DNA from: a virus
Direction: 5' to 3' (one strand)
IMG/VR virus record: IMGVR_UViG_3300025598_000023
Location: 1-64,000 of that record
DNA: 64,000 nucleotides
Numbering within the stretch: the first letter of the stretch is position 1; each line of letters starts with the position of its first letter. This document shows positions 1-64,000 of the stretch, piece by piece. The notes beneath the pieces are model-generated. The model did no database searches and had not been told where the DNA came from. It saw only the letters and a program-made list of their open reading frames with translations. A program made the position numbers and the translations under genes.

Positions 1-521
1 CCTGGCCATTCTTGACCATAATATGTTGCTATATCGTTAGTAGTATTACCAGAAGTATTATAATTTAAGTTATTTGTGTTCAAACCAGTGGTGCTTCTTG
101 TAGCAGTTCCGCCAGGTGTGCTTCCTAAAAATAGAGTTTCTTTGTTGCTACTATTTCTGGTAAGAGCAAAATAATACCAAGTATTGATACTCATGGTAGG
201 CACAGTATAAGAATATGCTCCTCGTCCACCATAACTATCTGTTGAAATAGTTGTTGAATTGGTAACGAATAAACTCAAACCATAATCAGCATTAGCACCC
301 ATTATACCATATGCTTGTGTAAAGTTAGGTAATTGAAACCAACCTTCAATACAATAAGCACCACCACCAATGGTAATACCTGGACTTAAACTTAAATATG
401 AACCACCGTGACTCGTGCTACCGCCAGCAAAACTTAAACTACCAGCTAAACTTAATGAACCGTTAGGATAAATTATTACGCCGTTTCCTATTGTAATTCC
501 TGGTCCTACTATTGTTACCAT
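1..521 (-). CDS. Appendage protein with LamG/concanavalin-like domain (3' part beyond window)
   Basis: This frame is open from an ATG at 521 to the window edge, so only the first ~173 residues are visible. A Gly/Ser-rich N-terminus with repeated short beta-strand patterns is followed by a stretch typical of LamG-3/concanavalin-like jelly rolls (a 'YCIEGWFQLP' strand, then 'INTWYYFALTRN' and 'ETLFLGS'). Such domains bind carbohydrate or surface ligands on phage tail appendages. The start lies 2 nt after the stop of the 1561-residue fibre gene, so the two are probably co-transcribed and co-assembled. No C-terminus is visible, so chaperone or hydrolase domains cannot be excluded. Confidence 0.72.
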   Translation of the reverse strand, partial: MVTIVGPGITIGNGVIIYPNGSLSLAGSLSFAGGSTSHGGSYLSLSPGITIGGGAYCIEGWFQLPNFTQAYGIMGANADYGLSLFVTNSTTISTDSYGGRGAYSYTVPTMSINTWYYFALTRNSSNKETLFLGSTPGGTATRSTTGLNTNNLNYNTSGNTTNDIATYYGQEWP

Positions 522-523
522 TA

Positions 524-3500
524 TTACACCAATCTCTCAATACTAATTAGGTTGTTGCTATAACCACTGCCAGTAATTGCGCTAACACGATAAGCATTTG
601 TTCCAACAGTTGCAGTAACCATATACAAATCACCAGCAGTTCCGCTTGGATTACCAATATTTGCATAGGTTGTGCTTAACGAAGTGCTGCTACTACCGCC
701 ACTTGGTGTTCCACCTGTGCCAGCTTCAAAAACATAAGTGTAAAGTATACTTGGTGTTCCACTTACGCTACCAATTTGTAGTTGGTTAGCATTGCTACTA
801 CCGTTGTTTAACCACTGAACCTTGATATTATCCATAGTAACTGCTGTATTTTGTGCAACAATTGCGGCACTCTTACCAGTTTGACTTGGACTATAAAGAT
901 TACCACTGATTGTAGCACTTGTTCCAATAAATGTGTTAGCAGTAATAACATTGGCACCAGTGATATTTCCATAACTGCCAGTAGTTATAAAGTTGCTTGC
1001 AATCACATAGTTTGCACCAGTAATATTACCACCGCTACCAGTTGTAATTAGATAACCAGCAGTTACGTTACCACTTGTAGATACGTTACCATAAGTTAGG
1101 TTTGAAGTTACGTTGATATTGCTTGCTATCACGTTGCCAGTTGCAAGAAGGTTACCAACATTGATGTTACCAGTTGTAGTAATTGGGTTGGCATTGCTCA
1201 TATAAACGTTGCCATTTGGATAGATCACCATCTGTGCAGCACCGTTATTATAGAAACTTAACGGCAAGTATGTGCCACTGCCATTTACACCACTAACCAA
1301 CTGAACATCAGTAGTTCCATTGGTAGTGATCATAATTTTACTTGCATTGTTTGCATTGCTATTATTGATTGCTTGCCAACTTGCACCTGTGCTTGTGCCA
1401 TTTGGTAGGGCATATACACCTGTTGTAGCATTTGCATTTATAGTTTGGAATACTGTTCTATAACCAAATGTGCTATTAGTAAAGTCACCAAGTATAGCAC
1501 TGTTGCTTGGCATAATAATATTGCCAGGAACAGTGATATTGCCATCATATTGACTGAATGTCCAGTTATATACTTTTGTGCTTAATACATTTGGATTATA
1601 ATTGGTAAGTATTACTGTTGAACCAAGTCCGCCAGGTAATGTTAAGACATCACCGTTTTTATATCCAGTGCCAGGATTTGTAACAACAAGTGATGCTTGT
1701 GTAACATATCCGCCAACGGAACTATATGATGCAGTCATACCACTACCATTACCGCCCGTAAGTGATTGGTTTGTATATGGTGGTGAATTATATCCACCAG
1801 CAATACCAGATATAGTAAGAACGTTATAAACACCTACTGTGCGAACAGTCATGTTAGTGCTGTTGCCAGCAACTATGTTAGCGTTTCCAACAGTTAGGTT
1901 GATATTACCAACACTTATATTACCTGTATAAGTTGGTAGATAACTTGCTACGTTGCTGTTACTGAATGTCCCAGTTATAGTAGATGCCAGCGTAGCATTA
2001 TTGTTATACCAATAGAATCCATTGGCATACATGTTAGTATTTGCTACCATATTACCTGCAACTACATAACCAGTTCCACTGATATTACCACTTGCGCCAC
2101 TTGTTATTGCAATGTTACCAGCAGATAAATTACCACTATATGTTGTTAGGTAAGCAGCAACATTTGTGTTACTATATGTTGATCCACCGCCAACGCCAGT
2201 TAGATAATAACCATTACCAAGATAGAAACTAGCATTAACATTACCTGCATAAGTTGGAAGATATGCGGCAACTTGTGTATTACCATAACTTCCACCACCA
2301 CCGCTGCTAAATGCTACACCATTTGACCAATAAACACCAGTTGCAATAACATTCCCGCCTATTGCACCGTTTGCCCAAGCAATTGTTCCACCAGGTCCAG
2401 AGAAGCTACCATCACTAGCAAATGTATATTGTTGTGTGCCATTTGGTTTGACACTAATTTGATATGTTCCAATAATTGCTAAATCAAGTGGATTATCTTC
2501 AAGTATTTGTGCACCACCAACTGTAAATTGAAGTTTTGGTGTAGCAATTTGTGTAGCAGCAAGAAAGTTATTGGCATAAACATTTGCCCAATAAAGTGTG
2601 TTATTACCAAGGTAATAAGAAGCATTGGCTTTTGGTATTAAATTACCAGTTATAATATTGCCGATATTTCCATTATAAGTTGGTAGATATGCAGCAACAT
2701 TACTGTTACTGTATGTTGATCCTACACTAATTCCCGTTAGATAATAACCATTACCCGTAAAGAAAGCAGCATTAGAATTACCACTATAAGTTGGAAGATA
2801 ACTGGCAACGTTACTGTTACCGTAATTTGAACCACCACCTCCACTGCTGTATGCAACACCATTTGACCAAAATATACCGTTCGTAGTAATTACATTGCCT
2901 ACATTTGCAGTTCCAACAGCAGTTATACCATTGCTAAAATAAGCATTTCTTGTATATCCACTTAATTCAAATATAGATTGTCCACCTGTTTGACCAATAG
3001 TAAAGCCATCTGGACCAACAGAACCTTGACCAACAACAATATCTATGGAAGTGAGAGTTGTTGTCTTGCTATAGCTATTGATACCATATCCCATTCTCCA
3101 ATTAGTGTCAGCATTAACAAAATCAATCCAGCTAGTTGGACTTATACTGATATTGCCAGCTTTCAATCCATTAGCAAGATATGCAGATACTTGTGTATTG
3201 CCATAATTTCCGCCAATGCCAGAAAGTATGCTTACGCCATTTGGATAATTGTAATTTGGTGAATAAACATTAGATACAAATAGATTACCAAAGAATGAAC
3301 TGATTCCACCAATGTTACCATAGTTATTTGCTGCACCACCATTTATGATTGCATTTTGTTGGTTACCATAAACATTAAGTTGGTAAATGCCCATTTGTCC
3401 ATTTATAGAACCATAGTTAAGCACAGCATTTCTTGTATTATTTGCAGCTAACAAATACCCACTGCCACCGATAGCAACACCAGCAAGCGCACTAGCAGCA

Positions 3501-5209
3501 GTATTTGGTGTAAGGGTAATAGTTCCACTACCAGCACTTTCATTAATAGTTCCACCAGTTGGTAGTCTAATATTACCGCTTGACAATATTTGTATATTTC
3601 CAGTAGCTACAGTATTTGCAACATAATAAGCACTTACTTGTGTATTGCCATAGGTTGCTGGTAACCCTGTAAGATAATAAGCATTTCCTGTAAAGTAAGC
3701 TGCACTAATATTACCAGCAGCAGTAATATTACCGCTTGCTATGATATTATTTGCATATTCAGTTAAAGAAATAGTTTCATAGTGTGCTGTTGTGATATTA
3801 CCAACAACAATTAAATTTCCTCCAACTGTTAAGTTTCCGCTTGTTGCAACATTTTGAAAGGATATAAGAGCATTAGTGTTTAAGAAAGACGCAACTGCTG
3901 CATTGCTGTAAGCAGTTGATTGTATACTTCCATCTGGAAAATATAGATTACCAGTTGTATCAAATTCCCATTGGGTTGGACTTCCAGATGTATTTGAAAT
4001 TAGATAAATTGGACCAGCGGTATAAACTGACGCTTGAGAACTGCTGCCTTCTGCTACATAAAAACCATTGATATCATTCTTACTATTGGCAGTCATTTCA
4101 ATGTAGTTTTGACCTTCTACATTATTATAAGTGAATATCTTCTGATGTCCACCAAAGTTTAAGTTACCGTTTAGAGAAATATTTCCATTTACAACAAACC
4201 CATTAGCTGCTTTCCAACGTCCGACTTCATTGCTTGGACTATCACCGCCAATAGCAAATACAATGTCATTAGGTTGATCAATTGTCATAATGACAAGTTT
4301 ACCACCTTCAACAAGCAAGTAACCGTCATTTGGACCATCAAGTCCTCCACCACCAGTAAAAGTGCTACTATTAATACCAAAATCAATATAATGAGTATAA
4401 TCTGTTCCATTATCGGCAGTAACAACTACGTCACCACTTGCGTTACTTCCACTGTTTTTGTTTTGTAATAAAAATTGTGTATAATTGTTTATATTATCAA
4501 CATATGTAAGTTTTGCATTTAAAGGAGTAAAGTTTGGCAATAAACCTAGTGTTGTATTATTTGGAAAAGTAACATTATTTCCTGTTACATATACATTTTG
4601 AAAAAATTGCGTATAACCATTTACTGTATTATAACCATTTGAATATGTTGTTAAACTAGGTAATCCATTTGAAGTAATGATTATTGCAGTTTGTGAGCCT
4701 ACATTCGCATGAAGCAACCCAGATGTATTATATAAACTTGAAAAAATATAGCCAGAATAATCATTAGGGCTAATTTCAATAAAACTATTTGCACTTATTG
4801 TATTACCACTTATTACTCCGTTTGATACTATTGTTGAATCTGCATATAAACGATCAGCATTTATTCTTGATGCAGTAATTCTTAAATTTGATGTATTTGT
4901 TAATTTGTCTGGATTAATCCAAGTATCAATATGCAGATTACCTAAAAAATTAGACTCATTTACCCACAAATTATTCCATTTAAATGCACTTGTTCCCAAA
5001 GTGTAAGCACTGTCTAATGCAGGACTAACATTAGTAAATTCTAAATTAAGATTAGCACTTACGTTTGCAATTTCGTGTCCACCAGGCGTGACACCATCCA
5101 TAATATAAATTTTGTCTGTTGTTTCGTCGATGACTAATTCACCATTGTGACCAACAAGATTTCCAATTTGTAGTGGGCTTATCTTACCAAAATAACGACG
5201 CAGTGCCAT
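524..5209 (-). CDS. Large repeat-rich tail fibre protein
   Basis: This 1561-residue protein probably forms a long receptor-binding fibre. Residues ~10-50 contain 'GELVIDETTDKIYIMDGVTPGG', the pattern of the N-terminal domain found in major tropism determinant and other phage fibre proteins. Most of the rest is low-complexity Gly/Asn/Ser/Thr beta-structure, including eight copies of a YxNxxVAxYLPTYxGN-like repeat and several 'FxxNGxAYSSGGGG' segments. The C-terminus is a short beta-rich tip, and no intramolecular chaperone peptidase domain was recognised. The ATG at 5209 has a late-promoter motif at 5230-5235 and a TTAGGA ribosome-binding site. It heads a unit with the LamG protein downstream. 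Receptor specificity cannot be read from the sequence. Confidence 0.85.
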   Translation of the reverse strand: MALRRYFGKISPLQIGNLVGHNGELVIDETTDKIYIMDGVTPGGHEIANVSANLNLEFTNVSPALDSAYTLGTSAFKWNNLWVNESNFLGNLHIDTWINPDKLTNTSNLRITASRINADRLYADSTIVSNGVISGNTISANSFIEISPNDYSGYIFSSLYNTSGLLHANVGSQTAIIITSNGLPSLTTYSNGYNTVNGYTQFFQNVYVTGNNVTFPNNTTLGLLPNFTPLNAKLTYVDNINNYTQFLLQNKNSGSNASGDVVVTADNGTDYTHYIDFGINSSTFTGGGGLDGPNDGYLLVEGGKLVIMTIDQPNDIVFAIGGDSPSNEVGRWKAANGFVVNGNISLNGNLNFGGHQKIFTYNNVEGQNYIEMTANSKNDINGFYVAEGSSSQASVYTAGPIYLISNTSGSPTQWEFDTTGNLYFPDGSIQSTAYSNAAVASFLNTNALISFQNVATSGNLTVGGNLIVVGNITTAHYETISLTEYANNIIASGNITAAGNISAAYFTGNAYYLTGLPATYGNTQVSAYYVANTVATGNIQILSSGNIRLPTGGTINESAGSGTITLTPNTAASALAGVAIGGSGYLLAANNTRNAVLNYGSINGQMGIYQLNVYGNQQNAIINGGAANNYGNIGGISSFFGNLFVSNVYSPNYNYPNGVSILSGIGGNYGNTQVSAYLANGLKAGNISISPTSWIDFVNADTNWRMGYGINSYSKTTTLTSIDIVVGQGSVGPDGFTIGQTGGQSIFELSGYTRNAYFSNGITAVGTANVGNVITTNGIFWSNGVAYSSGGGGSNYGNSNVASYLPTYSGNSNAAFFTGNGYYLTGISVGSTYSNSNVAAYLPTYNGNIGNIITGNLIPKANASYYLGNNTLYWANVYANNFLAATQIATPKLQFTVGGAQILEDNPLDLAIIGTYQISVKPNGTQQYTFASDGSFSGPGGTIAWANGAIGGNVIATGVYWSNGVAFSSGGGGSYGNTQVAAYLPTYAGNVNASFYLGNGYYLTGVGGGSTYSNTNVAAYLTTYSGNLSAGNIAITSGASGNISGTGYVVAGNMVANTNMYANGFYWYNNNATLASTITGTFSNSNVASYLPTYTGNISVGNINLTVGNANIVAGNSTNMTVRTVGVYNVLTISGIAGGYNSPPYTNQSLTGGNGSGMTASYSSVGGYVTQASLVVTNPGTGYKNGDVLTLPGGLGSTVILTNYNPNVLSTKVYNWTFSQYDGNITVPGNIIMPSNSAILGDFTNSTFGYRTVFQTINANATTGVYALPNGTSTGASWQAINNSNANNASKIMITTNGTTDVQLVSGVNGSGTYLPLSFYNNGAAQMVIYPNGNVYMSNANPITTTGNINVGNLLATGNVIASNINVTSNLTYGNVSTSGNVTAGYLITTGSGGNITGANYVIASNFITTGSYGNITGANVITANTFIGTSATISGNLYSPSQTGKSAAIVAQNTAVTMDNIKVQWLNNGSSNANQLQIGSVSGTPSILYTYVFEAGTGGTPSGGSSSTSLSTTYANIGNPSGTAGDLYMVTATVGTNAYRVSAITGSGYSNNLISIERLV
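1918..3915 (-). repeat. Eight dispersed copies of a YxNxxVAxYLPTYxGN-type fibre repeat
   Basis: Within the fibre gene the encoded motif Tyr/Phe-x-Asn-x-x-Val-(Ala/Ser)-x-Tyr/Phe-Leu recurs eight times, with five copies continuing into a PTYxGN or TTYxGN tail. The copies are similar at DNA level, often beside 'GNGYYLTG' and GGGG segments. They look like repeated shaft modules that could recombine and change fibre length. Confidence 0.75.
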
Positions 5210-5229
5210 GCTTATATCCTAATATCTTA

Positions 5230-5235
5230 TATTTA
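5230..5235 (-). promoter_or_regulatory. T4-type late promoter for the fibre gene
   Basis: A TAAATA core reads toward the fibre start codon 20 nt downstream. It matches the late-promoter -10 element recognised by gp55-containing polymerase in T4-like phages, and no -35 box is present. Confidence 0.55.
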
Positions 5236-5285
5236 CCATAAAATTGTTGTTTGATGTTCTATGCAATTATGCATATTAGATGTTT

Positions 5286-5313
5286 GTGCAATGCAATCAA
5301 TTAATTATTGCAC
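5286..5313. other. Inverted repeat upstream of the DUF1127 gene
   Basis: The perfect 7-bp arms GTGCAAT (5286-5292) and ATTGCAC (5307-5313) flank a 14-nt AT-rich centre, inside a stretch with further TGCAAT copies. The element sits just before the late promoter of the DUF1127 gene and could be an operator or a transcript hairpin. No function is assigned. Confidence 0.35.
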
Positions 5314-5318
5314 TGCAA

Positions 5319-5324
5319 TAAATA
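5319..5324 (+). promoter_or_regulatory. T4-type late promoter for the DUF1127 gene
   Basis: A TAAATA core lies 34 nt upstream of the ATG at 5359, with a CAGGAG ribosome-binding site between. This is the expected layout of a late gene. Confidence 0.5.
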
Positions 5325-5358
5325 TGTGCGTATTATGCATAACAACAGGAGAATCAGT

Positions 5359-5532
5359 ATGACCAATTTAATTAAACGCATAGCTAAAGCTATTGAAAAG
5401 CATAAAAGATATAACCGCACAGTTCGTGAACTTAGTTTCTTAAGTGATCGTGATTTAGCAGATTTAGGTATTAACCGTTGTGATATTCCAAATATTGCAC
5501 ACCGTGTTACTAGAGAAATGACAATAATTTAA
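5359..5532 (+). CDS. DUF1127 small basic protein
   Basis: The protein has 57 residues from the ATG at 5359, chosen because CAGGAG sits about 7 nt upstream; a longer frame opens at 5308 but has no ribosome-binding site. The core 'RELSFLSDRDLADLGINRCDI' region matches DUF1127 (YjiS-like): a basic N-terminal helix, then the L-S/D-DR-L-x-D-L/I-G-I/L-x-R-x-D-I signature. DUF1127 proteins are common in alpha- and gammaproteobacteria, where some bind RNA and affect phosphate, stress or sRNA networks. The gene is isolated, on the opposite strand to both neighbours, with its own late promoter and a terminator 20 nt after the stop. It may modulate host RNA metabolism, or be a host-derived gene. Confidence 0.8.
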   Translation: MTNLIKRIAKAIEKHKRYNRTVRELSFLSDRDLADLGINRCDIPNIAHRVTREMTII

Positions 5533-5553
5533 TTTTTAAAAAATTTAGACAAT

Positions 5554-5580
5554 AAAAAAGGGGCATTTCTGCCCCTTTTT
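5554..5580. terminator. Bidirectional Rho-independent terminator
   Basis: A GGGGCA/TGCCCC stem flanked by A and T tracts forms a near-perfect AAAAAGGGGCA...TGCCCCTTTTT hairpin. It lies between the convergent DUF1127 and major capsid genes and can terminate transcription from both sides. Confidence 0.9.
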
Positions 5581-5603
5581 GTTTGTTAAATCCAAAACCA
5601 ATA

Positions 5604-6803
5604 TTATTGGAATGAAAGGTTGCTTACTGCGATTTCACTTAGGTAGTCAGCAGCATTACCGAAGCTGCTTGCAACGTTAGTGAGTTCGATGTAACCATAA
5701 CGAGTCATAAAGCCAACAACTGGTTCGAATGTTGATGGATCAAGGATCACACCAGATGACATTAGAGGGATGTATGGGCAATAGAACGCTGCAGCGTCTG
5801 CTTCACTTGTACCTTTGTAACCAACTAGAACTGGAATAGTGTCAGTTGCATAGCTGTCAACATAGATACGCATTGCACCGTTGAGAGTACCAACGAACTT
5901 AGTGTTTGTTGGAGCTTCAAAAGCACCTTCTGTAGTACGAGCAAATGCTGAAGTAGTTGCACTTTGTAGAACAGTTAGTGCAGCACTTGAAACAACAGCC
6001 CAGTTACCTGCACCACGACGAGTGCGTTGTGCAATTAGGTTAGCAGCGCGGTTGATAAGAACAGCTAGAGCAGCATGTTCGTCACCAACGAATGTTGCAG
6101 TACCACTTACAGTAGCTTGGTTGAATGTGAATTCACTTGCAGCTAATGAACGTAGGCTATAAAGGATTTCTTGATCGATTTCAGCAGTGATTTCTTGTGC
6201 AAGTGCTGCCATGATTTCTGCTTCAATGTCAAGACCATGCATTGCTTGAGCGTCTTGAGCAGCTTCAAAAGTCCAACGTGCGCTGAGCTTACGAGTCTTA
6301 GCTTCAACTGGTTGCTTTAGAATCTGGACGTTCAAACGACGACCTGGTGTACCTTCGAGTGCAGTAGTAAATCCAGCACGACCATCAGGGCTATTTACGC
6401 CTGGTGCAGCACCTGAATAACCACTAGCAATCTTGAATGGTGAAAGTGCTTCATCATTGATTGCAGCATTTGTACCAAACTGACCACTACCATTACTTGT
6501 GAAGTTATCTGCATAACGAACACGTAGAGTGTGAATCTGTGCGACTGGACCAGTCATTGGTTGAACACCAACGATTTCGTTAGCGATAACAGTAGGCATA
6601 ACACGGCGGATAACAGGTAGGATAACACGGTTAAGTGTTGCTACGTTACCAGCAGCAGTTGCGCCACTAGTTGCGTTTTCTGCAAGATAACGCTTTGTGT
6701 TTTCGAGCACCATGCTCATTGTTGTACGACGATTACCGCTTAGACCTTCCAACAGGGCTGCTTTGGTTTCGTCCCAACGGCTTTCAATTAGTTCTTGTGA
6801 CAT
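5604..6803 (-). CDS. 23: Major capsid protein (gp23-like)
   Basis: This 399-residue protein forms the hexamers of the prolate T4-type head. The 'LNRVILPVIRRVMP' and 'NEIVGVQPMTGP' segments (about residues 60-90) match the most conserved part of the gp23 family, and the C-terminus 'FMTRYGYIELTN' also fits. Residues 40-42 read Leu-Ala-Glu just before an Asn-Ala-Thr-Ser-Gly stretch. This fits the (L/I)-x-E rule for cleavage by the gp21 protease and would remove a propeptide of about 42 residues. It is shorter than T4 gp23 (521), as in other marine relatives. It closes the block 20-67-68-21-22-23, the T4 order. Confidence 0.95.
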   Translation of the reverse strand: MSQELIESRWDETKAALLEGLSGNRRTTMSMVLENTKRYLAENATSGATAAGNVATLNRVILPVIRRVMPTVIANEIVGVQPMTGPVAQIHTLRVRYADNFTSNGSGQFGTNAAINDEALSPFKIASGYSGAAPGVNSPDGRAGFTTALEGTPGRRLNVQILKQPVEAKTRKLSARWTFEAAQDAQAMHGLDIEAEIMAALAQEITAEIDQEILYSLRSLAASEFTFNQATVSGTATFVGDEHAALAVLINRAANLIAQRTRRGAGNWAVVSSAALTVLQSATTSAFARTTEGAFEAPTNTKFVGTLNGAMRIYVDSYATDTIPVLVGYKGTSEADAAAFYCPYIPLMSSGVILDPSTFEPVVGFMTRYGYIELTNVASSFGNAADYLSEIAVSNLSFQ

Positions 6804-6826
6804 AGGGTCTTCTCCAATTTAATTTA

Positions 6827-7924
6827 TTACTTTACCAGACCAGCAAGACGCTTCATTTCAATAATGTTTGAAGATTCTTTCTGTTCTGTTTTTACAGCAC
6901 GGTCACCTGTAACTTCTGTTTTGCTTTCAATGATAGTCTTTTTAGTTTCTACCTTTGGTGCATTACCTTCCATTACTGGGTTTAAGTACTTTTTATATGC
7001 TGCGTCGAGTTTATCTGTTGGGACTGATTCCAGCAGTTGTGACATCACAGCGGCTTTGTCCTTGCTAAGTGGACTTAGCAATTCATTGAGCTTTCCGTTA
7101 CGAGCAATTGATTCATTGATTTTACGGATTTCTACTTCTTTTTCCTTAACTTCAGTCAACGTACGTTCTTGAGCATCACGAGCTTCACTAAGTTGATTTG
7201 CCATAGCAGCAATCTTATTAGTGAGTTTCTTGATGTCTGCGCGTTCATTAAGGTAGCTTGCGCCAAACTCAGTAGCAAAGGCTTCAAAAATCTTACGACC
7301 GAAGTTATTTTCCTTGGCTTCCTGAATATCTGTTTTGAGTTGGTTTAATTCTGTACGTAGATGATTTGTAACTGTGCTTTCTACCAAACTACTTGCCTTC
7401 TTGACAAAACTGTCACGAAGAGTTTCTAGCTTCTTGCGACCTTCGGTAACTACTGCTACCTTAGTTGCTGCAAGGTCAGCCTTGTCTGCTGCAAATTCTG
7501 CAATTTCAGCTTGTAGGTTTTCAGCAACAAATGCTTCCAACTTTGAAATTGTTTTTTGCATATTAGCACGATCACTGCGAAGTTCTGCAACTTCACTTGC
7601 AAGTGATTCACTAAGATAAGAATCAAAATTCTTAGCTTTTTGCATCATTTGCTGTGTGAACTTTACACGGTCTTCGCTTACCATTTCACGTTCAGCCTTA
7701 ATCTTTGTGAGTTCGGCTGTGAGTGATTCGTTAACCATCTTGTCCAGTGCCTCAACCATATTAGCACGGTCGTGTTGATAACGACTAGCCATTTCTTCAC
7801 GAATTTCATCACGAATTTGACCACGTGCTTCTTCTAGCTTTGCATTCCATGCTTCTTCTAGTGTCTTACGTGTATCTTCGTTCAGAAGTCCGCTTTCTAG
7901 TAATGGTTTTAGAGCTTCGAACAT
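6827..7924 (-). CDS. 22: Prohead core scaffolding protein (gp22-like)
   Basis: The protein has 365 residues and is almost entirely predicted coiled coil, rich in Lys, Glu, Ala and Leu from about residue 10 to 280. The tail is flexible and ends in 'IIEMKRLAGLVK', a short conserved-looking terminal peptide. This composition and the place between protease and capsid genes identify the main internal scaffold, which is degraded by gp21 during head maturation. It is longer than T4 gp22 (269). The start has an AGGAG ribosome-binding site 7 nt upstream. Only 23 nt separate it from the capsid gene. Confidence 0.85.
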   Translation of the reverse strand: MFEALKPLLESGLLNEDTRKTLEEAWNAKLEEARGQIRDEIREEMASRYQHDRANMVEALDKMVNESLTAELTKIKAEREMVSEDRVKFTQQMMQKAKNFDSYLSESLASEVAELRSDRANMQKTISKLEAFVAENLQAEIAEFAADKADLAATKVAVVTEGRKKLETLRDSFVKKASSLVESTVTNHLRTELNQLKTDIQEAKENNFGRKIFEAFATEFGASYLNERADIKKLTNKIAAMANQLSEARDAQERTLTEVKEKEVEIRKINESIARNGKLNELLSPLSKDKAAVMSQLLESVPTDKLDAAYKKYLNPVMEGNAPKVETKKTIIESKTEVTGDRAVKTEQKESSNIIEMKRLAGLVK

Positions 7925-7939
7925 TAATTTCTCCTGAAC

Positions 7940-8566
7940 TTATATCTTTAATTCAGCAATAAACTTAGCAACTTCTGCTTGCAAGTATTTCTGAACTCGT
8001 TGATCTTGATTTAAATCTTTAGCCATTTCAAGTATACGATGCCCACCTTTCATATTCATGAGTCCTTCATAGACTGCTGTTGGGTAGGCATTAGGTGCAC
8101 TTGGTTGTGCTACTATATCAACAGTAACGATATCAAAATCGCTTACTGCGCCGTCATGTTCATTAACATTACCTGATCCACGACTGCTTACTCCTAGTTT
8201 TACACCACTTTCTAACATGGTGCGAACTAAATTGCCCATTGGTGTAGGCAAAATCTTCATCTTACCATAACCGTTTGGTCCATCTAACCACATTTCTGTA
8301 ATCATATGACTAACACGGTCAAGATTGATGCGTAGGTTAGTTGGGTGATCTACTTCACCCAACACACTATAACCTGTCTTAATTTGCTTATTAAGTGTTT
8401 CAATAGCACGATTGATTTCAGTGATAGGATAAACACGTTGATTAGCGTTCTTCACACCACCTTGGATGCAAATACCCTTAAGGTAAAGGTTTTTGCCTTC
8501 ACCTTCATGGGTCATTTCCATTTTTGCTTGATCGTAGCTAAGATTTTCAATAAGCAAATTATTCAT
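7940..8566 (-). CDS. 21: Prohead maturation protease (gp21-like)
   Basis: This 208-residue serine protease processes scaffold and capsid precursors inside the prohead. The catalytic-type His is His74 in 'LGEVDHPTN', and the nucleophile Ser is in 'GVSSRGSG' (Ser127 or Ser128). Both match the T4 gp21 family motifs (GE-x-DHP and G-x-SSRG). The N-terminal 'KGICIQGGVKNANQRVYP' strand region is also typical. The enzyme should cut after (L/I)-x-E motifs such as the one at residue 42 of the capsid protein. It lies between the gp68-like and gp22-like genes with short spacers, as in T4. Confidence 0.93.
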   Translation of the reverse strand: MNNLLIENLSYDQAKMEMTHEGEGKNLYLKGICIQGGVKNANQRVYPITEINRAIETLNKQIKTGYSVLGEVDHPTNLRINLDRVSHMITEMWLDGPNGYGKMKILPTPMGNLVRTMLESGVKLGVSSRGSGNVNEHDGAVSDFDIVTVDIVAQPSAPNAYPTAVYEGLMNMKGGHRILEMAKDLNQDQRVQKYLQAEVAKFIAELKI

Positions 8567-8575
8567 TACAATTCC

Positions 8576-9409
8576 TTACTTTGGAAGGTTATTCTTCTTG
8601 TTTACGTTCGGGCCACCGCCAGTTGCAAACTTGCCTTCTGCACTTTGTGGCTTCTTAGCATTTGAGAAACCTTTCTTACCAGCGTCACCGCCTGGTGCAT
8701 TTAAAAACTTTTCAGCGTGTGGAAGTTTACCTTCGCCCTTGCTATATTCATTGCTTGGACCTTTGTAAGCCTTGCCATTTGGGTCTTCGTTGTGTTGACC
8801 TTGTGCAAGATTCTTTGCAGTACCACCCATATCATTTTTGCTAGCTACAATACCTTTTGTATTGGTGCTGCTTGGATATGAATTAGTTGCGCCAACTGGT
8901 TGACCTTCGCTGTTGCTTGATGCTGAAACCTTTTCAACGTATTCACGAACTACGCCTTCTTCAGCATGATCTTGATGCTCTGGTTCTTCTTTTTCTTGCG
9001 CCATTAGCTTTTCAAATTCAGCCTTAAGGTCGTCAAGAGCATCTTCAAGGTCCATTACACGATATTCCATGTCTTCACCACCTTCGTGGTCACCCATGTC
9101 CATGTCGTCATGGTCCATATCCATATCATGACCATCTTCGTGATCCATACCATCATGGTCAGCTTCAATGTCATGCATCATGTCATCAGTCTGGTCCATG
9201 CTCATATCATCGCCAGCTTCATCCATGTCATGGTCATAGTTTTCTTCCATGTCTTCGGTTTCTTCGATTTCTTCGTCCATTTCTTCTGCAACGATTTGGT
9301 TGTAGATGTCACGGCTCTTTGCTACAACGAGGTTATGGAAAAGTTCCTTAGCCTCGTCATGTTGGTCATTAATAATATATTCAATAAGTTGTTCGTACTG
9401 ACTACGCAT
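8576..9409 (-). CDS. 68: Prohead core protein (gp68-like) with Asp/His/Met-rich insert
   Basis: The protein has 277 residues. The N-terminal ~45 residues (around 'AKELFHNLVVAKSRDIYNQI') match gp68-type prohead core proteins. Residues ~45-115 are an extraordinarily acidic tract built from Asp, His, Met and Glu, with repeated DHD, DMDM and HDMD units. A short coiled coil and a Gly/Asn/Lys-rich basic tail follow. T4 gp68 is only 141 residues, so the acidic and basic parts are extensions. Its position between the gp67-position gene and gp21 supports the call. The acidic tract may bind metal or shape the internal core. A TAAATA motif lies upstream at 9445-9450. Confidence 0.75.
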   Translation of the reverse strand: MRSQYEQLIEYIINDQHDEAKELFHNLVVAKSRDIYNQIVAEEMDEEIEETEDMEENYDHDMDEAGDDMSMDQTDDMMHDIEADHDGMDHEDGHDMDMDHDDMDMGDHEGGEDMEYRVMDLEDALDDLKAEFEKLMAQEKEEPEHQDHAEEGVVREYVEKVSASSNSEGQPVGATNSYPSSTNTKGIVASKNDMGGTAKNLAQGQHNEDPNGKAYKGPSNEYSKGEGKLPHAEKFLNAPGGDAGKKGFSNAKKPQSAEGKFATGGGPNVNKKNNLPK

Positions 9410-9444
9410 ATAAAAAACTCCTGTGGAATAATATCCTGTGTTTT

Positions 9445-9450
9445 TATTTA
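9445..9450 (-). promoter_or_regulatory. T4-type late promoter for the gp68-like gene
   Basis: A TAAATA core on the minus strand lies 36 nt before the ATG at 9409. A CAGGAG ribosome-binding site follows, so the downstream head genes could be transcribed from here. Confidence 0.5.
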
Positions 9451-9514
9451 AACTATGGATTTAAATAGTGCCTCAAATAGGCTAATTTTTACGATTTTTG
9501 AAATATTTGTGAAA

Positions 9515-9739
9515 TTACAAACCAGGTCCACCACTTGGGGGTGGCGCATACATTGTGCGAACTAATTTCATTTGTTCAACGTATTCGACGGTTCGTTGAT
9601 CATTCATCTTGCGTAATTGATTTATTTGAGCCAGTGTAAGTCTTGTTTTACGCAAATCATGCAACTTTTCTACAGTGTTATCCTGAGAAAGGTCTTGATA
9701 AGCTCCGTTATTTGCATTAAACATTTCACTTAAAAACAT
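9515..9739 (-). CDS. Small prohead core protein in the gp67 position
   Basis: The protein has 74 residues: a charged helical centre ('RLTLAQINQLRKMNDQRTVEY') and a Pro/Gly-rich end ('YAPPPSGGPGL'). It occupies the exact slot of T4 gene 67, between portal (20) and 68. Similar short helical proteins sit here in marine T4-like phages. No direct sequence match to T4 gp67 is claimed, so the assignment rests on synteny and size. A TAAATA late promoter at 9755-9760 and a GTGGAG ribosome-binding site precede the ATG. Confidence 0.6.
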   Translation of the reverse strand: MFLSEMFNANNGAYQDLSQDNTVEKLHDLRKTRLTLAQINQLRKMNDQRTVEYVEQMKLVRTMYAPPPSGGPGL

Positions 9740-9754
9740 AGTGGCTCCACTTTT

Positions 9755-9760
9755 TATTTA
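9755..9760 (-). promoter_or_regulatory. T4-type late promoter for the gp67-position gene
   Basis: A minus-strand TAAATA core lies 15 nt before the ATG at 9739, between it and the portal gene. Confidence 0.5.
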
Positions 9761-9763
9761 GGT

Positions 9764-11554
9764 TTATGCGCCACCTAATGCCGCACCCGCTGTAGCACCA
9801 CCTTGACCACCACCTGCTCCACCAGTTGGACTTGGTGCTCCACCAGCACCAACTTCTCCACCAGGCACGGCTGGTGGTATACCAGGACCACCAATACCAG
9901 GTCCACCTTGTGCTGCTTGAATATCACTTATTGTTTCTAAATCGGTGCCAATAGCGCCTGGTGTAACACCAACACTGCGCAAATCTACACCTTGCAGCCT
10001 ACTAGTCGGTTCTTCTGTGCCACGCTCTTCATGCCACATCTTTTCATTTTCAGCCATTTCCATTTCACTCAAACCAAGATATTTCTTTAACATAAAACGT
10101 TTTGCCAAGAAATCAGTTTGTTGTAATTGTGTAAAGGCACTGATACGACTTTGATTTAATTCTAATTCACGATATGCAGCAAAGTTTTGCGGTTCAGTAA
10201 AGCGCAATTCAAACAAGCCATTATCTAGATTAAAACCTTTATGTTTAAGATACAACTTAAACTCTGTGTCAAATTTAGGACTGATATAACGTTGCAATCG
10301 CTTGCAATATTCATTAAAACGATATTCTTGAATTAATGCGGTAGTTACTTTACCATCTGTAAATGCACGATCACTATCTTCTGGTCCAGTTGGTAGGTAG
10401 CTGCTTGGAATACGCAAGCTACGATACATTTTATTTTGGAAGTAACGCAAATCATCAATTTCACCAAGATTTTGACCACCCGGTAAAACTTCTACAGATG
10501 AACCACGACCTTCAGCAGTTTGTGGAAAGAAGAAATCTTCGTTCATACTCATTGGATTATATGAAGCATCCATTAAATTTTGACCGCCACCGCTTTGTGT
10601 TGGAATACGGCGTTGGTTAATTTCGTTCTTAACACGCTCAACAAATTGCATAGCAAGATGCGCTGGCATATTACCAACATCAATCTTAAACATACGGCGT
10701 TCTGGTGCACGACTAATACGATAAATTAGAATAGCATCTTCAAGTAATTCTTTTTGCTTGAATACCTTAAAGATTGCTTCAAAAAGACTTACACCAAACG
10801 GCCAGTTGACATCTAACCCTTCTGTTAAACTTAAGTGAACGATATGTTCTGCTGCTACAGGGAACTCATTATTACCAGCACCAAAACGTGTATTTGGAGA
10901 AAATAATTCACCACCAGCAGTATAAGTTCTGCTACCACCCATATAAGGCGCAAAAGCATAACTGTCATTTGGACCTGGTGGACGTGTAATTGTGCTGTTC
11001 TGCAAATTAGGATTAAGGTCACGAATATAATAAATTTCTGGTTCTTTACCTTTGGATTCATTAACAATAATCTTGCTAACACGATTCATTTCAGTCCAAA
11101 ACCACTTGTATGTTTCTGGATCACGAACAAATACTTGGTCACCATATTTTAATGTGTTTCGGAACATTTTAAAGATACGTTGCTCAAAATCTTGTAGTTT
11201 ATACCAAGAAACAAGCTGTTCTTTTAAAATCATCATTTCATTGTTAGTGGCTTCTTCATGGAAATGAATCGTAAAAGCAGTTTTAGTTTCATCATTAATT
11301 TGTGTGCAAAATTCACTCAAAATATCAAGTGCACTGTTGGCTTCACTATCTAAATCCATATTCTCGTATTGAGTATAACGGTCAATACGGTTAGGGTGAC
11401 CACTATAAACATCTGGCAACATACTTTGATAGTTACGATATGCAGCATTTGCTTGTGAACCAAGATAATTGTAGCTGCTGTAATCTGTTACGCTGCCGTT
11501 AACTGGACTATAAGCCCCATCACTAACGATACGCCAATGTTTTTTCCAACCCAT
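9764..11554 (-). CDS. 20: Portal protein (gp20-like)
   Basis: This 596-residue protein forms the dodecameric portal through which DNA enters the head. Recognisable parts are 'DLDSEANSALDILSEFCTQ' near residue 70, the 'YKWFWTEMN' region, 'KELLEDAILIYRISRAPERRMFKIDVGNMP' near residue 275, and 'YFQNKMYRSLRIPSSYLP' with 'DRAFTDGKVTTALIQEYRFNEYCKRLQ' near 375-420. All are strongly conserved in gp20, which is also used as a marker gene for these phages. The last ~50 residues are Gly/Pro/Ala-rich and probably disordered. The length is close to T4 gp20 (524) plus this tail. A TAAATA motif precedes the gene. Confidence 0.95.
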   Translation of the reverse strand: MGWKKHWRIVSDGAYSPVNGSVTDYSSYNYLGSQANAAYRNYQSMLPDVYSGHPNRIDRYTQYENMDLDSEANSALDILSEFCTQINDETKTAFTIHFHEEATNNEMMILKEQLVSWYKLQDFEQRIFKMFRNTLKYGDQVFVRDPETYKWFWTEMNRVSKIIVNESKGKEPEIYYIRDLNPNLQNSTITRPPGPNDSYAFAPYMGGSRTYTAGGELFSPNTRFGAGNNEFPVAAEHIVHLSLTEGLDVNWPFGVSLFEAIFKVFKQKELLEDAILIYRISRAPERRMFKIDVGNMPAHLAMQFVERVKNEINQRRIPTQSGGGQNLMDASYNPMSMNEDFFFPQTAEGRGSSVEVLPGGQNLGEIDDLRYFQNKMYRSLRIPSSYLPTGPEDSDRAFTDGKVTTALIQEYRFNEYCKRLQRYISPKFDTEFKLYLKHKGFNLDNGLFELRFTEPQNFAAYRELELNQSRISAFTQLQQTDFLAKRFMLKKYLGLSEMEMAENEKMWHEERGTEEPTSRLQGVDLRSVGVTPGAIGTDLETISDIQAAQGGPGIGGPGIPPAVPGGEVGAGGAPSPTGGAGGGQGGATAGAALGGA

Positions 11555-11572
11555 GAGAGTTCCCTATTAAAA

Positions 11573-11578
11573 TATTTA
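11573..11578 (-). promoter_or_regulatory. T4-type late promoter for the portal gene
   Basis: A minus-strand TAAATA core lies 18 nt before the ATG at 11554, followed by a TAGGGA ribosome-binding site. Confidence 0.5.
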
Positions 11579-11602
11579 GTGATATATGTGCTGTTTTATT
11601 AA

Positions 11603-13876
11603 TTATGCGACACGTGCAGCAGTGCGTTCTGTATATGTTGCAACAGTTTTAGTTGCATCAATTAACTGATCTACTTTATTAATAAGTGTTTGCATTAAGT
11701 CATTTTGCTGACTTGCTGCATATTGTTGAGTACGAACAAGTTCTTGTGACTCAGCACTTGTGCCACTTGCTCTTACAAAATCAGTAAATGCTTCTGCATT
11801 AATATTGTCAGGCAGCGGAACAACTGCTTCATTGCCATGTAGTGTAGCAGGAAAACCACTTTTTGGACCACTTACTATACCACCATCTGCTAGCATTGGT
11901 CCAACAAATGTATAATCTGTTCTGTTTTCAATGTCTGCTTGTTGACGTGCTCGTTCAACATTAAATGCTTGCATATCAGCAAAACCAGCAGTTTTTAAAA
12001 TTTTGTCAATAGATGTATCAGTTACAATAGCAAGATTTTTAATCTGTGCTTCTGTAAGAGTTAATAGTTTAGCATGTGCTTGTTCAAGTTCGCTGCTTCC
12101 TAAACCAAAAACACCTCGTTCTGTGCTTAACTGTTTGTCTTCTCTTGCTTTTTGAGCAATTCCTTTTGTATAATCATCAAATTGTTCGCCATTTCCAAGC
12201 ACAGCCTTGGCTAATCGCTCCATGCCACTAGCAAGTAATCCTGTAACATCATTAAGTTTATTAACAACAGTAAGATAAGCACTTAAACTATCAAATACAG
12301 ATTGTTGAACTTTAATTTGATTTTGCATACCTAATTGTTCTGCTTCTACTAATTTTTTAGTAGTTGGGTCTTCTGTAATAGCAGCCTGCGCTACACTTTG
12401 ACGTAATTTTTCAATTTCTTCTGGTGTTTTATTAAGAAGAGCAATAGATTTTGCTAAAGTTTCAGCTTGCGCTGCAAATGCACTGCCTTCTGTTGAAGCA
12501 GCTAAACCAAAGTCACGCAAACCTTGAATTTGATTTCTTGCCTCTGTTCCATACTCTTCTAGTATTCCTAAACCTTGACCAGTTTGTACAGCACCTTGTT
12601 CAGCAGTATTAAACAACGATCTTGCCATTTTTTCAAATGCTGGTGCTTGTGAAGCAATAATTGCACTTTGTTCAGTGAATACATTGCCACCACTTTTAAC
12701 CATTTCTTTGAACATTTGTTGTGATGCTTCTGGCAGTGCACGTAGTTCATTTTCAATTGCAGCACGTTGTTCAGGTGTTTTTGTAGCCAAATATTGTTGA
12801 TAAGCTAAATCACTTGCATCTTGGTCAGCTTTTGCTTGTAGAGTTTTAGCATCTTGACCAGTTAAATCTGCAATAATTCGTAGATTTTGTGCGTATTGCG
12901 CAGTTGCACGTGCTACTTGTTCATCTGTTGCAGCACCACTACGGCGCATACGAGCACCAACATTAGCTATCAAACCTGGTAATTCTTCAAGCCCAAAACC
13001 TAATGCTTGGAATTGTGAAGGATTAATAAACTTGCTTACACTACCTATTCGCTTTGCACCTTCTGTCATACTTCCACCAAAAAGTATAACTGCATCACGA
13101 TTTTCACTTAACGCTTTACCAAATAAATCTGTTGTTAAACCAGCAGCAAATGCTGCATTTTTCAAACCACTTACACCGTCTGCAAATATAGCACCAGCAT
13201 TACTTGCTTCTTTAAAGGAACTGCTTATAGATTCTACTTGTTTATTCATAAAATCAAGTATCTTACTACCAGCATCACCAACTGCTTGAACAATTGGTCC
13301 AAGTATTGCACCAGCACCTGGTATCACACTAACCAAACCACTTGCTGCACTTGCAATTGTTTTAAACGTAAAAGAGGCATTGCTTAAAGCAGCTTGTAAT
13401 CCTGTATTGCTACTATTATAAGCAGCAGTTAAGTTACCAATAACGGTTGTAACAGCCGCCACAGTTGTTTTAGTAATTTTATTATTAATAAAAAATTCTA
13501 CTTTTGCTGCTGCATCTTCTAAACTTATAGTTGCATCAGACATAAATTTGACAAATTTACTGCTATCAAGTGATGCAATTTTTAATGAATCATTAATATC
13601 ATTCAATCTTATTGTATATTCTTCTTCGGTCATTAACCTTTCTTTATACTGACGGCGCAAAGATTCAGTTTCACGTTCACGCTGTGTTAGCGCAACTTTT
13701 AAAGCATCATTTAGTTTTTTAGTATCTGCTTTTGTTCCTTTGGACACAGAATCAGCATAAGCAGTAGTTTTATTATATAAAATAGACATTGCTTTATCAA
13801 AAGCACCTGCTCTCTCATTAAGCACTGCTAGTTGTTCTGCAAATTTTTTTAACTGTTCTTCTGTATTTTCAGCCAT
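11603..13876 (-). CDS. Tail tape-measure protein
   Basis: The protein has 757 residues from the ATG at 13876; an upstream in-frame start at 13921 would overlap the divergent gene's promoter. The N-terminal ~130 residues are coiled coil. A Gly/Ala-rich hydrophobic region at ~170-240 ('ASGLVSVIPGAGAILGPI') resembles the membrane-active stretches of tape-measure proteins. Long helices follow, and the C-terminus has 'ADGGIVSGPKSGFPATLHGNEAVVPLP', a signature often seen at the ends of these proteins. It sets tail length inside the tube and is ejected on infection. It is longer than T4 gp29 (590). Its divergent neighbour is the gp26-like hub gene. The identification rests on architecture, not on clear gp29 identity. 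Confidence 0.8.
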   Translation of the reverse strand: MAENTEEQLKKFAEQLAVLNERAGAFDKAMSILYNKTTAYADSVSKGTKADTKKLNDALKVALTQRERETESLRRQYKERLMTEEEYTIRLNDINDSLKIASLDSSKFVKFMSDATISLEDAAAKVEFFINNKITKTTVAAVTTVIGNLTAAYNSSNTGLQAALSNASFTFKTIASAASGLVSVIPGAGAILGPIVQAVGDAGSKILDFMNKQVESISSSFKEASNAGAIFADGVSGLKNAAFAAGLTTDLFGKALSENRDAVILFGGSMTEGAKRIGSVSKFINPSQFQALGFGLEELPGLIANVGARMRRSGAATDEQVARATAQYAQNLRIIADLTGQDAKTLQAKADQDASDLAYQQYLATKTPEQRAAIENELRALPEASQQMFKEMVKSGGNVFTEQSAIIASQAPAFEKMARSLFNTAEQGAVQTGQGLGILEEYGTEARNQIQGLRDFGLAASTEGSAFAAQAETLAKSIALLNKTPEEIEKLRQSVAQAAITEDPTTKKLVEAEQLGMQNQIKVQQSVFDSLSAYLTVVNKLNDVTGLLASGMERLAKAVLGNGEQFDDYTKGIAQKAREDKQLSTERGVFGLGSSELEQAHAKLLTLTEAQIKNLAIVTDTSIDKILKTAGFADMQAFNVERARQQADIENRTDYTFVGPMLADGGIVSGPKSGFPATLHGNEAVVPLPDNINAEAFTDFVRASGTSAESQELVRTQQYAASQQNDLMQTLINKVDQLIDATKTVATYTERTAARVA

Positions 13877-13890
13877 CAAATTGACCTTGT

Positions 13891-13896
13891 TAAATA
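13891..13896 (+). promoter_or_regulatory. T4-type late promoter for the gp26-like gene
   Basis: A TAAATA core lies 30 nt before the ATG at 13926. It interleaves with the opposite-strand TATAAATA at 13906-13913, giving two divergent late promoters within 23 nt. Confidence 0.5.
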
Positions 13897-13905
13897 ACTT
13901 TATAT

Positions 13906-13913
13906 TATTTATA
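13906..13913 (-). promoter_or_regulatory. T4-type late promoter for the tape-measure gene
   Basis: A full TATAAATA match on the minus strand, 29 nt before the ATG at 13876. It is one of the best late-promoter matches in the window and supports 13876 as the true start. Confidence 0.6.
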
Positions 13914-13925
13914 GGTAGCAAAAAT

Positions 13926-14771
13926 ATGCAAAAATCAACTAATCCACTTGCTTCGCATTTTCGTCAACCAGCGATTTATCTTAAACTTCCAAGCGGTGGC
14001 AGATATTGGGCACCTGGCAGCTTAAACTTGCCAGCAAATGGTGAGATTGGTGTTATGCCAATGACTACTAAAGATGAGATTTTATTAAGAACTCCCGATG
14101 CTCTTATGAATGGTGATGGTGTAGTTAAGGTTATTGAGAGTTGCTGCCCTAATATTACTAATGCTTGGGGTATGCCTACTATTGACGCAGATAGCATTTT
14201 AATTGCTATTCGTATTGCAACATATGGCAGTGCTATGGATATTGACAGCAGTTGTCCTAAATGTAATCACGAAAATAGACACCAAATTCCATTAAATGAT
14301 GTGCTTATGCGAGTTCGTGCACCTGATTATTCACCAGTATTGAATATAGATGGGCTACAAATACGTTTTAAACCGATTAATTATCTACAATCTACAAAAA
14401 ACAATATCATTGATTTTGAAAATCAAAAACTTGCAGAAGTAATTCTTAATGAAAATTTAGACGAAGAAACAAAAAAAGCACAATTTGATGTTCATGTTCA
14501 AAAAATTGTAGATGCAAGCACTAATATTCTAGTAATGGGCACAGCAAGTATTACAACAGAAAATGGTGATTTAGTTACCGAACCTGAATATATTCATGAA
14601 TTTTATACAAATACTACCAACAAAAACATAAACTTGATCAAAGATAAACTGCAATCAATTAATGAAGTTGCTAATTTACCACCTGTAAAAGTTCAATGTG
14701 AAGGTTGTGAAAGTGAATATAGTGTAGGAGTCACGTTTGATTACGCAAATTTTTTCGGTCCACCATCCTAA
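13926..14771 (+). CDS. 26: Baseplate hub subunit (gp26-like) with zinc-binding CxxC motifs
   Basis: The protein has 281 residues. The ATG at 13926 follows a TATAGGTAG leader; the frame extends upstream to 13881 but that part overlaps the promoters. The N-terminal 'KLPSGGRYW', then 'PMTTKDEILLRTPDALMNGDGVVKVIESCCP', matches the T4 gp26 hub family. Two CxxC pairs ('CPKC' near residue 113 and 'CEGC' near 260) probably form a zinc ribbon. The reading frame ends just after a T TTT TTC slippery heptamer (14750-14756). A -1 slip there would continue into the next gene. It probably acts in hub assembly or as a tape-measure chaperone, given its place beside the tape-measure gene. Confidence 0.82.
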   Translation: MQKSTNPLASHFRQPAIYLKLPSGGRYWAPGSLNLPANGEIGVMPMTTKDEILLRTPDALMNGDGVVKVIESCCPNITNAWGMPTIDADSILIAIRIATYGSAMDIDSSCPKCNHENRHQIPLNDVLMRVRAPDYSPVLNIDGLQIRFKPINYLQSTKNNIIDFENQKLAEVILNENLDEETKKAQFDVHVQKIVDASTNILVMGTASITTENGDLVTEPEYIHEFYTNTTNKNINLIKDKLQSINEVANLPPVKVQCEGCESEYSVGVTFDYANFFGPPS

Positions 14772-14804
14772 AACTCTCACTTGAAGAGACAATGGCACTG
14801 GTGG
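14750..14804 (+). promoter_or_regulatory. Putative programmed -1 ribosomal frameshift site
   Basis: The gp26-like frame reads AAT TTT TTC, giving the X-XXY-YYZ heptamer T TTT TTC at 14750-14756. In the -1 frame the sequence stays open into the gp51-like ORF. Downstream, CCACCA (14760-14765) can pair with TGGTGG (14799-14804) around an inner CTCT/AGAG hairpin (14774-14788), a possible stimulatory structure about 3 nt after the heptamer. The -1 product would have about 353 residues. Confidence 0.55.
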
Positions 14805-14986
14805 AACGATACGAAAAAGACGTAAAAAATATTAAACAAAATATTTTAAGGATCGTTTGGTATATGCGTGGTGGGGTTACTTATTCAGAAGCAATGGATA
14901 TGAGTATTCAGGAACGTGAAATAATTAGTAAAATTATTGACGAAAATTTAGAAACTACAAAAAAGATAAATTTACCTTTTTTCTAA
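14792..14986 (+). CDS. 51: Baseplate hub assembly protein (gp51-like), possibly made as a gp26 fusion
   Basis: The protein has 64 residues from the ATG at 14792. 'RIVWYMRGGVTYSEAMDMS' followed by 'EREIISKIIDENLETTKK' matches the short gp51-type hub assembly family (WYMRGG-x-(S/T)Y signature). The frame is open upstream to 14741, through 'LKLSLEETMALVERY', which looks like genuine protein. No convincing ribosome-binding site precedes the ATG. These points, and the slippery heptamer at 14750, suggest it is translated mainly by -1 frameshifting from the gp26-like gene, as tail assembly chaperone pairs are in many phages. Its 3' end overlaps the convergent membrane-protein gene by 4 nt. Confidence 0.75.
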   Translation: MALVERYEKDVKNIKQNILRIVWYMRGGVTYSEAMDMSIQEREIISKIIDENLETTKKINLPFF

Positions 14987-15294
14987 CCAAAAAGTATCCA
15001 AAGTTCAACCAATAATCCTAAAAGTGGTCCCCATCCAAGAAATAGAAAAAATAGTAATCCTACAAATAATTCACCTTCGCTGATAGGAAGTATAATCAAA
15101 TACCACCATAACACTCCACCAACTACAACATATGAAATTATTTTAAACCAACTTGGTAAATCTGCATTAGAACCTGATGAACCAGAACTGTTTTGTGATT
15201 CCACTGCTACTGATTGGCGTCTTAATAATTCTGCTTTTTCACAATCAGGACAACGCAACCTGAAAGTAGTTCCATGAAGATAACACGTAGCCAT
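14983..15294 (-). CDS. Small membrane protein with N-terminal zinc-ribbon-like motif
   Basis: The protein has 103 residues from the ATG at 15294, chosen because AGGGAG lies 7 nt upstream; the frame also has a TTG at 15300. Residues ~3-20 contain 'CYLHGTTFRLRCPDC', a Cys-x2-His and CxxC set that could bind zinc. After a Ser/Asn linker, two hydrophobic segments (about residues 50-67 and 73-98, rich in Leu, Phe, Gly and Trp) predict a two-pass inner-membrane protein. A TTGACT-N16-TAATAT promoter lies upstream, so expression is probably early. No family was recognised. It may alter the host envelope, but nothing in the sequence shows its target. Confidence 0.65.
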   Translation of the reverse strand: MATCYLHGTTFRLRCPDCEKAELLRRQSVAVESQNSSGSSGSNADLPSWFKIISYVVVGGVLWWYLIILPISEGELFVGLLFFLFLGWGPLLGLLVELWILFG

Positions 15295-15313
15295 AAGCAA
15301 CTCCCTATACTTT

Positions 15314-15341
15314 ATATTACCACAAAATCAGTATTAGTCAA
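15314..15341 (-). promoter_or_regulatory. Sigma-70-like promoter for the small membrane protein
   Basis: TTGACT (15336-15341) and TAATAT (15314-15319) are separated by 16 nt on the minus strand, reading toward the gene at 15294. The -35 sits immediately after the putative structured RNA. Confidence 0.6.
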
Positions 15342-15777
15342 GAAGTATTAGATGATGTGCTACGCACATCAGTTCAGGTGCTATCGCACCTTCACCTTTT
15401 TTCAGTTCTTCTTTATAATCAATCTTTTTAGTTTCATTTAGACTGGATTTCAGACATAGATTCCCTTAAGCAGGAAATCTATGCCCTTGATGCTTCATTT
15501 GAGCTATCAAACAGACACTAACAAAAGGAACTTGTTTCCAAGTGGGGCGGTTAGCCTATACCCCTTTACATCCAGTAGATTATACCAACGGTTCCTACAT
15601 ATACCCTTGTTAGCGAATATATGTAAGCTGAGGTTGCTTATTCTCAGAGCCTCATCGTTTAGCCTATCGTTTGGCCAAACGTTGTCCATCACAGCAATGT
15701 CGGGGTGCTGACAACCTTCAAACTATTCATATTTGGGACTATGCTGCCTGAAATGCCTATGTGCCTATGGAGCCAAT
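15342..15777 (-). ncRNA. Putative large structured non-coding RNA, family not identified
   Basis: About 440 nt without a credible gene carry many compact helices when read on the minus strand. Examples are an 8-bp TACATATA/TATATGTA stem (15597-15626), ACTTG-GAAA-CAAGT with a GNRA tetraloop (15529-15542), GGGG/CCCC (15544-15564), CATAGATT/AATCTATG (about 15456-15483), GTTGTC/GACAAC enclosing CAGCA/TGCTG (about 15681-15716), and CGTTT-GGCC-AAACG (15668-15681). A longer-range AGGAAC/GTTCCT pairing encloses several of them. The 3' end has two tight hairpins (15353-15392). A TTGACA-N17-TACTAT promoter points into the region. It did not match tmRNA, RNase P, tRNA or group I intron signatures known to me. 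In size and style it recalls large ornate phage RNAs such as GOLLD or ROOL, but this is only analogy. Confidence 0.6.
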
Positions 15778-15783
15778 GGGATA

Positions 15784-15812
15784 ATAGTATATATGTAAAT
15801 TGCCTTTGTCAA
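15784..15812 (-). promoter_or_regulatory. Sigma-70-like promoter for the structured RNA
   Basis: TTGACA (15807-15812) and TACTAT (15784-15789) are separated by exactly 17 nt on the minus strand. The expected transcription start is near 15777. The -35 box overlaps the 3' end of the PP-loop gene. Confidence 0.7.
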
Positions 15813-16927
15813 TAACTTTTTTGAAAATCTTTAACAAAATATGCTTTGCTTATAAGTGTTGCATTTAATTCTGTGCTATTATTGATTTTTTTAATATTTT
15901 CTAGTCCATTCATATAAGTTTTGTATACTTTAATTTCATTGTTTTTTGCATAATTTAATAATTTTAAACTATCTGGACTATCAGTATTATTTGTATGTAA
16001 AAACTTTTGAGAACCAATAACGCTGCTTATATCGCTATGATATAAAGGATATCTACCCATTGCTATATTCCAAGCTGAATAATATTTTGTATATGGACCA
16101 TTTTTACTCATATCTTTGCCTTGAATTAAATGTACAAGTTCTGGTGAAAATTCAGGCAGAGTTTCAAACCATTTACATACATTCCATGCTTGTTTTATGA
16201 ATAATTCTGGTAAATCTTCACTTAAATAAAAACTTTCTTGTTTACTACCAACAATATCAGACAAGTTATCATCGAGAAAAAAACAATACCATTTATTATC
16301 ATGTAGATATACTTTTGCTTTTTCGTGACCCATTATGTCAGCACGTGTGGTATATTTGTTTAAATTTTTGATAATATTTTCATGATAATTAGTAAGGTAA
16401 TATTTGGTTGTTTTATTAAACCTTAAAGTGCTACCAATATGATATATCCAATAATCACCCATACTATCATAAAAATTTATTATATCAGAGTAATGGATTG
16501 GAATAATATTGATTTTTATATTTGGAAAATAATTTTTTTTGATGGTCTTTGCGTGTTCAACAGCAAATTTATATTCAGGATCATCATATAGTGATGTCCT
16601 GTCAATTATTACTAATTCATCTAACAATATATGATTATCTACAAAAGTTTTTAATATAGTGTGACTATCATAACCACCGCTATACCAAAGAGACACATAT
16701 GAATAACGTTCTCTTATTTGTTCACATCTTATTTTAACTAGCTCTTGCCAAGTTTGTTGCGGCTCAATGTGCCAACTTGACTTATTCCATGTATTCTCCA
16801 TCCATTTGAAGCTAATCTTGGAAACATCACCAGAACTTAATTCAATAGCGCGTATTTTACTGTAGGTTTTTTCTCCATTTACATCATAATAACTATCTTC
16901 ATGGTTATACACTTGTGTTTTATTCAT
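15809..16927 (-). CDS. PP-loop ATP pyrophosphatase (asparagine-synthase-like)
   Basis: The protein has 372 residues. 'WYSGGYDSHTIL' (residues 81-92) carries the SGGxDS PP-loop that binds ATP in adenylating N-type ATP pyrophosphatases (asparagine synthetase, tRNA thiolation and amidotransferase enzymes). The surrounding order, a helix ending 'RYSYVSL' then the loop, fits a Rossmann-like HUP domain. No N-terminal glutaminase Cys2 domain is present, so it should use ammonia or another nucleophile. The substrate is unknown. It is the last gene of a six-gene minus-strand operon, 1 nt after a 2OG oxygenase, so it may act on the same product as the oxygenases. It could ligate or activate a carboxylate or a base. 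Confidence 0.72.
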   Translation of the reverse strand: MNKTQVYNHEDSYYDVNGEKTYSKIRAIELSSGDVSKISFKWMENTWNKSSWHIEPQQTWQELVKIRCEQIRERYSYVSLWYSGGYDSHTILKTFVDNHILLDELVIIDRTSLYDDPEYKFAVEHAKTIKKNYFPNIKINIIPIHYSDIINFYDSMGDYWIYHIGSTLRFNKTTKYYLTNYHENIIKNLNKYTTRADIMGHEKAKVYLHDNKWYCFFLDDNLSDIVGSKQESFYLSEDLPELFIKQAWNVCKWFETLPEFSPELVHLIQGKDMSKNGPYTKYYSAWNIAMGRYPLYHSDISSVIGSQKFLHTNNTDSPDSLKLLNYAKNNEIKVYKTYMNGLENIKKINNSTELNATLISKAYFVKDFQKSY

Positions 16928-16928
16928 T

Positions 16929-17513
16929 TTAATCCAAAGTTAAACCTTCAATACTATCTAATCCAATTTGGATACTAATTCTTTTCTTAGGTATATTTCG
17001 CACACCATGTAATATTGCTGAATTAAGAACACACCACTTGCGTAATGGAATTTTTACGCTACAAATTTCTGTAAGAACATCGTGGTTAAAAACTCTATGA
17101 CCTTTGTGTCTTACAATTGGATAACCTTTTTCTTGATAAAACATTGTTTCGTGGTCATCACCACCACTTTCTAATAGGTAAAGTAGTGTATACAAACGTG
17201 ATGAATCGCAGTGTGCTCCTTTAAAATCACGCACATCTTGCTCACTTGTTTCGCTTTCTGCAACCCTAACATTGACTACACTTTTATCAGTTATGTTTTT
17301 GTATACCCATTCTTTGATCTCTTCATCAAGATGATATGATGTAAAAGCAGTATTTTTTAGTTGAATACCATTAATCGTGATGATTTCTTGGTTAATTTTC
17401 TCCCAATCAATTGTAGTATCAATGTTTCTTTTAATACTTTTATATGCTCGTTCTATAAAATCTTCTGGAACATCTGGTAAATTTTTTGGAAACTTATAAA
17501 ACCATTCATTCAT
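16929..17513 (-). CDS. Fe(II)/2-oxoglutarate-dependent oxygenase, paralogue 1
   Basis: The 194-residue protein has a double-stranded beta-helix signature. The iron ligands are His101-x-Asp103 ('GAHCDSS') and His169 ('SAILHGV'), with Arg178 placed to bind 2-oxoglutarate. The N-terminal 'W-x-Y-K-F-P...LPDVPEDF' segment is shared with two paralogues in this island (17506-18108 and 20697-21278). It is smaller than TauD-type enzymes (~280) and closer to compact 2OG-FeII oxygenases seen in T4-like cyanophages. It overlaps the upstream paralogue by 8 nt, so the two are translationally coupled. The substrate is unknown; small molecule, protein or nucleic acid are all possible. Confidence 0.78.
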   Translation of the reverse strand: MNEWFYKFPKNLPDVPEDFIERAYKSIKRNIDTTIDWEKINQEIITINGIQLKNTAFTSYHLDEEIKEWVYKNITDKSVVNVRVAESETSEQDVRDFKGAHCDSSRLYTLLYLLESGGDDHETMFYQEKGYPIVRHKGHRVFNHDVLTEICSVKIPLRKWCVLNSAILHGVRNIPKKRISIQIGLDSIEGLTLD

Positions 17514-18108
17514 TTTTAAACTCCTTGATATCTTTAACGCTTACAAAACCAACCTGTAATGCAATCCGTGGTTCTGGAATATTAATTACGCTGTGCAAAA
17601 TGCGTGAATTTAATATAATCCACTTTTTAAGAGGAATTTGTATTCTGCCTAGTTCTTCCAACTTATCGGTTTCTAATGCTGTTACACAATTTTCTCTTAT
17701 GATTGGTTTATTTTTTTCTTTATAAAAAACAGTGGCATGATCTGGTCCGCCGCTTTCAAGCAACCAAATTAATACATAATTGCGAGTAGTATCAGTGTGT
17801 GGACCACGCCAATCACGTGGATCATCGGGATTAAAATATGTCTTTGATGATTTTACATTAGCTATTCCTGTTTTAGCAACATTGTCATATACCCATTTTT
17901 TCATTTCTTTTTCGGTTTCATATTGGAAAAAAGCAACTGATTTTTTCAATTCACCGTTTTTAATAAAAGGTGCTTGTAACGTTGCATTAAAATCAACATA
18001 TTCAATAACTTCTTTATTAACACTATCATAAATCATTTTTTCTAATTCATCAGGCAAATCTGGTAAATCTGGAAATTTCCATAGCCATTCTTCTATTTGA
18101 TCACTCAT
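17506..18108 (-). CDS. Fe(II)/2-oxoglutarate-dependent oxygenase, paralogue 2
   Basis: The 200-residue protein has His104-x-Asp106 ('GPHTDTT') and His172 ('SRILHSV') as iron ligands and Arg181 as the probable 2-oxoglutarate ligand. The N-terminus 'EWLWKFPDLPDLPDEL' matches the signature of its paralogues. The 'LLESGGPDHATVFYKEKN' centre aligns with paralogue 1. It follows the ABC permease gene by 9 nt with an AGGAG ribosome-binding site. This places an oxygenase directly after the SBP-ATPase-permease genes, the same functional order as tauABCD. The paralogy and coupling to 16929-17513 suggest two related or sequential oxidations, or a heteromer. All ligands are intact, so it is probably active. 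Confidence 0.78.
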   Translation of the reverse strand: MSDQIEEWLWKFPDLPDLPDELEKMIYDSVNKEVIEYVDFNATLQAPFIKNGELKKSVAFFQYETEKEMKKWVYDNVAKTGIANVKSSKTYFNPDDPRDWRGPHTDTTRNYVLIWLLESGGPDHATVFYKEKNKPIIRENCVTALETDKLEELGRIQIPLKKWIILNSRILHSVINIPEPRIALQVGFVSVKDIKEFKNE

Positions 18109-18117
18109 TGTATTCTC

Positions 18118-18876
18118 CTACCATTTTAATTTTTGTGACACTTTGTCGAATAATTTTGATATTACATAACCATTAATTGCAATAATACATACTATAACAT
18201 ACATTTTATCAATATCCATAGTAGATTTTACATCTATCATGTATGTTCCTAAACCATGATATCCACCAATGTTACCAAATACTACTTCAAGGGAAATCAG
18301 TGTTCGCCACATATATGCCCAACTTGTGCTACAAAGTGAAATGATAATTGGTGCAGTGGCTGGCAAATATACATGAATAAAACTTTGTTTTATACCCCAA
18401 TTTAAATTCTGCACATGCTTTTCCCATGTCAGCTTTATTGTGTCAAAAGCAGATAATATCTGGTAACAAGTTGCAAAATATACACTAAAAACAACTACTA
18501 CAATTACAACATTGCTTGATAATCCAAAAATTAAAACTAAAAAAGGGATTAGGACAAAACTTGGTAGCGGAGTAAAATATCCACAATAACATTCTATTAT
18601 TTTGCGAAAAAATGGAAATATCCAACATAAACATATTGTTATAGCAATACTAATACATAAAATTGCCCACGCAGTAAACAACATTATGATAGTGTCGAAA
18701 TAAGTTATCCATAGCAATTTTGTTTGTAGCATATTAATTGCAGTTGTTGTTATTGTAATAATACTTGGAAAAACTAATGTTTCATTAATGGCAAAACAAA
18801 TGCACTGCCAAGCAACTATTAATAAACCAATGGCTATAATATTAATGATGTAGTTTTTTGATAAAATCTTTTTCAT
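18118..18876 (-). CDS. ABC importer permease (NitT/TauA/SsuC-type)
   Basis: This 252-residue inner-membrane protein has about six hydrophobic segments spread through its length. The 'LNWGIKQSFIHVYLPATAPIII' stretch near residue 160 is the EAA-type cytoplasmic loop that docks on the ATPase. The 'PLPSFVLIPFLVLIFG' segment is typical of the SsuC/TauC/ThiX permease family. It overlaps the ATPase gene by 35 nt and is followed 9 nt later by an oxygenase. With the neighbouring ATPase and binding protein it would form a complete importer. Complete ABC import systems are very unusual in phages. The substrate is not readable, but the family imports sulfonates, nitrate or thiamine precursors. Confidence 0.85.
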   Translation of the reverse strand: MKKILSKNYIINIIAIGLLIVAWQCICFAINETLVFPSIITITTTAINMLQTKLLWITYFDTIIMLFTAWAILCISIAITICLCWIFPFFRKIIECYCGYFTPLPSFVLIPFLVLIFGLSSNVVIVVVVFSVYFATCYQILSAFDTIKLTWEKHVQNLNWGIKQSFIHVYLPATAPIIISLCSTSWAYMWRTLISLEVVFGNIGGYHGLGTYMIDVKSTMDIDKMYVIVCIIAINGYVISKLFDKVSQKLKW

Positions 18877-19462
18877 CTATATCTTTTGGTAATTTCGTTA
18901 ATCCATTGTATGAAAGTAATAGTATTTCATCTGCGATTTGCTTTGCTTCGTGTATATTGTGTGTAATATATAAAACATTTAAGTTAAGTTGTATAATCTT
19001 TTCCTTAAAGTCACTTAATACATTATAACTGGTCATTGCATCAAGACCGCTAAGCGGTTCGTCACATAATATAGTTTCTGCACCACTGCATATTGCTCGT
19101 ATCAAAGTAAATCTTTGACGTTGACCACCACTTATACTATTTGGTTTTTTATCAATTAAATCTGTTAATTTCCATTCAGAAGCTATATCATACCAATTAT
19201 TTTTGCATGTAATTTCCATATTTTTCTTTACACTATACCATGGAAATAATTGATGACTATCTTGAAATACAGTAAAAATATTATTGCTTTTGATATAACC
19301 AGTATATTGCATCACACCACGAATAGCATTAATTATACTGGTTTTACCCACACCACTACTACCCATAATAACTGTAATAGTTTGCGGCTTTAATTCAATA
19401 CTGATGGGAGAAAATAAACTTCTCCCATCAACACTGATTGTAAGGTTTTTAACAGCGAGCAT
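18842..19462 (-). CDS. ABC importer ATPase
   Basis: The 206-residue nucleotide-binding protein has all motifs intact: Walker A GSSGVGKT (34-41), a Q-loop Gln near 67 ('VFQDSH'), the signature SISGGQRQR (109-117), Walker B ETILCDEP (129-136), a D-loop ('SGLDAM') and H-loop His168 ('ITHN'). It is shorter than bacterial SsuB/TauB (~250), with a minimal C-terminus. It should power the permease encoded at 18118-18876. Its start overlaps the stop of the binding-protein gene by 1 nt (TAATG), so translation is coupled. Conservation of every catalytic motif argues for selection on function, not for decay. Confidence 0.9.
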   Translation of the reverse strand: MLAVKNLTISVDGRSLFSPISIELKPQTITVIMGSSGVGKTSIINAIRGVMQYTGYIKSNNIFTVFQDSHQLFPWYSVKKNMEITCKNNWYDIASEWKLTDLIDKKPNSISGGQRQRFTLIRAICSGAETILCDEPLSGLDAMTSYNVLSDFKEKIIQLNLNVLYITHNIHEAKQIADEILLLSYNGLTKLPKDIDEKDFIKKLHH

Positions 19463-20469
19463 TAATTAATTTTTACCAATTTAGTATCAAACACTTTTTG
19501 AGAATCAGGCATCTTGTCAGGATCAACTTTAAGTGTTCCGCTCGTATACATTAATCTAAGTGTAGAAAGAGCAGCTTTTAAACTTGTATCGTAGGTGTCA
19601 TTATTCTCTTTCTTCATTTTCAGCACATCTTCTGGTGTAATATCTTCTACTTTGTCATTATTCAAGTATACTTTAATAGCAGATACAGGGTCTTTAGTAT
19701 ACTCTTTGATTGCCTCACTTTGTGCTTCAATCCATGCACGTGCTAATTCTGGATTTTCTTTTGCCCACTTTGCTGTAGTATAGCTTATGTTTGCAAAACC
19801 AAAACTTTTTACGTTGTCAGGTTTAGATACGATATGCGCTTTTTTCATAGCAACAATAGTATTTTGAAGCGGTGAACCAAGAAAAGCACAAGCTAATTTT
19901 GGCGTATCTGCTGTCATAAGTTGAAATGCTTCTTCTCTTGTTAGAATAACAAGGTTGTTATTGAGTTTTTCGGTTTGATTAGCACCGACCTCTGCTGCCA
20001 AATACTGTCGTAACATAAGTTGTTCACCAGCATTTAACGATTTTACCATAATTTTATCGTTTGGTCCTATGTCAGTAATCTTTTTAATATTAGGATCAGC
20101 ACATACTAACCAAAAATCAAATGTCTCCCATCCAGAAAGCAATACTAACTTGCTTGGGTCTTTTTCTAAAATAGGTGAATAACCGTTAATACCACCAATA
20201 ACAATATCAAGACGCCCTAATAATAAACTATCATTGGCTGTTGAAGCATTGGTAACTTCATCTAAAACTACTTTTAAATCTTTAATTCCGTGCTTGGCAG
20301 CAAATTTTGGAAGAAGTTCAACAGTTTTATAAAGTAGCGGTTGAATAGTAGCAAGTTTACTTGTTTTGCTTATATGAATTTCTGTAGCAAAAACTCCGCA
20401 TGTGGTTGCAATTAATGTAAAAATTGTCAATAATGCAATTTTAGTATTAGAAATAAACCTGTTAATCAT
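19462..20469 (-). CDS. Periplasmic substrate-binding protein of ABC importer (NMT1/SsuA/TauA-like)
   Basis: The protein has 335 residues from the ATG at 20469, which has AAGGAG 7 nt upstream; the frame extends further to 20514 but that part lies in the leader hairpin. Residues ~1-28 are a Sec signal peptide with a likely cut after 'GVFA'. The mature part has the two-lobed NMT1-like pattern: 'LLGRLDIVIGGINGYSPIL', 'LVLLSGWETFDFWLVCADP', 'DKIMVKSLNAGEQLMLRQYLAAEVG', and a C-terminal 'WAKENPELARAWIEAQSEAIKEY'. This family delivers sulfonates, nitrate, thiamine precursors and similar small molecules. It is the first gene of the operon and follows a structured leader with a terminator. The ligand is unknown. 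Confidence 0.87.
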   Translation of the reverse strand: MINRFISNTKIALLTIFTLIATTCGVFATEIHISKTSKLATIQPLLYKTVELLPKFAAKHGIKDLKVVLDEVTNASTANDSLLLGRLDIVIGGINGYSPILEKDPSKLVLLSGWETFDFWLVCADPNIKKITDIGPNDKIMVKSLNAGEQLMLRQYLAAEVGANQTEKLNNNLVILTREEAFQLMTADTPKLACAFLGSPLQNTIVAMKKAHIVSKPDNVKSFGFANISYTTAKWAKENPELARAWIEAQSEAIKEYTKDPVSAIKVYLNNDKVEDITPEDVLKMKKENNDTYDTSLKAALSTLRLMYTSGTLKVDPDKMPDSQKVFDTKLVKIN

Positions 20470-20502
20470 ATTTTTCTCCTTTCTTACGTTAACAGATAAC
20501 AC

Positions 20503-20527
20503 AAAAAACATCAATATAAATTGATGT
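20503..20527 (-). terminator. Intrinsic terminator between leader RNA and importer operon
   Basis: On the minus strand ACATCAA (20527-20521) and TTGATGT (20514-20508) form a 7-bp stem with a 6-nt loop, followed directly by a run of six T. It lies 34 nt before the substrate-binding protein start, so read-through would be needed to express the operon from the upstream promoter. Confidence 0.75.
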
Positions 20528-20673
20528 CACAATGTTAAATTTTAATATGAAAGGAGTTTGCAGTTAGTGGGTTGACTGCTACGGTCGGCGTTTAGTAAGG
20601 CTATACTTACTTTACAAGGCTTGCGCCTTTTGCGTCGATGTGGGTTCCGAGGTCACTGGTGTGGCCTTACTCC
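20528..20673 (-). ncRNA. Structured leader RNA of the importer operon (riboswitch or attenuator candidate)
   Basis: About 145 nt between a TATAAATA promoter and an intrinsic terminator fold well on the minus strand. AGTAAGGC (20671-20664) pairs with GCCTTACT (20601-20594). AAGGC-GCAA-GCCTT (20629-20616) is a hairpin with a GNRA loop. GCAGT/ACTGC (20579-20560) forms another hairpin. GGAGT (20673-20669) can pair with ACTCC (20557-20553) in an alternative that competes with the first stem. This arrangement with a downstream terminator is typical of a riboswitch or attenuator, or of a small free RNA. No known class was recognised. Confidence 0.6.
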
Positions 20674-20678
20674 AAAAT

Positions 20679-20686
20679 TATTTATA
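20679..20686 (-). promoter_or_regulatory. T4-type late promoter for the leader RNA and importer operon
   Basis: A full TATAAATA match on the minus strand. Transcription would start about 6-10 nt further on, at the 5' edge of the structured leader. This implies gp55-dependent late expression of the operon, unless other promoters exist. Confidence 0.6.
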
Positions 20687-20696
20687 ATTAAATTTC

Positions 20697-21278
20697 TTAC
20701 TCTATAAATTTACCACGCAATTCAAAAATTTCATCTAACCCAATTTGAAATCCAATTCTATTTTCAGTGAGTAAATCTACGCCGTGTATAATTCTACTAT
20801 TGAGAATACACCAAGTATTTAATGGAATATGAACACGGTCTATTTCTGTTAAAAGATTATAATCGTGAACTCTTGCTTTTTTTTCTCTAATAATTGGGTA
20901 ATTTTTTTCTTGATACCAAACTGTATATGGTTTTTCACCGCCAAGCCTAAGCAAATAAATTAAAACATAATCACGTGTTTTATCTGTATGTGCACCCTTG
21001 TGTTCCCCATCAGTAGTTTTTGTAATACTAACTGCATTGCATCCAGATACAACAATATTTTCATAAAACCAATTTTTAATATTTTCTGTTAATTTATACT
21101 GAACAAACGAAACATTTTGTTTTGATTTATTATCTACTACATCAATTTCGCTGGCTGTTTTCGGCCACCACCAACGGTCTTCACGTATATTATTAGCTGA
21201 TATTAATTTTAAACTTTCAGTAATAATTTCTTGTGGAACTTGTGGTAAATCAACAAACTTATAACACCATTGCTGCAT
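20697..21278 (-). CDS. Fe(II)/2-oxoglutarate-dependent oxygenase, paralogue 3
   Basis: The 193-residue protein has His97-x-Asp99 ('GAHTDKT') and His165 ('SRIIHGV') as iron ligands, and Arg174 for 2-oxoglutarate. The N-terminus 'WCYKFVDLPQVPQEI' and the 'TVWYQEKNYPIIREK' centre align with the two paralogues in the operon downstream. It is separated from them by the ABC genes and leader RNA and is instead paired with an SDR gene 11 nt upstream. The triplet suggests duplication within the phage lineage. The substrate is unknown. Confidence 0.78.
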   Translation of the reverse strand: MQQWCYKFVDLPQVPQEIITESLKLISANNIREDRWWWPKTASEIDVVDNKSKQNVSFVQYKLTENIKNWFYENIVVSGCNAVSITKTTDGEHKGAHTDKTRDYVLIYLLRLGGEKPYTVWYQEKNYPIIREKKARVHDYNLLTEIDRVHIPLNTWCILNSRIIHGVDLLTENRIGFQIGLDEIFELRGKFIE

Positions 21279-21289
21279 TTAATAATCCC

Positions 21290-21931
21290 TTATATTGGTT
21301 TTGTTGAAATTACAATTTCTTGAGTGTAATGTTCATCATCAAACAATGCAAGTGGTATACGTTCTTGAATATCGGTCATTGATAAGTGTAAGTCGCTATA
21401 ATACTTATTATCAATTTCTTGAGTCCAAGATTCAAGAAGTCTATTTTTAAGTAAGTTTGTTTTAGCTTTGCCTATGCGTATTAATAAAACGCCATGTTGT
21501 GGGTCTTGTATTTCATGTCTTAGTGCATTTATATAAGCACGTTGTGCAAATCTAGTTAATCCATATGCTAGTCGATTAGGCAGTATATGATCACCATTAT
21601 GTGCACTACCAATAAAGATAACTTTACTCCACTTTTCTGCACGTTGTTTCAAATAACTGTGCGTAAATTTAATTTGTCCAATTAAATTAGTATACAAAAT
21701 AGTTTCAATATCATCCCATTTTTGTTCAAGATGTGGTCTGTCACCATGTGGATCAACCCCACAACTCAACACCAAATAATCATATTGACTTAAATCTGTA
21801 TTATAATCAGCAGTTCTTATATCAAATTCTTTTCTCCCAACTGCAGTTACTTCTATATCAATATTATTCATCAATTCTGCAATGGCAGCACCAACGCCTG
21901 TTGTTCCACCAATAATTAAAGCCTTACGCAC
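21290..21931 (-). CDS. Short-chain dehydrogenase/reductase-like protein
   Basis: The 213-residue Rossmann protein begins with a GTG at 21931 that has a GAGGA ribosome-binding site and overlaps the nuclease gene by 8 nt. 'IIGGTTGVGAAIAEL' (residues 6-20) is the cofactor-binding glycine motif, and 'DYLVLSCGVDPHG' corresponds to the NAG-type strand. Ser109 ('FIGSAHNG') and Tyr123 ('LAYGLTR') fit the catalytic Ser and Tyr. The Lys normally found four residues after Tyr is Arg127 here, so activity may be altered. It precedes 2OG oxygenase 3 and may act with it on the same metabolite. Classical SDRs are slightly longer (~250). Confidence 0.78.
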   Translation of the reverse strand: MRKALIIGGTTGVGAAIAELMNNIDIEVTAVGRKEFDIRTADYNTDLSQYDYLVLSCGVDPHGDRPHLEQKWDDIETILYTNLIGQIKFTHSYLKQRAEKWSKVIFIGSAHNGDHILPNRLAYGLTRFAQRAYINALRHEIQDPQHGVLLIRIGKAKTNLLKNRLLESWTQEIDNKYYSDLHLSMTDIQERIPLALFDDEHYTQEIVISTKPI

Positions 21932-22439
21932 AAGAAATCCTCACAAATTCACTATTTAATTTCCAAAAACGATCATATTCCATAATAGCCCAACGAACAT
22001 CTTTATATTGATATAACATATGATATTCTACAAATAACGGCATATCATAATAAGAATCAAATTCTACTGCAACAAATTTGCCTTTTCGATTAAACTTCAT
22101 AATAAGAATGTTAAAGTCATTATCATCTGCTACTTCTAGAAGTTGGTCTAACCATACATTAAGTTGTTTACATTCGCCATTAAACAACTGATGGAAGGGA
22201 AAATCAGCATAGCTTTTACATTCGCAATTAAACTTAGGGAAACTTTGACCAGGTATAATATCGCCTTTGAAACTACGAATTTGACCTTCGTGTAGAACTT
22301 CTTTGCGTTTTGTATTGGCACCGCCAATATACGCACCACTGTTTGGTACGCGTATAAATGTTTCACCATATAGTTCTGTTAAATGCTTGGCAACATCACG
22401 TTCCCAACTGTTGCCTTTGTTTTTACTTTTACTTGTCAT
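21924..22439 (-). CDS. PD-(D/E)xK-type nuclease (Holliday-junction resolvase-like)
   Basis: The 171-residue protein has the restriction-endonuclease fold pattern. An N-terminal 'GNSWERDVAKHLTELYG' helix is followed by 'VPNSGAYIGG', then Asp60 ('KGDIIPG') and Glu73-x-Lys75 ('NCECKSY'), the D...ExK catalytic set. This arrangement resembles phage and archaeal Holliday-junction resolvase-type enzymes. It overlaps gp46 upstream by 4 nt and the SDR downstream by 8 nt, so it is expressed with the recombination genes and probably processes recombination or replication intermediates. It could also be a general DNA nuclease. Confidence 0.7.
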   Translation of the reverse strand: MTSKSKNKGNSWERDVAKHLTELYGETFIRVPNSGAYIGGANTKRKEVLHEGQIRSFKGDIIPGQSFPKFNCECKSYADFPFHQLFNGECKQLNVWLDQLLEVADDNDFNILIMKFNRKGKFVAVEFDSYYDMPLFVEYHMLYQYKDVRWAIMEYDRFWKLNSEFVRISCA

Positions 22440-24208
22440 ACTGTAGTTATATCGCTTCCATAACTAGTAAAACCATTTTCTTTAGTAACGGTTAAAATAT
22501 TATTAACACGACCACTTAGTTCTTCACGATGACTAACCAAGAAAATACTCTTACCACGTTCACGGTTCATACGTTTTAGGATTGCCAGGGAGTTTTCAAC
22601 TCCACTGGCATCCATACCACTATCAATAAGTTCATCGATAAACAGGAGATTTATGTGTTGATAGAGGTTTTCCCAAACATCACGGAAAGCCCAACTTAAT
22701 GATAGTATTAAACGATTACGTTCGCCACGAGATAAGTTATCAAAGTCAAGGTCACGACCAAGTTCTGTGATTTCTGTAGACAAATCATTTAAGAACTTAA
22801 CTTCATGTGGCAGTCCAATAGCACTCAAGTAAGCACCAAGGCGACTGTTTAGATATGCCAGGTTCTGGTCAATAATCTTCTTGCGCACAAAACTATCTTT
22901 GCTTGTCAACATTTTTAACAAAAATTCTTGGTGTTCTTGTAGTTGTGTAAGAGCATTAATAGTATCCCAACTTACTTCAACAAGTGCAGTTGATTCCATA
23001 TCAGAAATTTGTTCTGCATAAGGATCATGTTCATTATTTTTTTGTTCTAAAGTTGCTGCCAAATTATCAAGTGTATTTCGATGTTCTAATGCTTGTTCAA
23101 GCGTATCATAGATTACAGTAGGCGCATCACCTATTTCACCAATTTCTTGCAATGTGTTATAATGATCTTCTTTTTGACTTTCATTTGCAAGAAATTGCAG
23201 TGAACTTTCACATAGTGTAGCTTCTTTTGCTTGCAAAATTGTTTCTTGATTATCATCGTGAAGTTGTGAGCCACATGCATAACACTTGTGATTTTTAAGG
23301 TCTTCTATTTCTTTTTTAAGTTTTGCTTGTGTTTTTTCTTCTTTAGAATTAGCGGCATCAATAGATGCAATCCAACGTTTAGCTTGGTCACGGCGTTTTA
23401 CTGCATCATGATATAGTGCAAGCGCACGGTGATTAGCAATTTCTTGTTCAATATCAATTTCTACAAGCTGTTGTAGATGTTTTTCTAACGTGCGCATATC
23501 TTCTTCACGCTTTACATACCACAGCTTTTGACGTTTTTTTAATGCTTCAATTTGTTGTGCAATGCGTTCATTAGCATCTTGTTGCGCTTTTATACGAATT
23601 TTTTCTTCTTGAATGGCATCTTTTGTGCCTTTGATTTGTGCTTTTAATTGTTCAGCCTTTTCACTTAAGATAGTAACACCTAATAATTGTTCAATTATTT
23701 GACGCTGATCATTGGCTCGCATGCTTAAAAAAGGCTCTGTATATGTGTTTAATGCCACAACATGCTTAAACATATCATGTGACATACCAAGTAGCCGTTC
23801 AATATCACTTTGTGTTTCACGGCTATCACCTTGGCTATCATCTACATAACCTGTTTGTTCTTCACCATTGATATAAAGTTTAGTAATATTTGGTTTACGA
23901 CCACGTTCAATACGATATTCTACGCCATTTACTTCAAAATCAATAGTAACAATCATGTTCTTACCATTGGTTTTGTTGATTAAATTATCTTTTTTGATAT
24001 TAGTGAGGGCTTGACCGTAGAGACCATAACTCAATGCGTTGATGATTGTTGTTTTACCTGTGCCATTTCTAGCACCTGTGTCATCACCCCCTAAATCTAA
24101 GTTTTCACCTAACACAAGAGTTAGGTCACTACGGTCAAAATGCACAGCTTGGGTCGCATTACCCACGCTCATAAAGTTTTTAGCAGTAAGGCTACGAATT
24201 TTTAACAT
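22436..24208 (-). CDS. 46: Recombination endonuclease ATPase subunit (gp46, Rad50-like)
   Basis: The 590-residue SMC/Rad50-family ATPase works with gp47 in end resection and recombination-dependent replication. Walker A is GARNGTGKT (45-53). Two coiled-coil arms flank a zinc hook, 'CYAC', near residue 310. The C-terminal lobe has the ABC signature 'LSRGERNRL', Walker B 'LLFIDEL' and an H-loop ('VSHREE'). The length is close to T4 gp46 (560). The ATG at 24208 has no ribosome-binding site, but a TTTACA-N17-TATAAT promoter ends 6 nt upstream, implying a leaderless transcript. The gp47 gene lies 18 nt upstream. Confidence 0.95.
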   Translation of the reverse strand: MLKIRSLTAKNFMSVGNATQAVHFDRSDLTLVLGENLDLGGDDTGARNGTGKTTIINALSYGLYGQALTNIKKDNLINKTNGKNMIVTIDFEVNGVEYRIERGRKPNITKLYINGEEQTGYVDDSQGDSRETQSDIERLLGMSHDMFKHVVALNTYTEPFLSMRANDQRQIIEQLLGVTILSEKAEQLKAQIKGTKDAIQEEKIRIKAQQDANERIAQQIEALKKRQKLWYVKREEDMRTLEKHLQQLVEIDIEQEIANHRALALYHDAVKRRDQAKRWIASIDAANSKEEKTQAKLKKEIEDLKNHKCYACGSQLHDDNQETILQAKEATLCESSLQFLANESQKEDHYNTLQEIGEIGDAPTVIYDTLEQALEHRNTLDNLAATLEQKNNEHDPYAEQISDMESTALVEVSWDTINALTQLQEHQEFLLKMLTSKDSFVRKKIIDQNLAYLNSRLGAYLSAIGLPHEVKFLNDLSTEITELGRDLDFDNLSRGERNRLILSLSWAFRDVWENLYQHINLLFIDELIDSGMDASGVENSLAILKRMNRERGKSIFLVSHREELSGRVNNILTVTKENGFTSYGSDITTV

Positions 24209-24214
24209 TGTTTT

Positions 24215-24243
24215 ATTATACCACGATTAAAGGTTGTTGTAAA
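24215..24243 (-). promoter_or_regulatory. Sigma-70-like promoter for gp46 with 6 nt to ATG
   Basis: TTTACA (24238-24243) and TATAAT (24215-24220) are 17 nt apart on the minus strand. Only 6 nt separate the -10 box from the gp46 ATG, so transcription should start at or next to the A of the start codon. Confidence 0.65.
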
Positions 24244-25240
24244 TTTCCATTAACAACTTAGTATCATAATGTTGCGTATCTAAGTTTTGGATTTGACTTA
24301 GCACAATTTGGTCCACACTTTCAAACTTTACATCACCAATTGTGTTTTCTGTTAGCACTTCACCACGATTTTGAATCAAACTTAATTCACGAACATTATA
24401 CGTTTTAACCATTTCTTCTTTAATAAAGGTAGCTTCTTCATAAGAAATACCAATATCAATGTTTACTCGTGCATAAGTTTTATCGCTCAAATGCACATCT
24501 GGTTCATCAAGTAGTTGTGATAGTGTAAGAATACGATATCGTGGACCTTCATTCCAGTCATGATAAACAGGGTCTTCACCCCATTCTAATATCATCGCCC
24601 CACGAGTGTCGTCCCAAGCATCAGCATAATTATGAGGAAAAGCATTACCAATGTAGTGTACATTTCCCCGTTGCTGGCGTTTATGAAAATGCCCCGTAAA
24701 AACCGTTCCAACATTGCCGAAATCATCGCTTTTTAATCCCCCATGGTCTGGCATTTCTACCATTGCGTTCATCATGAACTGTGGTAGTTCAAAATGTCCC
24801 ATCACATATCGTGATTTGATTTTGTTCATATTCTTATGTTCTTCACCAATCAACCATGGCACAAAAGTTACATCACCTTCGGTATGTTGGTCCATAATCA
24901 ATTCAATATTCTTGAATTTCTCAATATAACGAATACTTGTTATAGTTCGTCTGTCTTTGTGATAAAGATCATGGTTACCAGGAATAAAAAGTACACGTGT
25001 GCCAAGATTATTAAGGCGTTCAAGAATCCGTATTGAATGGTCCATAGTATTAATATTAAGACTATTGCGGGTGTCATGAAAATCTCCCAGAAATAAGATT
25101 GTGTCACATTCTTGGGTTTTAACTAAATCTAAAAACCAATCAATATAACGATCACAGTCGTTTAAGAACAATTGGCTATTTTGCTTATAACCAAGGTGAA
25201 GATCGGTAAAAACCGCTGCTTTTTTGAACAAGTTTGACAT
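24227..25240 (-). CDS. 47: Recombination endonuclease subunit (gp47, Mre11-like)
   Basis: The 337-residue calcineurin-like metallophosphoesterase is the nuclease partner of gp46. The metal-binding motifs appear in order: 'FTDLHLGYK' (residues ~11-19), 'LFLGDFHDTRN', 'FIPGNHDLYH', 'MGHFE' and 'FTGHFHKR'. The length equals T4 gp47 (339). A TTGACA-N17-TATATT promoter ends 6 nt before the ATG at 25240, and there is no Shine-Dalgarno sequence, so the mRNA is probably leaderless. Together with gp46 and the nuclease gene downstream it forms a recombination unit. Confidence 0.95.
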   Translation of the reverse strand: MSNLFKKAAVFTDLHLGYKQNSQLFLNDCDRYIDWFLDLVKTQECDTILFLGDFHDTRNSLNINTMDHSIRILERLNNLGTRVLFIPGNHDLYHKDRRTITSIRYIEKFKNIELIMDQHTEGDVTFVPWLIGEEHKNMNKIKSRYVMGHFELPQFMMNAMVEMPDHGGLKSDDFGNVGTVFTGHFHKRQQRGNVHYIGNAFPHNYADAWDDTRGAMILEWGEDPVYHDWNEGPRYRILTLSQLLDEPDVHLSDKTYARVNIDIGISYEEATFIKEEMVKTYNVRELSLIQNRGEVLTENTIGDVKFESVDQIVLSQIQNLDTQHYDTKLLMEIYNNL

Positions 25241-25246
25241 GTTACT

Positions 25247-25275
25247 AATATAACAAGTTATCTATTGGTTGTCAA
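25247..25275 (-). promoter_or_regulatory. Sigma-70-like promoter for gp47 with 6 nt to ATG
   Basis: TTGACA (25270-25275) and TATATT (25247-25252) are 17 nt apart on the minus strand, with 6 nt from the -10 box to the gp47 ATG. It overlaps the end of the radical SAM gene upstream. Confidence 0.75.
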
Positions 25276-26225
25276 TAACTTTTAATTCCACAGTGTTTGG
25301 CACAAACCCGTAACTTTGGTTCTTTTTCTATAGTATTATAAAAACTATCAAAATATTGCAAAATTTCACTTAATGTATGGTGTTGCAAACTATTATTTGT
25401 ATAGTCATTTTGCAAGATTTGTTTCTTCCATATAGATAAATCAAAATAATTTTTTGTTTTTGCAGCAAATACTCCAGTCATACAACATGGAAAAACTTCA
25501 CCGTCCCAATTTATAAAAATTTCTTTTTTTTCTAAACTCTGACATATAACACTTTTATTAACTATATTTTTTATTATATGATTTCTTTCAGTATCTTTTG
25601 TTATACTTTTATCACTGTTATAATTTCGTGTAAATTCATTTTCAACTGTTCTATCGCTATAGATAGTAAAAAAACGTTTAAACCCAAGTTTTTGTGATAA
25701 ATTTCTTGCTTGTTCTATTTGGTGTTCATTGTGTTTAAAAATAATATATTGCCAACGAGCATTGCCGCCATTTTCTATAAAAATTTTAGCATTATTAATA
25801 ATCTTATTAAAATCTGTATTAACTCTATATATCGAATGAGTATCTTCTAAACCATCAATAGCAAATGTAACTTTAGAACCCGTTGGCAAATTAAGTGCTA
25901 ACCATTTCCAAAAATTTTTATTGCGTAAGCTACCGTTTGTATGAATTGAAATTTTAGCAGATGCGCAATTTTCTTTTATCCATTCTATAATATCTATAAA
26001 ATGTTTAGATATGAGCGGATCACTAAAAGTGCCTTTAAAAATTATATGTTTTAAATTACTGTAAATTTCTTGTGGTAACCACGTTTGTAAGTTATCTACA
26101 GTAATTTCTCTTTTATGATTTAATTCGGATAAAAAATCTGAGTTTGTTCGTGGACATTGTGGACAAGCTGCATTACATCGACTTGTTAATTCCAATTCAA
26201 TTGATTCAATGTCACTAACATTCAT
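25272..26225 (-). CDS. Radical SAM/SPASM-like protein
   Basis: The 317-residue protein has a radical SAM cluster motif Cys17-x3-Cys21-x2-Cys24 ('CNAACPQC') at the N-terminus. A TIM-barrel pattern follows ('HIIFKGTFSDPL', 'KISIHTNGS', 'VTFAIDG'). The C-terminal part has 'INWDGEVFPCC' and a final 'CAKHCG', resembling the auxiliary cluster region of SPASM/twitch proteins that modify peptides or proteins. It overlaps gp55 by 4 nt and precedes gp47 by 31 nt. The target is not evident; no small Cys-rich precursor peptide was found beside it. Metal-cofactor or RNA modification are alternatives. Confidence 0.82.
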   Translation of the reverse strand: MNVSDIESIELELTSRCNAACPQCPRTNSDFLSELNHKREITVDNLQTWLPQEIYSNLKHIIFKGTFSDPLISKHFIDIIEWIKENCASAKISIHTNGSLRNKNFWKWLALNLPTGSKVTFAIDGLEDTHSIYRVNTDFNKIINNAKIFIENGGNARWQYIIFKHNEHQIEQARNLSQKLGFKRFFTIYSDRTVENEFTRNYNSDKSITKDTERNHIIKNIVNKSVICQSLEKKEIFINWDGEVFPCCMTGVFAAKTKNYFDLSIWKKQILQNDYTNNSLQHHTLSEILQYFDSFYNTIEKEPKLRVCAKHCGIKSY

Positions 26226-27052
26226 TCATTAAAACCAAAATCACCGCCGCCGCCACCTCTTATGGCATTGTCTGTTTGGCGGGTATAACTTGGGTTGAGT
26301 CCATTGGCTTCAAGGATATCGTCACGAAGGTGTTGGTTCCGCTTCTCAACGTTAAGAACTCTAGTAAAACTATTGGTGATAGTAGCAGTATAATAAGCAA
26401 AAGGATTATTAGATTTGCTTTCATCAAATTGTAGCCCTACCTGTGATAACTGTAGCAATGCCTGAGAACGCATCTCATCATTGTATGTATAACCACGCCA
26501 GTTACCTTTTGAACCATAACGTTCACATAGTTTCATAAACATACGAGCAAGATTAGGTGTCATCTTGCCATGGTCACGATTAAACCAACCATTTTCAATA
26601 CCGCCTTCCCAATGGCTCTTGGCTACACACATTAATTCATCATTTTCATTGAATCTAAAATGTTGAAATGGTGGAAAGTTTACTTTTACATGATGGTCGG
26701 CAGTTGTTTTAAGACTTTTCTTACGACCTGGTGCTAACGGAATGTGATCCCATGTTGTGATTCTAAAAACCAAATCGGTTTTTGAAATACTGTGCCAATC
26801 TACTGCATGTTGGTCTAATTTTGTTTTTACGCCGCTTGATTGTGCAGCCTCCCATGCTTGTTTAGCTAATCTATCAGCACGTGCACGTTTTGCTTCTGCA
26901 ATTGTTTTTTGATTAATTTTACTAACACTAGGCAATATTAAATCATAAACTTGATCTTCTGGCGTTAGGAATGTGCAAAATGTATTTTTACTTTTTGCTA
27001 TCTCTTTTAATAAATCTTTGTTGGTTAAGTATGGTGTGCGTTTTGTTGTCAT
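26222..27052 (-). CDS. 55: Late transcription sigma factor (gp55-like)
   Basis: The 276-residue protein directs host RNA polymerase to late promoters. The C-terminal third ('GNWRGYTYNDEMRSQALLQLSQVGLQFD', then 'NPFAYYTATITNSFTRVLNVEKRNQHLRDDIL') matches the gp55 and sigma region-2-like core. T4 gp55 has 185 residues, so the ~120-residue N-terminal part is extra; it includes 'HVKVNFPPFQHFRFNENDELMCVA'. The C-terminus is a Gly-rich tail ending in an acidic/aromatic peptide, which may serve as the sliding-clamp-binding tail. A -10 TATAAT lies 7 nt before the ATG, and a palindromic TAAATATTTA lies further upstream. Many TAAATA motifs in the window are its likely targets. Confidence 0.88.
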   Translation of the reverse strand: MTTKRTPYLTNKDLLKEIAKSKNTFCTFLTPEDQVYDLILPSVSKINQKTIAEAKRARADRLAKQAWEAAQSSGVKTKLDQHAVDWHSISKTDLVFRITTWDHIPLAPGRKKSLKTTADHHVKVNFPPFQHFRFNENDELMCVAKSHWEGGIENGWFNRDHGKMTPNLARMFMKLCERYGSKGNWRGYTYNDEMRSQALLQLSQVGLQFDESKSNNPFAYYTATITNSFTRVLNVEKRNQHLRDDILEANGLNPSYTRQTDNAIRGGGGGDFGFNE

Positions 27053-27059
27053 GGTTACT

Positions 27060-27065
27060 ATTATA
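27060..27065 (-). promoter_or_regulatory. -10 box (TATAAT) of a probable early promoter for gp55
   Basis: TATAAT on the minus strand lies 7 nt before the gp55 ATG, within TATAATAGTAACC. This closely resembles TATATTAGTAAC before gp47. The -35 position reads TTTATT, a weak match, so an activator may help. Confidence 0.45.
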
Positions 27066-27084
27066 TATGGTTATTTTAACAAAA

Positions 27085-27094
27085 TAAATATTTA
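27085..27094. promoter_or_regulatory. Palindromic (bidirectional) late promoter between gp55 and the baseplate genes
   Basis: TAAATATTTA contains overlapping TAAATA cores on both strands. It would drive the tail-tube initiator gene (ATG at 27107) on the plus strand and gp55 (ATG at 27052) on the minus strand. Confidence 0.6.
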
Positions 27095-27106
27095 ATTGAG
27101 ATAGCT

Positions 27107-28165
27107 ATGGCATTATTTAATTTAACACCAAACCAATATTATAGTAGAACACCAAATACCAATCAAGCTACAACACCGTTTGATTTGATTCAACGTGATG
27201 TAGTTAATTTTGGTTATGGTAATCCTACTTCTATTGCTTCTTTTAACGGATATAATAGCAGAAGTAGTGCTTATACTTTACCTGGCACTAGTGGATATAA
27301 ATTGCCAGCACAAAATTACTACAACTATGGTGTAAACAATCCTGGTGGATTTGGTGTTCAAACTTTAAAAAACAGTTTAGTTAATACTGCAATTAATAGT
27401 GCTCTACAAGGTTTAGTTTATGGTCTAACTGGTGGACCATCTAATGATCCTACAAATGGTCGTTTGAGTGGCACAGGTGTAGCACAAGGCGGAACACAGC
27501 AAGATTTGCTACAACCAGTAAATGACAGCAGTAGAACAGCTTGGCAAGATGATACCGAAGATCGTGTAATTATAAGTGACCAAACAGGCAGATTTATTGG
27601 GCAAAGTCCGCTATTTGAACCACTTAACCAAACAGGCGGCGTATTATTTCCATATACACCCGTAATTCAAGTTGCACACAAAGCAAGTTATGACATGATG
27701 AATTTGGTTCATACAAACTATACAACACCAGCTTATCAACACAGTTCTGTTGACAGTATATCAATACAAGCACAATTCACGGCAAATTATGCTGCTGAAG
27801 CTGAGTATGTAATTGCAATGTTACACTTCTTTAGAACAGTAACCAAAATGTTTTATGGTCAGGATCAATTAGCTGGCACACCACCACCTGTCTTGTTCCT
27901 AGATGGATATGGACCATACACATTTGACCATATACCTATTGTCATCACAAATTTTGATTATTCATTGCCTAATGATGTTGATTACATAAGTTGCACTATT
28001 AAGGGTAGTTCTACTACTGATAAACAAAAAGTTCCTACAAGTTTAAATGTTAATATAAGTGCTGTGCCTACATACAGCCGCAACAAGATTAGCAATCAAT
28101 TTGGATTGGAAAAATTCTCAACTGGATCACTTCTTTCTAATGGCAGTAGCGGAGGATGGATTTAA
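27107..28165 (+). CDS. Baseplate/tail-tube junction protein (gp48/gp54-like)
   Basis: The protein has 352 residues. The N-terminal ~130 residues are Asn/Gly/Tyr-rich. The conserved part starts at about residue 160 ('DRVIISDQTGRF'), then 'GGVLFPYTPVIQVAHKASYDMMNLVHTNY' and a C-terminal 'DHIPIVITNFDYSLPNDVDYI'. This pattern is seen in tail-tube initiator proteins (gp48 or gp54) of marine T4-like phages, which cap the baseplate and start tube polymerisation. It heads the plus-strand baseplate block and overlaps gp53 by 1 nt (TAATG). Which of gp48 and gp54 it corresponds to cannot be settled by eye. Confidence 0.65.
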   Translation: MALFNLTPNQYYSRTPNTNQATTPFDLIQRDVVNFGYGNPTSIASFNGYNSRSSAYTLPGTSGYKLPAQNYYNYGVNNPGGFGVQTLKNSLVNTAINSALQGLVYGLTGGPSNDPTNGRLSGTGVAQGGTQQDLLQPVNDSSRTAWQDDTEDRVIISDQTGRFIGQSPLFEPLNQTGGVLFPYTPVIQVAHKASYDMMNLVHTNYTTPAYQHSSVDSISIQAQFTANYAAEAEYVIAMLHFFRTVTKMFYGQDQLAGTPPPVLFLDGYGPYTFDHIPIVITNFDYSLPNDVDYISCTIKGSSTTDKQKVPTSLNVNISAVPTYSRNKISNQFGLEKFSTGSLLSNGSSGGWI

Positions 28166-28482
28166 TGGCATTTAATCCTGCAAATTATTCTACGGCGAGT
28201 TTTTATTATAGCACACCAAGTTTTGATAATGGTCAATTTTTAGATTTATGGAACAGTCGTGCTATTCCAAAGTTAGCAAATGATGTGGTCTTTACCATAC
28301 CGCCACAGTATGAATATCGTCCAGACTTATTAGCTTTTGACTTATATGGCAATCCTGCGCTTTGGTGGGTATTTGCTGTTCGTAACCCTAATACGCTAAT
28401 TGATCCACTATGGGATTTTACTGCTGATACTGTAATATATTTGCCAACTAAAAGCACATTACAAAGTTCATTAGGTACATAA
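28165..28482 (+). CDS. 53: Baseplate wedge protein (gp53-like)
   Basis: The protein has 105 residues. The ATG at 28165 is preferred because GGAGGA lies 8 nt upstream and it overlaps the previous stop; an in-frame ATG at 28156 is possible. 'YRPDLLAFDLYGNPALWWVFAVRNPN' is the hallmark of the gp53 wedge family, including the LWWVFA core. T4 gp53 is 196 residues, so this is a minimal version. It joins wedges to the hub in the baseplate. The stop is directly followed by the next ATG. Confidence 0.85.
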   Translation: MAFNPANYSTASFYYSTPSFDNGQFLDLWNSRAIPKLANDVVFTIPPQYEYRPDLLAFDLYGNPALWWVFAVRNPNTLIDPLWDFTADTVIYLPTKSTLQSSLGT

Positions 28483-31400
28483 ATGCCAACAACATTAACG
28501 CCTACACAACAGTTGACTGCAGCACAGAATCAACTTAATACTTGGAAAAATCAGCAGATAGCTTTAGGAAATCAACCAACTGTTGGCGATGTCAATAGAC
28601 AAATGGCTGCAATATTAAACAGTGGAGCTTACCCTGATATTGATATGGGTAAACTTAACCTTGGTTCACAAAATAGTGAAGGTTTAGTGATTAATCTTGC
28701 ACCAGATAGTTTTGTAATAAGTGGAAGTGGCGGATATGTGCAAGACACAAGCAGTGGTTATAACGGAACGCCACTGTTATCAAATGATGGACTTATAGTA
28801 AGCAGTCAAAATAGTGATGCAGTTGCAGCGGCGCAAGCAGCTTCAGTAGCAGCACAACAAGTAGCAAACGATGCAGCAACTACGCAAAGTGGTGTAGATT
28901 TAGCAAATGCGCAAACTGCACTTGAAGCCGCACGTGCACGTGTTGCTGCACTGCAAGCACAAGCAAATAATACACCAGCAAGCGATACTACACCAACAAG
29001 TAGCAGTGAAGCACAAGCTGCAAGTAGTGCGGTCAATCAACAACAAGGCATTGAAATAAGCAGTGTTACAACAGCTAATGCACAAAATACTGCCGCAATC
29101 GCTCAACAAAATGCAGCCGCAAGTGCAGCACAACAAGCAGATTTAGCAACACTACAAGCACAATATGCTGCGAGTAATACAAATAATACAGCACAAAGCA
29201 GCGATACAGGAACGCCAAATGGTGGTTTTAATACTCTAACAAGTGGCACTGGACCTACACAAATACCGCCTGGCGATGCAACTGTTATTGTTCCAAATCA
29301 AACAATTAACGCTGCTACCAATGGTCTAACTGAAGATGCAAGCAGCAACGCAGTTACATCTATTACTAATACTACTAGGTTTGCAGACCAAACTAGTGGC
29401 AGTGGCATTAAAAGTGACAGTAGCGCACCACAAACAAATAGCATAGCAGTAGCTAGCAGCAATAACAATAATAACACTTCTAAAATTACAAGTAGTGGAC
29501 CTGCATCATCAATTGACAACAGTGGCAGCACTAATGGTTCACCGCAACCATCTACCACTTATGCAGGTCGCACTAATAAATTGCATGATTATACAAATTA
29601 TACCTATCGTATTTCAATTTATGCAATACCACGTGAAACTATTAATCAAATTTATGCACAAAAAATTTATCCTGGCAATGAATTTGCGCTTATGAATAAT
29701 GCCGTATTTGTCGCAAGTGATAGTGGAATGAGTGCCTCTGTAGCAAATCGCTCTTATTTTCCTACAGATTTAACTATTGACAATTTGGAAATTCAAACTA
29801 TTGTTAATAGTAGCGGTGACCAAACACGTGCTACAGATGTTATTAAACTTAAATTTGATATTATTGAGCCATACACGGTAAGTTTCTTGGCAAGATTACA
29901 AAAATGTGCTGCATCACTTAATCCTGAACCAAACTTTAATTGGTCAAACACATTCTTTGTTATGAAGATAGAATTTTTAGGTTATAATGACAAAGGTGAG
30001 CCAATTGCGCCTACTATATCAAGCGATGGCTCTGCACAAGTTATACCCAACACAACAAAATATATACCATTTACTTTTGTTAATATGAAGTTTAAAATAA
30101 CATCTAGTGGTGGAGTTTATACCTGCGATGCGATACCTGCAAATTCTATGGCATTAAGTGCACTTGATAATACAATACCATTCCATATTGAAATTAAAGG
30201 TGGTAGTATTTTAGATTTGTTTAATGGTGATTTAGCTAGCACTACTACAACAACTGAACTAGTAAGACCTAACAGTGCTGACCAAGAATTGCGAACAACA
30301 ACTACTCAAAATACAGTAAGTGGCAATCAAACTACTGTTAAAAAAGGTATTAAAGACGCTCTTAATATTGGTGAAGTAGAAAAAACAAATCAAAAAGATG
30401 ACAAAGGCAATCACACAGGTCAAAATTTGGCAAACACGTATGCATTTGAGTTTACTAATGATTTGTTAAGTGCTAAAGTCATTGACCCACAAACATTCAA
30501 AGACCAAAGCGTTGCCATTGGTGGTTCCACAGATGCCAATGCTAAAAAACAAGGTCAAACTGGTGTTTTAACCATTACAACTGATAGTCAATCATTTCGT
30601 GCCAGTGCTGGCACACGCATCACTGATTTTATTGGCAGTGTTATTACAGTAAGTGATTATATGACTGGTCAAAATACTACAAGTGGTCACGATAGTCAGC
30701 CTGTAAAAACTTGGAAAATTACTCCTGTAATTAAATTTGGGTCAATTGATCCTGGCACAGGTTATTACCAACGTGATATCAAATATGTTGTAATGCCATA
30801 CACAATGTATGGTCATGATGCGCCTGGTTTTGGACAAGCACCAGTAAGTAAGTCACAAATAGTAAAAACCTACACTTATCTGTATAGTGGTCAAAACCGT
30901 GATGTTATAGATGCTAATATCGAGTTTAACATGGCTTTCTTTGAGTATAAGAATGGTGTGCCAGCAAATTATATTAATAAAGCAAATGATGAAAGCGGTA
31001 ACAAATCACAACAAACATATAGCGGCGGCAGTTATAATGATGCTGCAGATGGGCGTTTTTTCAAACCACGTTATCACTATGTTCGTGGTTTAGCTGACCG
31101 TCAAAACACAGGACCAACAACAGTAAGCGCACAAACTATTGCTGTTCAAGAATTAATGGAAAAATTGCTTGATAATCGTGGTGATATGATTACACTTGAT
31201 TTTACTATTATTGGTGACCCTGATTGGATAAGTCAAGATTACGCACTTATGCATCCATCTGTTGTTGGCACAGCGCCATATATTGGTAGTAACGGCAGCG
31301 GTAGTATAAACTATAACAACCCTGTTTATTTTAACTTTTACTTTGCTACACCAAATGCTGATTATGATGACAATACTGGGTTGTTTAATGTTAATGGTGC

Positions 31401-31767
31401 GTATAGTGAGTTTAGTGGAATTTATCGTGTAGTTCAAGTTACAAGCACATTTAGTGGTGGTAAATTTACGCAAAAACTAAAAAATTACCGTGTTCGTAAT
31501 CAACAAGAAGTTCAATCAACACCAGTAAGAGCTGATAATGTGAATAATTCAGCTCCAACAAGCACAGATAATTCTAATAATCCACCAGCAGAACCTGCAA
31601 AACATACAGCAAAAACTGCAGTTAATCGTCCTGATAATGGCGGCGGCGGTTCAACTACAAGCCCATCTACTACTATTTTTAATGATAACACTGGACAACC
31701 ATTTGTTGCTCCTACACCTAAAACAGGCATAGCAGAAGATCATGGTTATATTTTAGGAAATGACTAA
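28483..31767 (+). CDS. Large baseplate structural protein, probable hub component
   Basis: The protein has 1094 residues. Residues ~100-370 are low-complexity Ala/Gln/Asn/Ser/Thr, partly helical ('AQAASVAAQQVANDAATTQ'). A folded part begins near 370 ('NKLHDYTNYTYRISIYAIPRETINQI') and continues with 'DVIKLKFDIIEPYTVSFLARLQ' and 'FFVMKIEFLGYND' to about residue 1010 ('YRVVQVTSTFSGGKFTQKLKNYRV'). The end is a Pro/Thr/Asn-rich tail. The last strand pattern ('SxFSGGKFTQ-LK-') is typical of hub proteins near the spike, and it sits directly before gp5, so a gp27-like role is plausible. Direct homology to T4 gp27 was not established. Confidence 0.6.
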   Translation: MPTTLTPTQQLTAAQNQLNTWKNQQIALGNQPTVGDVNRQMAAILNSGAYPDIDMGKLNLGSQNSEGLVINLAPDSFVISGSGGYVQDTSSGYNGTPLLSNDGLIVSSQNSDAVAAAQAASVAAQQVANDAATTQSGVDLANAQTALEAARARVAALQAQANNTPASDTTPTSSSEAQAASSAVNQQQGIEISSVTTANAQNTAAIAQQNAAASAAQQADLATLQAQYAASNTNNTAQSSDTGTPNGGFNTLTSGTGPTQIPPGDATVIVPNQTINAATNGLTEDASSNAVTSITNTTRFADQTSGSGIKSDSSAPQTNSIAVASSNNNNNTSKITSSGPASSIDNSGSTNGSPQPSTTYAGRTNKLHDYTNYTYRISIYAIPRETINQIYAQKIYPGNEFALMNNAVFVASDSGMSASVANRSYFPTDLTIDNLEIQTIVNSSGDQTRATDVIKLKFDIIEPYTVSFLARLQKCAASLNPEPNFNWSNTFFVMKIEFLGYNDKGEPIAPTISSDGSAQVIPNTTKYIPFTFVNMKFKITSSGGVYTCDAIPANSMALSALDNTIPFHIEIKGGSILDLFNGDLASTTTTTELVRPNSADQELRTTTTQNTVSGNQTTVKKGIKDALNIGEVEKTNQKDDKGNHTGQNLANTYAFEFTNDLLSAKVIDPQTFKDQSVAIGGSTDANAKKQGQTGVLTITTDSQSFRASAGTRITDFIGSVITVSDYMTGQNTTSGHDSQPVKTWKITPVIKFGSIDPGTGYYQRDIKYVVMPYTMYGHDAPGFGQAPVSKSQIVKTYTYLYSGQNRDVIDANIEFNMAFFEYKNGVPANYINKANDESGNKSQQTYSGGSYNDAADGRFFKPRYHYVRGLADRQNTGPTTVSAQTIAVQELMEKLLDNRGDMITLDFTIIGDPDWISQDYALMHPSVVGTAPYIGSNGSGSINYNNPVYFNFYFATPNADYDDNTGLFNVNGAYSEFSGIYRVVQVTSTFSGGKFTQKLKNYRVRNQQEVQSTPVRADNVNNSAPTSTDNSNNPPAEPAKHTAKTAVNRPDNGGGGSTTSPSTTIFNDNTGQPFVAPTPKTGIAEDHGYILGND

Positions 31768-34700
31768 TGACCGACATTTTTGAACAAGAATATAAAAAAG
31801 CACCACATCACACACGTCACGAAAGTGCCAGCGGCGTTCGTATATCGCCTGGTCCCTATGTTGGAATTGTTAAAAATAATACTGATCCGCTGCGAAGCGG
31901 TAAACTTCAAGTATGGATTGCTGAACTCGGTGGTAGTCCTACAGATGAAGGCAGTTGGAAAACCGTAAGTTATTGCACACCATTTTATGGTGTAACAAAT
32001 AATCGTGACAATAGCGGGTATGACCATCATCCACACAGTTATGGTATGTGGTTTGTGCCACCTGACATTGGTGTAAAAGTTCTTTGCACATTTGCTAATG
32101 GTAATCCATTTGATGGTTACTGGTTTGGTTGTATTCCTGAATGGCCTAATATGTATAATATGCCTGGTTTGGCTGGTGCATTAGATGGTTCAATACCAGC
32201 ACCAGTAACAAATGGTTATACAGATAATTTAACACCTGGCACATTGTCTAATATTGGTCCACTCAAGGACCAAAATGGTAATAATATTCGTATAGCTCAT
32301 GATTATCAAAAAAAGATATGGGATAAGCAAAATCTAACCAATGACCCAGATCGTGGACCTGGTACAAGCAGTGCGTTCCGTGAAACACCAAGCAGTGTTT
32401 TTGGTATTTCTACGCCAGGTCAACCTATAAACCCCAATGATCCACAGTTTTTTACAAATAAAAATGGTGACCAAGAGTATGGCGTAAGTGGTCGCAAAGG
32501 CGGTCATACACTGGTTATGGACGATGGTGATGCAAACGTCAAAAACGCAATGTTTAGATTGCGTAGTGCCAATGGTCATATGATTTTGATGAATGACACT
32601 AAAGATTTCATTTACATTATCAATAGTAAAGGCACAGCTTGGGTAGAAATTAATGCTGCTGGCGATATCAATGTTTATGCGCAAAGCAATCTTAATATTG
32701 AAGCTAAAGGTGGTATGCAATTAGAAACACAAGGCGCACTTAAACTACATGGTAAGACTGTAGATATCGTAAGTGATGGCGCTTTTAACATGCAAGGCAC
32801 AGATATTAATATTTTAGGCAGTGGCAGCACAAAAGTTACAGGCAAATCATCGCTGCATCTAAAAGGCATGAATACATATCTTACTGGAGATAGTTGTATT
32901 CAAATTAAAAGTGATGGTCACATTGACCTTAAAGGCGCATGTCACACAATTAATACAGCAGATGCTAATAAAGCCACCGAAGCAAGCGGCGCATCACAGC
33001 CAAGCAATATGCCAACTGCTGAACCTTGGACTGGTCATAATAGTCCAACTGCACCCACAAGTCAACCAGCATACGGTCAACAACAAGGTTTACCACCATC
33101 AAATGGTTCAAATAGTACAAGTGCAGGTCAATTTGGTGCTGCTAATAATTTCGGTAGTAGCAATGTTCAACAAAGCTATGGTCCAATGACTAATAATATA
33201 CCGCCTGTAACATATTCAAATTATGGTTATAACTCTGCAGGTGCTGGCAGCATTGCTGGCAGTTACACTGATTTAAATTCTACACCAGGCACAAGTTATC
33301 TTGTAAGTGGTGCTATTGCAGGTGCAGTAGCAGGCATTGTTTTTGGAAGTGGAGCTAGCTTTGATGTATCAGATATATCAACAGGCAGCAGCAATCCAAA
33401 ATATAGCACTGGTGAGGCACAAAATAATCCTGGTAATTTACCTTATAACAATAGTGATTCTTATGCAGTTGGTTTTGCTAATGGTCTAGCAGTTTACACT
33501 AAACCTGAATCAGGTATTGCAGCGTTGGCTAAACTTTTCCAAGGTTACAATACAAGTACATCAGTGACTTGTATTGATTTAATAACTAAGTTCTTAAACG
33601 CACAAAGTAGCAGTGATCCAAATGTAATTAATATGACACGTTATATGCAAACAAATTTAGGTATCAACAGCAAAGACCATGTTGCATTAACTGATCCAAC
33701 TACGCTACTTGGTTGGGTATCTACTGTAATAAAATATGTGCAAGGACGCCTTATCTATACATATGACCAAATTGTTAGTGGTTGTGCGATAAGTCTGAAT
33801 GAAAGTAATACTACATTCTTGAATGGTTTACAACCTATTACACAGCCTTGGCAAAACAATGGCGGCACTAACCAGTATAGTGGATTTGTTAATCCAGCAA
33901 CTACACCTAGTGTGGCAAATAAAGGCAGTAGTCCACTGCAACAAATTGCAAATCGTGTAATTACTAATCTTGTAGGTGGTGCAGCATTTGGTGTTGGAAA
34001 TGCTATTGGTCAAGCTCTAAATGGTCAACAGCAAACTGGGGGCGGCAGTTATGGATTTGTTGATTCACCAGTTAATAATATAGGAACAACTGCTGGTCAG
34101 ACTGCTTATACTAATTATTTGGGACAAAGTGTAGGCAGTGGTCAGTGCGTAGCACTTGTTCAAGCCGCAAGCGGAGTTGGTAATACAAGCACTTGGGTGC
34201 CAGGTAATAGCGTTCTAAATGGCACTACACAACCTGGAACAGTTATTGCTTGTGGATTTACTGGACCAGGCGGAACCTATGCTAACCAAAGCGGCGAATC
34301 GCATGCTGCTATTTTTTTAGGTTATCAGTATGATACAAATGGTAATATAAGCGGTATTCGTGTTCAAGACCAATGGGCTGGTCAGCCTTGTGGAACACGC
34401 ACTATAAGTATAGATCAAGCAAAAGCAGAAGGTGCACAAAACTTTAGCGAAGTTACACATGATGGCAGCACAGCAATTCAAGCTGCTGGCTCACCACAAG
34501 TAGTAACACAAAATCAAATTGATCAGATTAATGGTAACTCACCAACTTATAGTTCACAGTCACAAAATGTAAGTGGCAGTAGTCCAACAAGCGAATCAAA
34601 CGCTTATAATTATGATAACACTGGTTATCGTGATTTGAGCGCAACAGGCACAACTGGTCCAGTGCCACTACCACCAAGTAATCCTTCGGTTATAAGTGCT

Positions 34701-35618
34701 AACAGTCCTACTGCAAGTAACGGCACAATTGCTTATAATGGTGGTGCTACTGCAAGCGACAACGTGGCTGCAAGTGTTCCAAATTATCCAGTTACACCAC
34801 AAGGTGCTAATCCAGCAGATATTGCTGGTGGTGGTTTTGGTGCACCAAGCAGTGGCAGCGGCGGCGTAGCATATCAACAGATTACATCACTGCAAGGGTT
34901 GCAACGAGTTTATGATCCTACAACTGACAGTTACAATTTTATTGGTAAAACAAGCAATGGTTCTACTGTAAGTATAAGCCAATCAACAGTAGATCAGCTT
35001 ACAATACAAGGTCAAGATAAAGCAAGTCTCAATGAAATTGGTGTTGATGGACTTTATCAAATACAACAAAATAATGCAGCGGCTACAAGTTCAACTGATT
35101 ATAGTGGCGTTGTAAATCAAGGTGTCAGTTCTACACCTACCCCAAGCACTGATTATGTTCCACTTGATACAGGTATTGCGGCACAACAACATAATTATGC
35201 AAATGACACCAGTTATCTATATGACACCACTGCTCGTCGTGATCCAATTAGTAGTCCAGATGCTGCTGCATATGGTGACAAGTATAGCGCAACTGTTGTA
35301 AATGCTCCAACCAATACGCCTACAAATATAGCAGCAAATCCTGGTGATATTGCATCTGGAGGATACGGCACAGGTGATAATCAAAGTTCAACTGGCAGTG
35401 TAGTTGGCACAAAATCACCATCAACCAATACTGCACAAGCTACATCAAACCCTGGTGATTTAGCTGGCGGAGGTTTTGGAAGTGGCAGCAGTGGCGGCAC
35501 AACATCGGTTGCACCTATTACTGGTAATCAACCAGCGCCAGCAACGGGTGGTCAAACTGGTGCACAAAGCACACCAAGCGGCAGTGCATCTACTGGTGCT
35601 GCAGGTAAGAGTTGTTAA
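31767..35618 (+). CDS. 5: Baseplate central spike (gp5-like) with two putative cell-wall-lytic domains
   Basis: The protein has 1283 residues. Residues ~20-140 are an OB-fold ('GPYVGIVKNNTDPLRSGKLQVWI' to 'GYWFGCIPE'). Residues ~240-400 form the spike beta-helix with the repeating 'NLNIEAKGG', 'LKLHGKTVDI' and 'GDIN' pattern. Around 550-680, 'NNPGNLPY' with 'YTKPESGIAALAKLFQGY' resembles a muramidase-like structural domain. Around 780-890 a BPSL0067/CHAP-like cysteine peptidase or amidase has Cys794 ('GSGQCVALVQ'), His846 ('SHAAIFLGY') and 'VQDQWAGQP'. The rest is Ser/Gly/Asn-rich linker. T4 gp5 is 575 residues with an inserted lysozyme; here that lysozyme appears replaced. The gene overlaps its neighbours by 1 nt upstream. 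Confidence 0.85.
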   Translation: MTDIFEQEYKKAPHHTRHESASGVRISPGPYVGIVKNNTDPLRSGKLQVWIAELGGSPTDEGSWKTVSYCTPFYGVTNNRDNSGYDHHPHSYGMWFVPPDIGVKVLCTFANGNPFDGYWFGCIPEWPNMYNMPGLAGALDGSIPAPVTNGYTDNLTPGTLSNIGPLKDQNGNNIRIAHDYQKKIWDKQNLTNDPDRGPGTSSAFRETPSSVFGISTPGQPINPNDPQFFTNKNGDQEYGVSGRKGGHTLVMDDGDANVKNAMFRLRSANGHMILMNDTKDFIYIINSKGTAWVEINAAGDINVYAQSNLNIEAKGGMQLETQGALKLHGKTVDIVSDGAFNMQGTDINILGSGSTKVTGKSSLHLKGMNTYLTGDSCIQIKSDGHIDLKGACHTINTADANKATEASGASQPSNMPTAEPWTGHNSPTAPTSQPAYGQQQGLPPSNGSNSTSAGQFGAANNFGSSNVQQSYGPMTNNIPPVTYSNYGYNSAGAGSIAGSYTDLNSTPGTSYLVSGAIAGAVAGIVFGSGASFDVSDISTGSSNPKYSTGEAQNNPGNLPYNNSDSYAVGFANGLAVYTKPESGIAALAKLFQGYNTSTSVTCIDLITKFLNAQSSSDPNVINMTRYMQTNLGINSKDHVALTDPTTLLGWVSTVIKYVQGRLIYTYDQIVSGCAISLNESNTTFLNGLQPITQPWQNNGGTNQYSGFVNPATTPSVANKGSSPLQQIANRVITNLVGGAAFGVGNAIGQALNGQQQTGGGSYGFVDSPVNNIGTTAGQTAYTNYLGQSVGSGQCVALVQAASGVGNTSTWVPGNSVLNGTTQPGTVIACGFTGPGGTYANQSGESHAAIFLGYQYDTNGNISGIRVQDQWAGQPCGTRTISIDQAKAEGAQNFSEVTHDGSTAIQAAGSPQVVTQNQIDQINGNSPTYSSQSQNVSGSSPTSESNAYNYDNTGYRDLSATGTTGPVPLPPSNPSVISANSPTASNGTIAYNGGATASDNVAASVPNYPVTPQGANPADIAGGGFGAPSSGSGGVAYQQITSLQGLQRVYDPTTDSYNFIGKTSNGSTVSISQSTVDQLTIQGQDKASLNEIGVDGLYQIQQNNAAATSSTDYSGVVNQGVSSTPTPSTDYVPLDTGIAAQQHNYANDTSYLYDTTARRDPISSPDAAAYGDKYSATVVNAPTNTPTNIAANPGDIASGGYGTGDNQSSTGSVVGTKSPSTNTAQATSNPGDLAGGGFGSGSSGGTTSVAPITGNQPAPATGGQTGAQSTPSGSASTGAAGKSC

Positions 35619-35626
35619 ATACTGAC

Positions 35627-36013
35627 ATGGCATTGTATAAAGGTTATAGCAGCGTAAATCGTGATTTTGGACCGTTTAATATCACTGACAATGATTTAAT
35701 CGTTCAAGACCTATTGAACTATCTTAGTATTCGCAAAGGTGAAAAACTTCATAACCCAAATTTTGGCACAATTATTTGGAATAGGTTGTTTGATCCACTT
35801 ACGCCAGCACTAAAAAGTGAAATCAAGCAAGATATTGATCGTATCATTGCTTATGACCCACGCTTTAGTGTAGTAACACAAACTATAGTGCAAGAAAGTC
35901 CAGATGGTCAAGGATTAATTTTAAATTTTAGTTTGCGTTTTGCAACTGACAACAAGATTGCAGACCTTAATGTTTTATTCAATAAAACCAGTAATCAATT
36001 ATATGTGTTGTAA
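35627..36013 (+). CDS. 25: Baseplate wedge protein (gp25-like)
   Basis: The protein has 128 residues from the ATG at 35627; the frame also has a TTG at 35612 inside gp5. 'DLLNYLSIRKGEKLHNPNFGTIIWNRLFDPL' is the gp25/lysozyme-like wedge family signature, including the 'NPNFGT' turn. It belongs to the conserved sheath-initiating wedge core (gp25-gp6-gp53). The length matches T4 gp25 (132). The gene starts 8 nt after the gp5 stop, and a TAAATA overlaps that stop but is probably too close to the ATG to be used. Confidence 0.92.
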   Translation: MALYKGYSSVNRDFGPFNITDNDLIVQDLLNYLSIRKGEKLHNPNFGTIIWNRLFDPLTPALKSEIKQDIDRIIAYDPRFSVVTQTIVQESPDGQGLILNFSLRFATDNKIADLNVLFNKTSNQLYVL

Positions 36014-36038
36014 TAATAGTCGCATATTATTTTACAAA

Positions 36039-36044
36039 TAAATA
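36039..36044 (+). promoter_or_regulatory. T4-type late promoter for gp6
   Basis: A TAAATA core lies 15 nt before the gp6 ATG, with a TTGAGG ribosome-binding site between. Confidence 0.5.
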
Positions 36045-36059
36045 CATTGAGGTTTTATA

Positions 36060-39000
36060 ATGGCAACTAATACTCGTCAAACCAACATTTTTGCGGCTGA
36101 AGACTGGAAAAAAATCTACACAACATTCAGTAACGCAGACTTTCAATCTTATGACTTTGAAACGCTACGCAAAGTTATGGTTGACTATATCAAAACCTAT
36201 TATGCAGAAGATTTCAATGACTTCATTGAAAGCAGCGAATATGTTGCACTATTAGATTTAATTGCATTTATGGGTCAAAGTGTTGCGTTCCGCACAGACC
36301 TTAATGCTCGTGAAAACTTTCTTGACACAGCAGAACGCCGTGATAGCGTCCTGAAACTAGTAAAACAATTAAATTATGTGCCTAACCGTAATGTTGCTGC
36401 AAGTGGTGTTTTAAAAATTAATAGTCTTAACACAACTGAAAATATTTTTGACATCAATGGTGCTAATTTAAGTCGTGTTACAGTAAATTGGAATGACGCA
36501 AATAATGCAAGTTGGGTTAGTCAGTTTACTCAAATATTAAACGCGGCAATTACAAAATCAACAAAAGTTGGTCAGCCATATGCAAGCAAAACAATCAATG
36601 GTATTAGAACAGAACAATACAATATTGCTATACCAAATACAATTTTGCCTATCTTTAATTTTTCTACAACAATTAATGATGTTGCAACTGATTTTGAAAT
36701 TGTAAGTGCAAACATTCTTAATACTGATACTATTACAGAATATGATCCTGGCAGTCGTGGTCAATTTGGTATTCTGTATCAAAACGATAGTCGTGGCAAT
36801 GCTAGTGCCAATACTGGATTTTTCCTATACTTCAAACAAGGTACACTAAACAGCACAGATTTTATTATTACAGAAAAAGTTGCTAATCGTGTATTTCCAA
36901 TTAATACAGCAAATATCAACAATAGTGATATTTGGATGTATGAAATTACAAATGGAACAATTGGTACACGTTGGACACAAGTTCCTGCAACCAGTAGTAG
37001 CAGTGCAATTTATAATAGTGTAGCACGTGGTGTTCGCACACTGTATAGTGTAGATACACGCATCAATGACCAAATTGATTTAATCTTTGGTGATGGCACA
37101 TTCAGTGATATTCCACTTGGCACTTATCGCACATATTATCGTGTAAGCAATGGCTTAACATATCGTATTACGCCAAGCGATATGAGCAGCATTACTGCTG
37201 CAATTCCATATATTGATAACACTGGCAAACCGCAAACTCTTACAATTAATGCAAGTTTACAATATACAGTAAGTAACAGTTCACGCCGTGATTTAACTAA
37301 CGAAATTAAACTTAAAGCACCACAGGCTTATTATAGTCAAAATCGTATGGTTAATGGTGAAGATTATAATACTTTCCCATACACAAGTTATAGTGACATT
37401 GTTAAAGTAAAAAGTGTAAATCGTTATGCAAGTGGTGTAAGTCGTGGTCTAGATATTACTGATCCAACTGGCAAATATACTTCAACTGATTTATATGGAC
37501 GTGATGGTGTTATCTATGAAGATGTTTTTGACCAAGCGTTTAATTTTACTTACACAAGTCGTAATGATGTAATCAATGTAATTGATACAAGAATATTACC
37601 AATTATTCAAGATTATCCAATGCGTCAATTTTATTTTGAAAATTATACACCATTGGATTTTACTACACTGCAACCAACTGTTTGGTCACGCAGCACTGAT
37701 GATACTACTACATCTACTGGATTCTTTTTAGATGCAAACAACACAGGAAATGGTCCACAACAAATTTCAACATCAACAACAAGTTATCGCAAATACTTGC
37801 AAGTAAACAGTTTGATTAAGTTTGTAGCACCAACAGGTCAATATTTTGATGCAACTAATACTCTTATTACTGGCACACCTACACTTACTAGTGATAGAAC
37901 TTATATCTGGGCAAGTATTCAAAGTATTACTGGAACTGGTGCTAGCAGTGTGCTTGTGGCTGGCCGCAATATTGGTGCAGTAACGCTAAGCGAAAGTATT
38001 CCAAGTAACGCAATTGTTAGCCAAGTATATGTGCCATTTGCTACTACTTTCCAATATACAACTACAAATACATTGGTAAGTTATATACTAAACAAAACTG
38101 AATTTGCTCTGATTTATGATTATACTAAAACTGCTGGTGTAAACGACCCTTGGACCATTATTCCAATTTCAAGTGTTAATACTATGAATGACTTTGATTT
38201 GGCTACACAATATTCTACAAGTGATACCAGTTGGTTAATACGTTTTAATACTGATGGTCAAAAATACACAGTAACATATCGCCAATTAAATTATGTTTTT
38301 GGTAGTGGTGGTCAAGTTAGTTTTATAAGCACTAACCCTACTCCTGTTTATGATGCAGCAACAAATACTCTTGTTCGTGATAATATCAGATTAACAACTG
38401 TAAACAGTAATATTACTAAAGATGTAAACATGAGTGTTTATAAAAATTATATTACTAGCGATGGCTATACTGATAGTAGTAGAATTTATGTAACTTATCC
38501 TACTAGTGCTACAAGTGGATTACCTACTGACCCAAACATTTTTACTGAATCTGCAAGTGCAAATCCTAATTACGTATTCTTTAAGTTATACACAGATAGC
38601 GACAATTTATTGCGTTGGCAGTTAGTTCCAGTTGGTGGAGTAGTATCAATTTACGCAACACTTGCAGATATTAATTATGTTCGCAATAATTTTCCATCTG
38701 GCACTGTATTTTATGCAACAACTGATGATACATTTTATCAAACCCAATCAACAAACGGCGTTATAAGTGTTGTAAGTGCAGATGGTTATTGGGAAGTTTA
38801 TTATGGACGCCAAGATTTAGTATTTGAGTACCAACACAATGCAGAAAATACTCGTCGCCTTGATCCTGCTGCCACCAATCTTATTGATACTTACATCCTT
38901 ACACGAAGCTATGATGAAAGTTATCGTAACTACGTTTATGACAATACTGGAACGGTTGCGAAACCCACTGACTTAGACAGTGTTCAGTTAAACAGTAGTT

Positions 39001-39452
39001 ATAGTGGATTGTTTAATTATAAAATGCTTAGTGATGAAATGGTTTTGAACGCTGGTGTTTATAAATTATTATTTGGTTCTAAGTCTGAATTACAATTACA
39101 AGCAAACTTCCAAGTAGTAAAAAATTCTTCAACTACACTAAGTGACACTGAAATTAAAACACGTGTGATTGATGCAATCAACACTTATTTTAGTTTAGAT
39201 AATTGGGATTTTGGTGATACTTTCTATTTTAGCGAATTGGCAGCATACCTACATCAACAGTTAAGCAGTTATATCAGTAGTATTATTTTAGTTCCTATTG
39301 ATACAAATAGTTATTTTGGTAGTCTTTATGAAATTCGTTGTCAACCAAATGAAATCTTTTTAAGTGCAGCAACTGTTGATAACGTGCAAATTGTTCAAAG
39401 TGTATTAAGCGGTATTAATACTGCTGGCGTAAATCTGTATACAGGATATTAA
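36060..39452 (+). CDS. 6: Baseplate wedge protein (gp6-like), enlarged
   Basis: The protein has 1130 residues. The N-terminus 'DFETLRKVMVDYIKTYYAEDFNDFIESSEYVALLDLIAFMGQS' and 'RTDLNARENFLDTAERRDSVLKLVKQLNY' is diagnostic of gp6 and the related J-type wedge proteins. The C-terminal 'ETEIKTRVIDAINTYFSLDNWDFGDTFYFSELAAYLHQQL'-type region is conserved too. The middle third (~500-900) is expanded with beta-rich, Thr/Asn/Tyr-rich sequence, which makes it far longer than T4 gp6 (660). It forms the iris of wedge dimers around the hub and is followed by the giant structural gene after 3 nt. Confidence 0.92.
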   Translation: MATNTRQTNIFAAEDWKKIYTTFSNADFQSYDFETLRKVMVDYIKTYYAEDFNDFIESSEYVALLDLIAFMGQSVAFRTDLNARENFLDTAERRDSVLKLVKQLNYVPNRNVAASGVLKINSLNTTENIFDINGANLSRVTVNWNDANNASWVSQFTQILNAAITKSTKVGQPYASKTINGIRTEQYNIAIPNTILPIFNFSTTINDVATDFEIVSANILNTDTITEYDPGSRGQFGILYQNDSRGNASANTGFFLYFKQGTLNSTDFIITEKVANRVFPINTANINNSDIWMYEITNGTIGTRWTQVPATSSSSAIYNSVARGVRTLYSVDTRINDQIDLIFGDGTFSDIPLGTYRTYYRVSNGLTYRITPSDMSSITAAIPYIDNTGKPQTLTINASLQYTVSNSSRRDLTNEIKLKAPQAYYSQNRMVNGEDYNTFPYTSYSDIVKVKSVNRYASGVSRGLDITDPTGKYTSTDLYGRDGVIYEDVFDQAFNFTYTSRNDVINVIDTRILPIIQDYPMRQFYFENYTPLDFTTLQPTVWSRSTDDTTTSTGFFLDANNTGNGPQQISTSTTSYRKYLQVNSLIKFVAPTGQYFDATNTLITGTPTLTSDRTYIWASIQSITGTGASSVLVAGRNIGAVTLSESIPSNAIVSQVYVPFATTFQYTTTNTLVSYILNKTEFALIYDYTKTAGVNDPWTIIPISSVNTMNDFDLATQYSTSDTSWLIRFNTDGQKYTVTYRQLNYVFGSGGQVSFISTNPTPVYDAATNTLVRDNIRLTTVNSNITKDVNMSVYKNYITSDGYTDSSRIYVTYPTSATSGLPTDPNIFTESASANPNYVFFKLYTDSDNLLRWQLVPVGGVVSIYATLADINYVRNNFPSGTVFYATTDDTFYQTQSTNGVISVVSADGYWEVYYGRQDLVFEYQHNAENTRRLDPAATNLIDTYILTRSYDESYRNYVYDNTGTVAKPTDLDSVQLNSSYSGLFNYKMLSDEMVLNAGVYKLLFGSKSELQLQANFQVVKNSSTTLSDTEIKTRVIDAINTYFSLDNWDFGDTFYFSELAAYLHQQLSSYISSIILVPIDTNSYFGSLYEIRCQPNEIFLSAATVDNVQIVQSVLSGINTAGVNLYTGY

Positions 39453-39455
39453 TAA

Positions 39456-42400
39456 ATGGCAAAACGTAAAAGTGAAAACTTTTTACCACAAGTTTTTAGA
39501 ACTTTAGGAAATAAGCGTTTCTTAAATGCCACAATGGACCCACTTATTCAGGAACCAAGCCTGAAAAAGATGTATGGTTATATTGGTCAACAAGACCAAA
39601 GTCCTGTGTATAGTACAAGTGATTATTATATAAACGAGAATGACAGCTATAGTCAATTCTACCAACTTGAACCAGGCGTAGTAATTAAGAAACGTCAGTT
39701 AGGCACAAACACATACAAAGTTAGTAATGTTTATAACTATGTGGATTTATTAAATCAAATTTCTGCTGATGGTGGTCTTAATAATAATCATGACCGTCTT
39801 TTTACAAATCGTTATTATAGTTATAACGGATTTGTAGACCTTGATAAACTTACAAACTATCGTCAATATTATTGGGTGCCTGGCGGTCCTATGCCTGTTG
39901 ATGTTACTGCTGATTTAACACCAACACAAAAAGATTTTTATTTTCATCGTGTAAGTTATGTTGCTAACAATCAAACTGAATTACAAAGTGCTGCACTTGG
40001 TGAAACTGGTTATAGTGTTGATGGATACAACAATGTTGTTAATCCAACTATCACTCTGGTTCGTGGTGGCAGTTATAATTTTTATGTAAATCAAACAACA
40101 CAATTTTGGATTCAAACAGAAATTGAAACAAGTGGTACAAGCACTGTCCAAAGTAATATTTCTACTCGTGATGTTCTTGGTGTATCAAATAATGGAACTG
40201 AAAGTGGTATTGTTACTTTTACTGTTCCACTAAGCACTGCACAGGATTATCTAATAAATTATCCTACTTTGGGACAAACTGTAGATATTATCGTTGATGA
40301 TATTACTTACGAAGAGCTACAAGGCGTTAACTATGATAACTTTGTTTTACAATACAGTTTAGATGGTGTGCGTAGTTTTGATGGCAAATATGTAGTCTTG
40401 ACAAGTAATACAGGCTGGGCGGATGTTGACTCTAGCCAATGGCACGGTGTTTGGCGCATTAATGTCGATCCAGTAACACGATTAATGAATTTAACTTACA
40501 TTGCTGCTTGGGATAACCTTTATAAAGTATTTGTGAATCAAGGTGATGTGTATGGTCACGTTTATGCTTATAAAAACAACGTTGGTGTAGTCACTAAGTT
40601 TCCAACTCTTAGCGCAGCACAAAATGTGCTTTATTATGTTGATGCAGAAAATCAACTAGTTTATGGAACTATACGTTTAGTTGACCCTACACCAAATAGT
40701 TTGCTTAATGTAAATGACATTATAGGTAAAACAAATTACACAAGCCCAAATGGTGTGCAATTTACAACAGGACTAAAAGTTAAATTTACTGGTCTTGTTG
40801 TGCCAAGTGAGTATCAAGGCAATGAATATATTGTAGAAGGTGTTGGCAGTAGTATTAAACTTGTCAAATACAGTGATTTGGTAACACCAGAAACTATTAA
40901 TACTAATTTGGGAAGTAGTTTTGGTAATAGTCGAGGTTTTGATGCTGATGGCACTGGATTTGATGGAACCACTAATAGTCCAGAAATTAAAGATTATATC
41001 ACAATTAATCGTGCAAGCGTAGACGGAAATAGTTGGAGTCGCAACAATCGTTGGTTCCATCGTGATGTGCTACAAGCAGCAGCAAATTACAACAACACAA
41101 ACTATGCATTTGATAGCAATCAACAAGCAAAGCGTCCAATTGTAGAATTTTTACCAAACCTTAAACTTTATAATTATGGTCAAAATTATCGTGGTTATAT
41201 TACTTGTTTTGATAATGTAACAACAAGTGCCTTTTCGCAAATTGAAGGTGTCAATAGTTATGCTGTGCCTAAAGGCACATATGATAGTAAAAACAATAGA
41301 TTCGTTTATAACAGTGATGGTATACAACTATTAAATGGTGTAACAGTTGTTTTTATTAATGATATTGATCCAACTGTTCGTGCTACTCTATATCAAGTTC
41401 AAAATAACAAAACTCGCACTGCTGCAACATATAATCCTATTACTATAGGTTATTCAGGTGCAGATTCAACTCAACTTTTTATTAATGAATTAGGCAATAT
41501 TACTTTGGGTCAACATGTTACTGGCACTGGTATTGCTCAAAATACTACTGTTTTAAATGTTGATACCGTTAATAATGTTGTTACAATCAGTAATCCTATC
41601 ACAAGCGAAATACCAATTGGTCAAACAATTTATTTTGATAATAGTTTTGACCAAATTCATCTGGTTCCAATTAAAACATTTAGCGATGGTGATACTGTTG
41701 TTGCTATGGAAGGTGTTAATAATCAAGGCAATATGTATTATTACGCAAATGGCACTTGGACACTTGCACAAATTCGCAATAGTCGTCCACAGGCTCCGCT
41801 ATTTGATATCGTGGATGCAAACAGTATAAGTTTAAGTGACCAAACAGCTTATCCAAGCAGTAATTTTACTGGTAGCCAATTATTTGGATATGCAGTCAAT
41901 TTAACTCCAAATGCAAAACGTGATAGTGAATTGGGTTTTGCTCTTGTTTATAAAAGTATAGGTAATTTGGGAGATATTGTATTCCAAAATTACTATGCAA
42001 CCGACACATTTGATTATAATTTAAATCAAATTGACACTGTAAAAAATGTAAACACAGGCTATGCTGCTGTAATTAATAGTTATAATAATTATAGTTTTGC
42101 TAATGGTTGGTTCCGTGTTAGCGATAAAACAAAACAATACATCACCAAAACTTATAATGCTACAGTTATACAACTTAATAATTTTGATTTGGGTGTTGTT
42201 TATAACAATAGCTACTATGAAAACAATATCTTTGTTTATGTTAATGGTGTTTTGCAATCACGTGACAAATATACGCTACAAACAAGTTCTATAACAAGTG
42301 TTGTTAAATTTACAAATGATGTAGTGATAGGTGATCGCATATTTGTTAAAATATATGGCACAAGTGCACAGTATAAGCAAACTTACACTATGCCTCGCAA

Positions 42401-45400
42401 TTTAACTAACAACAGTGAAAATTCAGAATTTACAACAATTACACTAGGCCAGGTTCGCAATCATTTGATTGAAGTTGGTAATAATCTACTTAATTTAGTG
42501 GGTGAACCAGCAGGCGCTAATAATTTCCGTGATTTGAATTTTAACTATGTTGGTGGAAAATTACTACAACATAGCTCAAGTTTGCGACCAGCGGCATTGC
42601 TGTTTGCAAATAGTGATGTTGATCCTGTTCAAATTATACGCTTCGCAGCAGATAGCTATACAAATTTTAAAAATCAGTTGCTTGATTACATAAACAATCG
42701 TGAATTTGCTGATCCAACTAACTATGCAGCTTGCTTAGATTCCGTTCTCAAAGAGTTTGTAAATTTAAGCATTATCAGTTCACCTTTTTATTATACCGAT
42801 ATGGCTGCAAGTGGAAATGATTATTTAAAAAACACATACACCGTTAACAATACAACATATCGCAGTTATAATTTAACCCAAGATTTTAGTGATAATAACA
42901 AAGGTTATCGTTCACTATTAGTATACTTAAATGGTGTTCTGTTATTGAAAAACATTGATTATGTAATTAACTCAAAAGTAATTACTATCAATGATAGCGT
43001 CACTATTTCACGCAATGATGTTATTGAAGTTGTAGAGTATAGCAGCACTGCAGGTTGTAATATACCAGCTACACCAACAAAATTAGGCATTTATCCTAAA
43101 TTTACTCCACAGATTACTGTAGATGATAGCTATGTTGTGCCTACTACTGTTATCATTGGACATGATGGCAGTATTACCACTGCTTATGGTGACTACCGTG
43201 ATAATATTTTATTAGAATTTGAAAAACGTGTATACAACAATATCACAGTCACCTATGCCAATAATACTGATTACGATTTGCCAAGTGTTGTGCCTGGTGC
43301 TTTTCGCAAAACTGATTATAGCCTTACTGAATGGACACAATTACTTACACCTGCATATTTGCGTTGGAGCACTATCAACAATGTAAATGTATTTGATAAT
43401 ACAACTACTACTGGAAATGAGTTTACTTGGAATTACAGTAGTGGTGTAGATAAGTTGTTTTACAATCCAGTGCCAGGTTACTGGCGTGGAATTTATAGCT
43501 ATTTTTATGATACTGATAGACCACATACACATCCATGGGAAATGTTGGGTTTTGCAGAAAAACCAACTTGGTGGGAATTGCGTTATGGACCAGCACCATA
43601 TAGTAGTGCTAACAATGTTTTATGGACTGATCTTGAATTAGGTTTTGTATATGGCGGAAATCCAAATTTAAGTTATATTAACAGTCGTTACAGCCGTCCT
43701 GGTCTAAGTCAAATTATTCCAGTAGATGAACATGGTAATCTTGTGCCGCCAAACTTAAGTGTCATTACAAATTATGATGTTGCTACAGCAAGTCAAAATT
43801 GGCAAGTAGGTGACCAAAGCCCACAAGAAACTGCTTGGCGTCGTAGTGTAGATTTTCCATTTGCTGTCATGATTGCATGGTGTTTAGCAAGACCAGCAGA
43901 ATGGTGTGCGTTAAAATATAATACTCGTGATTTGACATATGTTGCAGCACTAAATCAAATAATCAATACAAAGACAAATAATCGCACATTTGATTTTACT
44001 GCTACAAGTGCAAATGATTATATACCAGGTTACAATGTATGGTTGCGTGATTATCTTACAAGCAATAACCTTGATATAATTGAAAACTGGAATAATGTCG
44101 TTAACAACAGCACATTCAATCTTGTTTACAAGATGGGTGCTTATACTGATAAAAGTTATCTAACAGTTGTTGCAGATCAAGTTAGTCCACAAAGCACAAA
44201 TAGTAGTGTTATTATTCCACAAGAAAATTACCAAGTTAAAGTTACTAAAAGTGCGCCTGTAGCACGTGCAGTATATAGTGCGGTTGTTGTTCAAAAAGTA
44301 ACTAATGGTTTCCAAATTACTGGATTTGACAAAGAACGTCCTTACTTCTTGACAATACCAAGTCGTGTCAGCAGTAACAATTATGGAATTGCAGTTGGAA
44401 ATCAAACAGCCATTATCTATCTTGATGCAGCAGAAGGTATTGTTACATATCCTTATGGCACTATCTTTAATACTACACAACAAGTAGTAGACTTCTTAAT
44501 AAGTTATGGTCGTTATCTTGAATCACAAGGATTTAGTTTTAATGAATTTTTAAGTGATAATTCAACTAAAAGCGATTGGACACTTGCTGCAAAAGAATTT
44601 TTATTCTGGGAACAACAAGATTGGGGTGATAGCACAGTTATAAGTTTAACCCCAACTGGCACCAGTGTTAATTTTAATAGTCTGTTTGGTATCGTTGACA
44701 CTATCACTAACACAAACAATTACACTAAAATTATCAATAGTGATAATGTCACGCTTACTGGTCGTGATTATCGTGTGTATCGTGATGACAACAACTTTAG
44801 TGTAACGCTGAAAAATGCGCAAAAAGGTATACACTTACTGGATATTGCTATTGTTCAGTATGAGCATACACTTATTTTTGATAATAACACTGTGTTTAAT
44901 GATATTCTTTATGATGAACAAACAGGCAGTCGTCAATTCCGACTGCGTATTGATGGCAGCAAAACACAAGATTGGAATGGTTCACTTTATGCGCCTGGTT
45001 TCTTTGTTAATGTAAGCGATATACCACAATGGGCTGCTTATACTGATTATTACACAGGCGATATTGTTCTATTCAAAGACAAGTATTATGCAGCACAAAA
45101 GTTTATACCAGGCACACAAAAGTTTGCAACCAGTGACTGGTATCTCATTAACGGCGATTTACTGTCTAAAAACCTAATTCCAAATATGGCAAGTGGTGCT
45201 GCACAGTTTATTAATTTCCATGATCCTGATGCAACTGACTTAAACAGTGCAGCAGATGCACTAAGCAAGAGTGAAACTGGATTTAGTCCACGCCAATACT
45301 TCACAGATTTGGGATTAGATAATACAAGCCAATATAAATTTTATCTTGGTATGATAGCTCAAAAAGGAACACAAGCTGTTCTTAATGCTTATCTACGCAA

Positions 45401-48400
45401 TTATCAAAAGCGTATTGATAGTAACATTAAAGTTAATGAACAGTGGGCTATTAAACTTGACAATTATGGTGGCACAAACGATAATGATAAATTAGAATTT
45501 AATATTGGTAATGCAACAAGTATCAATAACCAATACTTGTTCCAATTTATTAATGACACAGATGTTAGAAGTGTTGAATATAATAGTGTAAAACCAAGCG
45601 ATTTGTTATACAAGCCTCGCAGCTATACTACTGAAATCTTTGCACTTACTGAGCCACGCAAGCAAATTATACCTACTGCTGGTCCAGTCAATACAAGTGA
45701 TGTATCTGCCACAGTTTTTGATATTAGCAAGATTTACAATATATCAGCACTAAGTTCAATTCTTGGCGAAGGCAGTAAAATATGGATTGCTGCCGATACT
45801 AGCAATCAATGGGGCGTTTATCGCTTAAGTTCTACTGCTCCGCTTACTGTAGTTTCAGTTACCCAAGTAAGTCCAACAGAATTACAATTTACTACTAATG
45901 TTGCGCATAATCTATCACAATTTGATTATATTATGCTTAAAAATGGCAAAGTTCTTGGAACTGTAAGCAGTGCAACTGTTGTAGATTTAAGTGGATTTTA
46001 CAAAGTAAGCAGCGCAACCAATAACACATTCAACGTTAAAATCATGAATAATATAAGCATTGGCACTGGCTCTTTAGCAGCGACTATGCTTAAGTTAATT
46101 AATGTTCGTTATTCTACAGGCAATGACTTTGCAAACTTTATTCCAGTTCGTGGTTGGAATAGTGGCGAAATTGTTTATATTGATAACGGACCAAATGGCT
46201 ATAATGTTCTACAGAATACAAACAATTGGGCATATGCACAAACTAAAAGCCCAACATACACTGTTCCAAGTGACAACTATGGCAGTAGTGTAAAAATTAA
46301 TCATAGCCAAGGTTTTGCAATAGTTGGTGCGCCAAATAAAAATACAAGTGGCAGTGCTTTCATCTATGGCAAGCGTCAAGACAATACTTGGCAAGAAATT
46401 GGTATTCTAACTCCTGATAGTCGTGTCCGTGGTTTTGGTAGTAACGTTGATATTAATACTAACGATATAGCGTTTTTAAGTGCACCAACCACAAATAAAG
46501 GTGTAGTTTATACTGCTAATGTAAGCAGCCAGCAAATACAATTAACACAAGCTATTCACTATGATAATCTATATGTCATAAGTGCTGGTATTTCTCAAAG
46601 TAATGCATATTTGTTAATAAGCAATGTTAATGTTTTTGATGCTACCGCTAACATTGCTGTTCAAGCAAATTATAGCTTGGCTAATTTTGCTAATGGTATG
46701 GCAGTTGCCGTGCCTGGTGCAAACTCAACTATACAAATTGCAAATATTAGCTATGGATATCCATATCATAAGATTGGTTTAACTGCAAACTTAGCAACTC
46801 TTGGTCTTACTATCAGCGGTTCAACTAAGGTTGCAATTTACTCTAATGTAACACCACAAAGTCAGTTCGGATATAGCATTAGCGCAAGTGGCGATGGTAA
46901 TTGGTTGTATGTTGGCGAACCAACTACAAATAGTGTGTATGTTTACAAATATAATACTGTAGCACCCGTTACTTCATTGCGTCAAGGTGACGGTGTATCA
47001 ACCAGTTTCTCATATCCAAGTGGTGCTACTGGCAGTGAAAATGATGTTAAAGTATATGTTGATGGTGCGCTTAAGATTCCTTATCTTGATTATATTAAAA
47101 CACCAGGTCAAAATGCAATCACATTTGATGTAGCACCAACTGGTGGTTATGTAGCAAACGTGCTTACAACAAGTGGCGGTGTTGGCTATTATTATGGCAA
47201 TACAAGTGTTACGTTTAGTCCACCTTTAAGTGGTGTGACTGCTACAGGTAATGTTTGGATTTACCCAAACACAGCAATTGGTGGTGTGATTATCACAAAT
47301 CCTGGTAAAGGATATGGTTCTTTAGCACCTACTGCAACTATTAGTAGCACAAGTGGCAGCGGTGCTATTCTTACACCTGTACTCTACAATGCAAACATTG
47401 CAATTGTTTATGAAAGCCATTGGACAGAGACAAATAGAATTGTCACTGATGACCCACAAGTCGGTGGTTTTGGAACAAGTGTAAGCACAAACTATGATGG
47501 CAGTGTTGTTGTAATTGGTGCAGCTAATAGCAGTGCAACATTTAGTTCAACATATAACAATGCAGGTAAAACTTATATCTATGACCGCACTGCGGAAGTA
47601 TTTGTTGCTGATGGTGCTACAACCACATTCCAATTAAGCAATGCATTAGCTAATTTAACAACTATTACTACACCTACTCTTACTACAAATCCAACTATAT
47701 TTGTAGATGGTGTAATTGCACAACCCACAGTCAATTATAGCACAAATTCAATTACTTTTGGTAATGCGCCTGCACGTGGTAGCACTATCACTGTTCAGAC
47801 AAACCAATTCATTAATACTAAAATTGGCACAACTGATGTTGGACAACAAAATAGCAATTATGGAACTGCTGTTAAAATTAGTAGCGATGGTAGCAGTGTG
47901 TTCTCATCAGCTACTGGTTATGGTTTAAGTTCAAGTCAGAATGGTGTTGTTTTCTATCTGCTTAACATACCACAAAAGTATGGCACTGCAATAGGTAGTA
48001 AATCAAACTTTACAATGACAGCTAACAATGCTGTGCGTATAAATGACCAATTAGTTACATTTACTGGTGGTAGTGTAACACAAACTGTCAATGATATCAA
48101 TGCGGCAAATATTCCACATGTTACTGCTTCTGTATTGTCTAACAATGCAATCTCAATCACTACAACTGATGTTAACAGTGCAGCAAAATTGCGTCTGCGC
48201 AATGAAGTAGGTGATCCATTAAACACTATGGGTATTGTTCAATGGCACACAATTCAACGTTTGAACAACCCTATTGCACAAGACACAGCACACTTTGGTG
48301 AAATCTTAAGTTTAAGTCCAGATGGCAATAGTTTGGTTGTTGGCAGCACATTAAGTAACACCAAAGCAAAAACAACATTTGATAACAATACTACAACATT

Positions 48401-51400
48401 TGATATCAATAATATCAAATTTATTGATACAGTGTATCGCAGTGGTGCTGCACACATCTATGAATACCAAACACTAAGTGATGAAAACTATTCAAGCTAT
48501 GGAAGTTATGCATATGGAACATTAATTAATGACCAATTTGCAAACAGCTTTGACCGTTATTCAACTGGTGTTGATATTAGCGATAACTTTATTTTAGTTG
48601 GTGCTCCACAAGCAAAAATACTTGGAAACCAAACAGGCGCACTATATGTCTATTACAATCCTAATGCTCAACCAATTTGGCAAAGCATACGCAGCGGTGG
48701 TGTAGATTATGATAGTCGTAAGATTGACCGTGCTTACATTTATAATAGCACAACTGCAAAACTTATTGCAGATTTGCCAGTTTATGATTTAACAAATGGC
48801 TATTTGCCAAATGAAAGTGAGACATATCTTGATTTTGTTATCAACTATGATCCAGCAGTTTATAACAAGGTTCCAACTACAATTAGCTTTAACTATGATC
48901 GTAAAAATGCTTGGGGCAAAGAAAAAGTTGGAAAACTTTGGTGGGATATTAATAGTATAAAATACTATGACAACACACAAGGCTCTACACTTGATAGATT
49001 TAACTATTGGGGATTAGCTTTTCCAGCAAGCACAGTTAATGTGTATGAATGGATTGAAAGTAGTGTTCCGCCAAGTCAATATGTTGGCTCAAGTGCAAAC
49101 AATACTCCACTTTACACTATTAATGAAGTGTATAGTTCACATGTAGAGATTGATAGTGCAACTGGTTTGGCTGTTACAAAGTATTACTTCTGGGTAAAAA
49201 ATAGCACACTAAGTTCTGGTTCACGACCAAGTGCATTGGAAATTCAAGGTCAAATCAGCCTACCTCGTGCAAGCAGTGAACCATTTGCAGCAGTAATATC
49301 ACCAAATGCAATTGCACTATTCAATGCTAAAAATCTAATCAGCATTGATACCAATATGGTTATTGAATATAAAGATGTTCTGAAACCACAGCTAACTCAT
49401 GCCGAATGGACTATGTTTGATGATGGCACAGATTTAGGTGTGGCATATGAGTTCTTGAATAAACTTAATGATAGTCTAACTGGTCAAGATAGTAGCGGTA
49501 GAATTGTTCCTGATCCAAAACTTCCTATTGGTCAACGTTATGGCATGGATGTAAAACTACGTCAAAGTTTATTCAAAGATCAATATACTGGACGCAAGCT
49601 GTTTGTTGAAAATGTAAATCAAGTTTGCACAACATATCCAATGGTTCTTACTCGTGGAGCAGCAATTGCAGCATTGGACAGTTATGATCCAATTCCAGAT
49701 TCAACTCATTATAAAACTGTAGTAGCTAATATTACTGAATTGGGTTATCTTGATACCAATACATATCTTGCTGGTGACCAAGTTCTTGTTTTAAGCGATA
49801 GCAACAGCTATAATAACGGTTGGAGTTTATATAGACTAAATGTTGTATTCCCTAATACTAGAACATGGGAAATTATACAAGTTCAAACTTATAACTTAAA
49901 CAATTATTGGAGTTATGCTGATTGGTATAGCAATCAATATAATCCACAAGCACAACCAAAATATACTGTTACAACAGAAAATGATATTAGCAATTTACAA
50001 CTTAATGTTGGTGATATCATTTATGTTACTAACAGTTCTAATGGAGGTTGGAAACTTGTTCTTGTGACAATTAATAGTCTAGAACTATTAGCTCAGCAAA
50101 ATGCTACAATACAATTTAATACTAATTTGTATGATCTAGTTGCTGCAAACCAAGGATTCCAAACAAGTAGTTTCCAAAGTGTTGGATTTGATAGCGATAG
50201 CAATTTAGAATTTAATAAAATATTCAATATTATTCGTGATGAATTATTAATCAATGAATATCGCAGCAACTTTAAAGATTTAGTAAAACTCATGATTGAT
50301 ACGATTGCTACACAGCATCAGCAAACAGATTGGTTAATGAAGACCAGTCTAGTTGATTTGTATCATCGTGTTCGTGGTTTGGATCAATTACCAGTTTACC
50401 TTCCACAGCCAGAAACTACTGTCACAAGTTTCTTTAGTGAAGTAAAACCATATCACACTAAGCTAAAACAATATATTGCAACATATGATAATACTGATTC
50501 TATTGATGTTGCATACAACAATGTAACTGATTTTGATTTACAACCATATAAAAACAGTGTTGTAAACAAATATCGCAGTCCACAATTAGGCAATAGCTTG
50601 GATACTAACGCTTTAGAAACACAAAGTGTTTATCAACCATGGCTAAACAACCATTCTTATGGCGTTAAACGTGTTGATACAGTCACTGGCGGAGTTGGTT
50701 ATGATGCAAATACCACAGTAACTATTGTTGGTGATGGCACTGGTGCAACAGCACAAGCGTATGTTGTCAATGGCAGTGTTTACACAATTACTGTTACTAA
50801 TAGCGGTGTAGGCTACACTTATGCAAAAGCATATATTTTTGGTGTTGGAACTGGTGCAACAGCTACTGTGATTCTTGGCAATGGATTGGCTCGTACAACA
50901 AACACAATTATTAAGTATGACCGATATACATATTTTAATAATATTCAAGATTGGGCTGCTAATACTTCCTATACTGTAAACACGGTAGTAGTGTATAATG
51001 CTCAACCATACCGTGTTATTACTGCTCATACAAGCGGAACTACATTTGATTCAACTAAGTTTGTGCAACTTGTAGTAAAAGTTTGGTATCCAGAAACACA
51101 ATATGCACTCAATGATGTAGTCATTTATAAAAATACAAGTTATACAGTCAATGAAACATTTACAAGTGCTCTTACATTTGATACAGCCAATTTGACAGCG
51201 TATAACGGTCTATGGCTTGATAATGCATGTGACCGTGTTTGGGCATACTATGCCCCAAAAAGCGGTATGGCTGGTCGCGATTTAGCGCAAGTTATGACTG
51301 GAATGGAGTATAGTGGCAATCAAATTATTGGTCCTAACTTTAATCAAACACCAGGTTATGATGTAAACAATTACGACTACATAGCTTATGATTATGAAAC

Positions 51401-53453
51401 ATTTAACGTAGAAAATGTTGCAGACGTTTATGGTTCACAAGCAGAAGACACATACATTCAAAGTTTGTTTACTGACACTGGTTTAGGATTGCGACCAGAA
51501 GATATTAATATTGTTGGCGGTGATTTCTATGATGCTTACAGCAGCCATGCACCAGAAGAATTTGTGCCTGGTCAAGTATTAGATACACTTGATATTAAAG
51601 TAACTACCACTCCTATTGCAAATGGCGGACCAGATATTAAAATCTTTACTGTAAATTATCAAGGTTTAAAAACATTTAGTTTTGATAAAGCAATAACTGG
51701 TGTTGACTATCCAGTTGGTGGTATTGAAAAGTTTTATATCGTTGACCATTTACAAGGTCCACTTGCTGAATCTGTTAATTATAGTGTAAACTGGCAAAAT
51801 AAAACTATCAGTCTAAACTACACACCACAGAGCGGAACTTATTTTTATTCCATGATGATTGGCTCAAACGGTGTAAATCCAGTATATGATCAAGATTATT
51901 ATGGTGATGGTGTTCAAACTGATTTTGCTGTAAACGGTTGGACTCTAAACACAGTTAAGCAAGCATATGTTAAAGTAAATGGTATAGCTGTATCTAATTG
52001 GAGTTTAGTGAATATTACACAGAATGGTGTTGGAACTCTGGCAGTTCGTTTTGCAACACCTCCACATGTTAATGATTATATTCAAGTTCATTTATATAAT
52101 GTTGCACTTGGAACTCGTGCGTATAGCGAATGGTATGAGCAAACATTTACTGTGCCAAATGCAAGTTATCCAAGTGGATATAATTTTACTTTAGCCAATC
52201 CAGAAATATACTCACAGCCAATCTCTGCTTATGCTATTGTAAGATTGAATAATAGTGACTTATTACCACCACAACAAAGTTATTATATTGGGGATGGTAT
52301 CACAACAAACTATAGTTTAACAAACAGTTGGACAGAAACAATTGCAAATATTGTTGATACAGAAATTATGGTTTTGGTTAATAAGGTTCTACTTACACGT
52401 AATATTGATTACACTGTGTATCATGATCCACTTAATATTGCAACACCTGTAATACAATTCACAACTGCACCAGCAAGCGGAACTTCAATTGTAATAAGTG
52501 ATGCAAGCCAATGTGATTTTAGAATTTATGATGGAAATCAACTTTGGATTAGCCAAAACGTTGTAATACCACAAAATAGTGTAATTACTGTTTTATCTCA
52601 AGGCAATCACGATGCAAATAATCAATATACCAAGTTGTTTAGTGGTAGCACAAGCAATAATAGCTTCTTGGATAACGGTTTAGATAGTGGTGGATTTGAT
52701 GCTCTTGGTTTTGATAATGAACTTTCTAATTTGATTGGACAAGTTTACTATACATTGCCTACTGCTGTATCAAATATAAATCAAATCTATATAACTTTGA
52801 AAACACCTAATACAACTGGTGGTAAACCATTGTTACCATATACAGATTATGTGTTAGTAAACCCAACAACTATCGTATTAAGTAGCACACTTAATATCAG
52901 TGGCGCAAGTGTTATTGCGGTTCGTATTTTTGGTAATCCAATACGTGAACATAACGTAGAATTTAGAATATTCAAAGATATGCGTGATACTACTCGTTAT
53001 TATGCGGTGAAAAATAATAAAACAATTCTGTCTGCAAATTTAATGCCAAGCGACAGTTGGGTTTATGTTGAAAACGTGGATGTATTACAGAATCCAGAAC
53101 CATCAACAAATACTGCTGGTGTTGTTATTATTAATGGTGAACGTATTACATATGGCGTTATTGACACTATAAACAAGCGTTTAGGAAACTTGCGCCGTGG
53201 CACGGCTGGCACAGGATTGTATAATAACCATGTTGCTGGCAGTGTTGTATATGATAGTGGCAACTTATTAGAAATTCCAAATAGTCGTGAAACTTACACA
53301 GTGGCAACTAACCCAACATATATAACAAATGGAAACATTTCACTTTATGTTGCTGCCAATAGCACAATACGACAAAGCCACATGTTTGTAAATTTGGGTG
53401 AAAGTATTCAAACAAGTAACACACCATATGCACAATTTATTAGGGCACAGTAA
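39456..53453 (+). CDS. Giant baseplate-associated structural protein (gp7 position)
   Basis: With 4665 residues (14.0 kb) it is the largest gene here. The N-terminus 'FLPQVFRTLGNKRFLNATMDPL' and 'LKKMYGYIGQQ' matches the large structural proteins that follow gp6 in marine T4-like phages. Residues ~2270-3060 hold repeated 'YGSSVxIN...AIVGAP', 'FGYSISASGDGNWLYVGEP' and 'FGTSVSTNYDGSVVVIGA' units, an FG-GAP-like beta-propeller. Other parts hold 'GDG-x-T-x-F' fibre-like modules (near 2515, 4155 and 4280) and 'GGVGYDANTTVTIVGDGTGATA' repeats. It probably replaces gp7 and some of gp8-gp10 as a wedge-plus-appendage protein. T4 gp7 has 1032 residues. No frameshift or internal stop interrupts it. Confidence 0.75.
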   Translation: MAKRKSENFLPQVFRTLGNKRFLNATMDPLIQEPSLKKMYGYIGQQDQSPVYSTSDYYINENDSYSQFYQLEPGVVIKKRQLGTNTYKVSNVYNYVDLLNQISADGGLNNNHDRLFTNRYYSYNGFVDLDKLTNYRQYYWVPGGPMPVDVTADLTPTQKDFYFHRVSYVANNQTELQSAALGETGYSVDGYNNVVNPTITLVRGGSYNFYVNQTTQFWIQTEIETSGTSTVQSNISTRDVLGVSNNGTESGIVTFTVPLSTAQDYLINYPTLGQTVDIIVDDITYEELQGVNYDNFVLQYSLDGVRSFDGKYVVLTSNTGWADVDSSQWHGVWRINVDPVTRLMNLTYIAAWDNLYKVFVNQGDVYGHVYAYKNNVGVVTKFPTLSAAQNVLYYVDAENQLVYGTIRLVDPTPNSLLNVNDIIGKTNYTSPNGVQFTTGLKVKFTGLVVPSEYQGNEYIVEGVGSSIKLVKYSDLVTPETINTNLGSSFGNSRGFDADGTGFDGTTNSPEIKDYITINRASVDGNSWSRNNRWFHRDVLQAAANYNNTNYAFDSNQQAKRPIVEFLPNLKLYNYGQNYRGYITCFDNVTTSAFSQIEGVNSYAVPKGTYDSKNNRFVYNSDGIQLLNGVTVVFINDIDPTVRATLYQVQNNKTRTAATYNPITIGYSGADSTQLFINELGNITLGQHVTGTGIAQNTTVLNVDTVNNVVTISNPITSEIPIGQTIYFDNSFDQIHLVPIKTFSDGDTVVAMEGVNNQGNMYYYANGTWTLAQIRNSRPQAPLFDIVDANSISLSDQTAYPSSNFTGSQLFGYAVNLTPNAKRDSELGFALVYKSIGNLGDIVFQNYYATDTFDYNLNQIDTVKNVNTGYAAVINSYNNYSFANGWFRVSDKTKQYITKTYNATVIQLNNFDLGVVYNNSYYENNIFVYVNGVLQSRDKYTLQTSSITSVVKFTNDVVIGDRIFVKIYGTSAQYKQTYTMPRNLTNNSENSEFTTITLGQVRNHLIEVGNNLLNLVGEPAGANNFRDLNFNYVGGKLLQHSSSLRPAALLFANSDVDPVQIIRFAADSYTNFKNQLLDYINNREFADPTNYAACLDSVLKEFVNLSIISSPFYYTDMAASGNDYLKNTYTVNNTTYRSYNLTQDFSDNNKGYRSLLVYLNGVLLLKNIDYVINSKVITINDSVTISRNDVIEVVEYSSTAGCNIPATPTKLGIYPKFTPQITVDDSYVVPTTVIIGHDGSITTAYGDYRDNILLEFEKRVYNNITVTYANNTDYDLPSVVPGAFRKTDYSLTEWTQLLTPAYLRWSTINNVNVFDNTTTTGNEFTWNYSSGVDKLFYNPVPGYWRGIYSYFYDTDRPHTHPWEMLGFAEKPTWWELRYGPAPYSSANNVLWTDLELGFVYGGNPNLSYINSRYSRPGLSQIIPVDEHGNLVPPNLSVITNYDVATASQNWQVGDQSPQETAWRRSVDFPFAVMIAWCLARPAEWCALKYNTRDLTYVAALNQIINTKTNNRTFDFTATSANDYIPGYNVWLRDYLTSNNLDIIENWNNVVNNSTFNLVYKMGAYTDKSYLTVVADQVSPQSTNSSVIIPQENYQVKVTKSAPVARAVYSAVVVQKVTNGFQITGFDKERPYFLTIPSRVSSNNYGIAVGNQTAIIYLDAAEGIVTYPYGTIFNTTQQVVDFLISYGRYLESQGFSFNEFLSDNSTKSDWTLAAKEFLFWEQQDWGDSTVISLTPTGTSVNFNSLFGIVDTITNTNNYTKIINSDNVTLTGRDYRVYRDDNNFSVTLKNAQKGIHLLDIAIVQYEHTLIFDNNTVFNDILYDEQTGSRQFRLRIDGSKTQDWNGSLYAPGFFVNVSDIPQWAAYTDYYTGDIVLFKDKYYAAQKFIPGTQKFATSDWYLINGDLLSKNLIPNMASGAAQFINFHDPDATDLNSAADALSKSETGFSPRQYFTDLGLDNTSQYKFYLGMIAQKGTQAVLNAYLRNYQKRIDSNIKVNEQWAIKLDNYGGTNDNDKLEFNIGNATSINNQYLFQFINDTDVRSVEYNSVKPSDLLYKPRSYTTEIFALTEPRKQIIPTAGPVNTSDVSATVFDISKIYNISALSSILGEGSKIWIAADTSNQWGVYRLSSTAPLTVVSVTQVSPTELQFTTNVAHNLSQFDYIMLKNGKVLGTVSSATVVDLSGFYKVSSATNNTFNVKIMNNISIGTGSLAATMLKLINVRYSTGNDFANFIPVRGWNSGEIVYIDNGPNGYNVLQNTNNWAYAQTKSPTYTVPSDNYGSSVKINHSQGFAIVGAPNKNTSGSAFIYGKRQDNTWQEIGILTPDSRVRGFGSNVDINTNDIAFLSAPTTNKGVVYTANVSSQQIQLTQAIHYDNLYVISAGISQSNAYLLISNVNVFDATANIAVQANYSLANFANGMAVAVPGANSTIQIANISYGYPYHKIGLTANLATLGLTISGSTKVAIYSNVTPQSQFGYSISASGDGNWLYVGEPTTNSVYVYKYNTVAPVTSLRQGDGVSTSFSYPSGATGSENDVKVYVDGALKIPYLDYIKTPGQNAITFDVAPTGGYVANVLTTSGGVGYYYGNTSVTFSPPLSGVTATGNVWIYPNTAIGGVIITNPGKGYGSLAPTATISSTSGSGAILTPVLYNANIAIVYESHWTETNRIVTDDPQVGGFGTSVSTNYDGSVVVIGAANSSATFSSTYNNAGKTYIYDRTAEVFVADGATTTFQLSNALANLTTITTPTLTTNPTIFVDGVIAQPTVNYSTNSITFGNAPARGSTITVQTNQFINTKIGTTDVGQQNSNYGTAVKISSDGSSVFSSATGYGLSSSQNGVVFYLLNIPQKYGTAIGSKSNFTMTANNAVRINDQLVTFTGGSVTQTVNDINAANIPHVTASVLSNNAISITTTDVNSAAKLRLRNEVGDPLNTMGIVQWHTIQRLNNPIAQDTAHFGEILSLSPDGNSLVVGSTLSNTKAKTTFDNNTTTFDINNIKFIDTVYRSGAAHIYEYQTLSDENYSSYGSYAYGTLINDQFANSFDRYSTGVDISDNFILVGAPQAKILGNQTGALYVYYNPNAQPIWQSIRSGGVDYDSRKIDRAYIYNSTTAKLIADLPVYDLTNGYLPNESETYLDFVINYDPAVYNKVPTTISFNYDRKNAWGKEKVGKLWWDINSIKYYDNTQGSTLDRFNYWGLAFPASTVNVYEWIESSVPPSQYVGSSANNTPLYTINEVYSSHVEIDSATGLAVTKYYFWVKNSTLSSGSRPSALEIQGQISLPRASSEPFAAVISPNAIALFNAKNLISIDTNMVIEYKDVLKPQLTHAEWTMFDDGTDLGVAYEFLNKLNDSLTGQDSSGRIVPDPKLPIGQRYGMDVKLRQSLFKDQYTGRKLFVENVNQVCTTYPMVLTRGAAIAALDSYDPIPDSTHYKTVVANITELGYLDTNTYLAGDQVLVLSDSNSYNNGWSLYRLNVVFPNTRTWEIIQVQTYNLNNYWSYADWYSNQYNPQAQPKYTVTTENDISNLQLNVGDIIYVTNSSNGGWKLVLVTINSLELLAQQNATIQFNTNLYDLVAANQGFQTSSFQSVGFDSDSNLEFNKIFNIIRDELLINEYRSNFKDLVKLMIDTIATQHQQTDWLMKTSLVDLYHRVRGLDQLPVYLPQPETTVTSFFSEVKPYHTKLKQYIATYDNTDSIDVAYNNVTDFDLQPYKNSVVNKYRSPQLGNSLDTNALETQSVYQPWLNNHSYGVKRVDTVTGGVGYDANTTVTIVGDGTGATAQAYVVNGSVYTITVTNSGVGYTYAKAYIFGVGTGATATVILGNGLARTTNTIIKYDRYTYFNNIQDWAANTSYTVNTVVVYNAQPYRVITAHTSGTTFDSTKFVQLVVKVWYPETQYALNDVVIYKNTSYTVNETFTSALTFDTANLTAYNGLWLDNACDRVWAYYAPKSGMAGRDLAQVMTGMEYSGNQIIGPNFNQTPGYDVNNYDYIAYDYETFNVENVADVYGSQAEDTYIQSLFTDTGLGLRPEDINIVGGDFYDAYSSHAPEEFVPGQVLDTLDIKVTTTPIANGGPDIKIFTVNYQGLKTFSFDKAITGVDYPVGGIEKFYIVDHLQGPLAESVNYSVNWQNKTISLNYTPQSGTYFYSMMIGSNGVNPVYDQDYYGDGVQTDFAVNGWTLNTVKQAYVKVNGIAVSNWSLVNITQNGVGTLAVRFATPPHVNDYIQVHLYNVALGTRAYSEWYEQTFTVPNASYPSGYNFTLANPEIYSQPISAYAIVRLNNSDLLPPQQSYYIGDGITTNYSLTNSWTETIANIVDTEIMVLVNKVLLTRNIDYTVYHDPLNIATPVIQFTTAPASGTSIVISDASQCDFRIYDGNQLWISQNVVIPQNSVITVLSQGNHDANNQYTKLFSGSTSNNSFLDNGLDSGGFDALGFDNELSNLIGQVYYTLPTAVSNINQIYITLKTPNTTGGKPLLPYTDYVLVNPTTIVLSSTLNISGASVIAVRIFGNPIREHNVEFRIFKDMRDTTRYYAVKNNKTILSANLMPSDSWVYVENVDVLQNPEPSTNTAGVVIINGERITYGVIDTINKRLGNLRRGTAGTGLYNNHVAGSVVYDSGNLLEIPNSRETYTVATNPTYITNGNISLYVAANSTIRQSHMFVNLGESIQTSNTPYAQFIRAQ

Positions 53454-54136
53454 TGAAAAAACCAGAGATTATTAAACCAATAAATACTAATAATACAAAA
53501 ATCGGAAGTGAAAAGATGAATCGTCCTAATGAAACAAGTGGTATTGCACTAAGTGGTCATATTAAAATCTTTGATCCGCAAAGTGGCGAAGTGTTTGTGA
53601 ACAAGCGCAATGCAATTCACTATGAAAACTTCTCACTTGCACTTGCTCAAAGTATAAGCAACCAACAACAAGGTTGGATAAGTGAGATGGCATTTGGTAA
53701 TGGTGGTACAAGCGTTGACCCAACTGGTGTAATTACATACCTTCCAACTAATACTACTGGTAGTAATAGTGCTCTGTACAACCAAACTTATTATAAAGTA
53801 GTTGATAATTATAGCAATTATAATACTGACCCCACAAGAAATAATATTAGTATTCGCCACACCAGTGGCACTGTTTATAGCGATATTTTTGTAACTTGCA
53901 CACTGGATTATGGTGAGCCAAGTGGTCAGCAAGCATTTGACAATACTACAAATTTTAATGATACTTTTGTATTTGATGAACTTGGACTTAAAGCATGGAA
54001 TGGCGTTGCAGTCGATCAAGGTATGTTGCTAACTCATGTTATTTTCCACCCAATACAAAAAAGTCTCAACCGTTTAATTCAAATTGATTATACGGTTCGT
54101 ATTCAAACTCTAACTAACTTGACTTCACAGGTATAA
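53453..54136 (+). CDS. Virion structural protein
   Basis: The protein has 227 residues from the ATG at 53453, which overlaps the previous stop (TAATG). A second ATG at 53516 ('MNRPNETSG') has a GGAAG-type ribosome-binding site and may be the true start, since the conserved part begins there. 'SGHIKIFDPQSGEVFVNKRNAIHYENFSLALAQSI' resembles a structural protein found after the baseplate genes of marine T4-like phages. The rest is beta-rich. It may connect wedge and fibres. No T4 gene is assigned. Confidence 0.6.
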   Translation: MKKPEIIKPINTNNTKIGSEKMNRPNETSGIALSGHIKIFDPQSGEVFVNKRNAIHYENFSLALAQSISNQQQGWISEMAFGNGGTSVDPTGVITYLPTNTTGSNSALYNQTYYKVVDNYSNYNTDPTRNNISIRHTSGTVYSDIFVTCTLDYGEPSGQQAFDNTTNFNDTFVFDELGLKAWNGVAVDQGMLLTHVIFHPIQKSLNRLIQIDYTVRIQTLTNLTSQV

Positions 54137-54138
54137 TC

Positions 54139-55092
54139 ATGACATTTTACATTAACTATACTAACGGTGCAAATTTAGCAGCAATAAGTGATGGAACAAT
54201 TAATACAAGTGCAACTAGTATTACACTTATTGGAAAGAATTTTCCAACTTATGGACAATTATTAAACCAAAATTTAGTTAGTATGTTAGAGAATTTTGCA
54301 AATACAACAAGTCCAAATAATCCATTAGTTGGACAAATTTGGTATAATTCAAGCAATACAAGTTTGCAATTTTATCGTAGTGGTGCTACTAGTAATTTCT
54401 GGCAGTATATTCCAAATATTACATATAGTGCATCTACACCTGAAAGTCCACAGCAAAATGATATTTGGTGGGACAGCACAAATCAACAGTTGAAATATTA
54501 TGACCAAATGAATTGGATTACAATTGGTCCACAAACTACTAATGATGGACTAAATCGTGTAAGTGGAACTAATAGTTTTATTGTTCAGATCGGTGGCAAT
54601 AACGTCTTTACTGTTGATGCTTATGGTCGTTTGAATGCTGCATATAATCCAGTTGTTCAAATGCTTGGAGCATCAAGCCCAACTACAAGCAGTGGATTAA
54701 CATCTCCTACTACATTTACAAACACAACGATGTATCTAAACATTGGTAACTTTTTTAATTCATCTACTGGTATTTTTACTTGTCCAGTCTCTGGAATTTA
54801 TCAAGTAAGTGCTAGTATATCAACTATTGGCAATCCATCCAGTCCAAACAGCCAACTTAACACAAAGATTAGTTGGTGGAAAAACCAAGCTGATAGTGGT
54901 ATTTTGAGTGCATCTATTACTGAAAATGTAGTAACAAGTGGTGGTGGTAGTGTAAGCACAAAAATACCACTTAATGCTTTTGGTTATCTACAATGCAGTG
55001 CTGGTGATTTACTACAATGTGTTTGGTATGGTGATGTTGGTGACCAAGTAGATAATGCTACTCTAAACCTGAGCATAAGATTAGTTCAATAA
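54139..55092 (+). CDS. Short tail fibre-like protein with C1q-like tip
   Basis: The protein has 317 residues. The N-terminal ~110 residues ('TSITLIGKNFPTYGQLLNQNLVSMLENFAN' to 'GQIWYNSSN' and 'DIWWDSTNQQLKYYD') are shared with the two following fibre genes and probably form the virion-attachment part. The C-terminal ~130 residues ('GIFTCPVSGIYQVSASISTIG' to 'GDLLQCVWYGD') look like a C1q/TNF-type trimeric jelly roll, a common receptor-binding tip. It is 2 nt downstream of the previous gene, and the next gene has its own late promoter. Confidence 0.7.
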   Translation: MTFYINYTNGANLAAISDGTINTSATSITLIGKNFPTYGQLLNQNLVSMLENFANTTSPNNPLVGQIWYNSSNTSLQFYRSGATSNFWQYIPNITYSASTPESPQQNDIWWDSTNQQLKYYDQMNWITIGPQTTNDGLNRVSGTNSFIVQIGGNNVFTVDAYGRLNAAYNPVVQMLGASSPTTSSGLTSPTTFTNTTMYLNIGNFFNSSTGIFTCPVSGIYQVSASISTIGNPSSPNSQLNTKISWWKNQADSGILSASITENVVTSGGGSVSTKIPLNAFGYLQCSAGDLLQCVWYGDVGDQVDNATLNLSIRLVQ

Positions 55093-55096
55093 CCAA

Positions 55097-55102
55097 TAAA
55101 TA
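55097..55102 (+). promoter_or_regulatory. T4-type late promoter for the 542-residue fibre gene
   Basis: A TAAATA core lies 19 nt before the ATG at 55122 in a short intergenic gap. Confidence 0.5.
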
Positions 55103-55121
55103 ATAATGTTGGGAAGTTGCA

Positions 55122-56750
55122 ATGTCTTATAGCGTTAAAAATTCAGCACAAACAGTTACATACACAGTTGCAGATGGCGCAGCTAATACAAATGCTATAA
55201 GTTTAACATTTCTTGGAAAAAATGAAACCAATTACGGAACATATCTAAATCAAAACTTTTTATGGTTATTAGAAAACTTTAGTAATACAAGTTCTAATCC
55301 ACCAAACTATCCTGTGCAAGGTCAATTGTGGTGGGACAGCACTCATAAGTTTTTGAATGTATATGACGGTGTTAACTGGAATACAGTTTATGGCAATATT
55401 GCAAACTTAAATGTCAATAATAGTGCAAGTTTTAGCACAATTACTGCTGCCACAATAGGTAATAGTGGAACCATCTATACAGGTTTGAGTGCAAATCTTG
55501 TTGGCGGAGTTACAAGTGTTGGACAAAATTTTAATGCTAATCCTGTAAGCACAGACGCTGGCAGAATATTTGGGGTTTATAATCTTAACTACATGCCAGG
55601 CGCTAGTTATAGCCCTTCTGATAATCGTATTTTTGATTTTGGAGTTACTACTGGTAATATTGCATATGTTAGAACAAATGGTTCTAATGGAGTACAATGG
55701 TATGCGGCTGGTAATGGAACAAGTTTTAATAATGCAGTGCTCCCAATTAGTAACGCGAGTATAAACCTTGGCAGTACAACTAATTACTGGAATAACATTT
55801 ATGGTGCTAATGTTTATGGTGTAAATGTTAACGCAGCCAATGGAACATTTCTTACAAGTTTGGGTGTTGGAACAAATTCGCCGCTGTATACACTTGACGT
55901 AAAGAGTCCAAGTGGCGAGTACCGAACTGCTATTTTTGAAACAGCAAGCACACTTGGTCCATCAGTTCAAATTAAAGGTAGTAAAATTTACGAACTAAGA
56001 AGCACTGATACTGGTGCAAGTGAAGGTGCTGGATTATTTTTTATCTATGATAAAGATAATAATGTTTCTCGCTTTACTGTGAATAGTAACGGTTATATAG
56101 GTATCGGTGGAGTAACATCACCAACTGCACCATTAGATGTAAATGGTAATATTACTGCACGTGCTGCAAATATCTATGCAGCAAATCAAATTGCAAATAC
56201 TGCAATATACAGTGCATCATATTATTGGGCAAATGGCACACCATTTGTAAGTTCAAATTATGGCAACACACAAGTTGCTGGTTATCTTGGTGTTGTTGCA
56301 ACAAGTATTGTTCCTTCTGTTAGCAACACTTATACTTTAGGTAGTTCAACAAATTGGTGGACTACAGCCTATACGCAAAGCGTACAGGCAAAATACGCTG
56401 ACTTGGCTGAAAAATACTTACCTGATGCTGATTATGAAGTTGGCACCGTAATGATGGTTGGTGGCGTCAATGAAGTAACACAGCACGATGGCAGCAACGT
56501 TCGTGCTATTGGAGTTATAAGTGAATATCCAGCTTATACGATGAATAGTGATCAAGAAGGCGGTGTATACATTGCACTTAAAGGTCGTGTGCCCGTTAGA
56601 GCTATCGGTCCTATTAAAAAAGGTCAAGCACTTATTGGAACTGCTCATGGTTTAGCAATCGCGCAAACAGATGACAGCCAGTGGATGTTTGCAATATCAC
56701 TACAAGACTTGAATGATAGTGTAGGCATAGTAGAAGCTGTAATACTTTAA
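55122..56750 (+). CDS. Tail fibre-like protein with conserved C-terminal ADLAE domain
   Basis: The protein has 542 residues. The N-terminal attachment module ('ISLTFLGKNETNYGTYLNQNFLWLLENFSN' to 'GQLWWDSTHKFLNVYDG') is paralogous to those of 54139-55092 and 56779-57975. The middle is Asn/Gly/Thr-rich with one copy of the 'YGNTQVAGYL' motif seen in the large minus-strand fibre. The C-terminal ~120 residues ('YADLAEKYLPDADYEVGTVM' to 'ALKGRVPVRAIGPIKKGQALIG') match a domain repeated in the next two genes and resembling fibre-terminal peptidase-like domains. It probably forms a trimeric side fibre. Confidence 0.7.
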   Translation: MSYSVKNSAQTVTYTVADGAANTNAISLTFLGKNETNYGTYLNQNFLWLLENFSNTSSNPPNYPVQGQLWWDSTHKFLNVYDGVNWNTVYGNIANLNVNNSASFSTITAATIGNSGTIYTGLSANLVGGVTSVGQNFNANPVSTDAGRIFGVYNLNYMPGASYSPSDNRIFDFGVTTGNIAYVRTNGSNGVQWYAAGNGTSFNNAVLPISNASINLGSTTNYWNNIYGANVYGVNVNAANGTFLTSLGVGTNSPLYTLDVKSPSGEYRTAIFETASTLGPSVQIKGSKIYELRSTDTGASEGAGLFFIYDKDNNVSRFTVNSNGYIGIGGVTSPTAPLDVNGNITARAANIYAANQIANTAIYSASYYWANGTPFVSSNYGNTQVAGYLGVVATSIVPSVSNTYTLGSSTNWWTTAYTQSVQAKYADLAEKYLPDADYEVGTVMMVGGVNEVTQHDGSNVRAIGVISEYPAYTMNSDQEGGVYIALKGRVPVRAIGPIKKGQALIGTAHGLAIAQTDDSQWMFAISLQDLNDSVGIVEAVIL

Positions 56751-56752
56751 CT

Positions 56753-56758
56753 AAATAT
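56753..56758 (+). promoter_or_regulatory. T4-type late promoter for the 398-residue fibre gene
   Basis: A TAAATA core lies 20 nt before the ATG at 56779 and follows the previous stop directly. Confidence 0.5.
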
Positions 56759-56778
56759 ATTTAAAGTGGGTTTTTGCA

Positions 56779-57975
56779 ATGTCTTATACATTAACAGTAG
56801 TTAATCACACACCAATTACGATTCAAAACGGCTCAACCGATAATACAACAAGTTTAACTTTGGTTGGTAAAAATTATCCGAATTATGGTCAACTACTACA
56901 ACAAGATTTAATTAATTTGCTACAAAATTGGGCTGGTTCAAGTCAGCCCGTGAGTGCAGTAACAGGTCAACTTTGGTGGAATACAACATCAAATTCTCTA
57001 CAAATCTATACTGGATCAGCTTTTAAAACAGTTGGTGGTGCCACTGTAAGTGCTACAGCACCTACTGCAACTCCAATACAAGGTGATTTTTGGTTCAAGA
57101 GCGATGACCAGACTGTTTATGTCTATAATGGCAGCAGTTGGGCATTAGTGGGACCAAGTTATACAAGTGCACAGCAGTATACTACTTCAATTGGTATGAC
57201 TATTACTGATAATACTAGTTCAAGTCATACTGTTTTGGCTTACTTTGTGGGTAACTACCTTACTGGTATTCTAAGCAAAGACCCTGCATTTACACCAGTA
57301 AATGGTGTAACTACAGATGGAAAGACCATAAGCACTTTGTCAACAAGTGGTTTTAGCACTATATTACCTGGTTATAATATCAATACTACAATCTTTGGTG
57401 GTTCAACTCCACCACTAAGTGGATTGCTTGTAACTAATGCACAACCTTATATTACAAGCCTTGGAAATTTAACTTCACTTAATGTTAATGGCACGTCTAC
57501 TTTTACAGGTTCTATTCTTCCAAGTACAAGTAATGCTTATACATTGGGTAGTTCAACATATTGGTGGGCAACTGCTTATACCCAAAGTATTCAGGCAAAG
57601 TATGCTGACTTGGCAGAAAATTATTTAAGTGATGATTTGTATGAGCCAGGCACAGTAGTTGAATTTGGCGGTGATGCAGAAATTACAATTTCTACCACAA
57701 TAGGCGGAACAAATGTTGCTGGCGTTATCTCTACAAAACCAGCTTATCTTATGAATCAGAATGATAATCCATTTATGTTACCAGTTGCTCTACAAGGACG
57801 TGTTCCATGTAAAGTAGTTGGACCAGTAACTAAAGGTGACCTTTTAGTAAGTAATGGTTCAGGAGCAGCAATGGCTACTGCAGAACCAAAAGTAGGTAGT
57901 GTAATTGGCAAAGCATTGCAATCAATAGCTGATACAAATATTCAAACAATAGAAGTGGTGGTTGGGGTAAGATAA
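56779..57975 (+). CDS. Tail fibre-like protein, paralogue
   Basis: The protein has 398 residues. The N-terminal module ('TSLTLVGKNYPNYGQLLQQDLINLLQNW' to 'GQLWWNTTSNSLQIYTG') and the C-terminal domain ('YADLAENYLSDDLYEPGTVVEFGG' to 'ALQGRVPCKVVGPVTKGDLLVS') are both paralogous to 55122-56750, with a shorter middle. Its stop overlaps the next ATG by 1 nt (TAATG). The pair looks like duplicated fibres with exchangeable shafts. Confidence 0.7.
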   Translation: MSYTLTVVNHTPITIQNGSTDNTTSLTLVGKNYPNYGQLLQQDLINLLQNWAGSSQPVSAVTGQLWWNTTSNSLQIYTGSAFKTVGGATVSATAPTATPIQGDFWFKSDDQTVYVYNGSSWALVGPSYTSAQQYTTSIGMTITDNTSSSHTVLAYFVGNYLTGILSKDPAFTPVNGVTTDGKTISTLSTSGFSTILPGYNINTTIFGGSTPPLSGLLVTNAQPYITSLGNLTSLNVNGTSTFTGSILPSTSNAYTLGSSTYWWATAYTQSIQAKYADLAENYLSDDLYEPGTVVEFGGDAEITISTTIGGTNVAGVISTKPAYLMNQNDNPFMLPVALQGRVPCKVVGPVTKGDLLVSNGSGAAMATAEPKVGSVIGKALQSIADTNIQTIEVVVGVR

Positions 57976-58370
57976 TGTCTACATTAGCAATTGCAAATTA
58001 TACAGAAGATTCTTATGATACAAATTTACTTGTTGTAATTGATGGTGACAAAAGTGGTGTTGCACTTGCAACACAATCACACGACCCACGTGTTTTGGGT
58101 GTAACTACTGATTTAACAAATGCTGAATTAGTTTTAGGTGAATTTGGTAATGATGGAACATTACCTATGATTGCTGTTGGTGGCAAAGTTCAACTTTATG
58201 TTCAAGGACCAGTAAATCGTGGTGATTGTATTGTTACAAGCAACCAACCTGGTATTGGTCAAAAACTTGATCCTACAAAGTGGGTACCTGGTTGTATCGT
58301 TGGTAAAACACTTGATAATATTGATGATTCAAGTGTAAGTTTAGTAACAGTGGTGGTTGGTTTACACTAA
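57975..58370 (+). CDS. Stand-alone fibre C-terminal-type domain protein
   Basis: The 131-residue protein resembles only the C-terminal domain of the two preceding fibres: 'LLVVIDGDKSGVALATQSHDPRVLGVTT', then 'AVGGKVQLYVQGPVNRGDCIVTSNQPG' and 'VGKTLDNIDD'. It has no attachment module. It may cap a fibre, act as a chaperone, or be a remnant of a duplicated fibre, although the frame is intact. It is coupled to the upstream gene by a 1-nt overlap. Confidence 0.6.
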   Translation: MSTLAIANYTEDSYDTNLLVVIDGDKSGVALATQSHDPRVLGVTTDLTNAELVLGEFGNDGTLPMIAVGGKVQLYVQGPVNRGDCIVTSNQPGIGQKLDPTKWVPGCIVGKTLDNIDDSSVSLVTVVVGLH

Positions 58371-58373
58371 ATA
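58368..58373 (+). promoter_or_regulatory. T4-type late promoter for the 301-residue structural gene
   Basis: TAAATA overlaps the previous stop codon and lies 18 nt before the ATG at 58392. A GTGGGAAA ribosome-binding region follows. Confidence 0.5.
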
Positions 58374-58391
58374 TACTGTGGGAAATAGAAT

Positions 58392-59297
58392 ATGACTTAT
58401 GCTAGTGGTGGTTTAATTCAGGCAAGTGATTATAATGGTTTTGCAACCAGTGTAAACCAATTATGGGGCACTGGTAGCGGTAGCTATGGTTATGGTCAAA
58501 GCACAACTATCTCACAATCACAAACTGCTGGCACTGTTGTTCCTGCTTCTGATTGGGCAACACTTATTGCTCGTATGAGCACTATGCAACAACATCAGTA
58601 TAATAATACGACTGGCATTCCTTCACAACCAAGCAGCGGTGGTATTGTAACTTATCTTAGTCAGATTTCTACAGCTATCACGAGTTTGCAAAATAACCGC
58701 TTCCAATCATATACATCAACAATAAGTCCTGTTATAGCAAGCACAACCAATTCATCATCTTGGTATACAAGCAGTGTGAAAACATTTACTATAGCTTTTG
58801 GCAGCGATAACCAAGCTCGATATTTCTTTAATTGTGGTGGATACATTAAAATTGATTCCAGTGGTAATAGTATAACCAGTCCAAACGGTGGAACTGCGTG
58901 GAATAGTTTTGTTAATACTGGATTTAATAATTATTTTCTTTTTGCTACAAGTTCTCAACATAGCGGAACTGTTGGAACTTATACTCGTAGCACTTATTTA
59001 AGTGCAAGCGGGTTTTATAATTTAACAAGCACACCTACATCATTTTTGACAATGACGGAAACTGGAACTGGTAACACAAACTACAACGCTAACTCTATTG
59101 ATTTAAAATATAGTTATAATGGAAGTGGAACAATTACTGTAACATTAACACTAACGGATAATGATACAAATCCATTTGGTTACACAAATACTGGTTCAAC
59201 TAATGCTTTTATTCAATATTGGTATCCTGAAACTACGTACATATCTAATACGTGGGGTTCTACTACAACTGTTAATACCGTAAATACCCAAAGTTAA
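58392..59297 (+). CDS. Putative virion structural protein
   Basis: The protein has 301 residues. The N-terminal part ('GGLIQASDYNGFATSVNQLWGTGSGSYGYGQS' and 'VPASDWATLIARMSTMQQHQ') has the pattern of small structural proteins found near fibre genes in marine T4-like phages. The C-terminal half is a Ser/Thr/Asn-rich beta domain. It ends the late plus-strand block, and the next unit has its own sigma-70-type promoter. No precise role is assigned. Confidence 0.55.
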   Translation: MTYASGGLIQASDYNGFATSVNQLWGTGSGSYGYGQSTTISQSQTAGTVVPASDWATLIARMSTMQQHQYNNTTGIPSQPSSGGIVTYLSQISTAITSLQNNRFQSYTSTISPVIASTTNSSSWYTSSVKTFTIAFGSDNQARYFFNCGGYIKIDSSGNSITSPNGGTAWNSFVNTGFNNYFLFATSSQHSGTVGTYTRSTYLSASGFYNLTSTPTSFLTMTETGTGNTNYNANSIDLKYSYNGSGTITVTLTLTDNDTNPFGYTNTGSTNAFIQYWYPETTYISNTWGSTTTVNTVNTQS

Positions 59298-59298
59298 T

Positions 59299-59327
59299 TT
59301 GACATTACTATTAACATTTGATAAAAT
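59299..59327 (+). promoter_or_regulatory. Sigma-70-like promoter for the glycosyltransferase/radical SAM unit, 6 nt to ATG
   Basis: TTGACA (59299-59304) and TAAAAT (59322-59327) are separated by 17 nt. The ATG at 59334 follows 6 nt after the -10 box, so a leaderless mRNA is expected. It overlaps the gap after the last late structural gene. Confidence 0.72.
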
Positions 59328-59333
59328 TATCAC

Positions 59334-59654
59334 ATGACTCCAGAAGAACTGCGTGAACGGGCTATTGAAGCCTACAATCGTGATTTAGCAAAACAAAATA
59401 TTCTAACTGCCATGGAATCACGCATGACAGTAAATTATAATGATGGCGTATTCATCGTAACACAAGAACTTATAAGTTTCTTACATGCTTGGCAAGATGA
59501 ATTGATTTATATGCTTGATGCGTATGATGTTCCAATCCAAGTTGATGCCAACTATCTTAAAAAACTTTGCAAGCAACGCTGGCATGAAGTTATGAATGAA
59601 TTTGCGTTAGAATACGAAGAGTATAAAAAGATTCGTAATGCAAAACAACTCTAA
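59334..59654 (+). CDS. Conserved-looking helical protein of unknown function
   Basis: The 106-residue protein is mostly helical and charged ('EELRERAIEAYNRDLAKQN' at the start, 'LKKLCKQRWHEVMNEFALEYEEYKK' at the end), with a central 'VTQELISFLHAWQDELIYMLDAYDVPIQV'. No family was recognised. It is the first gene of a unit driven by a strong sigma-70-like promoter and probably translated from a leaderless mRNA. It overlaps the following glycosyltransferase-like gene by 17 nt. Confidence 0.65.
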   Translation: MTPEELRERAIEAYNRDLAKQNILTAMESRMTVNYNDGVFIVTQELISFLHAWQDELIYMLDAYDVPIQVDANYLKKLCKQRWHEVMNEFALEYEEYKKIRNAKQL

Positions 59655-60387
59655 AGGTTGTATCATATTTGCATACAACACAGATACTACTGACTATTTT
59701 AGTCAAGCAGTAGCGGCTGCTGACAGGGTAGAGCATTATCTTAACATACCTACAACTATTTTTACAAACGAACCAAGAACTTGTAAACACAATGTCATAC
59801 TTACGGAAACACCAGAAACCAATTATAAACTTAAAAAACTTTGGCTCAATCGTAGCCGAACACGTGCTTTTGAACTTTCACCGTATGATAAGACGCTAGT
59901 AATTGATAGTGATTACTTTTTATGCACCGATAATCTAAACTATCACTTGCAAAGTTCTAAACAATTTTTAATAGCAAGTGAAGTTTATGAACCACTTACT
60001 GGCAAACGCACAGTCTATAATCTTGGTAAAACACAAATACCTATGATGTGGGCAACGGTAATGATTTTTGATAAGAGTGATGAAGCACGATGCATATTTG
60101 AGTGTGCAAGTTATGCTGAAAAACATTATAATTATTATAGTGATTTCTATGGTTTTAAACGACATCCAATACGCAACGACTATATTTTTACAATAGCCTG
60201 TCATCTTATGGGTGGTTATGGCAGCAAGTCATATGCACTACAAAATTATCCACTTGTAAATTGTTATGATATGGCATATCATAGTTGGGATAATAATAAG
60301 TTAGTTTACAAATACGATAGCGGTAAAGTTTATGGCAATCGGTTACAAAATATGGATTTGCATCTTATGAACAAGGATCAACTATGA
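59638..60387 (+). CDS. Glycosyltransferase-like protein (GT-A type)
   Basis: The 249-residue protein has a GT-A-like layout. The N-terminal strand 'GCIIFAYNTDTTDYFSQAVAAADRV' suits nucleotide-sugar binding. A DxD motif follows in 'KTLVIDSDYFLCTDN' (around residue 85), after 'RTRAFELSPYD', a segment common before DxD in such enzymes. 'PMMWATVMIFDKS' follows. It overlaps the next gene by 4 nt (ATGA). Donor and acceptor are unknown; targets could be virion protein, host surface or DNA. Confidence 0.62.
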   Translation: MQNNSKGCIIFAYNTDTTDYFSQAVAAADRVEHYLNIPTTIFTNEPRTCKHNVILTETPETNYKLKKLWLNRSRTRAFELSPYDKTLVIDSDYFLCTDNLNYHLQSSKQFLIASEVYEPLTGKRTVYNLGKTQIPMMWATVMIFDKSDEARCIFECASYAEKHYNYYSDFYGFKRHPIRNDYIFTIACHLMGGYGSKSYALQNYPLVNCYDMAYHSWDNNKLVYKYDSGKVYGNRLQNMDLHLMNKDQL

Positions 60388-61229
60388 GTCGAGGATTTTT
60401 ATGCATTGCACAGAATAGTGGTGAAACAGATTATTTGCGCATGGCATATCTACAAGCATTAAGTTGCAAGATAACACAATATGCACATCGTAATAGTTTT
60501 AGTGTTATTGTTGATCGTGAAACTGCTGATTGTCTTGAACAAAAACACATTGATGTATTTGATAATATCATTGTTTTAAAAAATGATCTTGCACAAAACA
60601 GCAAGGTAAAAATGCAGAATGAATGTCAAGTTTTTAAGTATAGTCCTTATAAACAAACAATTAAAACCGAAGCAGATATGCTTTTTACGTCTAATTATGA
60701 TTTTATTTGGGATCATTGGGCTTTTGACAAGTTCCACTTTTGCACCCATGTTTATACATATGATGGACATTTAATCAAAGACCGTAGTCAGCGTCAATTG
60801 TTTGATGATAGTTTATTGCCTGATGTGTATAGTGCTTGGACATACTTTACATATGACTTGGAATGCAAAGAATTTTATGATACAATGCGTTTAATTATAG
60901 ATGATTGGGATTATTATCGTGACAGTTATCTTGTAAATTGTCGCTATGATGAACCACGAACCGATGAAGTATATGCGCTGGCTTGTAAAATATTAGATAT
61001 ACCTTATAAAGGAAGCGGTTATGGTTTCTTACATATGAAACCAAAATTACAAAGACTTGGATTACATCAGTCATGGACTGAACAGTTAGATTTAGATGTC
61101 AACGCAGACTTAAATGTAACTATTGGTGGTTATAGACAAAATAAACCGCTGCATTATGTAGAAAAAACCTTTGTTACAGACGAATTGTTAAGTAGATATG
61201 AATATGGATATAAGCGAACAAGAGATTAA
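60384..61229 (+). CDS. Glycosyltransferase-like protein
   Basis: The 281-residue protein resembles its upstream neighbour in layout. It has the N-terminal 'GFLCIAQNSGETDYLRMAYLQALSCKITQYA', a 'VFKYSPYKQTIKTEADMLFTSN' segment where a DxD would be expected (here E-A-D), then a mixed alpha/beta C-terminal part. The acidic motif is degenerate, so it may be a non-canonical or inactive transferase. Translation is coupled on both sides (a 4-nt overlap upstream and the next start inside its 3' end). Confidence 0.55.
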   Translation: MSRGFLCIAQNSGETDYLRMAYLQALSCKITQYAHRNSFSVIVDRETADCLEQKHIDVFDNIIVLKNDLAQNSKVKMQNECQVFKYSPYKQTIKTEADMLFTSNYDFIWDHWAFDKFHFCTHVYTYDGHLIKDRSQRQLFDDSLLPDVYSAWTYFTYDLECKEFYDTMRLIIDDWDYYRDSYLVNCRYDEPRTDEVYALACKILDIPYKGSGYGFLHMKPKLQRLGLHQSWTEQLDLDVNADLNVTIGGYRQNKPLHYVEKTFVTDELLSRYEYGYKRTRD

Positions 61230-61428
61230 AGCGTGGTGGGATGAGTTTGAACGTGAACTTGCTACTATGGTTAAACCAAATGATCCAAATCCACCGCCAA
61301 AACCAAGTATGGAACCACCTAGACTACCTTCTTGGAAACGTGGCAACACATATTACACATTGGCAAATGACCGCCAGTTTCCTGTAGAACCCGAACACCC
61401 TAACGCCGTAGGCTGGAATTATGACTGA
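61198..61428 (+). CDS. Small acidic Pro-rich protein of unknown function
   Basis: The 76-residue protein overlaps the preceding gene by 32 nt and the following one by 8 nt. The N-terminal half is an acidic helix ('EQEIKAWWDEFERELATM'). The second half is Pro-rich ('PNDPNPPPKPSMEPPRLPSW') and ends 'HPNAVGWNYD'. An in-frame ATG at 61204 is an alternative start. Its dense packing in the unit supports a real gene; no family is recognised. Confidence 0.55.
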   Translation: MNMDISEQEIKAWWDEFERELATMVKPNDPNPPPKPSMEPPRLPSWKRGNTYYTLANDRQFPVEPEHPNAVGWNYD

Positions 61429-62359
61429 ATTAATTGATATAAGTGAGTTAGATTGTATTTTTTTGAGTTACAAAGAACCAAATGCTGATAGTAATTGGGC
61501 ATATTTGCGTTCTTTTGTCCCGTGGGCTAAACGTGTGCATGGCATAGAAGGCAGTGATGCAGCGCATAAAGCTGCCGCTGCTGTTAGTGAAACCGAACGT
61601 TTTATTTTGATTGATGGTGATAATCAACCAAATCCAGAGTTTTTTAATCAACAGTTGCGCATTAATCAAACAAATGACCGTTGCGTATTTCGTTGGCGCG
61701 CTAGGAATGTAATAAACGGTCTTTGTTATGGCAACGGTGGGATCAGCAGTTGGACAAAAACTTTTGTAAACAATATGCGAACACATGAAGCCAGTGAAGG
61801 CGATGCCGACACTGTTGTAGAATTTTGCTTTGATGACAACTATTGGGCTATGCATGATGTTTGGAGTACTACTATTCCTAATGGTAGTCCACAACAAGCA
61901 TGGCAAGCTGGATTCCGCGAAGGAGTTAAACTTTGTCTTGACCGTGGTCGTCGTCCTACACCAGAAGAATTTGAAAGTGTTACATGGGTAGGCAATAGAA
62001 CTAATCTTGTTATTTGGTGCACAGTTGGCGCAGATGTAGATTATGGAAAACATGCCATTCTTGGTGCAAGACAAGGTGCTTATAAAACCATGTTTGATGA
62101 TAGTTGGGATTATACTGAAGTGCGTGATTTTAATAAACTTGACAAATTATGGAATAATAGTTTAGAATATAGCGATAAAGAAAGTGAAGGATTTGCTCGT
62201 ATTTTGCGCAACCGTTTAAACCTTGATATTGCAACATACAATGCAGAACAAAGCAAATGGTTTAAAAAGCATCAGCGAACATACCAGAATATTGATATTA
62301 TGTTACCAGAAAGAGACGTAGGAAATGTCATCAAAAGCGCAGCTAGACAACTCTGGTGA
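61421..62359 (+). CDS. Glycosyltransferase-like protein (GT-A type, DGDN motif)
   Basis: The 312-residue protein begins with 'LDCIFLSYKEPNADSNWAYLRSFVPWAKRV', a start seen in phage GT-A-like proteins. 'ERFILIDGDNQPNPEFF' (around residue 63) supplies the metal-binding D-x-D. 'CYGNGGISSWTKTFVNNM' and 'EFCFDDNYWAM' would line the acceptor site. It overlaps its neighbours by 8 and 35 nt. Together with 59638 and 60384 it suggests a glycosylation module, next to radical SAM enzymes. Confidence 0.62.
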   Translation: MTELIDISELDCIFLSYKEPNADSNWAYLRSFVPWAKRVHGIEGSDAAHKAAAAVSETERFILIDGDNQPNPEFFNQQLRINQTNDRCVFRWRARNVINGLCYGNGGISSWTKTFVNNMRTHEASEGDADTVVEFCFDDNYWAMHDVWSTTIPNGSPQQAWQAGFREGVKLCLDRGRRPTPEEFESVTWVGNRTNLVIWCTVGADVDYGKHAILGARQGAYKTMFDDSWDYTEVRDFNKLDKLWNNSLEYSDKESEGFARILRNRLNLDIATYNAEQSKWFKKHQRTYQNIDIMLPERDVGNVIKSAARQLW

Positions 62360-63764
62360 TGTCGCCACAGTAAATGTGGACAACACTCTTAAAAGTGATT
62401 TTTTATCTGCTGCTGAAAAGATGCAGTCAAAACTTGGTCATGCCCTTTGTCTTGCAAAGTGGCAACAAACTAGTTTGCATCTAACAACTGGTCATACAAA
62501 TAGTTGTTACCATCCACCACTACACAGGATTAATGTAGATGATCTCACCGATAACCCCAGTGCGCTACACAACACTGAATACAAAAAAGCGCAAAGACAG
62601 CGAATGTTACGTGGCGAACGTCCAGAAGAGTGCAGTTATTGTTGGCGAGTCGAAGCAACAGGAAACCTTAGTGATAGACACTACCGCAGTGGAGAGCCGT
62701 GGGCTGCCGATCATTACGATACAATTATTGCTAGCGACCCTAATACTTGGAATGTTAATCCTGCTTATGTAGAAGTTAATTTTAGCAATGTATGTAACTT
62801 ACAGTGCAGTTATTGCTCGCCACAATTTAGCAGTGCGTGGCAAAAGGAAATAAATGAGCACGGTGCTTATCCTACTTCTAACCTTCATAATAGTCCTACT
62901 TACTTTGGGGGTGATCGTAAACCTATACCGAATCGTGAAGTTAATCCTTATGTTGATGCGTTTTGGAGATGGTGGCCAGAACTCTACCCAAATCTAAAAC
63001 ATTTCCGTATGACAGGTGGTGAACCGTTGTTAGATAAAAACACATACCGTGTTTTTGATTATGTGTTAGATAATCCTAAAAAAGATTTGCATCTTAATGT
63101 CACTAGTAACTTTAGTCAAGATGAATATGTATTTGACAAATATCTAACTTACGTCAAACATATGTGTGGCAATGGTGTATTAGAACACTTTATGCAATTT
63201 GTTAGTATTGATGGTTATGGTGAACGTGGTGAATATGGTCGTCATGGTTTAGATTTTGAACTCATGAAAAGGAATGTAGAACGGTTTTTGACAGAAGTTC
63301 CTAGCCGCAATAGCGTGACATTTATTATTACAATGAATGTTTTAAATGTAACAAGCATACGTGAATTGCTGCAATGGATTACTGAATTGCGCAGCAAATA
63401 CAGCACGACCTATCAACGTATTTGGTTTGATACACCTATTTTGCGTGAACCAGCTTGGCAATGTATTGATATACTACCTGAAAGTTATGCTTGGTTTTTA
63501 CAGAACGTTGTTCATTGGATGCAACCACAAACTGAAACAGTAGATACTCGATTCAATGGATTTAAAGATTATGAAGTTGTGAAACTACAGCGTGTTGTAG
63601 ATTGGATGCACGAACATCGTCGTGAAGATAAAAAAACTATGGCAGACTTTTATCGCTTCTTTAATGAACATGATTCTCGTCGCAAAACTAATTTCTTAAA
63701 AATCTTTCCAGAAATGAGTGATTGGTATAACACTTGTAAATATTGGGCTGATAGCAATGTATAA
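62325..63764 (+). CDS. Twitch-type radical SAM protein
   Basis: The 479-residue protein has a radical SAM core at Cys157-x3-Cys161-x2-Cys164 ('CNLQCSYC'), a 'MTGGEPLLD' motif near residue 229 for SAM methionine binding, and 'LNVTSNFS' and 'FVSIDGYGERGEYGR' on later strands. The N-terminal ~120 residues carry a second Cys set (Cys61 and 'CSYCWRVE' at 103-106), resembling a twitch/SPASM auxiliary cluster placed before the core. Similar large twitch proteins occur in T4-like cyanophages. The substrate is unknown. It overlaps the previous gene by 35 nt and the next by 7 nt. Confidence 0.85.
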   Translation: MSSKAQLDNSGDVATVNVDNTLKSDFLSAAEKMQSKLGHALCLAKWQQTSLHLTTGHTNSCYHPPLHRINVDDLTDNPSALHNTEYKKAQRQRMLRGERPEECSYCWRVEATGNLSDRHYRSGEPWAADHYDTIIASDPNTWNVNPAYVEVNFSNVCNLQCSYCSPQFSSAWQKEINEHGAYPTSNLHNSPTYFGGDRKPIPNREVNPYVDAFWRWWPELYPNLKHFRMTGGEPLLDKNTYRVFDYVLDNPKKDLHLNVTSNFSQDEYVFDKYLTYVKHMCGNGVLEHFMQFVSIDGYGERGEYGRHGLDFELMKRNVERFLTEVPSRNSVTFIITMNVLNVTSIRELLQWITELRSKYSTTYQRIWFDTPILREPAWQCIDILPESYAWFLQNVVHWMQPQTETVDTRFNGFKDYEVVKLQRVVDWMHEHRREDKKTMADFYRFFNEHDSRRKTNFLKIFPEMSDWYNTCKYWADSNV

Positions 63765-64000
63765 ATTTCCACTTTGGCATTGGCACATTGAAAATAGTAG
63801 TATTTGTAGCTTGCGTTGTCCTCGCTGCCCTCGCGCAGAAATTCCCGATACACTTGTTCAAACTAGTCTTGGTTTAGATTTTTTTAAGAAGAATTTTAAT
63901 CCAGAATTTATGCAAGACGTTTGGCAAATTAGTTTTTGTGGTGATGATGGAGACCCAATTTATGGTAAGGAATTTTTAGAAGTAGTTGAATATTTAAAAA
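63758..64000 (+). CDS. Second radical SAM protein of the module (3' part beyond window)
   Basis: The open frame runs from an ATG at 63758, overlapping the previous gene by 7 nt, to the window end (81 residues visible). 'SSICSLRCPRCPRAEIP' gives the radical SAM motif Cys-x3-Cys-x2-Cys near residue 17. 'DVWQISFCGDDGDPIYG' corresponds to the strand after the first helix, and its GDxGDP-like turn resembles 'KGTFSDPL' in the 25272-26225 protein. It is probably a relative of that protein. Domain content further downstream cannot be seen. Confidence 0.8.

Follow-up and report, generated by a model that had tools for sequence, protein, structure and literature searches.

A predicted -1 ribosomal frameshift in the tail-assembly chaperone gene of an uncultured T4-related virus

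The tail-assembly chaperone locus

The window analysed here, 64,000 nucleotides long, corresponds to positions 1 to 64,000 of the IMG/VR virus record IMGVR_UViG_3300025598_000023, which comprises 111,324 bases. Its plus strand carries a gene for a protein resembling gp26 of T4 (Table 1), which contains two CxxC motifs and matches both Pfam family PF12322 (E-value 8e-20, 71.9 bits at a cut-off of 24.5) and phrog_150 (E-value 8e-22). Within the 111 kb record, which is possibly a fragment, this gene is the only one to match PF12322 (n = 1); the search thus reveals a single chaperone copy and no separate long paralogue.

The gene ends with AAT TTT TTC GGT CCA CCA TCC TAA and, as a preceding sequence-only reading had noticed, harbours the slippery heptamer T TTT TTC in the correct frame close to its stop. 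The distance of seven codons to the stop given there holds if the count runs from TTT through the stop codon, since TTC itself is followed by four sense codons and TAA. Elsewhere in the long open reading frames of the window, T TTT TTC in this phase is rare (3 per 21,625 codons). The -1 frame opens, as had been stated, directly into the protein containing the motif WYMRGG, and the predicted fusion has a length of about 353 amino acids.

Table 1. Features of the chaperone locus, in window coordinates
Feature	Position	Strand	Remarks
T4-like portal protein gp20	9764..11554	-	PF07230, E-value 1.5e-105
Putative tape-measure gene, divergently transcribed neighbour	11603..13876	-	Assigned by position only
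gp26-like gene, short tail-assembly chaperone (TAC-N)	13926..14771	+	ATG at 13926, TAA at 14769-14771, 281 aa
Whole open -1 frame including overlap with the 0 frame	14741..14986	+	81 codons, open to 14983; stop at 14984-14986
Second legal heptamer A AAT TTT, overlapping upstream	14747..14753	+	Sole one retained in lineages L022, L025 and L027
Slippery heptamer T TTT TTC	14750..14756	+	Phased for tandem -1 slip; 41 of 46 lineages
-1 extension (TAC-C, gp51-like position)	14756..14986	+	76 aa after the slip, plus stop
5' arm of predicted stem, 2-3 nt past the heptamer	14759..14765	+	Window fold z -3.5
0-frame stop terminating the short form	14769..14771	+	Sequence
ATG within the -1 frame, candidate for an independent start	14792..14794	+	Weak Shine-Dalgarno (SD) pairing, unconserved
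3' arm of predicted stem	14799..14805	+	Pairs with 14759..14765

The chaperone gene had been described as lying beside the tape-measure gene. A candidate for this gene does adjoin it, on the opposite strand. The Pfam search with this neighbour gave no match, and its putative identity follows from position: the same slot is labelled tape measure in the jumbo phage Erwinia phage SNUABM_47, while in RaK2 it holds a product similar to a tape measure.

On its other side the chaperone gene is adjoined by three open reading frames (15809-18108, minus strand; 372, 194 and 200 amino acids), none of which scores above the Pfam cut-off and the latter two of which resemble each other by eye. The window further contains an ABC-transporter set (18118-20514, minus strand) consisting of a permease (PF00528), an ATPase (PF00005) and a weakly matching NMT1-like binding protein, as well as an open reading frame of 4,665 codons (39456-53453, plus strand).

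The heptamer and the -1 frame among relatives

We read the end of the corresponding gene in 134 relatives (38 from viral contigs, 12 from jumbo-phage records, 80 from cyanophage-type contigs, and others) as well as in further named phages. With lineages separated at less than 80% protein identity, the relatives collapse to 46. T TTT TTC is present in 41 of them, a tally which includes LR756511 (L052), whose gene end is unreliable and whose heptamer, located at -70 nt, is not firm. Four lineages carry a legal variant (T TTT TTG in one, A AAT TTT in three) and one, Pseudomonas phage Cygsa01, carries none. T TTT TTC is found in freshwater phages, in the jumbo phages 121Q, RaK2 and GAP32, in cyanophages and in phiAS5; beyond the 46 lineages it is present in KVP40, ZPAH1 and S-RSM4, and Melnitz-1 has T TTT TTT. 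Columns 1-8, which cover the heptamer region, are invariant in the alignment of the window's own clade (A1) and in a second alignment (A2).

Under local Phe codon use, the succession of TTT and TTC yields a probability product of about 1e-30, a value which overstates the case for slippage since both frames, coding for FF (0 frame) and FFR (-1 frame), restrict the choice of bases. An FFR constraint, however, itself demands that the -1 frame be translated from the slip site onward. One might suppose that in an AT-rich genome two genes overlap by chance at an ending with Phe-Phe, as FF is a conserved feature of the protein and TTT makes up 88% of the local Phe codons. The second Phe codon, however, is TTC against this local bias, and the pattern persists at TTT usages from 27% to 93% and at gp26 identities down to about 28%. 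Contradicted by the conservation across the 46 lineages, chance overlap was rejected; we consider its probability next to negligible.

A shift of frame could also arise from slippage of RNA polymerase, rather than of the ribosome, on the run of T. The gene ends of L030-L031 and L035-L037 contain nine-T runs holding both T TTT TTT and T TTT TTC, and show little downstream structure. The long runs in L030 and L035 would suit polymerase slippage, but in the great majority of lineages the run consists of six T bounded by C, the phase invariably fits a tandem tRNA slip, and the RNA that follows has structure typical of ribosomal shifting, making a transcriptional origin of the frame change highly improbable.

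Past the 0-frame stop, the window differs from its relative L002 at 10 first, 7 second and 38 third positions of the -1 codons, and dN of the extension amounts to 0.17 with dS near saturation. With substitutions thus biased to third positions and dN far below dS, the -1 open reading frame evolves as a protein, in agreement with the protein-like appearance ascribed to it before. A -1 stop between slip site and extension, specified in advance as evidence against frameshifting, occurs in none of the single-gene relatives read. For the most part, heptamer and -1 stop are 72-79 codons apart in the jumbo phages and the wider group, and 60-68 codons apart in the cyanophage types. The first ATG downstream of the heptamer, by contrast, is found at distances ranging from 2 to more than 200 nt, depending on the lineage, and in Paride ATG, GTG and TTG are all absent as start codons between the heptamer and the -1 stop. 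A steady length from heptamer to stop, combined with wandering starts and the startless extension of Paride, points to a fusion rather than to a protein with a start of its own.

Independent translation of the -1 frame, or coupled re-initiation, from the ATG at 14792 nevertheless deserves consideration. An in-frame ATG occupies this position in the window and in L002, L006 and L007, cyanophages have one 8 nt past the heptamer, and stop/start overlaps are seen in Atu_ph07, Phosso, 121Q and Cygsa01. At the equivalent place in L003 and L004, however, the ATG is missing. The window's ATG, which had been said to lack a ribosome-binding site, does possess one, albeit a weak one: its SD pairing energy is -1.7 kcal/mol, compared to a median of -4.0 for the long open reading frames of the window and 0.1 for random sites. 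A separate start also leaves unexplained why the heptamer is conserved, as well as the -1 residues upstream of any start. In view of the wandering or absent starts and the weak SD we rejected independent initiation as the main explanation and regard it as improbable; some free extension could still be produced from the weak ATG. In Cygsa01 (L057), AGC ATT TTC ACC replaces the heptamer around position 3807 and stop and start codons overlap as TAATG; this phage may have switched to coupled translation.

RNA structure downstream of the heptamer

Structures stimulating -1 frameshifting from a downstream position are common in bacteria, though not obligatory. In the window, CCACCA (14760-14765) pairs with TGGTGG (14799-14804), which confirms the 6-bp stem pointed out earlier as beginning 3 nt past the heptamer. 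Across 45 lineages, the 75 nt past the heptamer fold with a mean z of -1.51 relative to dinucleotide shuffles, compared to -0.38 for three control segments within the gene (P 3e-6 in favour of the RNA downstream of the heptamer). An Rfam search at the locus returned no family.

In the A1 alignment the outer stem is paired in 96.4% of cells, and a slide by one to three columns destroys this pairing. The pairs 10-56 and 15-51 co-vary with both sides changed, one co-varying pair (C-G for U-A) being seen in the window alone. As 27 of 500 shuffles reach an equally high value and independent changes are few, covariation within the clade is, by itself, modest to weak evidence for the stem. Cyanophages have a different stem of seven pairs, paired in 96.7% of cells, for which the shuffle result is partly an effect of relatedness, and in many distant lineages differing stems begin a few nucleotides past the heptamer. 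We consider it likely that these downstream stems act as frameshift stimulators. More tentatively, and at somewhat less than even probability, T4-related phages may have kept the heptamer fixed while repeatedly rebuilding the stem, each time with another sequence but at a similar distance, giving each lineage its own ratio of short to long chaperone; CCACYA/TRGTGG would then be the version of the window's clade.

Relation to T4 genes 26 and 51 and to known frameshifts

In T4, as the sequence-only reading stated, 26 and 51 are separate genes. T4 gp26 (208 aa) matches positions 14-235 of the 282 of phrog_150, whereas gp51 (249 aa) matches positions 13-280 and thereby covers the additional C-terminal part; the two proteins also align with each other. 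This coverage identifies the two T4 genes as a short and a long version, paralogous to the two predicted forms of the window and, like the window's gp26-like gene, members of phrog_150. The window, however, holds a single gene, while T4 has two divergent ones with neither heptamer nor frameshift: its gene 26 ends with GAG TTC TTT GAG, in which Phe-Phe is retained and the slip site is lost. Hub proteins, the term originally applied to the window's pair, is less fitting than short and long tail-assembly chaperones of the lambda G and GT type.

The description of the extension as gp51-like is borne out by position and architecture, but not by direct profile similarity, as hhalign of the extension of the window's clade against the tail of T4 gp51 yields no significant match (E-value 0.11). 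The cyanophage extension does align with the T4-type tail (E-value 1.9e-7), the window-type extension aligns with that of the RaK2 type (E-value 8e-13), and a profile pooling the extensions of all groups matches gp51 proteins and not gp26. Within Straboviridae, the family of T4 and of Aeromonas phage 31, phiAS5, ZPAH1 and KVP40 have kept the heptamer, whereas Aeromonas phage 31 is of the two-gene type with the heptamer absent. From the presence of both types we infer that the switch from a frameshift to two genes took place inside this family.

Such frameshifting is already known in related phages, and the window is a well-supported new example. PRFect (PMC10885494) and the Adele paper (PMC12846349) both cite Vladimirov, Gautam and Davidson (2022, Virology 566:9-15) and, as these citing papers put it, that work describes chaperone genes of a short and a long kind in some T4-like phages, as well as poly-T frameshift signals in T4-like TAC-N genes. 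On this second-hand account, the window shares with the T4-like TAC-N/TAC-NC system the 26/51 family, a poly-T site near the end of TAC-N and a -1 extension; its uncultured group presumably lies outside the set treated there, and the stem 3' of the heptamer, with its co-varying pairs, is a result of the present analysis. The abstract by Vladimirov, Gautam and Davidson reportedly names T4 26 and 51 as the two forms and places frameshifting in several T4-like groups. A conserved open -1 frame and a T-rich slippery site, GTTTTT, are likewise found in the chaperone genes of Vandenendeviridae and Andersonviridae (phage Adele, PMC12846349), which are other phage families with a slippery core differing from that of the window.

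Given the conservation among relatives, it is very probable that the window phage employs -1 ribosomal frameshifting, as the sequence-only reading proposed, and produces from a single gene both a short (281 aa) and a long (about 353 aa) tail-assembly chaperone. The majority of ribosomes would terminate at the 0-frame stop and release the short form. In a minority, the two Phe tRNAs on T TTT TTC would slip by -1 and re-pair on TTT TTT, probably assisted by the stem just 3' of the heptamer; these ribosomes would read on through CGG TCC ACC and complete the long chaperone with its additional domain of 76 residues. If lambda gpG/gpGT is a guide, the short form may coat the tape-measure protein and the extension may bring in tail-tube subunits, with neither form entering the virion. 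The likeness is one of logic: a short chaperone accompanied by a rarer -1 long form, both predicted in the window, next to a tape-measure gene, of which the window has a putative counterpart. In lambda, ratio and function were proven experimentally, whereas for the window slippage and chaperone function are predicted, and its tape-measure candidate, unlike that of lambda, is encoded on the opposite strand.

For the annotation of such genomes, it follows that the two parts should be joined. The public records of the E. coli jumbo phage 121Q and of KVP40 give two genes despite the frameshift signal, and those of RaK2 (L041) and Paride (L043) entirely omit the extension, which is conserved at 4813-5040 and 4825-5058, respectively. 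The comparison also points to laboratory phages in which slippage, and what the stem contributes to it, could be measured. In 2016, the lambda G/GT frameshift was described as general in long-tailed phages, with T4 listed as an exception (PMC5009743); against this listing, the signal is present in nearly every T4-related lineage sampled, and it is T4 that is the exception, using two genes.

Follow-up and report, generated by a model that had tools for sequence, protein, structure and literature searches.

In the common view, phages take individual nutrient genes from their hosts. The closest described bacterial systems to the locus analysed here are tauABCD and ssuABC (TauA and SsuA of E. coli), with which it shares the fold of the substrate-binding protein (SBP) and the grouping of SBP, ATPase, permease and an adjoining gene of the 2OG oxygenase type in one operon. 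Among phages, the T4-like methylophage Melnitz uses late promoters and carries a glutamine riboswitch of a known class; this riboswitch, found in pelagiphages as well, resembles the RNA described below in being a phage-encoded regulatory RNA (PMC9004378).

Here we analyse a window of 64 kb, the whole stretch of DNA examined, from a 111,324-bp virus contig that encodes a late sigma factor (26222-27052 in the window), a portal and a major head protein. In the lineage to which it belongs, one of large uncultured phages, an uptake-and-chemistry operon is maintained 3' of a structured RNA absent from Rfam, while importer classes are exchanged. We give about even chances to the reading that this operon is a phage-borne, RNA-gated uptake-and-modification system.

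Organization and integrity of the operon

The initial annotation described six tightly packed minus-strand genes with a 35-nt overlap between ATPase and permease. All six ORFs are found at the positions it gave, with spacings of +1, -8, +9, -35 and -1 nt (Table 1). The start codon of the SBP gene is the ATG at position 20469, and extension to a TTG at 20514 is purely mechanical. The leader RNA, both promoters, the third 2OG gene and the SDR gene had been overlooked, and the leader RNA in particular alters what the system appears to be.

Table 1. Features of the operon and its leader region (window positions)
Feature	Position	Strand	Remarks
PP-loop synthetase (N-type ATP-pyrophosphatase), AsnB/TilS/LarE-like, without glutaminase domain	15809-16927	-	SGGYDS; Foldseek
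Small Fe(II)/2OG oxygenase, copy 1	16929-17513	-	HxD...H...R invariant; dN/dS of relatives about 0.04-0.05
Small Fe(II)/2OG oxygenase, copy 2	17506-18108	-	HxD...H...R invariant
ABC importer permease	18118-18876	-	Pfam BPD_transp_1 8.8e-14; profile match to CmpB 3e-5
ABC ATPase	18842-19462	-	Pfam ABC_tran 3.8e-20; Walker A GSSGVGKT, signature SGGQRQR, Walker B ILCDEP (alignment)
SBP gene, periplasmic substrate-binding protein	19462-20469	-	TauA/SsuA/ThiY-type fold; SsuA_fam 23.4 bits, below cut-off
Shine-Dalgarno region GTAAGAAAGGAG of SBP gene	20476-20487	-	Partner of anti-Shine-Dalgarno
Sigma70-like promoter TTGATG-N17-TAACGT	20486-20514	-	TGT before -10; between RNA and SBP gene
Anti-Shine-Dalgarno CUCCUUUC	20545-20556	-	P1 3' strand and following bases; SD-complementary
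Structured leader RNA, candidate riboswitch aptamer, 121 nt	20553-20673	-	18 homologues, covariation
T4-type late promoter TATAAATA	20679-20686	-	5 nt 5' of leader RNA
Third 2OG oxygenase, paralogue	20697-21278	-	5' of late promoter; some relatives lack it
SDR gene	21290-21931		Just upstream of operon, beyond third 2OG gene

Purifying selection acts on the six-gene operon, which is genuine and intact and not a chimera. Two findings that would have overturned the initial annotation, a mis-assembled bacterial fragment and a lack of purifying selection, are both contradicted by the data. In many independent contigs the cassette is flanked alike, by gp46/resolvase on one side and the baseplate hub on the other. 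Between close pairs, dN/dS is about 0.04-0.10 in the genes for importer and 2OG proteins and about 0.23-0.43 in the PP-loop gene, well under 1. Pseudomonas phage PA5oct (Arenbergviridae) shares the backbone of late sigma factor, gp47, gp46, RusA-like resolvase, baseplate hub, structural protein and portal, and at the syntenic site it has no annotated importer, 2OG or PP-loop gene, only short hypothetical genes. With no point found in its favour, the explanation that the genes are mis-assembled bacterial sequence or decaying cargo can practically be dismissed.

Importer proteins

As expected of an ABC importer with a periplasmic SBP, a single operon encodes the SBP, a BPD permease and an ATPase that has the Walker A/B and signature motifs. 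The complete periplasmic-binding-protein importer proposed by the initial annotation is supported by Pfam for ATPase and permease and by Foldseek for the SBP, and the ABC and iron-binding motifs that it had called intact (Walker A/B, signature, HxD...H and Arg) are all present. The structure search that it had proposed for the SBP, run on the AlphaFold model (pLDDT 86), returns TauA-, SsuA- and ThiY-type binding proteins with E-values down to 6e-13, the best PDB match being TauA at 6e-13 and 15% identity. By inspection, the N-terminus is a Sec-type signal peptide.

The parallel to tauABCD holds for gene order and SBP fold and fails for family membership. TauC, SsuC and SsuA-family models score 20-24 bits, whereas their curated cut-offs are 163-347 bits (SsuA_fam on the SBP 23.4 vs 163.5, TauC 23.7 vs 342), and the TauB model on the ATPase reaches 84.4 bits against a cut-off of 357. 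None of the three 2OG proteins has a TauD-family match among Pfam and NCBIfam models. The tau-like order is thus a resemblance and not an identity, because sister phages swap the importer and keep the PP-loop and 2OG types and the RNA.

Oxygenases and PP-loop enzyme

The iron triad and the 2OG-binding Arg (H101, D103, H169, R178) are invariant in 16 homologues, and by this motif the 2OG proteins are predicted members of the Fe(II)/2OG oxygenase superfamily. The S-x-G-x-D-S positions of the PP-loop protein do not vary among 12 homologues, nor do they across importer types. It has no Pfam or NCBIfam assignment; its AlphaFold model (pLDDT 78) matches ASNS, TilS, LarE and carbapenam synthetase weakly in Foldseek (E 3e-4 to 1e-3). 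An SGGxDS loop on the expected predicted fold, with this weak fold match, places it in the PP-loop ATP-pyrophosphatase superfamily. Searching the PDB with profiles from the 2OG, PP-loop and TctC-like alignments yielded no useful match, and no PDB relative was found for the TctC-like profile. In the CarA/CarC logic, a beta-lactam-synthetase-like PP-loop enzyme is paired with a 2OG enzyme. We considered such a pairing here; it is possible and, beyond the weak fold match, unsupported.

Relatives and exchange of the importer

The search for the same gene order that the initial annotation had suggested finds the cassette SBP-ATPase-permease-2OG(1-2)-PP-loop(1-2) in 12 distinct IMG/VR phages including the window, with a phage resolvase gene on one side and the gene for the baseplate hub on the other. 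These 12 ABC-type phages have RNA, importer, 2OG and PP-loop genes, one contig (L002) ending within the permease. At the matching site, sister phages encode a diverged version of the RNA together with a PP-loop synthetase and a 2OG oxygenase, and a TctA-type transporter takes the place of the ABC importer. The RNA is found there in 6 sister phages, and TctA, SBP, 2OG and PP-loop are visible in 5 of them; L217 ends after the PP-loop gene, and one sister contig is 338 kb long. A further TctA-type cassette (L150) has no detectable RNA. TctA is assigned by Pfam at 2e-62 to 5e-54 (211, 186 and 184 bits against a cut-off of 28.9), TctC by its place in the locus, its signal peptide and a single Pfam match under threshold (L148, 0.0023). 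The PP-loop proteins of both phage types are homologous.

Since the importer is swapped while RNA, PP-loop and 2OG persist, the unit consists of RNA, importer, oxygenase and PP-loop, with an exchangeable importer class. This amounts to a testable rule, the four elements at one fixed genome site. Among 50,697 isolated-phage records, neither the SBP and PP-loop protein of the window nor the TctA-type PP-loop protein has a match, and a pattern scan of genome contigs for exact conserved PP-loop peptides found none.

Leader RNA

The leader RNA is composed of P1 (GGAGU/ACUCC), hairpins P2-P5 and a pseudoknot (CGG/CCG). In the alignment of 18 homologues 92% of cells are paired, and double changes are observed in 22 of 30 pairs. 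Double-change cells number 95 compared with 30.8 in shuffles (0 of 500 reaching this value), which is also far above slid controls. Between importer types the pseudoknot changes from G-C to A-U and P2 from G-C to C-G, while the single-stranded segments GACGC and ACGCC are invariant. A further alignment was made from 9 sequences with MAFFT, and two models, R1 and R2, were built. Riboswitches in general are expected to show a conserved 5'-leader structure with covariation, and this candidate does so.

No Rfam family matches the leader above its gathering score. The best same-strand sub-threshold match is freshwater-2 (E 4.8), located in the SD region. In L145 a weak match to DUF3577 RNA (E 0.024) lies on the other strand and was not seen again, and xanthine and thiamine riboswitches, known for NMT1/THI5-type importers, were considered and gave no Rfam match. 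Each record has one leader RNA and none elsewhere. In a strict exact-match test the RNA core is absent from 84,980 bacterial and archaeal genomes, therefore no host gene context is available to name the ligand. A first pattern scan gave 76 stretches, mostly chance, and contigs from a later scan such as L099, L102, L103 and L106-L109 were chance hits without a model match. In several leaders a hairpin and U-run 3' of the RNA resemble a Rho-independent terminator; this candidate was rejected, as it overlaps the sigma70-like promoter and is unconserved in L003, L007 and L009.

Expression platform and promoters

In all 12 ABC-type leaders the anti-SD complements the SD of the SBP gene, with compensatory changes; pairing is 88%, with 13 double-change cells compared with 5.6 in shuffled controls. 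The SD-sequestered fold is the energy minimum in 7 of the 7 leaders computed, the P1 fold lying 0.3-5.8 kcal/mol higher. An expression platform exclusive with the aptamer stem is seen in ABC-type leaders only, and the overlap of P1 and anti-SD in these phages suggests a switch turned ON by P1 formation. TctA-type phages have a weak SD, and there the gene that follows the RNA is that of the PP-loop enzyme or, in L148, that of the SBP.

The motif NATAAATA is found 5' of the RNA in 17 of 18 loci; it occurs 7 times in 64 kb, 5 of them at gene-group starts, and TATAAATA occurs 2 times compared with 11 expected by shuffling. With this T4-type promoter directly 5' of the RNA, the operon is probably expressed late in infection, in agreement with the initial annotation. 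The sigma70-like promoter was first noticed by eye. TTGnnn-N17-TAnnnT is present in 17 of 18 loci compared with 0.9 expected in shuffles, a pattern picked after inspection, and individual sites are not significant.

Discussion

Judged from sequence and gene families, the most likely function is conditional uptake of a small organic anion, which would be oxidised and then ATP-activated or ligated late in infection. Early in infection, the host-sigma70-like promoter just 5' of the gene would give a short mRNA without the RNA. Such a transcript would bypass the RNA, and this counts against RNA gating, as do the weak SD of TctA-type phages and the L150 cassette with no detectable RNA. Late in infection, TATAAATA would give a transcript starting with the leader RNA. 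As complementarity and folding suggest, with P1 open its 3' strand CUCCUUUC would pair with the SBP SD and block translation, and binding at the pseudoknotted core would keep P1 closed and the SD free. SBP, ATPase and permease, or TctC-like SBP and TctA, may then import a sulfonate- or carboxylate-like small organic anion. The 2OG enzyme may oxidise it, and the PP-loop enzyme may adenylate the oxidised compound or join it to an amine or macromolecule. The initial annotation had likewise proposed import and oxidation or activation of a small molecule late in infection; importer, 2OG, PP-loop and probable late expression stand, membership in tauABCD does not.

Most simply, the RNA ligand would be the imported compound or a product made from it. 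If the RNA is a riboswitch, its class has so far been found in phages only, and its ligand would directly identify what is imported. A tentative and somewhat doubtful extension is that the leader is a new, phage-exclusive riboswitch class for a ligand taken up or made by the cassette, governing an inducible import-oxidise-ligate pathway whose importer is swapped between lineages while RNA and chemistry are conserved. If true, the pathway makes a dedicated small molecule or macromolecular modification.

The operon could instead be an ordinary auxiliary metabolic operon for taurine/sulfonate or tricarboxylate salvage, supplying S, N or C to the host, with an RNA that merely tunes late translation. 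The SBP fold like TauA and SsuA, the tauABCD-like order of importer genes and adjoining 2OG gene, and the carboxylate cargo of TctA-type transporters are in line with this, as are nutrient genes such as pstS in phages (PMC6359870) and the tctA and 2OG-FeII oxygenase genes noted in SUP05 viral contigs (PMC4164917). Such salvage is nevertheless unlikely: the oxygenases match no TauD family, all Tau/Ssu models score far under cut-off, taurine catabolism has no place for a PP-loop synthetase, and the importer class changes while PP-loop and 2OG types stay. TilS, which attaches lysine to tRNA, is a model for another function, in which the compound taken up would serve to modify a macromolecule of phage or host (a DNA base, tRNA, a surface sugar or a virion protein), being oxidised by 2OG and attached as a building block by the PP-loop enzyme. 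PP-loop fold matches include TilS with lysine and AsnB-type amide-forming enzymes, genes for radical-SAM, DegT-type aminotransferase and epimerase proteins are abundant in the record, and virion or genome modification fits a late promoter. Yet no nucleotide-binding or transferase partner was identified and the roles of PP-loop enzymes are many, so we hold this, too, to be improbable.

The RNA itself may not sense a metabolite; it could bind a protein (autogenous or phage regulator), shield the late mRNA at its 5' end, or cover the SD of early mRNA as a late shut-off RNA. Its position directly at the late start site and the pairing of the anti-SD with the would-be 5' end of the sigma70 transcript speak for such roles. 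We regard them as rather unlikely, since the multi-helix junction, the pseudoknot and invariant GACGC and ACGCC typify ligand-binding leaders, and P1 and anti-SD are mutually exclusive, as in a cis switch.

Unlike the glutamine riboswitch of Melnitz and pelagiphages, the phage leader RNA matches no Rfam family and precedes an importer operon. The PP-loop enzyme has the SGGxDS motif and PP-loop core in common with asparagine and carbapenam synthetases, TilS and LarE, but lacks a glutaminase domain, and its best Foldseek E-value is only 3e-4. The phage oxygenases, at about 195 aa, have no match to TauD. Compared with the tripartite tricarboxylate transporters (TctA/TctC), the window has no such system, whereas sister phages have TctA and a secreted binding protein at the matching locus, with no TctB seen and binding proteins under the TctC cut-off; their TctA genes are embedded with PP-loop, 2OG and RNA. 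Compared with tauABCD and ssuABC, the phage operon adds a PP-loop gene and a leader RNA, and its importer is exchangeable with the TctA type.

Conservation of the operon

The six ORFs of the initial annotation are borne out by an ORF check of the window. Pfam confirms the permease and the ATPase, and the predicted fold confirms the substrate-binding protein (SBP). The iron-binding triad of the 2OG oxygenases, described before as intact, is invariant across homologues, and the PP-loop motif shows no variation across homologues. The search for the same gene order in other phages proposed at that stage was successful: IMG/VR scans with SBP, PP-loop, permease and RNA place the operon at the matching genome position in many contigs, with SBPs 38–58% identical to that of the window. 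For close pairs, dN/dS is 0.04–0.10 for importer and 2OG genes and 0.23–0.43 for PP-loop. Because the operon recurs at one site in many contigs and dN/dS is low, we reject a mis-assembled chimera and decay. Gene content differs through duplication, with one or two 2OG and one or two PP-loop genes; the tandem copies in L006 and L012 lie inside the cassette.

The window covers the initial 64 kb of a virus record of 111,324 bp. The phage encodes a T4-type late sigma factor, portal, head protein and baseplate hub. Among isolated phages it is closest to jumbo phages such as PA5oct and Atu_ph07 (gp46 about 46–51%). The 4665-aa ORF is probably a tail or host-contact protein. Many radical-SAM proteins, DegT-type aminotransferases and an epimerase suggest extensive small-molecule or sugar chemistry. 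The pair of third 2OG oxygenase and SDR reductase is also found in the related contig L096, and SDR alone in some other relatives.

Coordinates of features in the window, its record and related contigs
Feature	Source	Position	Strand	Remarks
Leader RNA	window	20553-20673	minus	121 nt; P1, hairpins P2 to P5, pseudoknot
Third small 2OG oxygenase, SDR-family reductase	window	20697-21931	minus	just upstream of late promoter
Single ORF	window	39456-53453		4665 aa
Radical-SAM, DegT, epimerase genes	L092 (same record)	84-12545		also at other places in the record
PP-loop tandem duplication	L006	6001-8207
2OG tandem duplication	L012	2935-4147
Oxygenase of another subfamily	L148	10519-11244	minus	weak Asp_Arg_Hydrox match

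Leader RNA and promoters

The alignment upstream of SBP contains long invariant stretches within the non-coding leader. The GACGC and ACGCC segments of the RNA element are invariant. No Rfam family matches this RNA, and the RNA model finds one match per record, at this operon only. In nine ABC-type sequences aligned with MAFFT, both-sided changes occur in 12 pairs (28 cells versus 8.2 in shuffles). For 18 sequences aligned to the RNA model they occur in 22 of 30 pairs (95 cells versus 30.8) and slid controls collapse; this alignment is fitted to the structure, which favours covariation, whereas the MAFFT alignment is not.

The P1 3' strand CUCC and the following bases are complementary to the SBP Shine-Dalgarno sequence (SD) in all 12 ABC-type leaders, at 8 or more of 12 positions. 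Outside the SD core, changes on one side are compensated on the other, so that complementarity persists (13 double-change cells versus 5.6; score reached in 0 of 500 shuffles). In all seven leaders computed the SD-sequestered fold is lowest in energy, and the P1 fold lies 0.3 to 5.8 kcal/mol above it. We predict an ON-switch arrangement for the ABC-type leaders.

Of the T4-type late-promoter motifs, TATAAATA is rarer than expected in the window (2 versus 11), and five of seven NATAAATA sites lie just upstream of genes. Four of these five are 16–32 nt from the gene and just the one at this operon is 210 nt away, so late transcription is expected to begin almost at P1. The pattern TTGnnn-N17-TAnnnT is present between RNA and gene at 17 of 18 loci versus 0.9 expected. 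Since this pattern was defined post hoc and individual sites fall short of significance, a sigma70-like promoter is likely rather than proven. Together, both elements imply an mRNA without leader RNA early in infection and an RNA-gated mRNA late. In L145, L149, L152, L217 and L219, the sigma70-like -10 lies just 5–7 nt ahead of the PP-loop start codon, and an early PP-loop transcript would therefore be nearly leaderless.

Exchange of the importer

The baseplate-hub gene led to relatives including L145, L148, L149, L150 and L152, and the RNA pattern scan to L217 and L219. The TctA-type locus contains no ABC importer. It combines a diverged form of the RNA with a PP-loop homologue (21–24% identical to the window protein over the alignment, motif shared), a 2OG gene and, together with a secreted binding protein, TctA (Pfam 2e-62 in L145). 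The L217 contig ends after PP-loop. L148 has its RNA between the genes for the PP-loop enzyme and the binding protein; because its oxygenase belongs to another subfamily, the oxygenase, like the importer, appears exchangeable. The RNA model built solely from ABC-type sequences detects L145 (E 3.5e-5; RNA region identical in the 338-kb contig L226) and L148 (E 7e-4). Weak scores for L149 (E 0.14) and L152 (E 0.15) are supported by position, by having the GACGC/ACGCC segments in common and by covarying pseudoknots; no RNA is detectable in TctA-type L150. The interval from gp46-resolvase to baseplate hub (L137–L216) is a variable cargo site, with ABC-type or TctA-type cassettes in near relatives and radical-SAM genes or no cassette homologue in more distant ones.

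Proposed function and known systems

Gene order, motifs, RNA conservation and importer replacement are observed; the class of substrate, the sequence of reactions, the sensing of a ligand and the timing are inferred. Our best commitment is that, late in infection, the importer would conditionally take up a small organic anion, which a 2OG enzyme would oxidise and the PP-loop enzyme would ligate at the expense of ATP. The main rivals to this pathway are nutrient salvage and modification of a macromolecule; for the leader, the main rival to ligand sensing is an RNA that is bound by protein or acts as shut-off.

We found no description of the combination of RNA, importer, 2OG and PP-loop in the open-access literature searched. 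tctA and 2OG genes were noted in SUP05 viral contigs, with neither a PP-loop gene nor an RNA linked to them in the portion of that report consulted (PMC4164917), and phage riboswitches of the glutamine class are already known (PMC9004378). PA5oct matches the backbone order of the window phage but carries only short hypothetical genes at the cassette site. The proposed tauABCD likeness holds in part: in fold and order the operon is similar to tauABCD, but its proteins fall short of every Tau/Ssu family cut-off.
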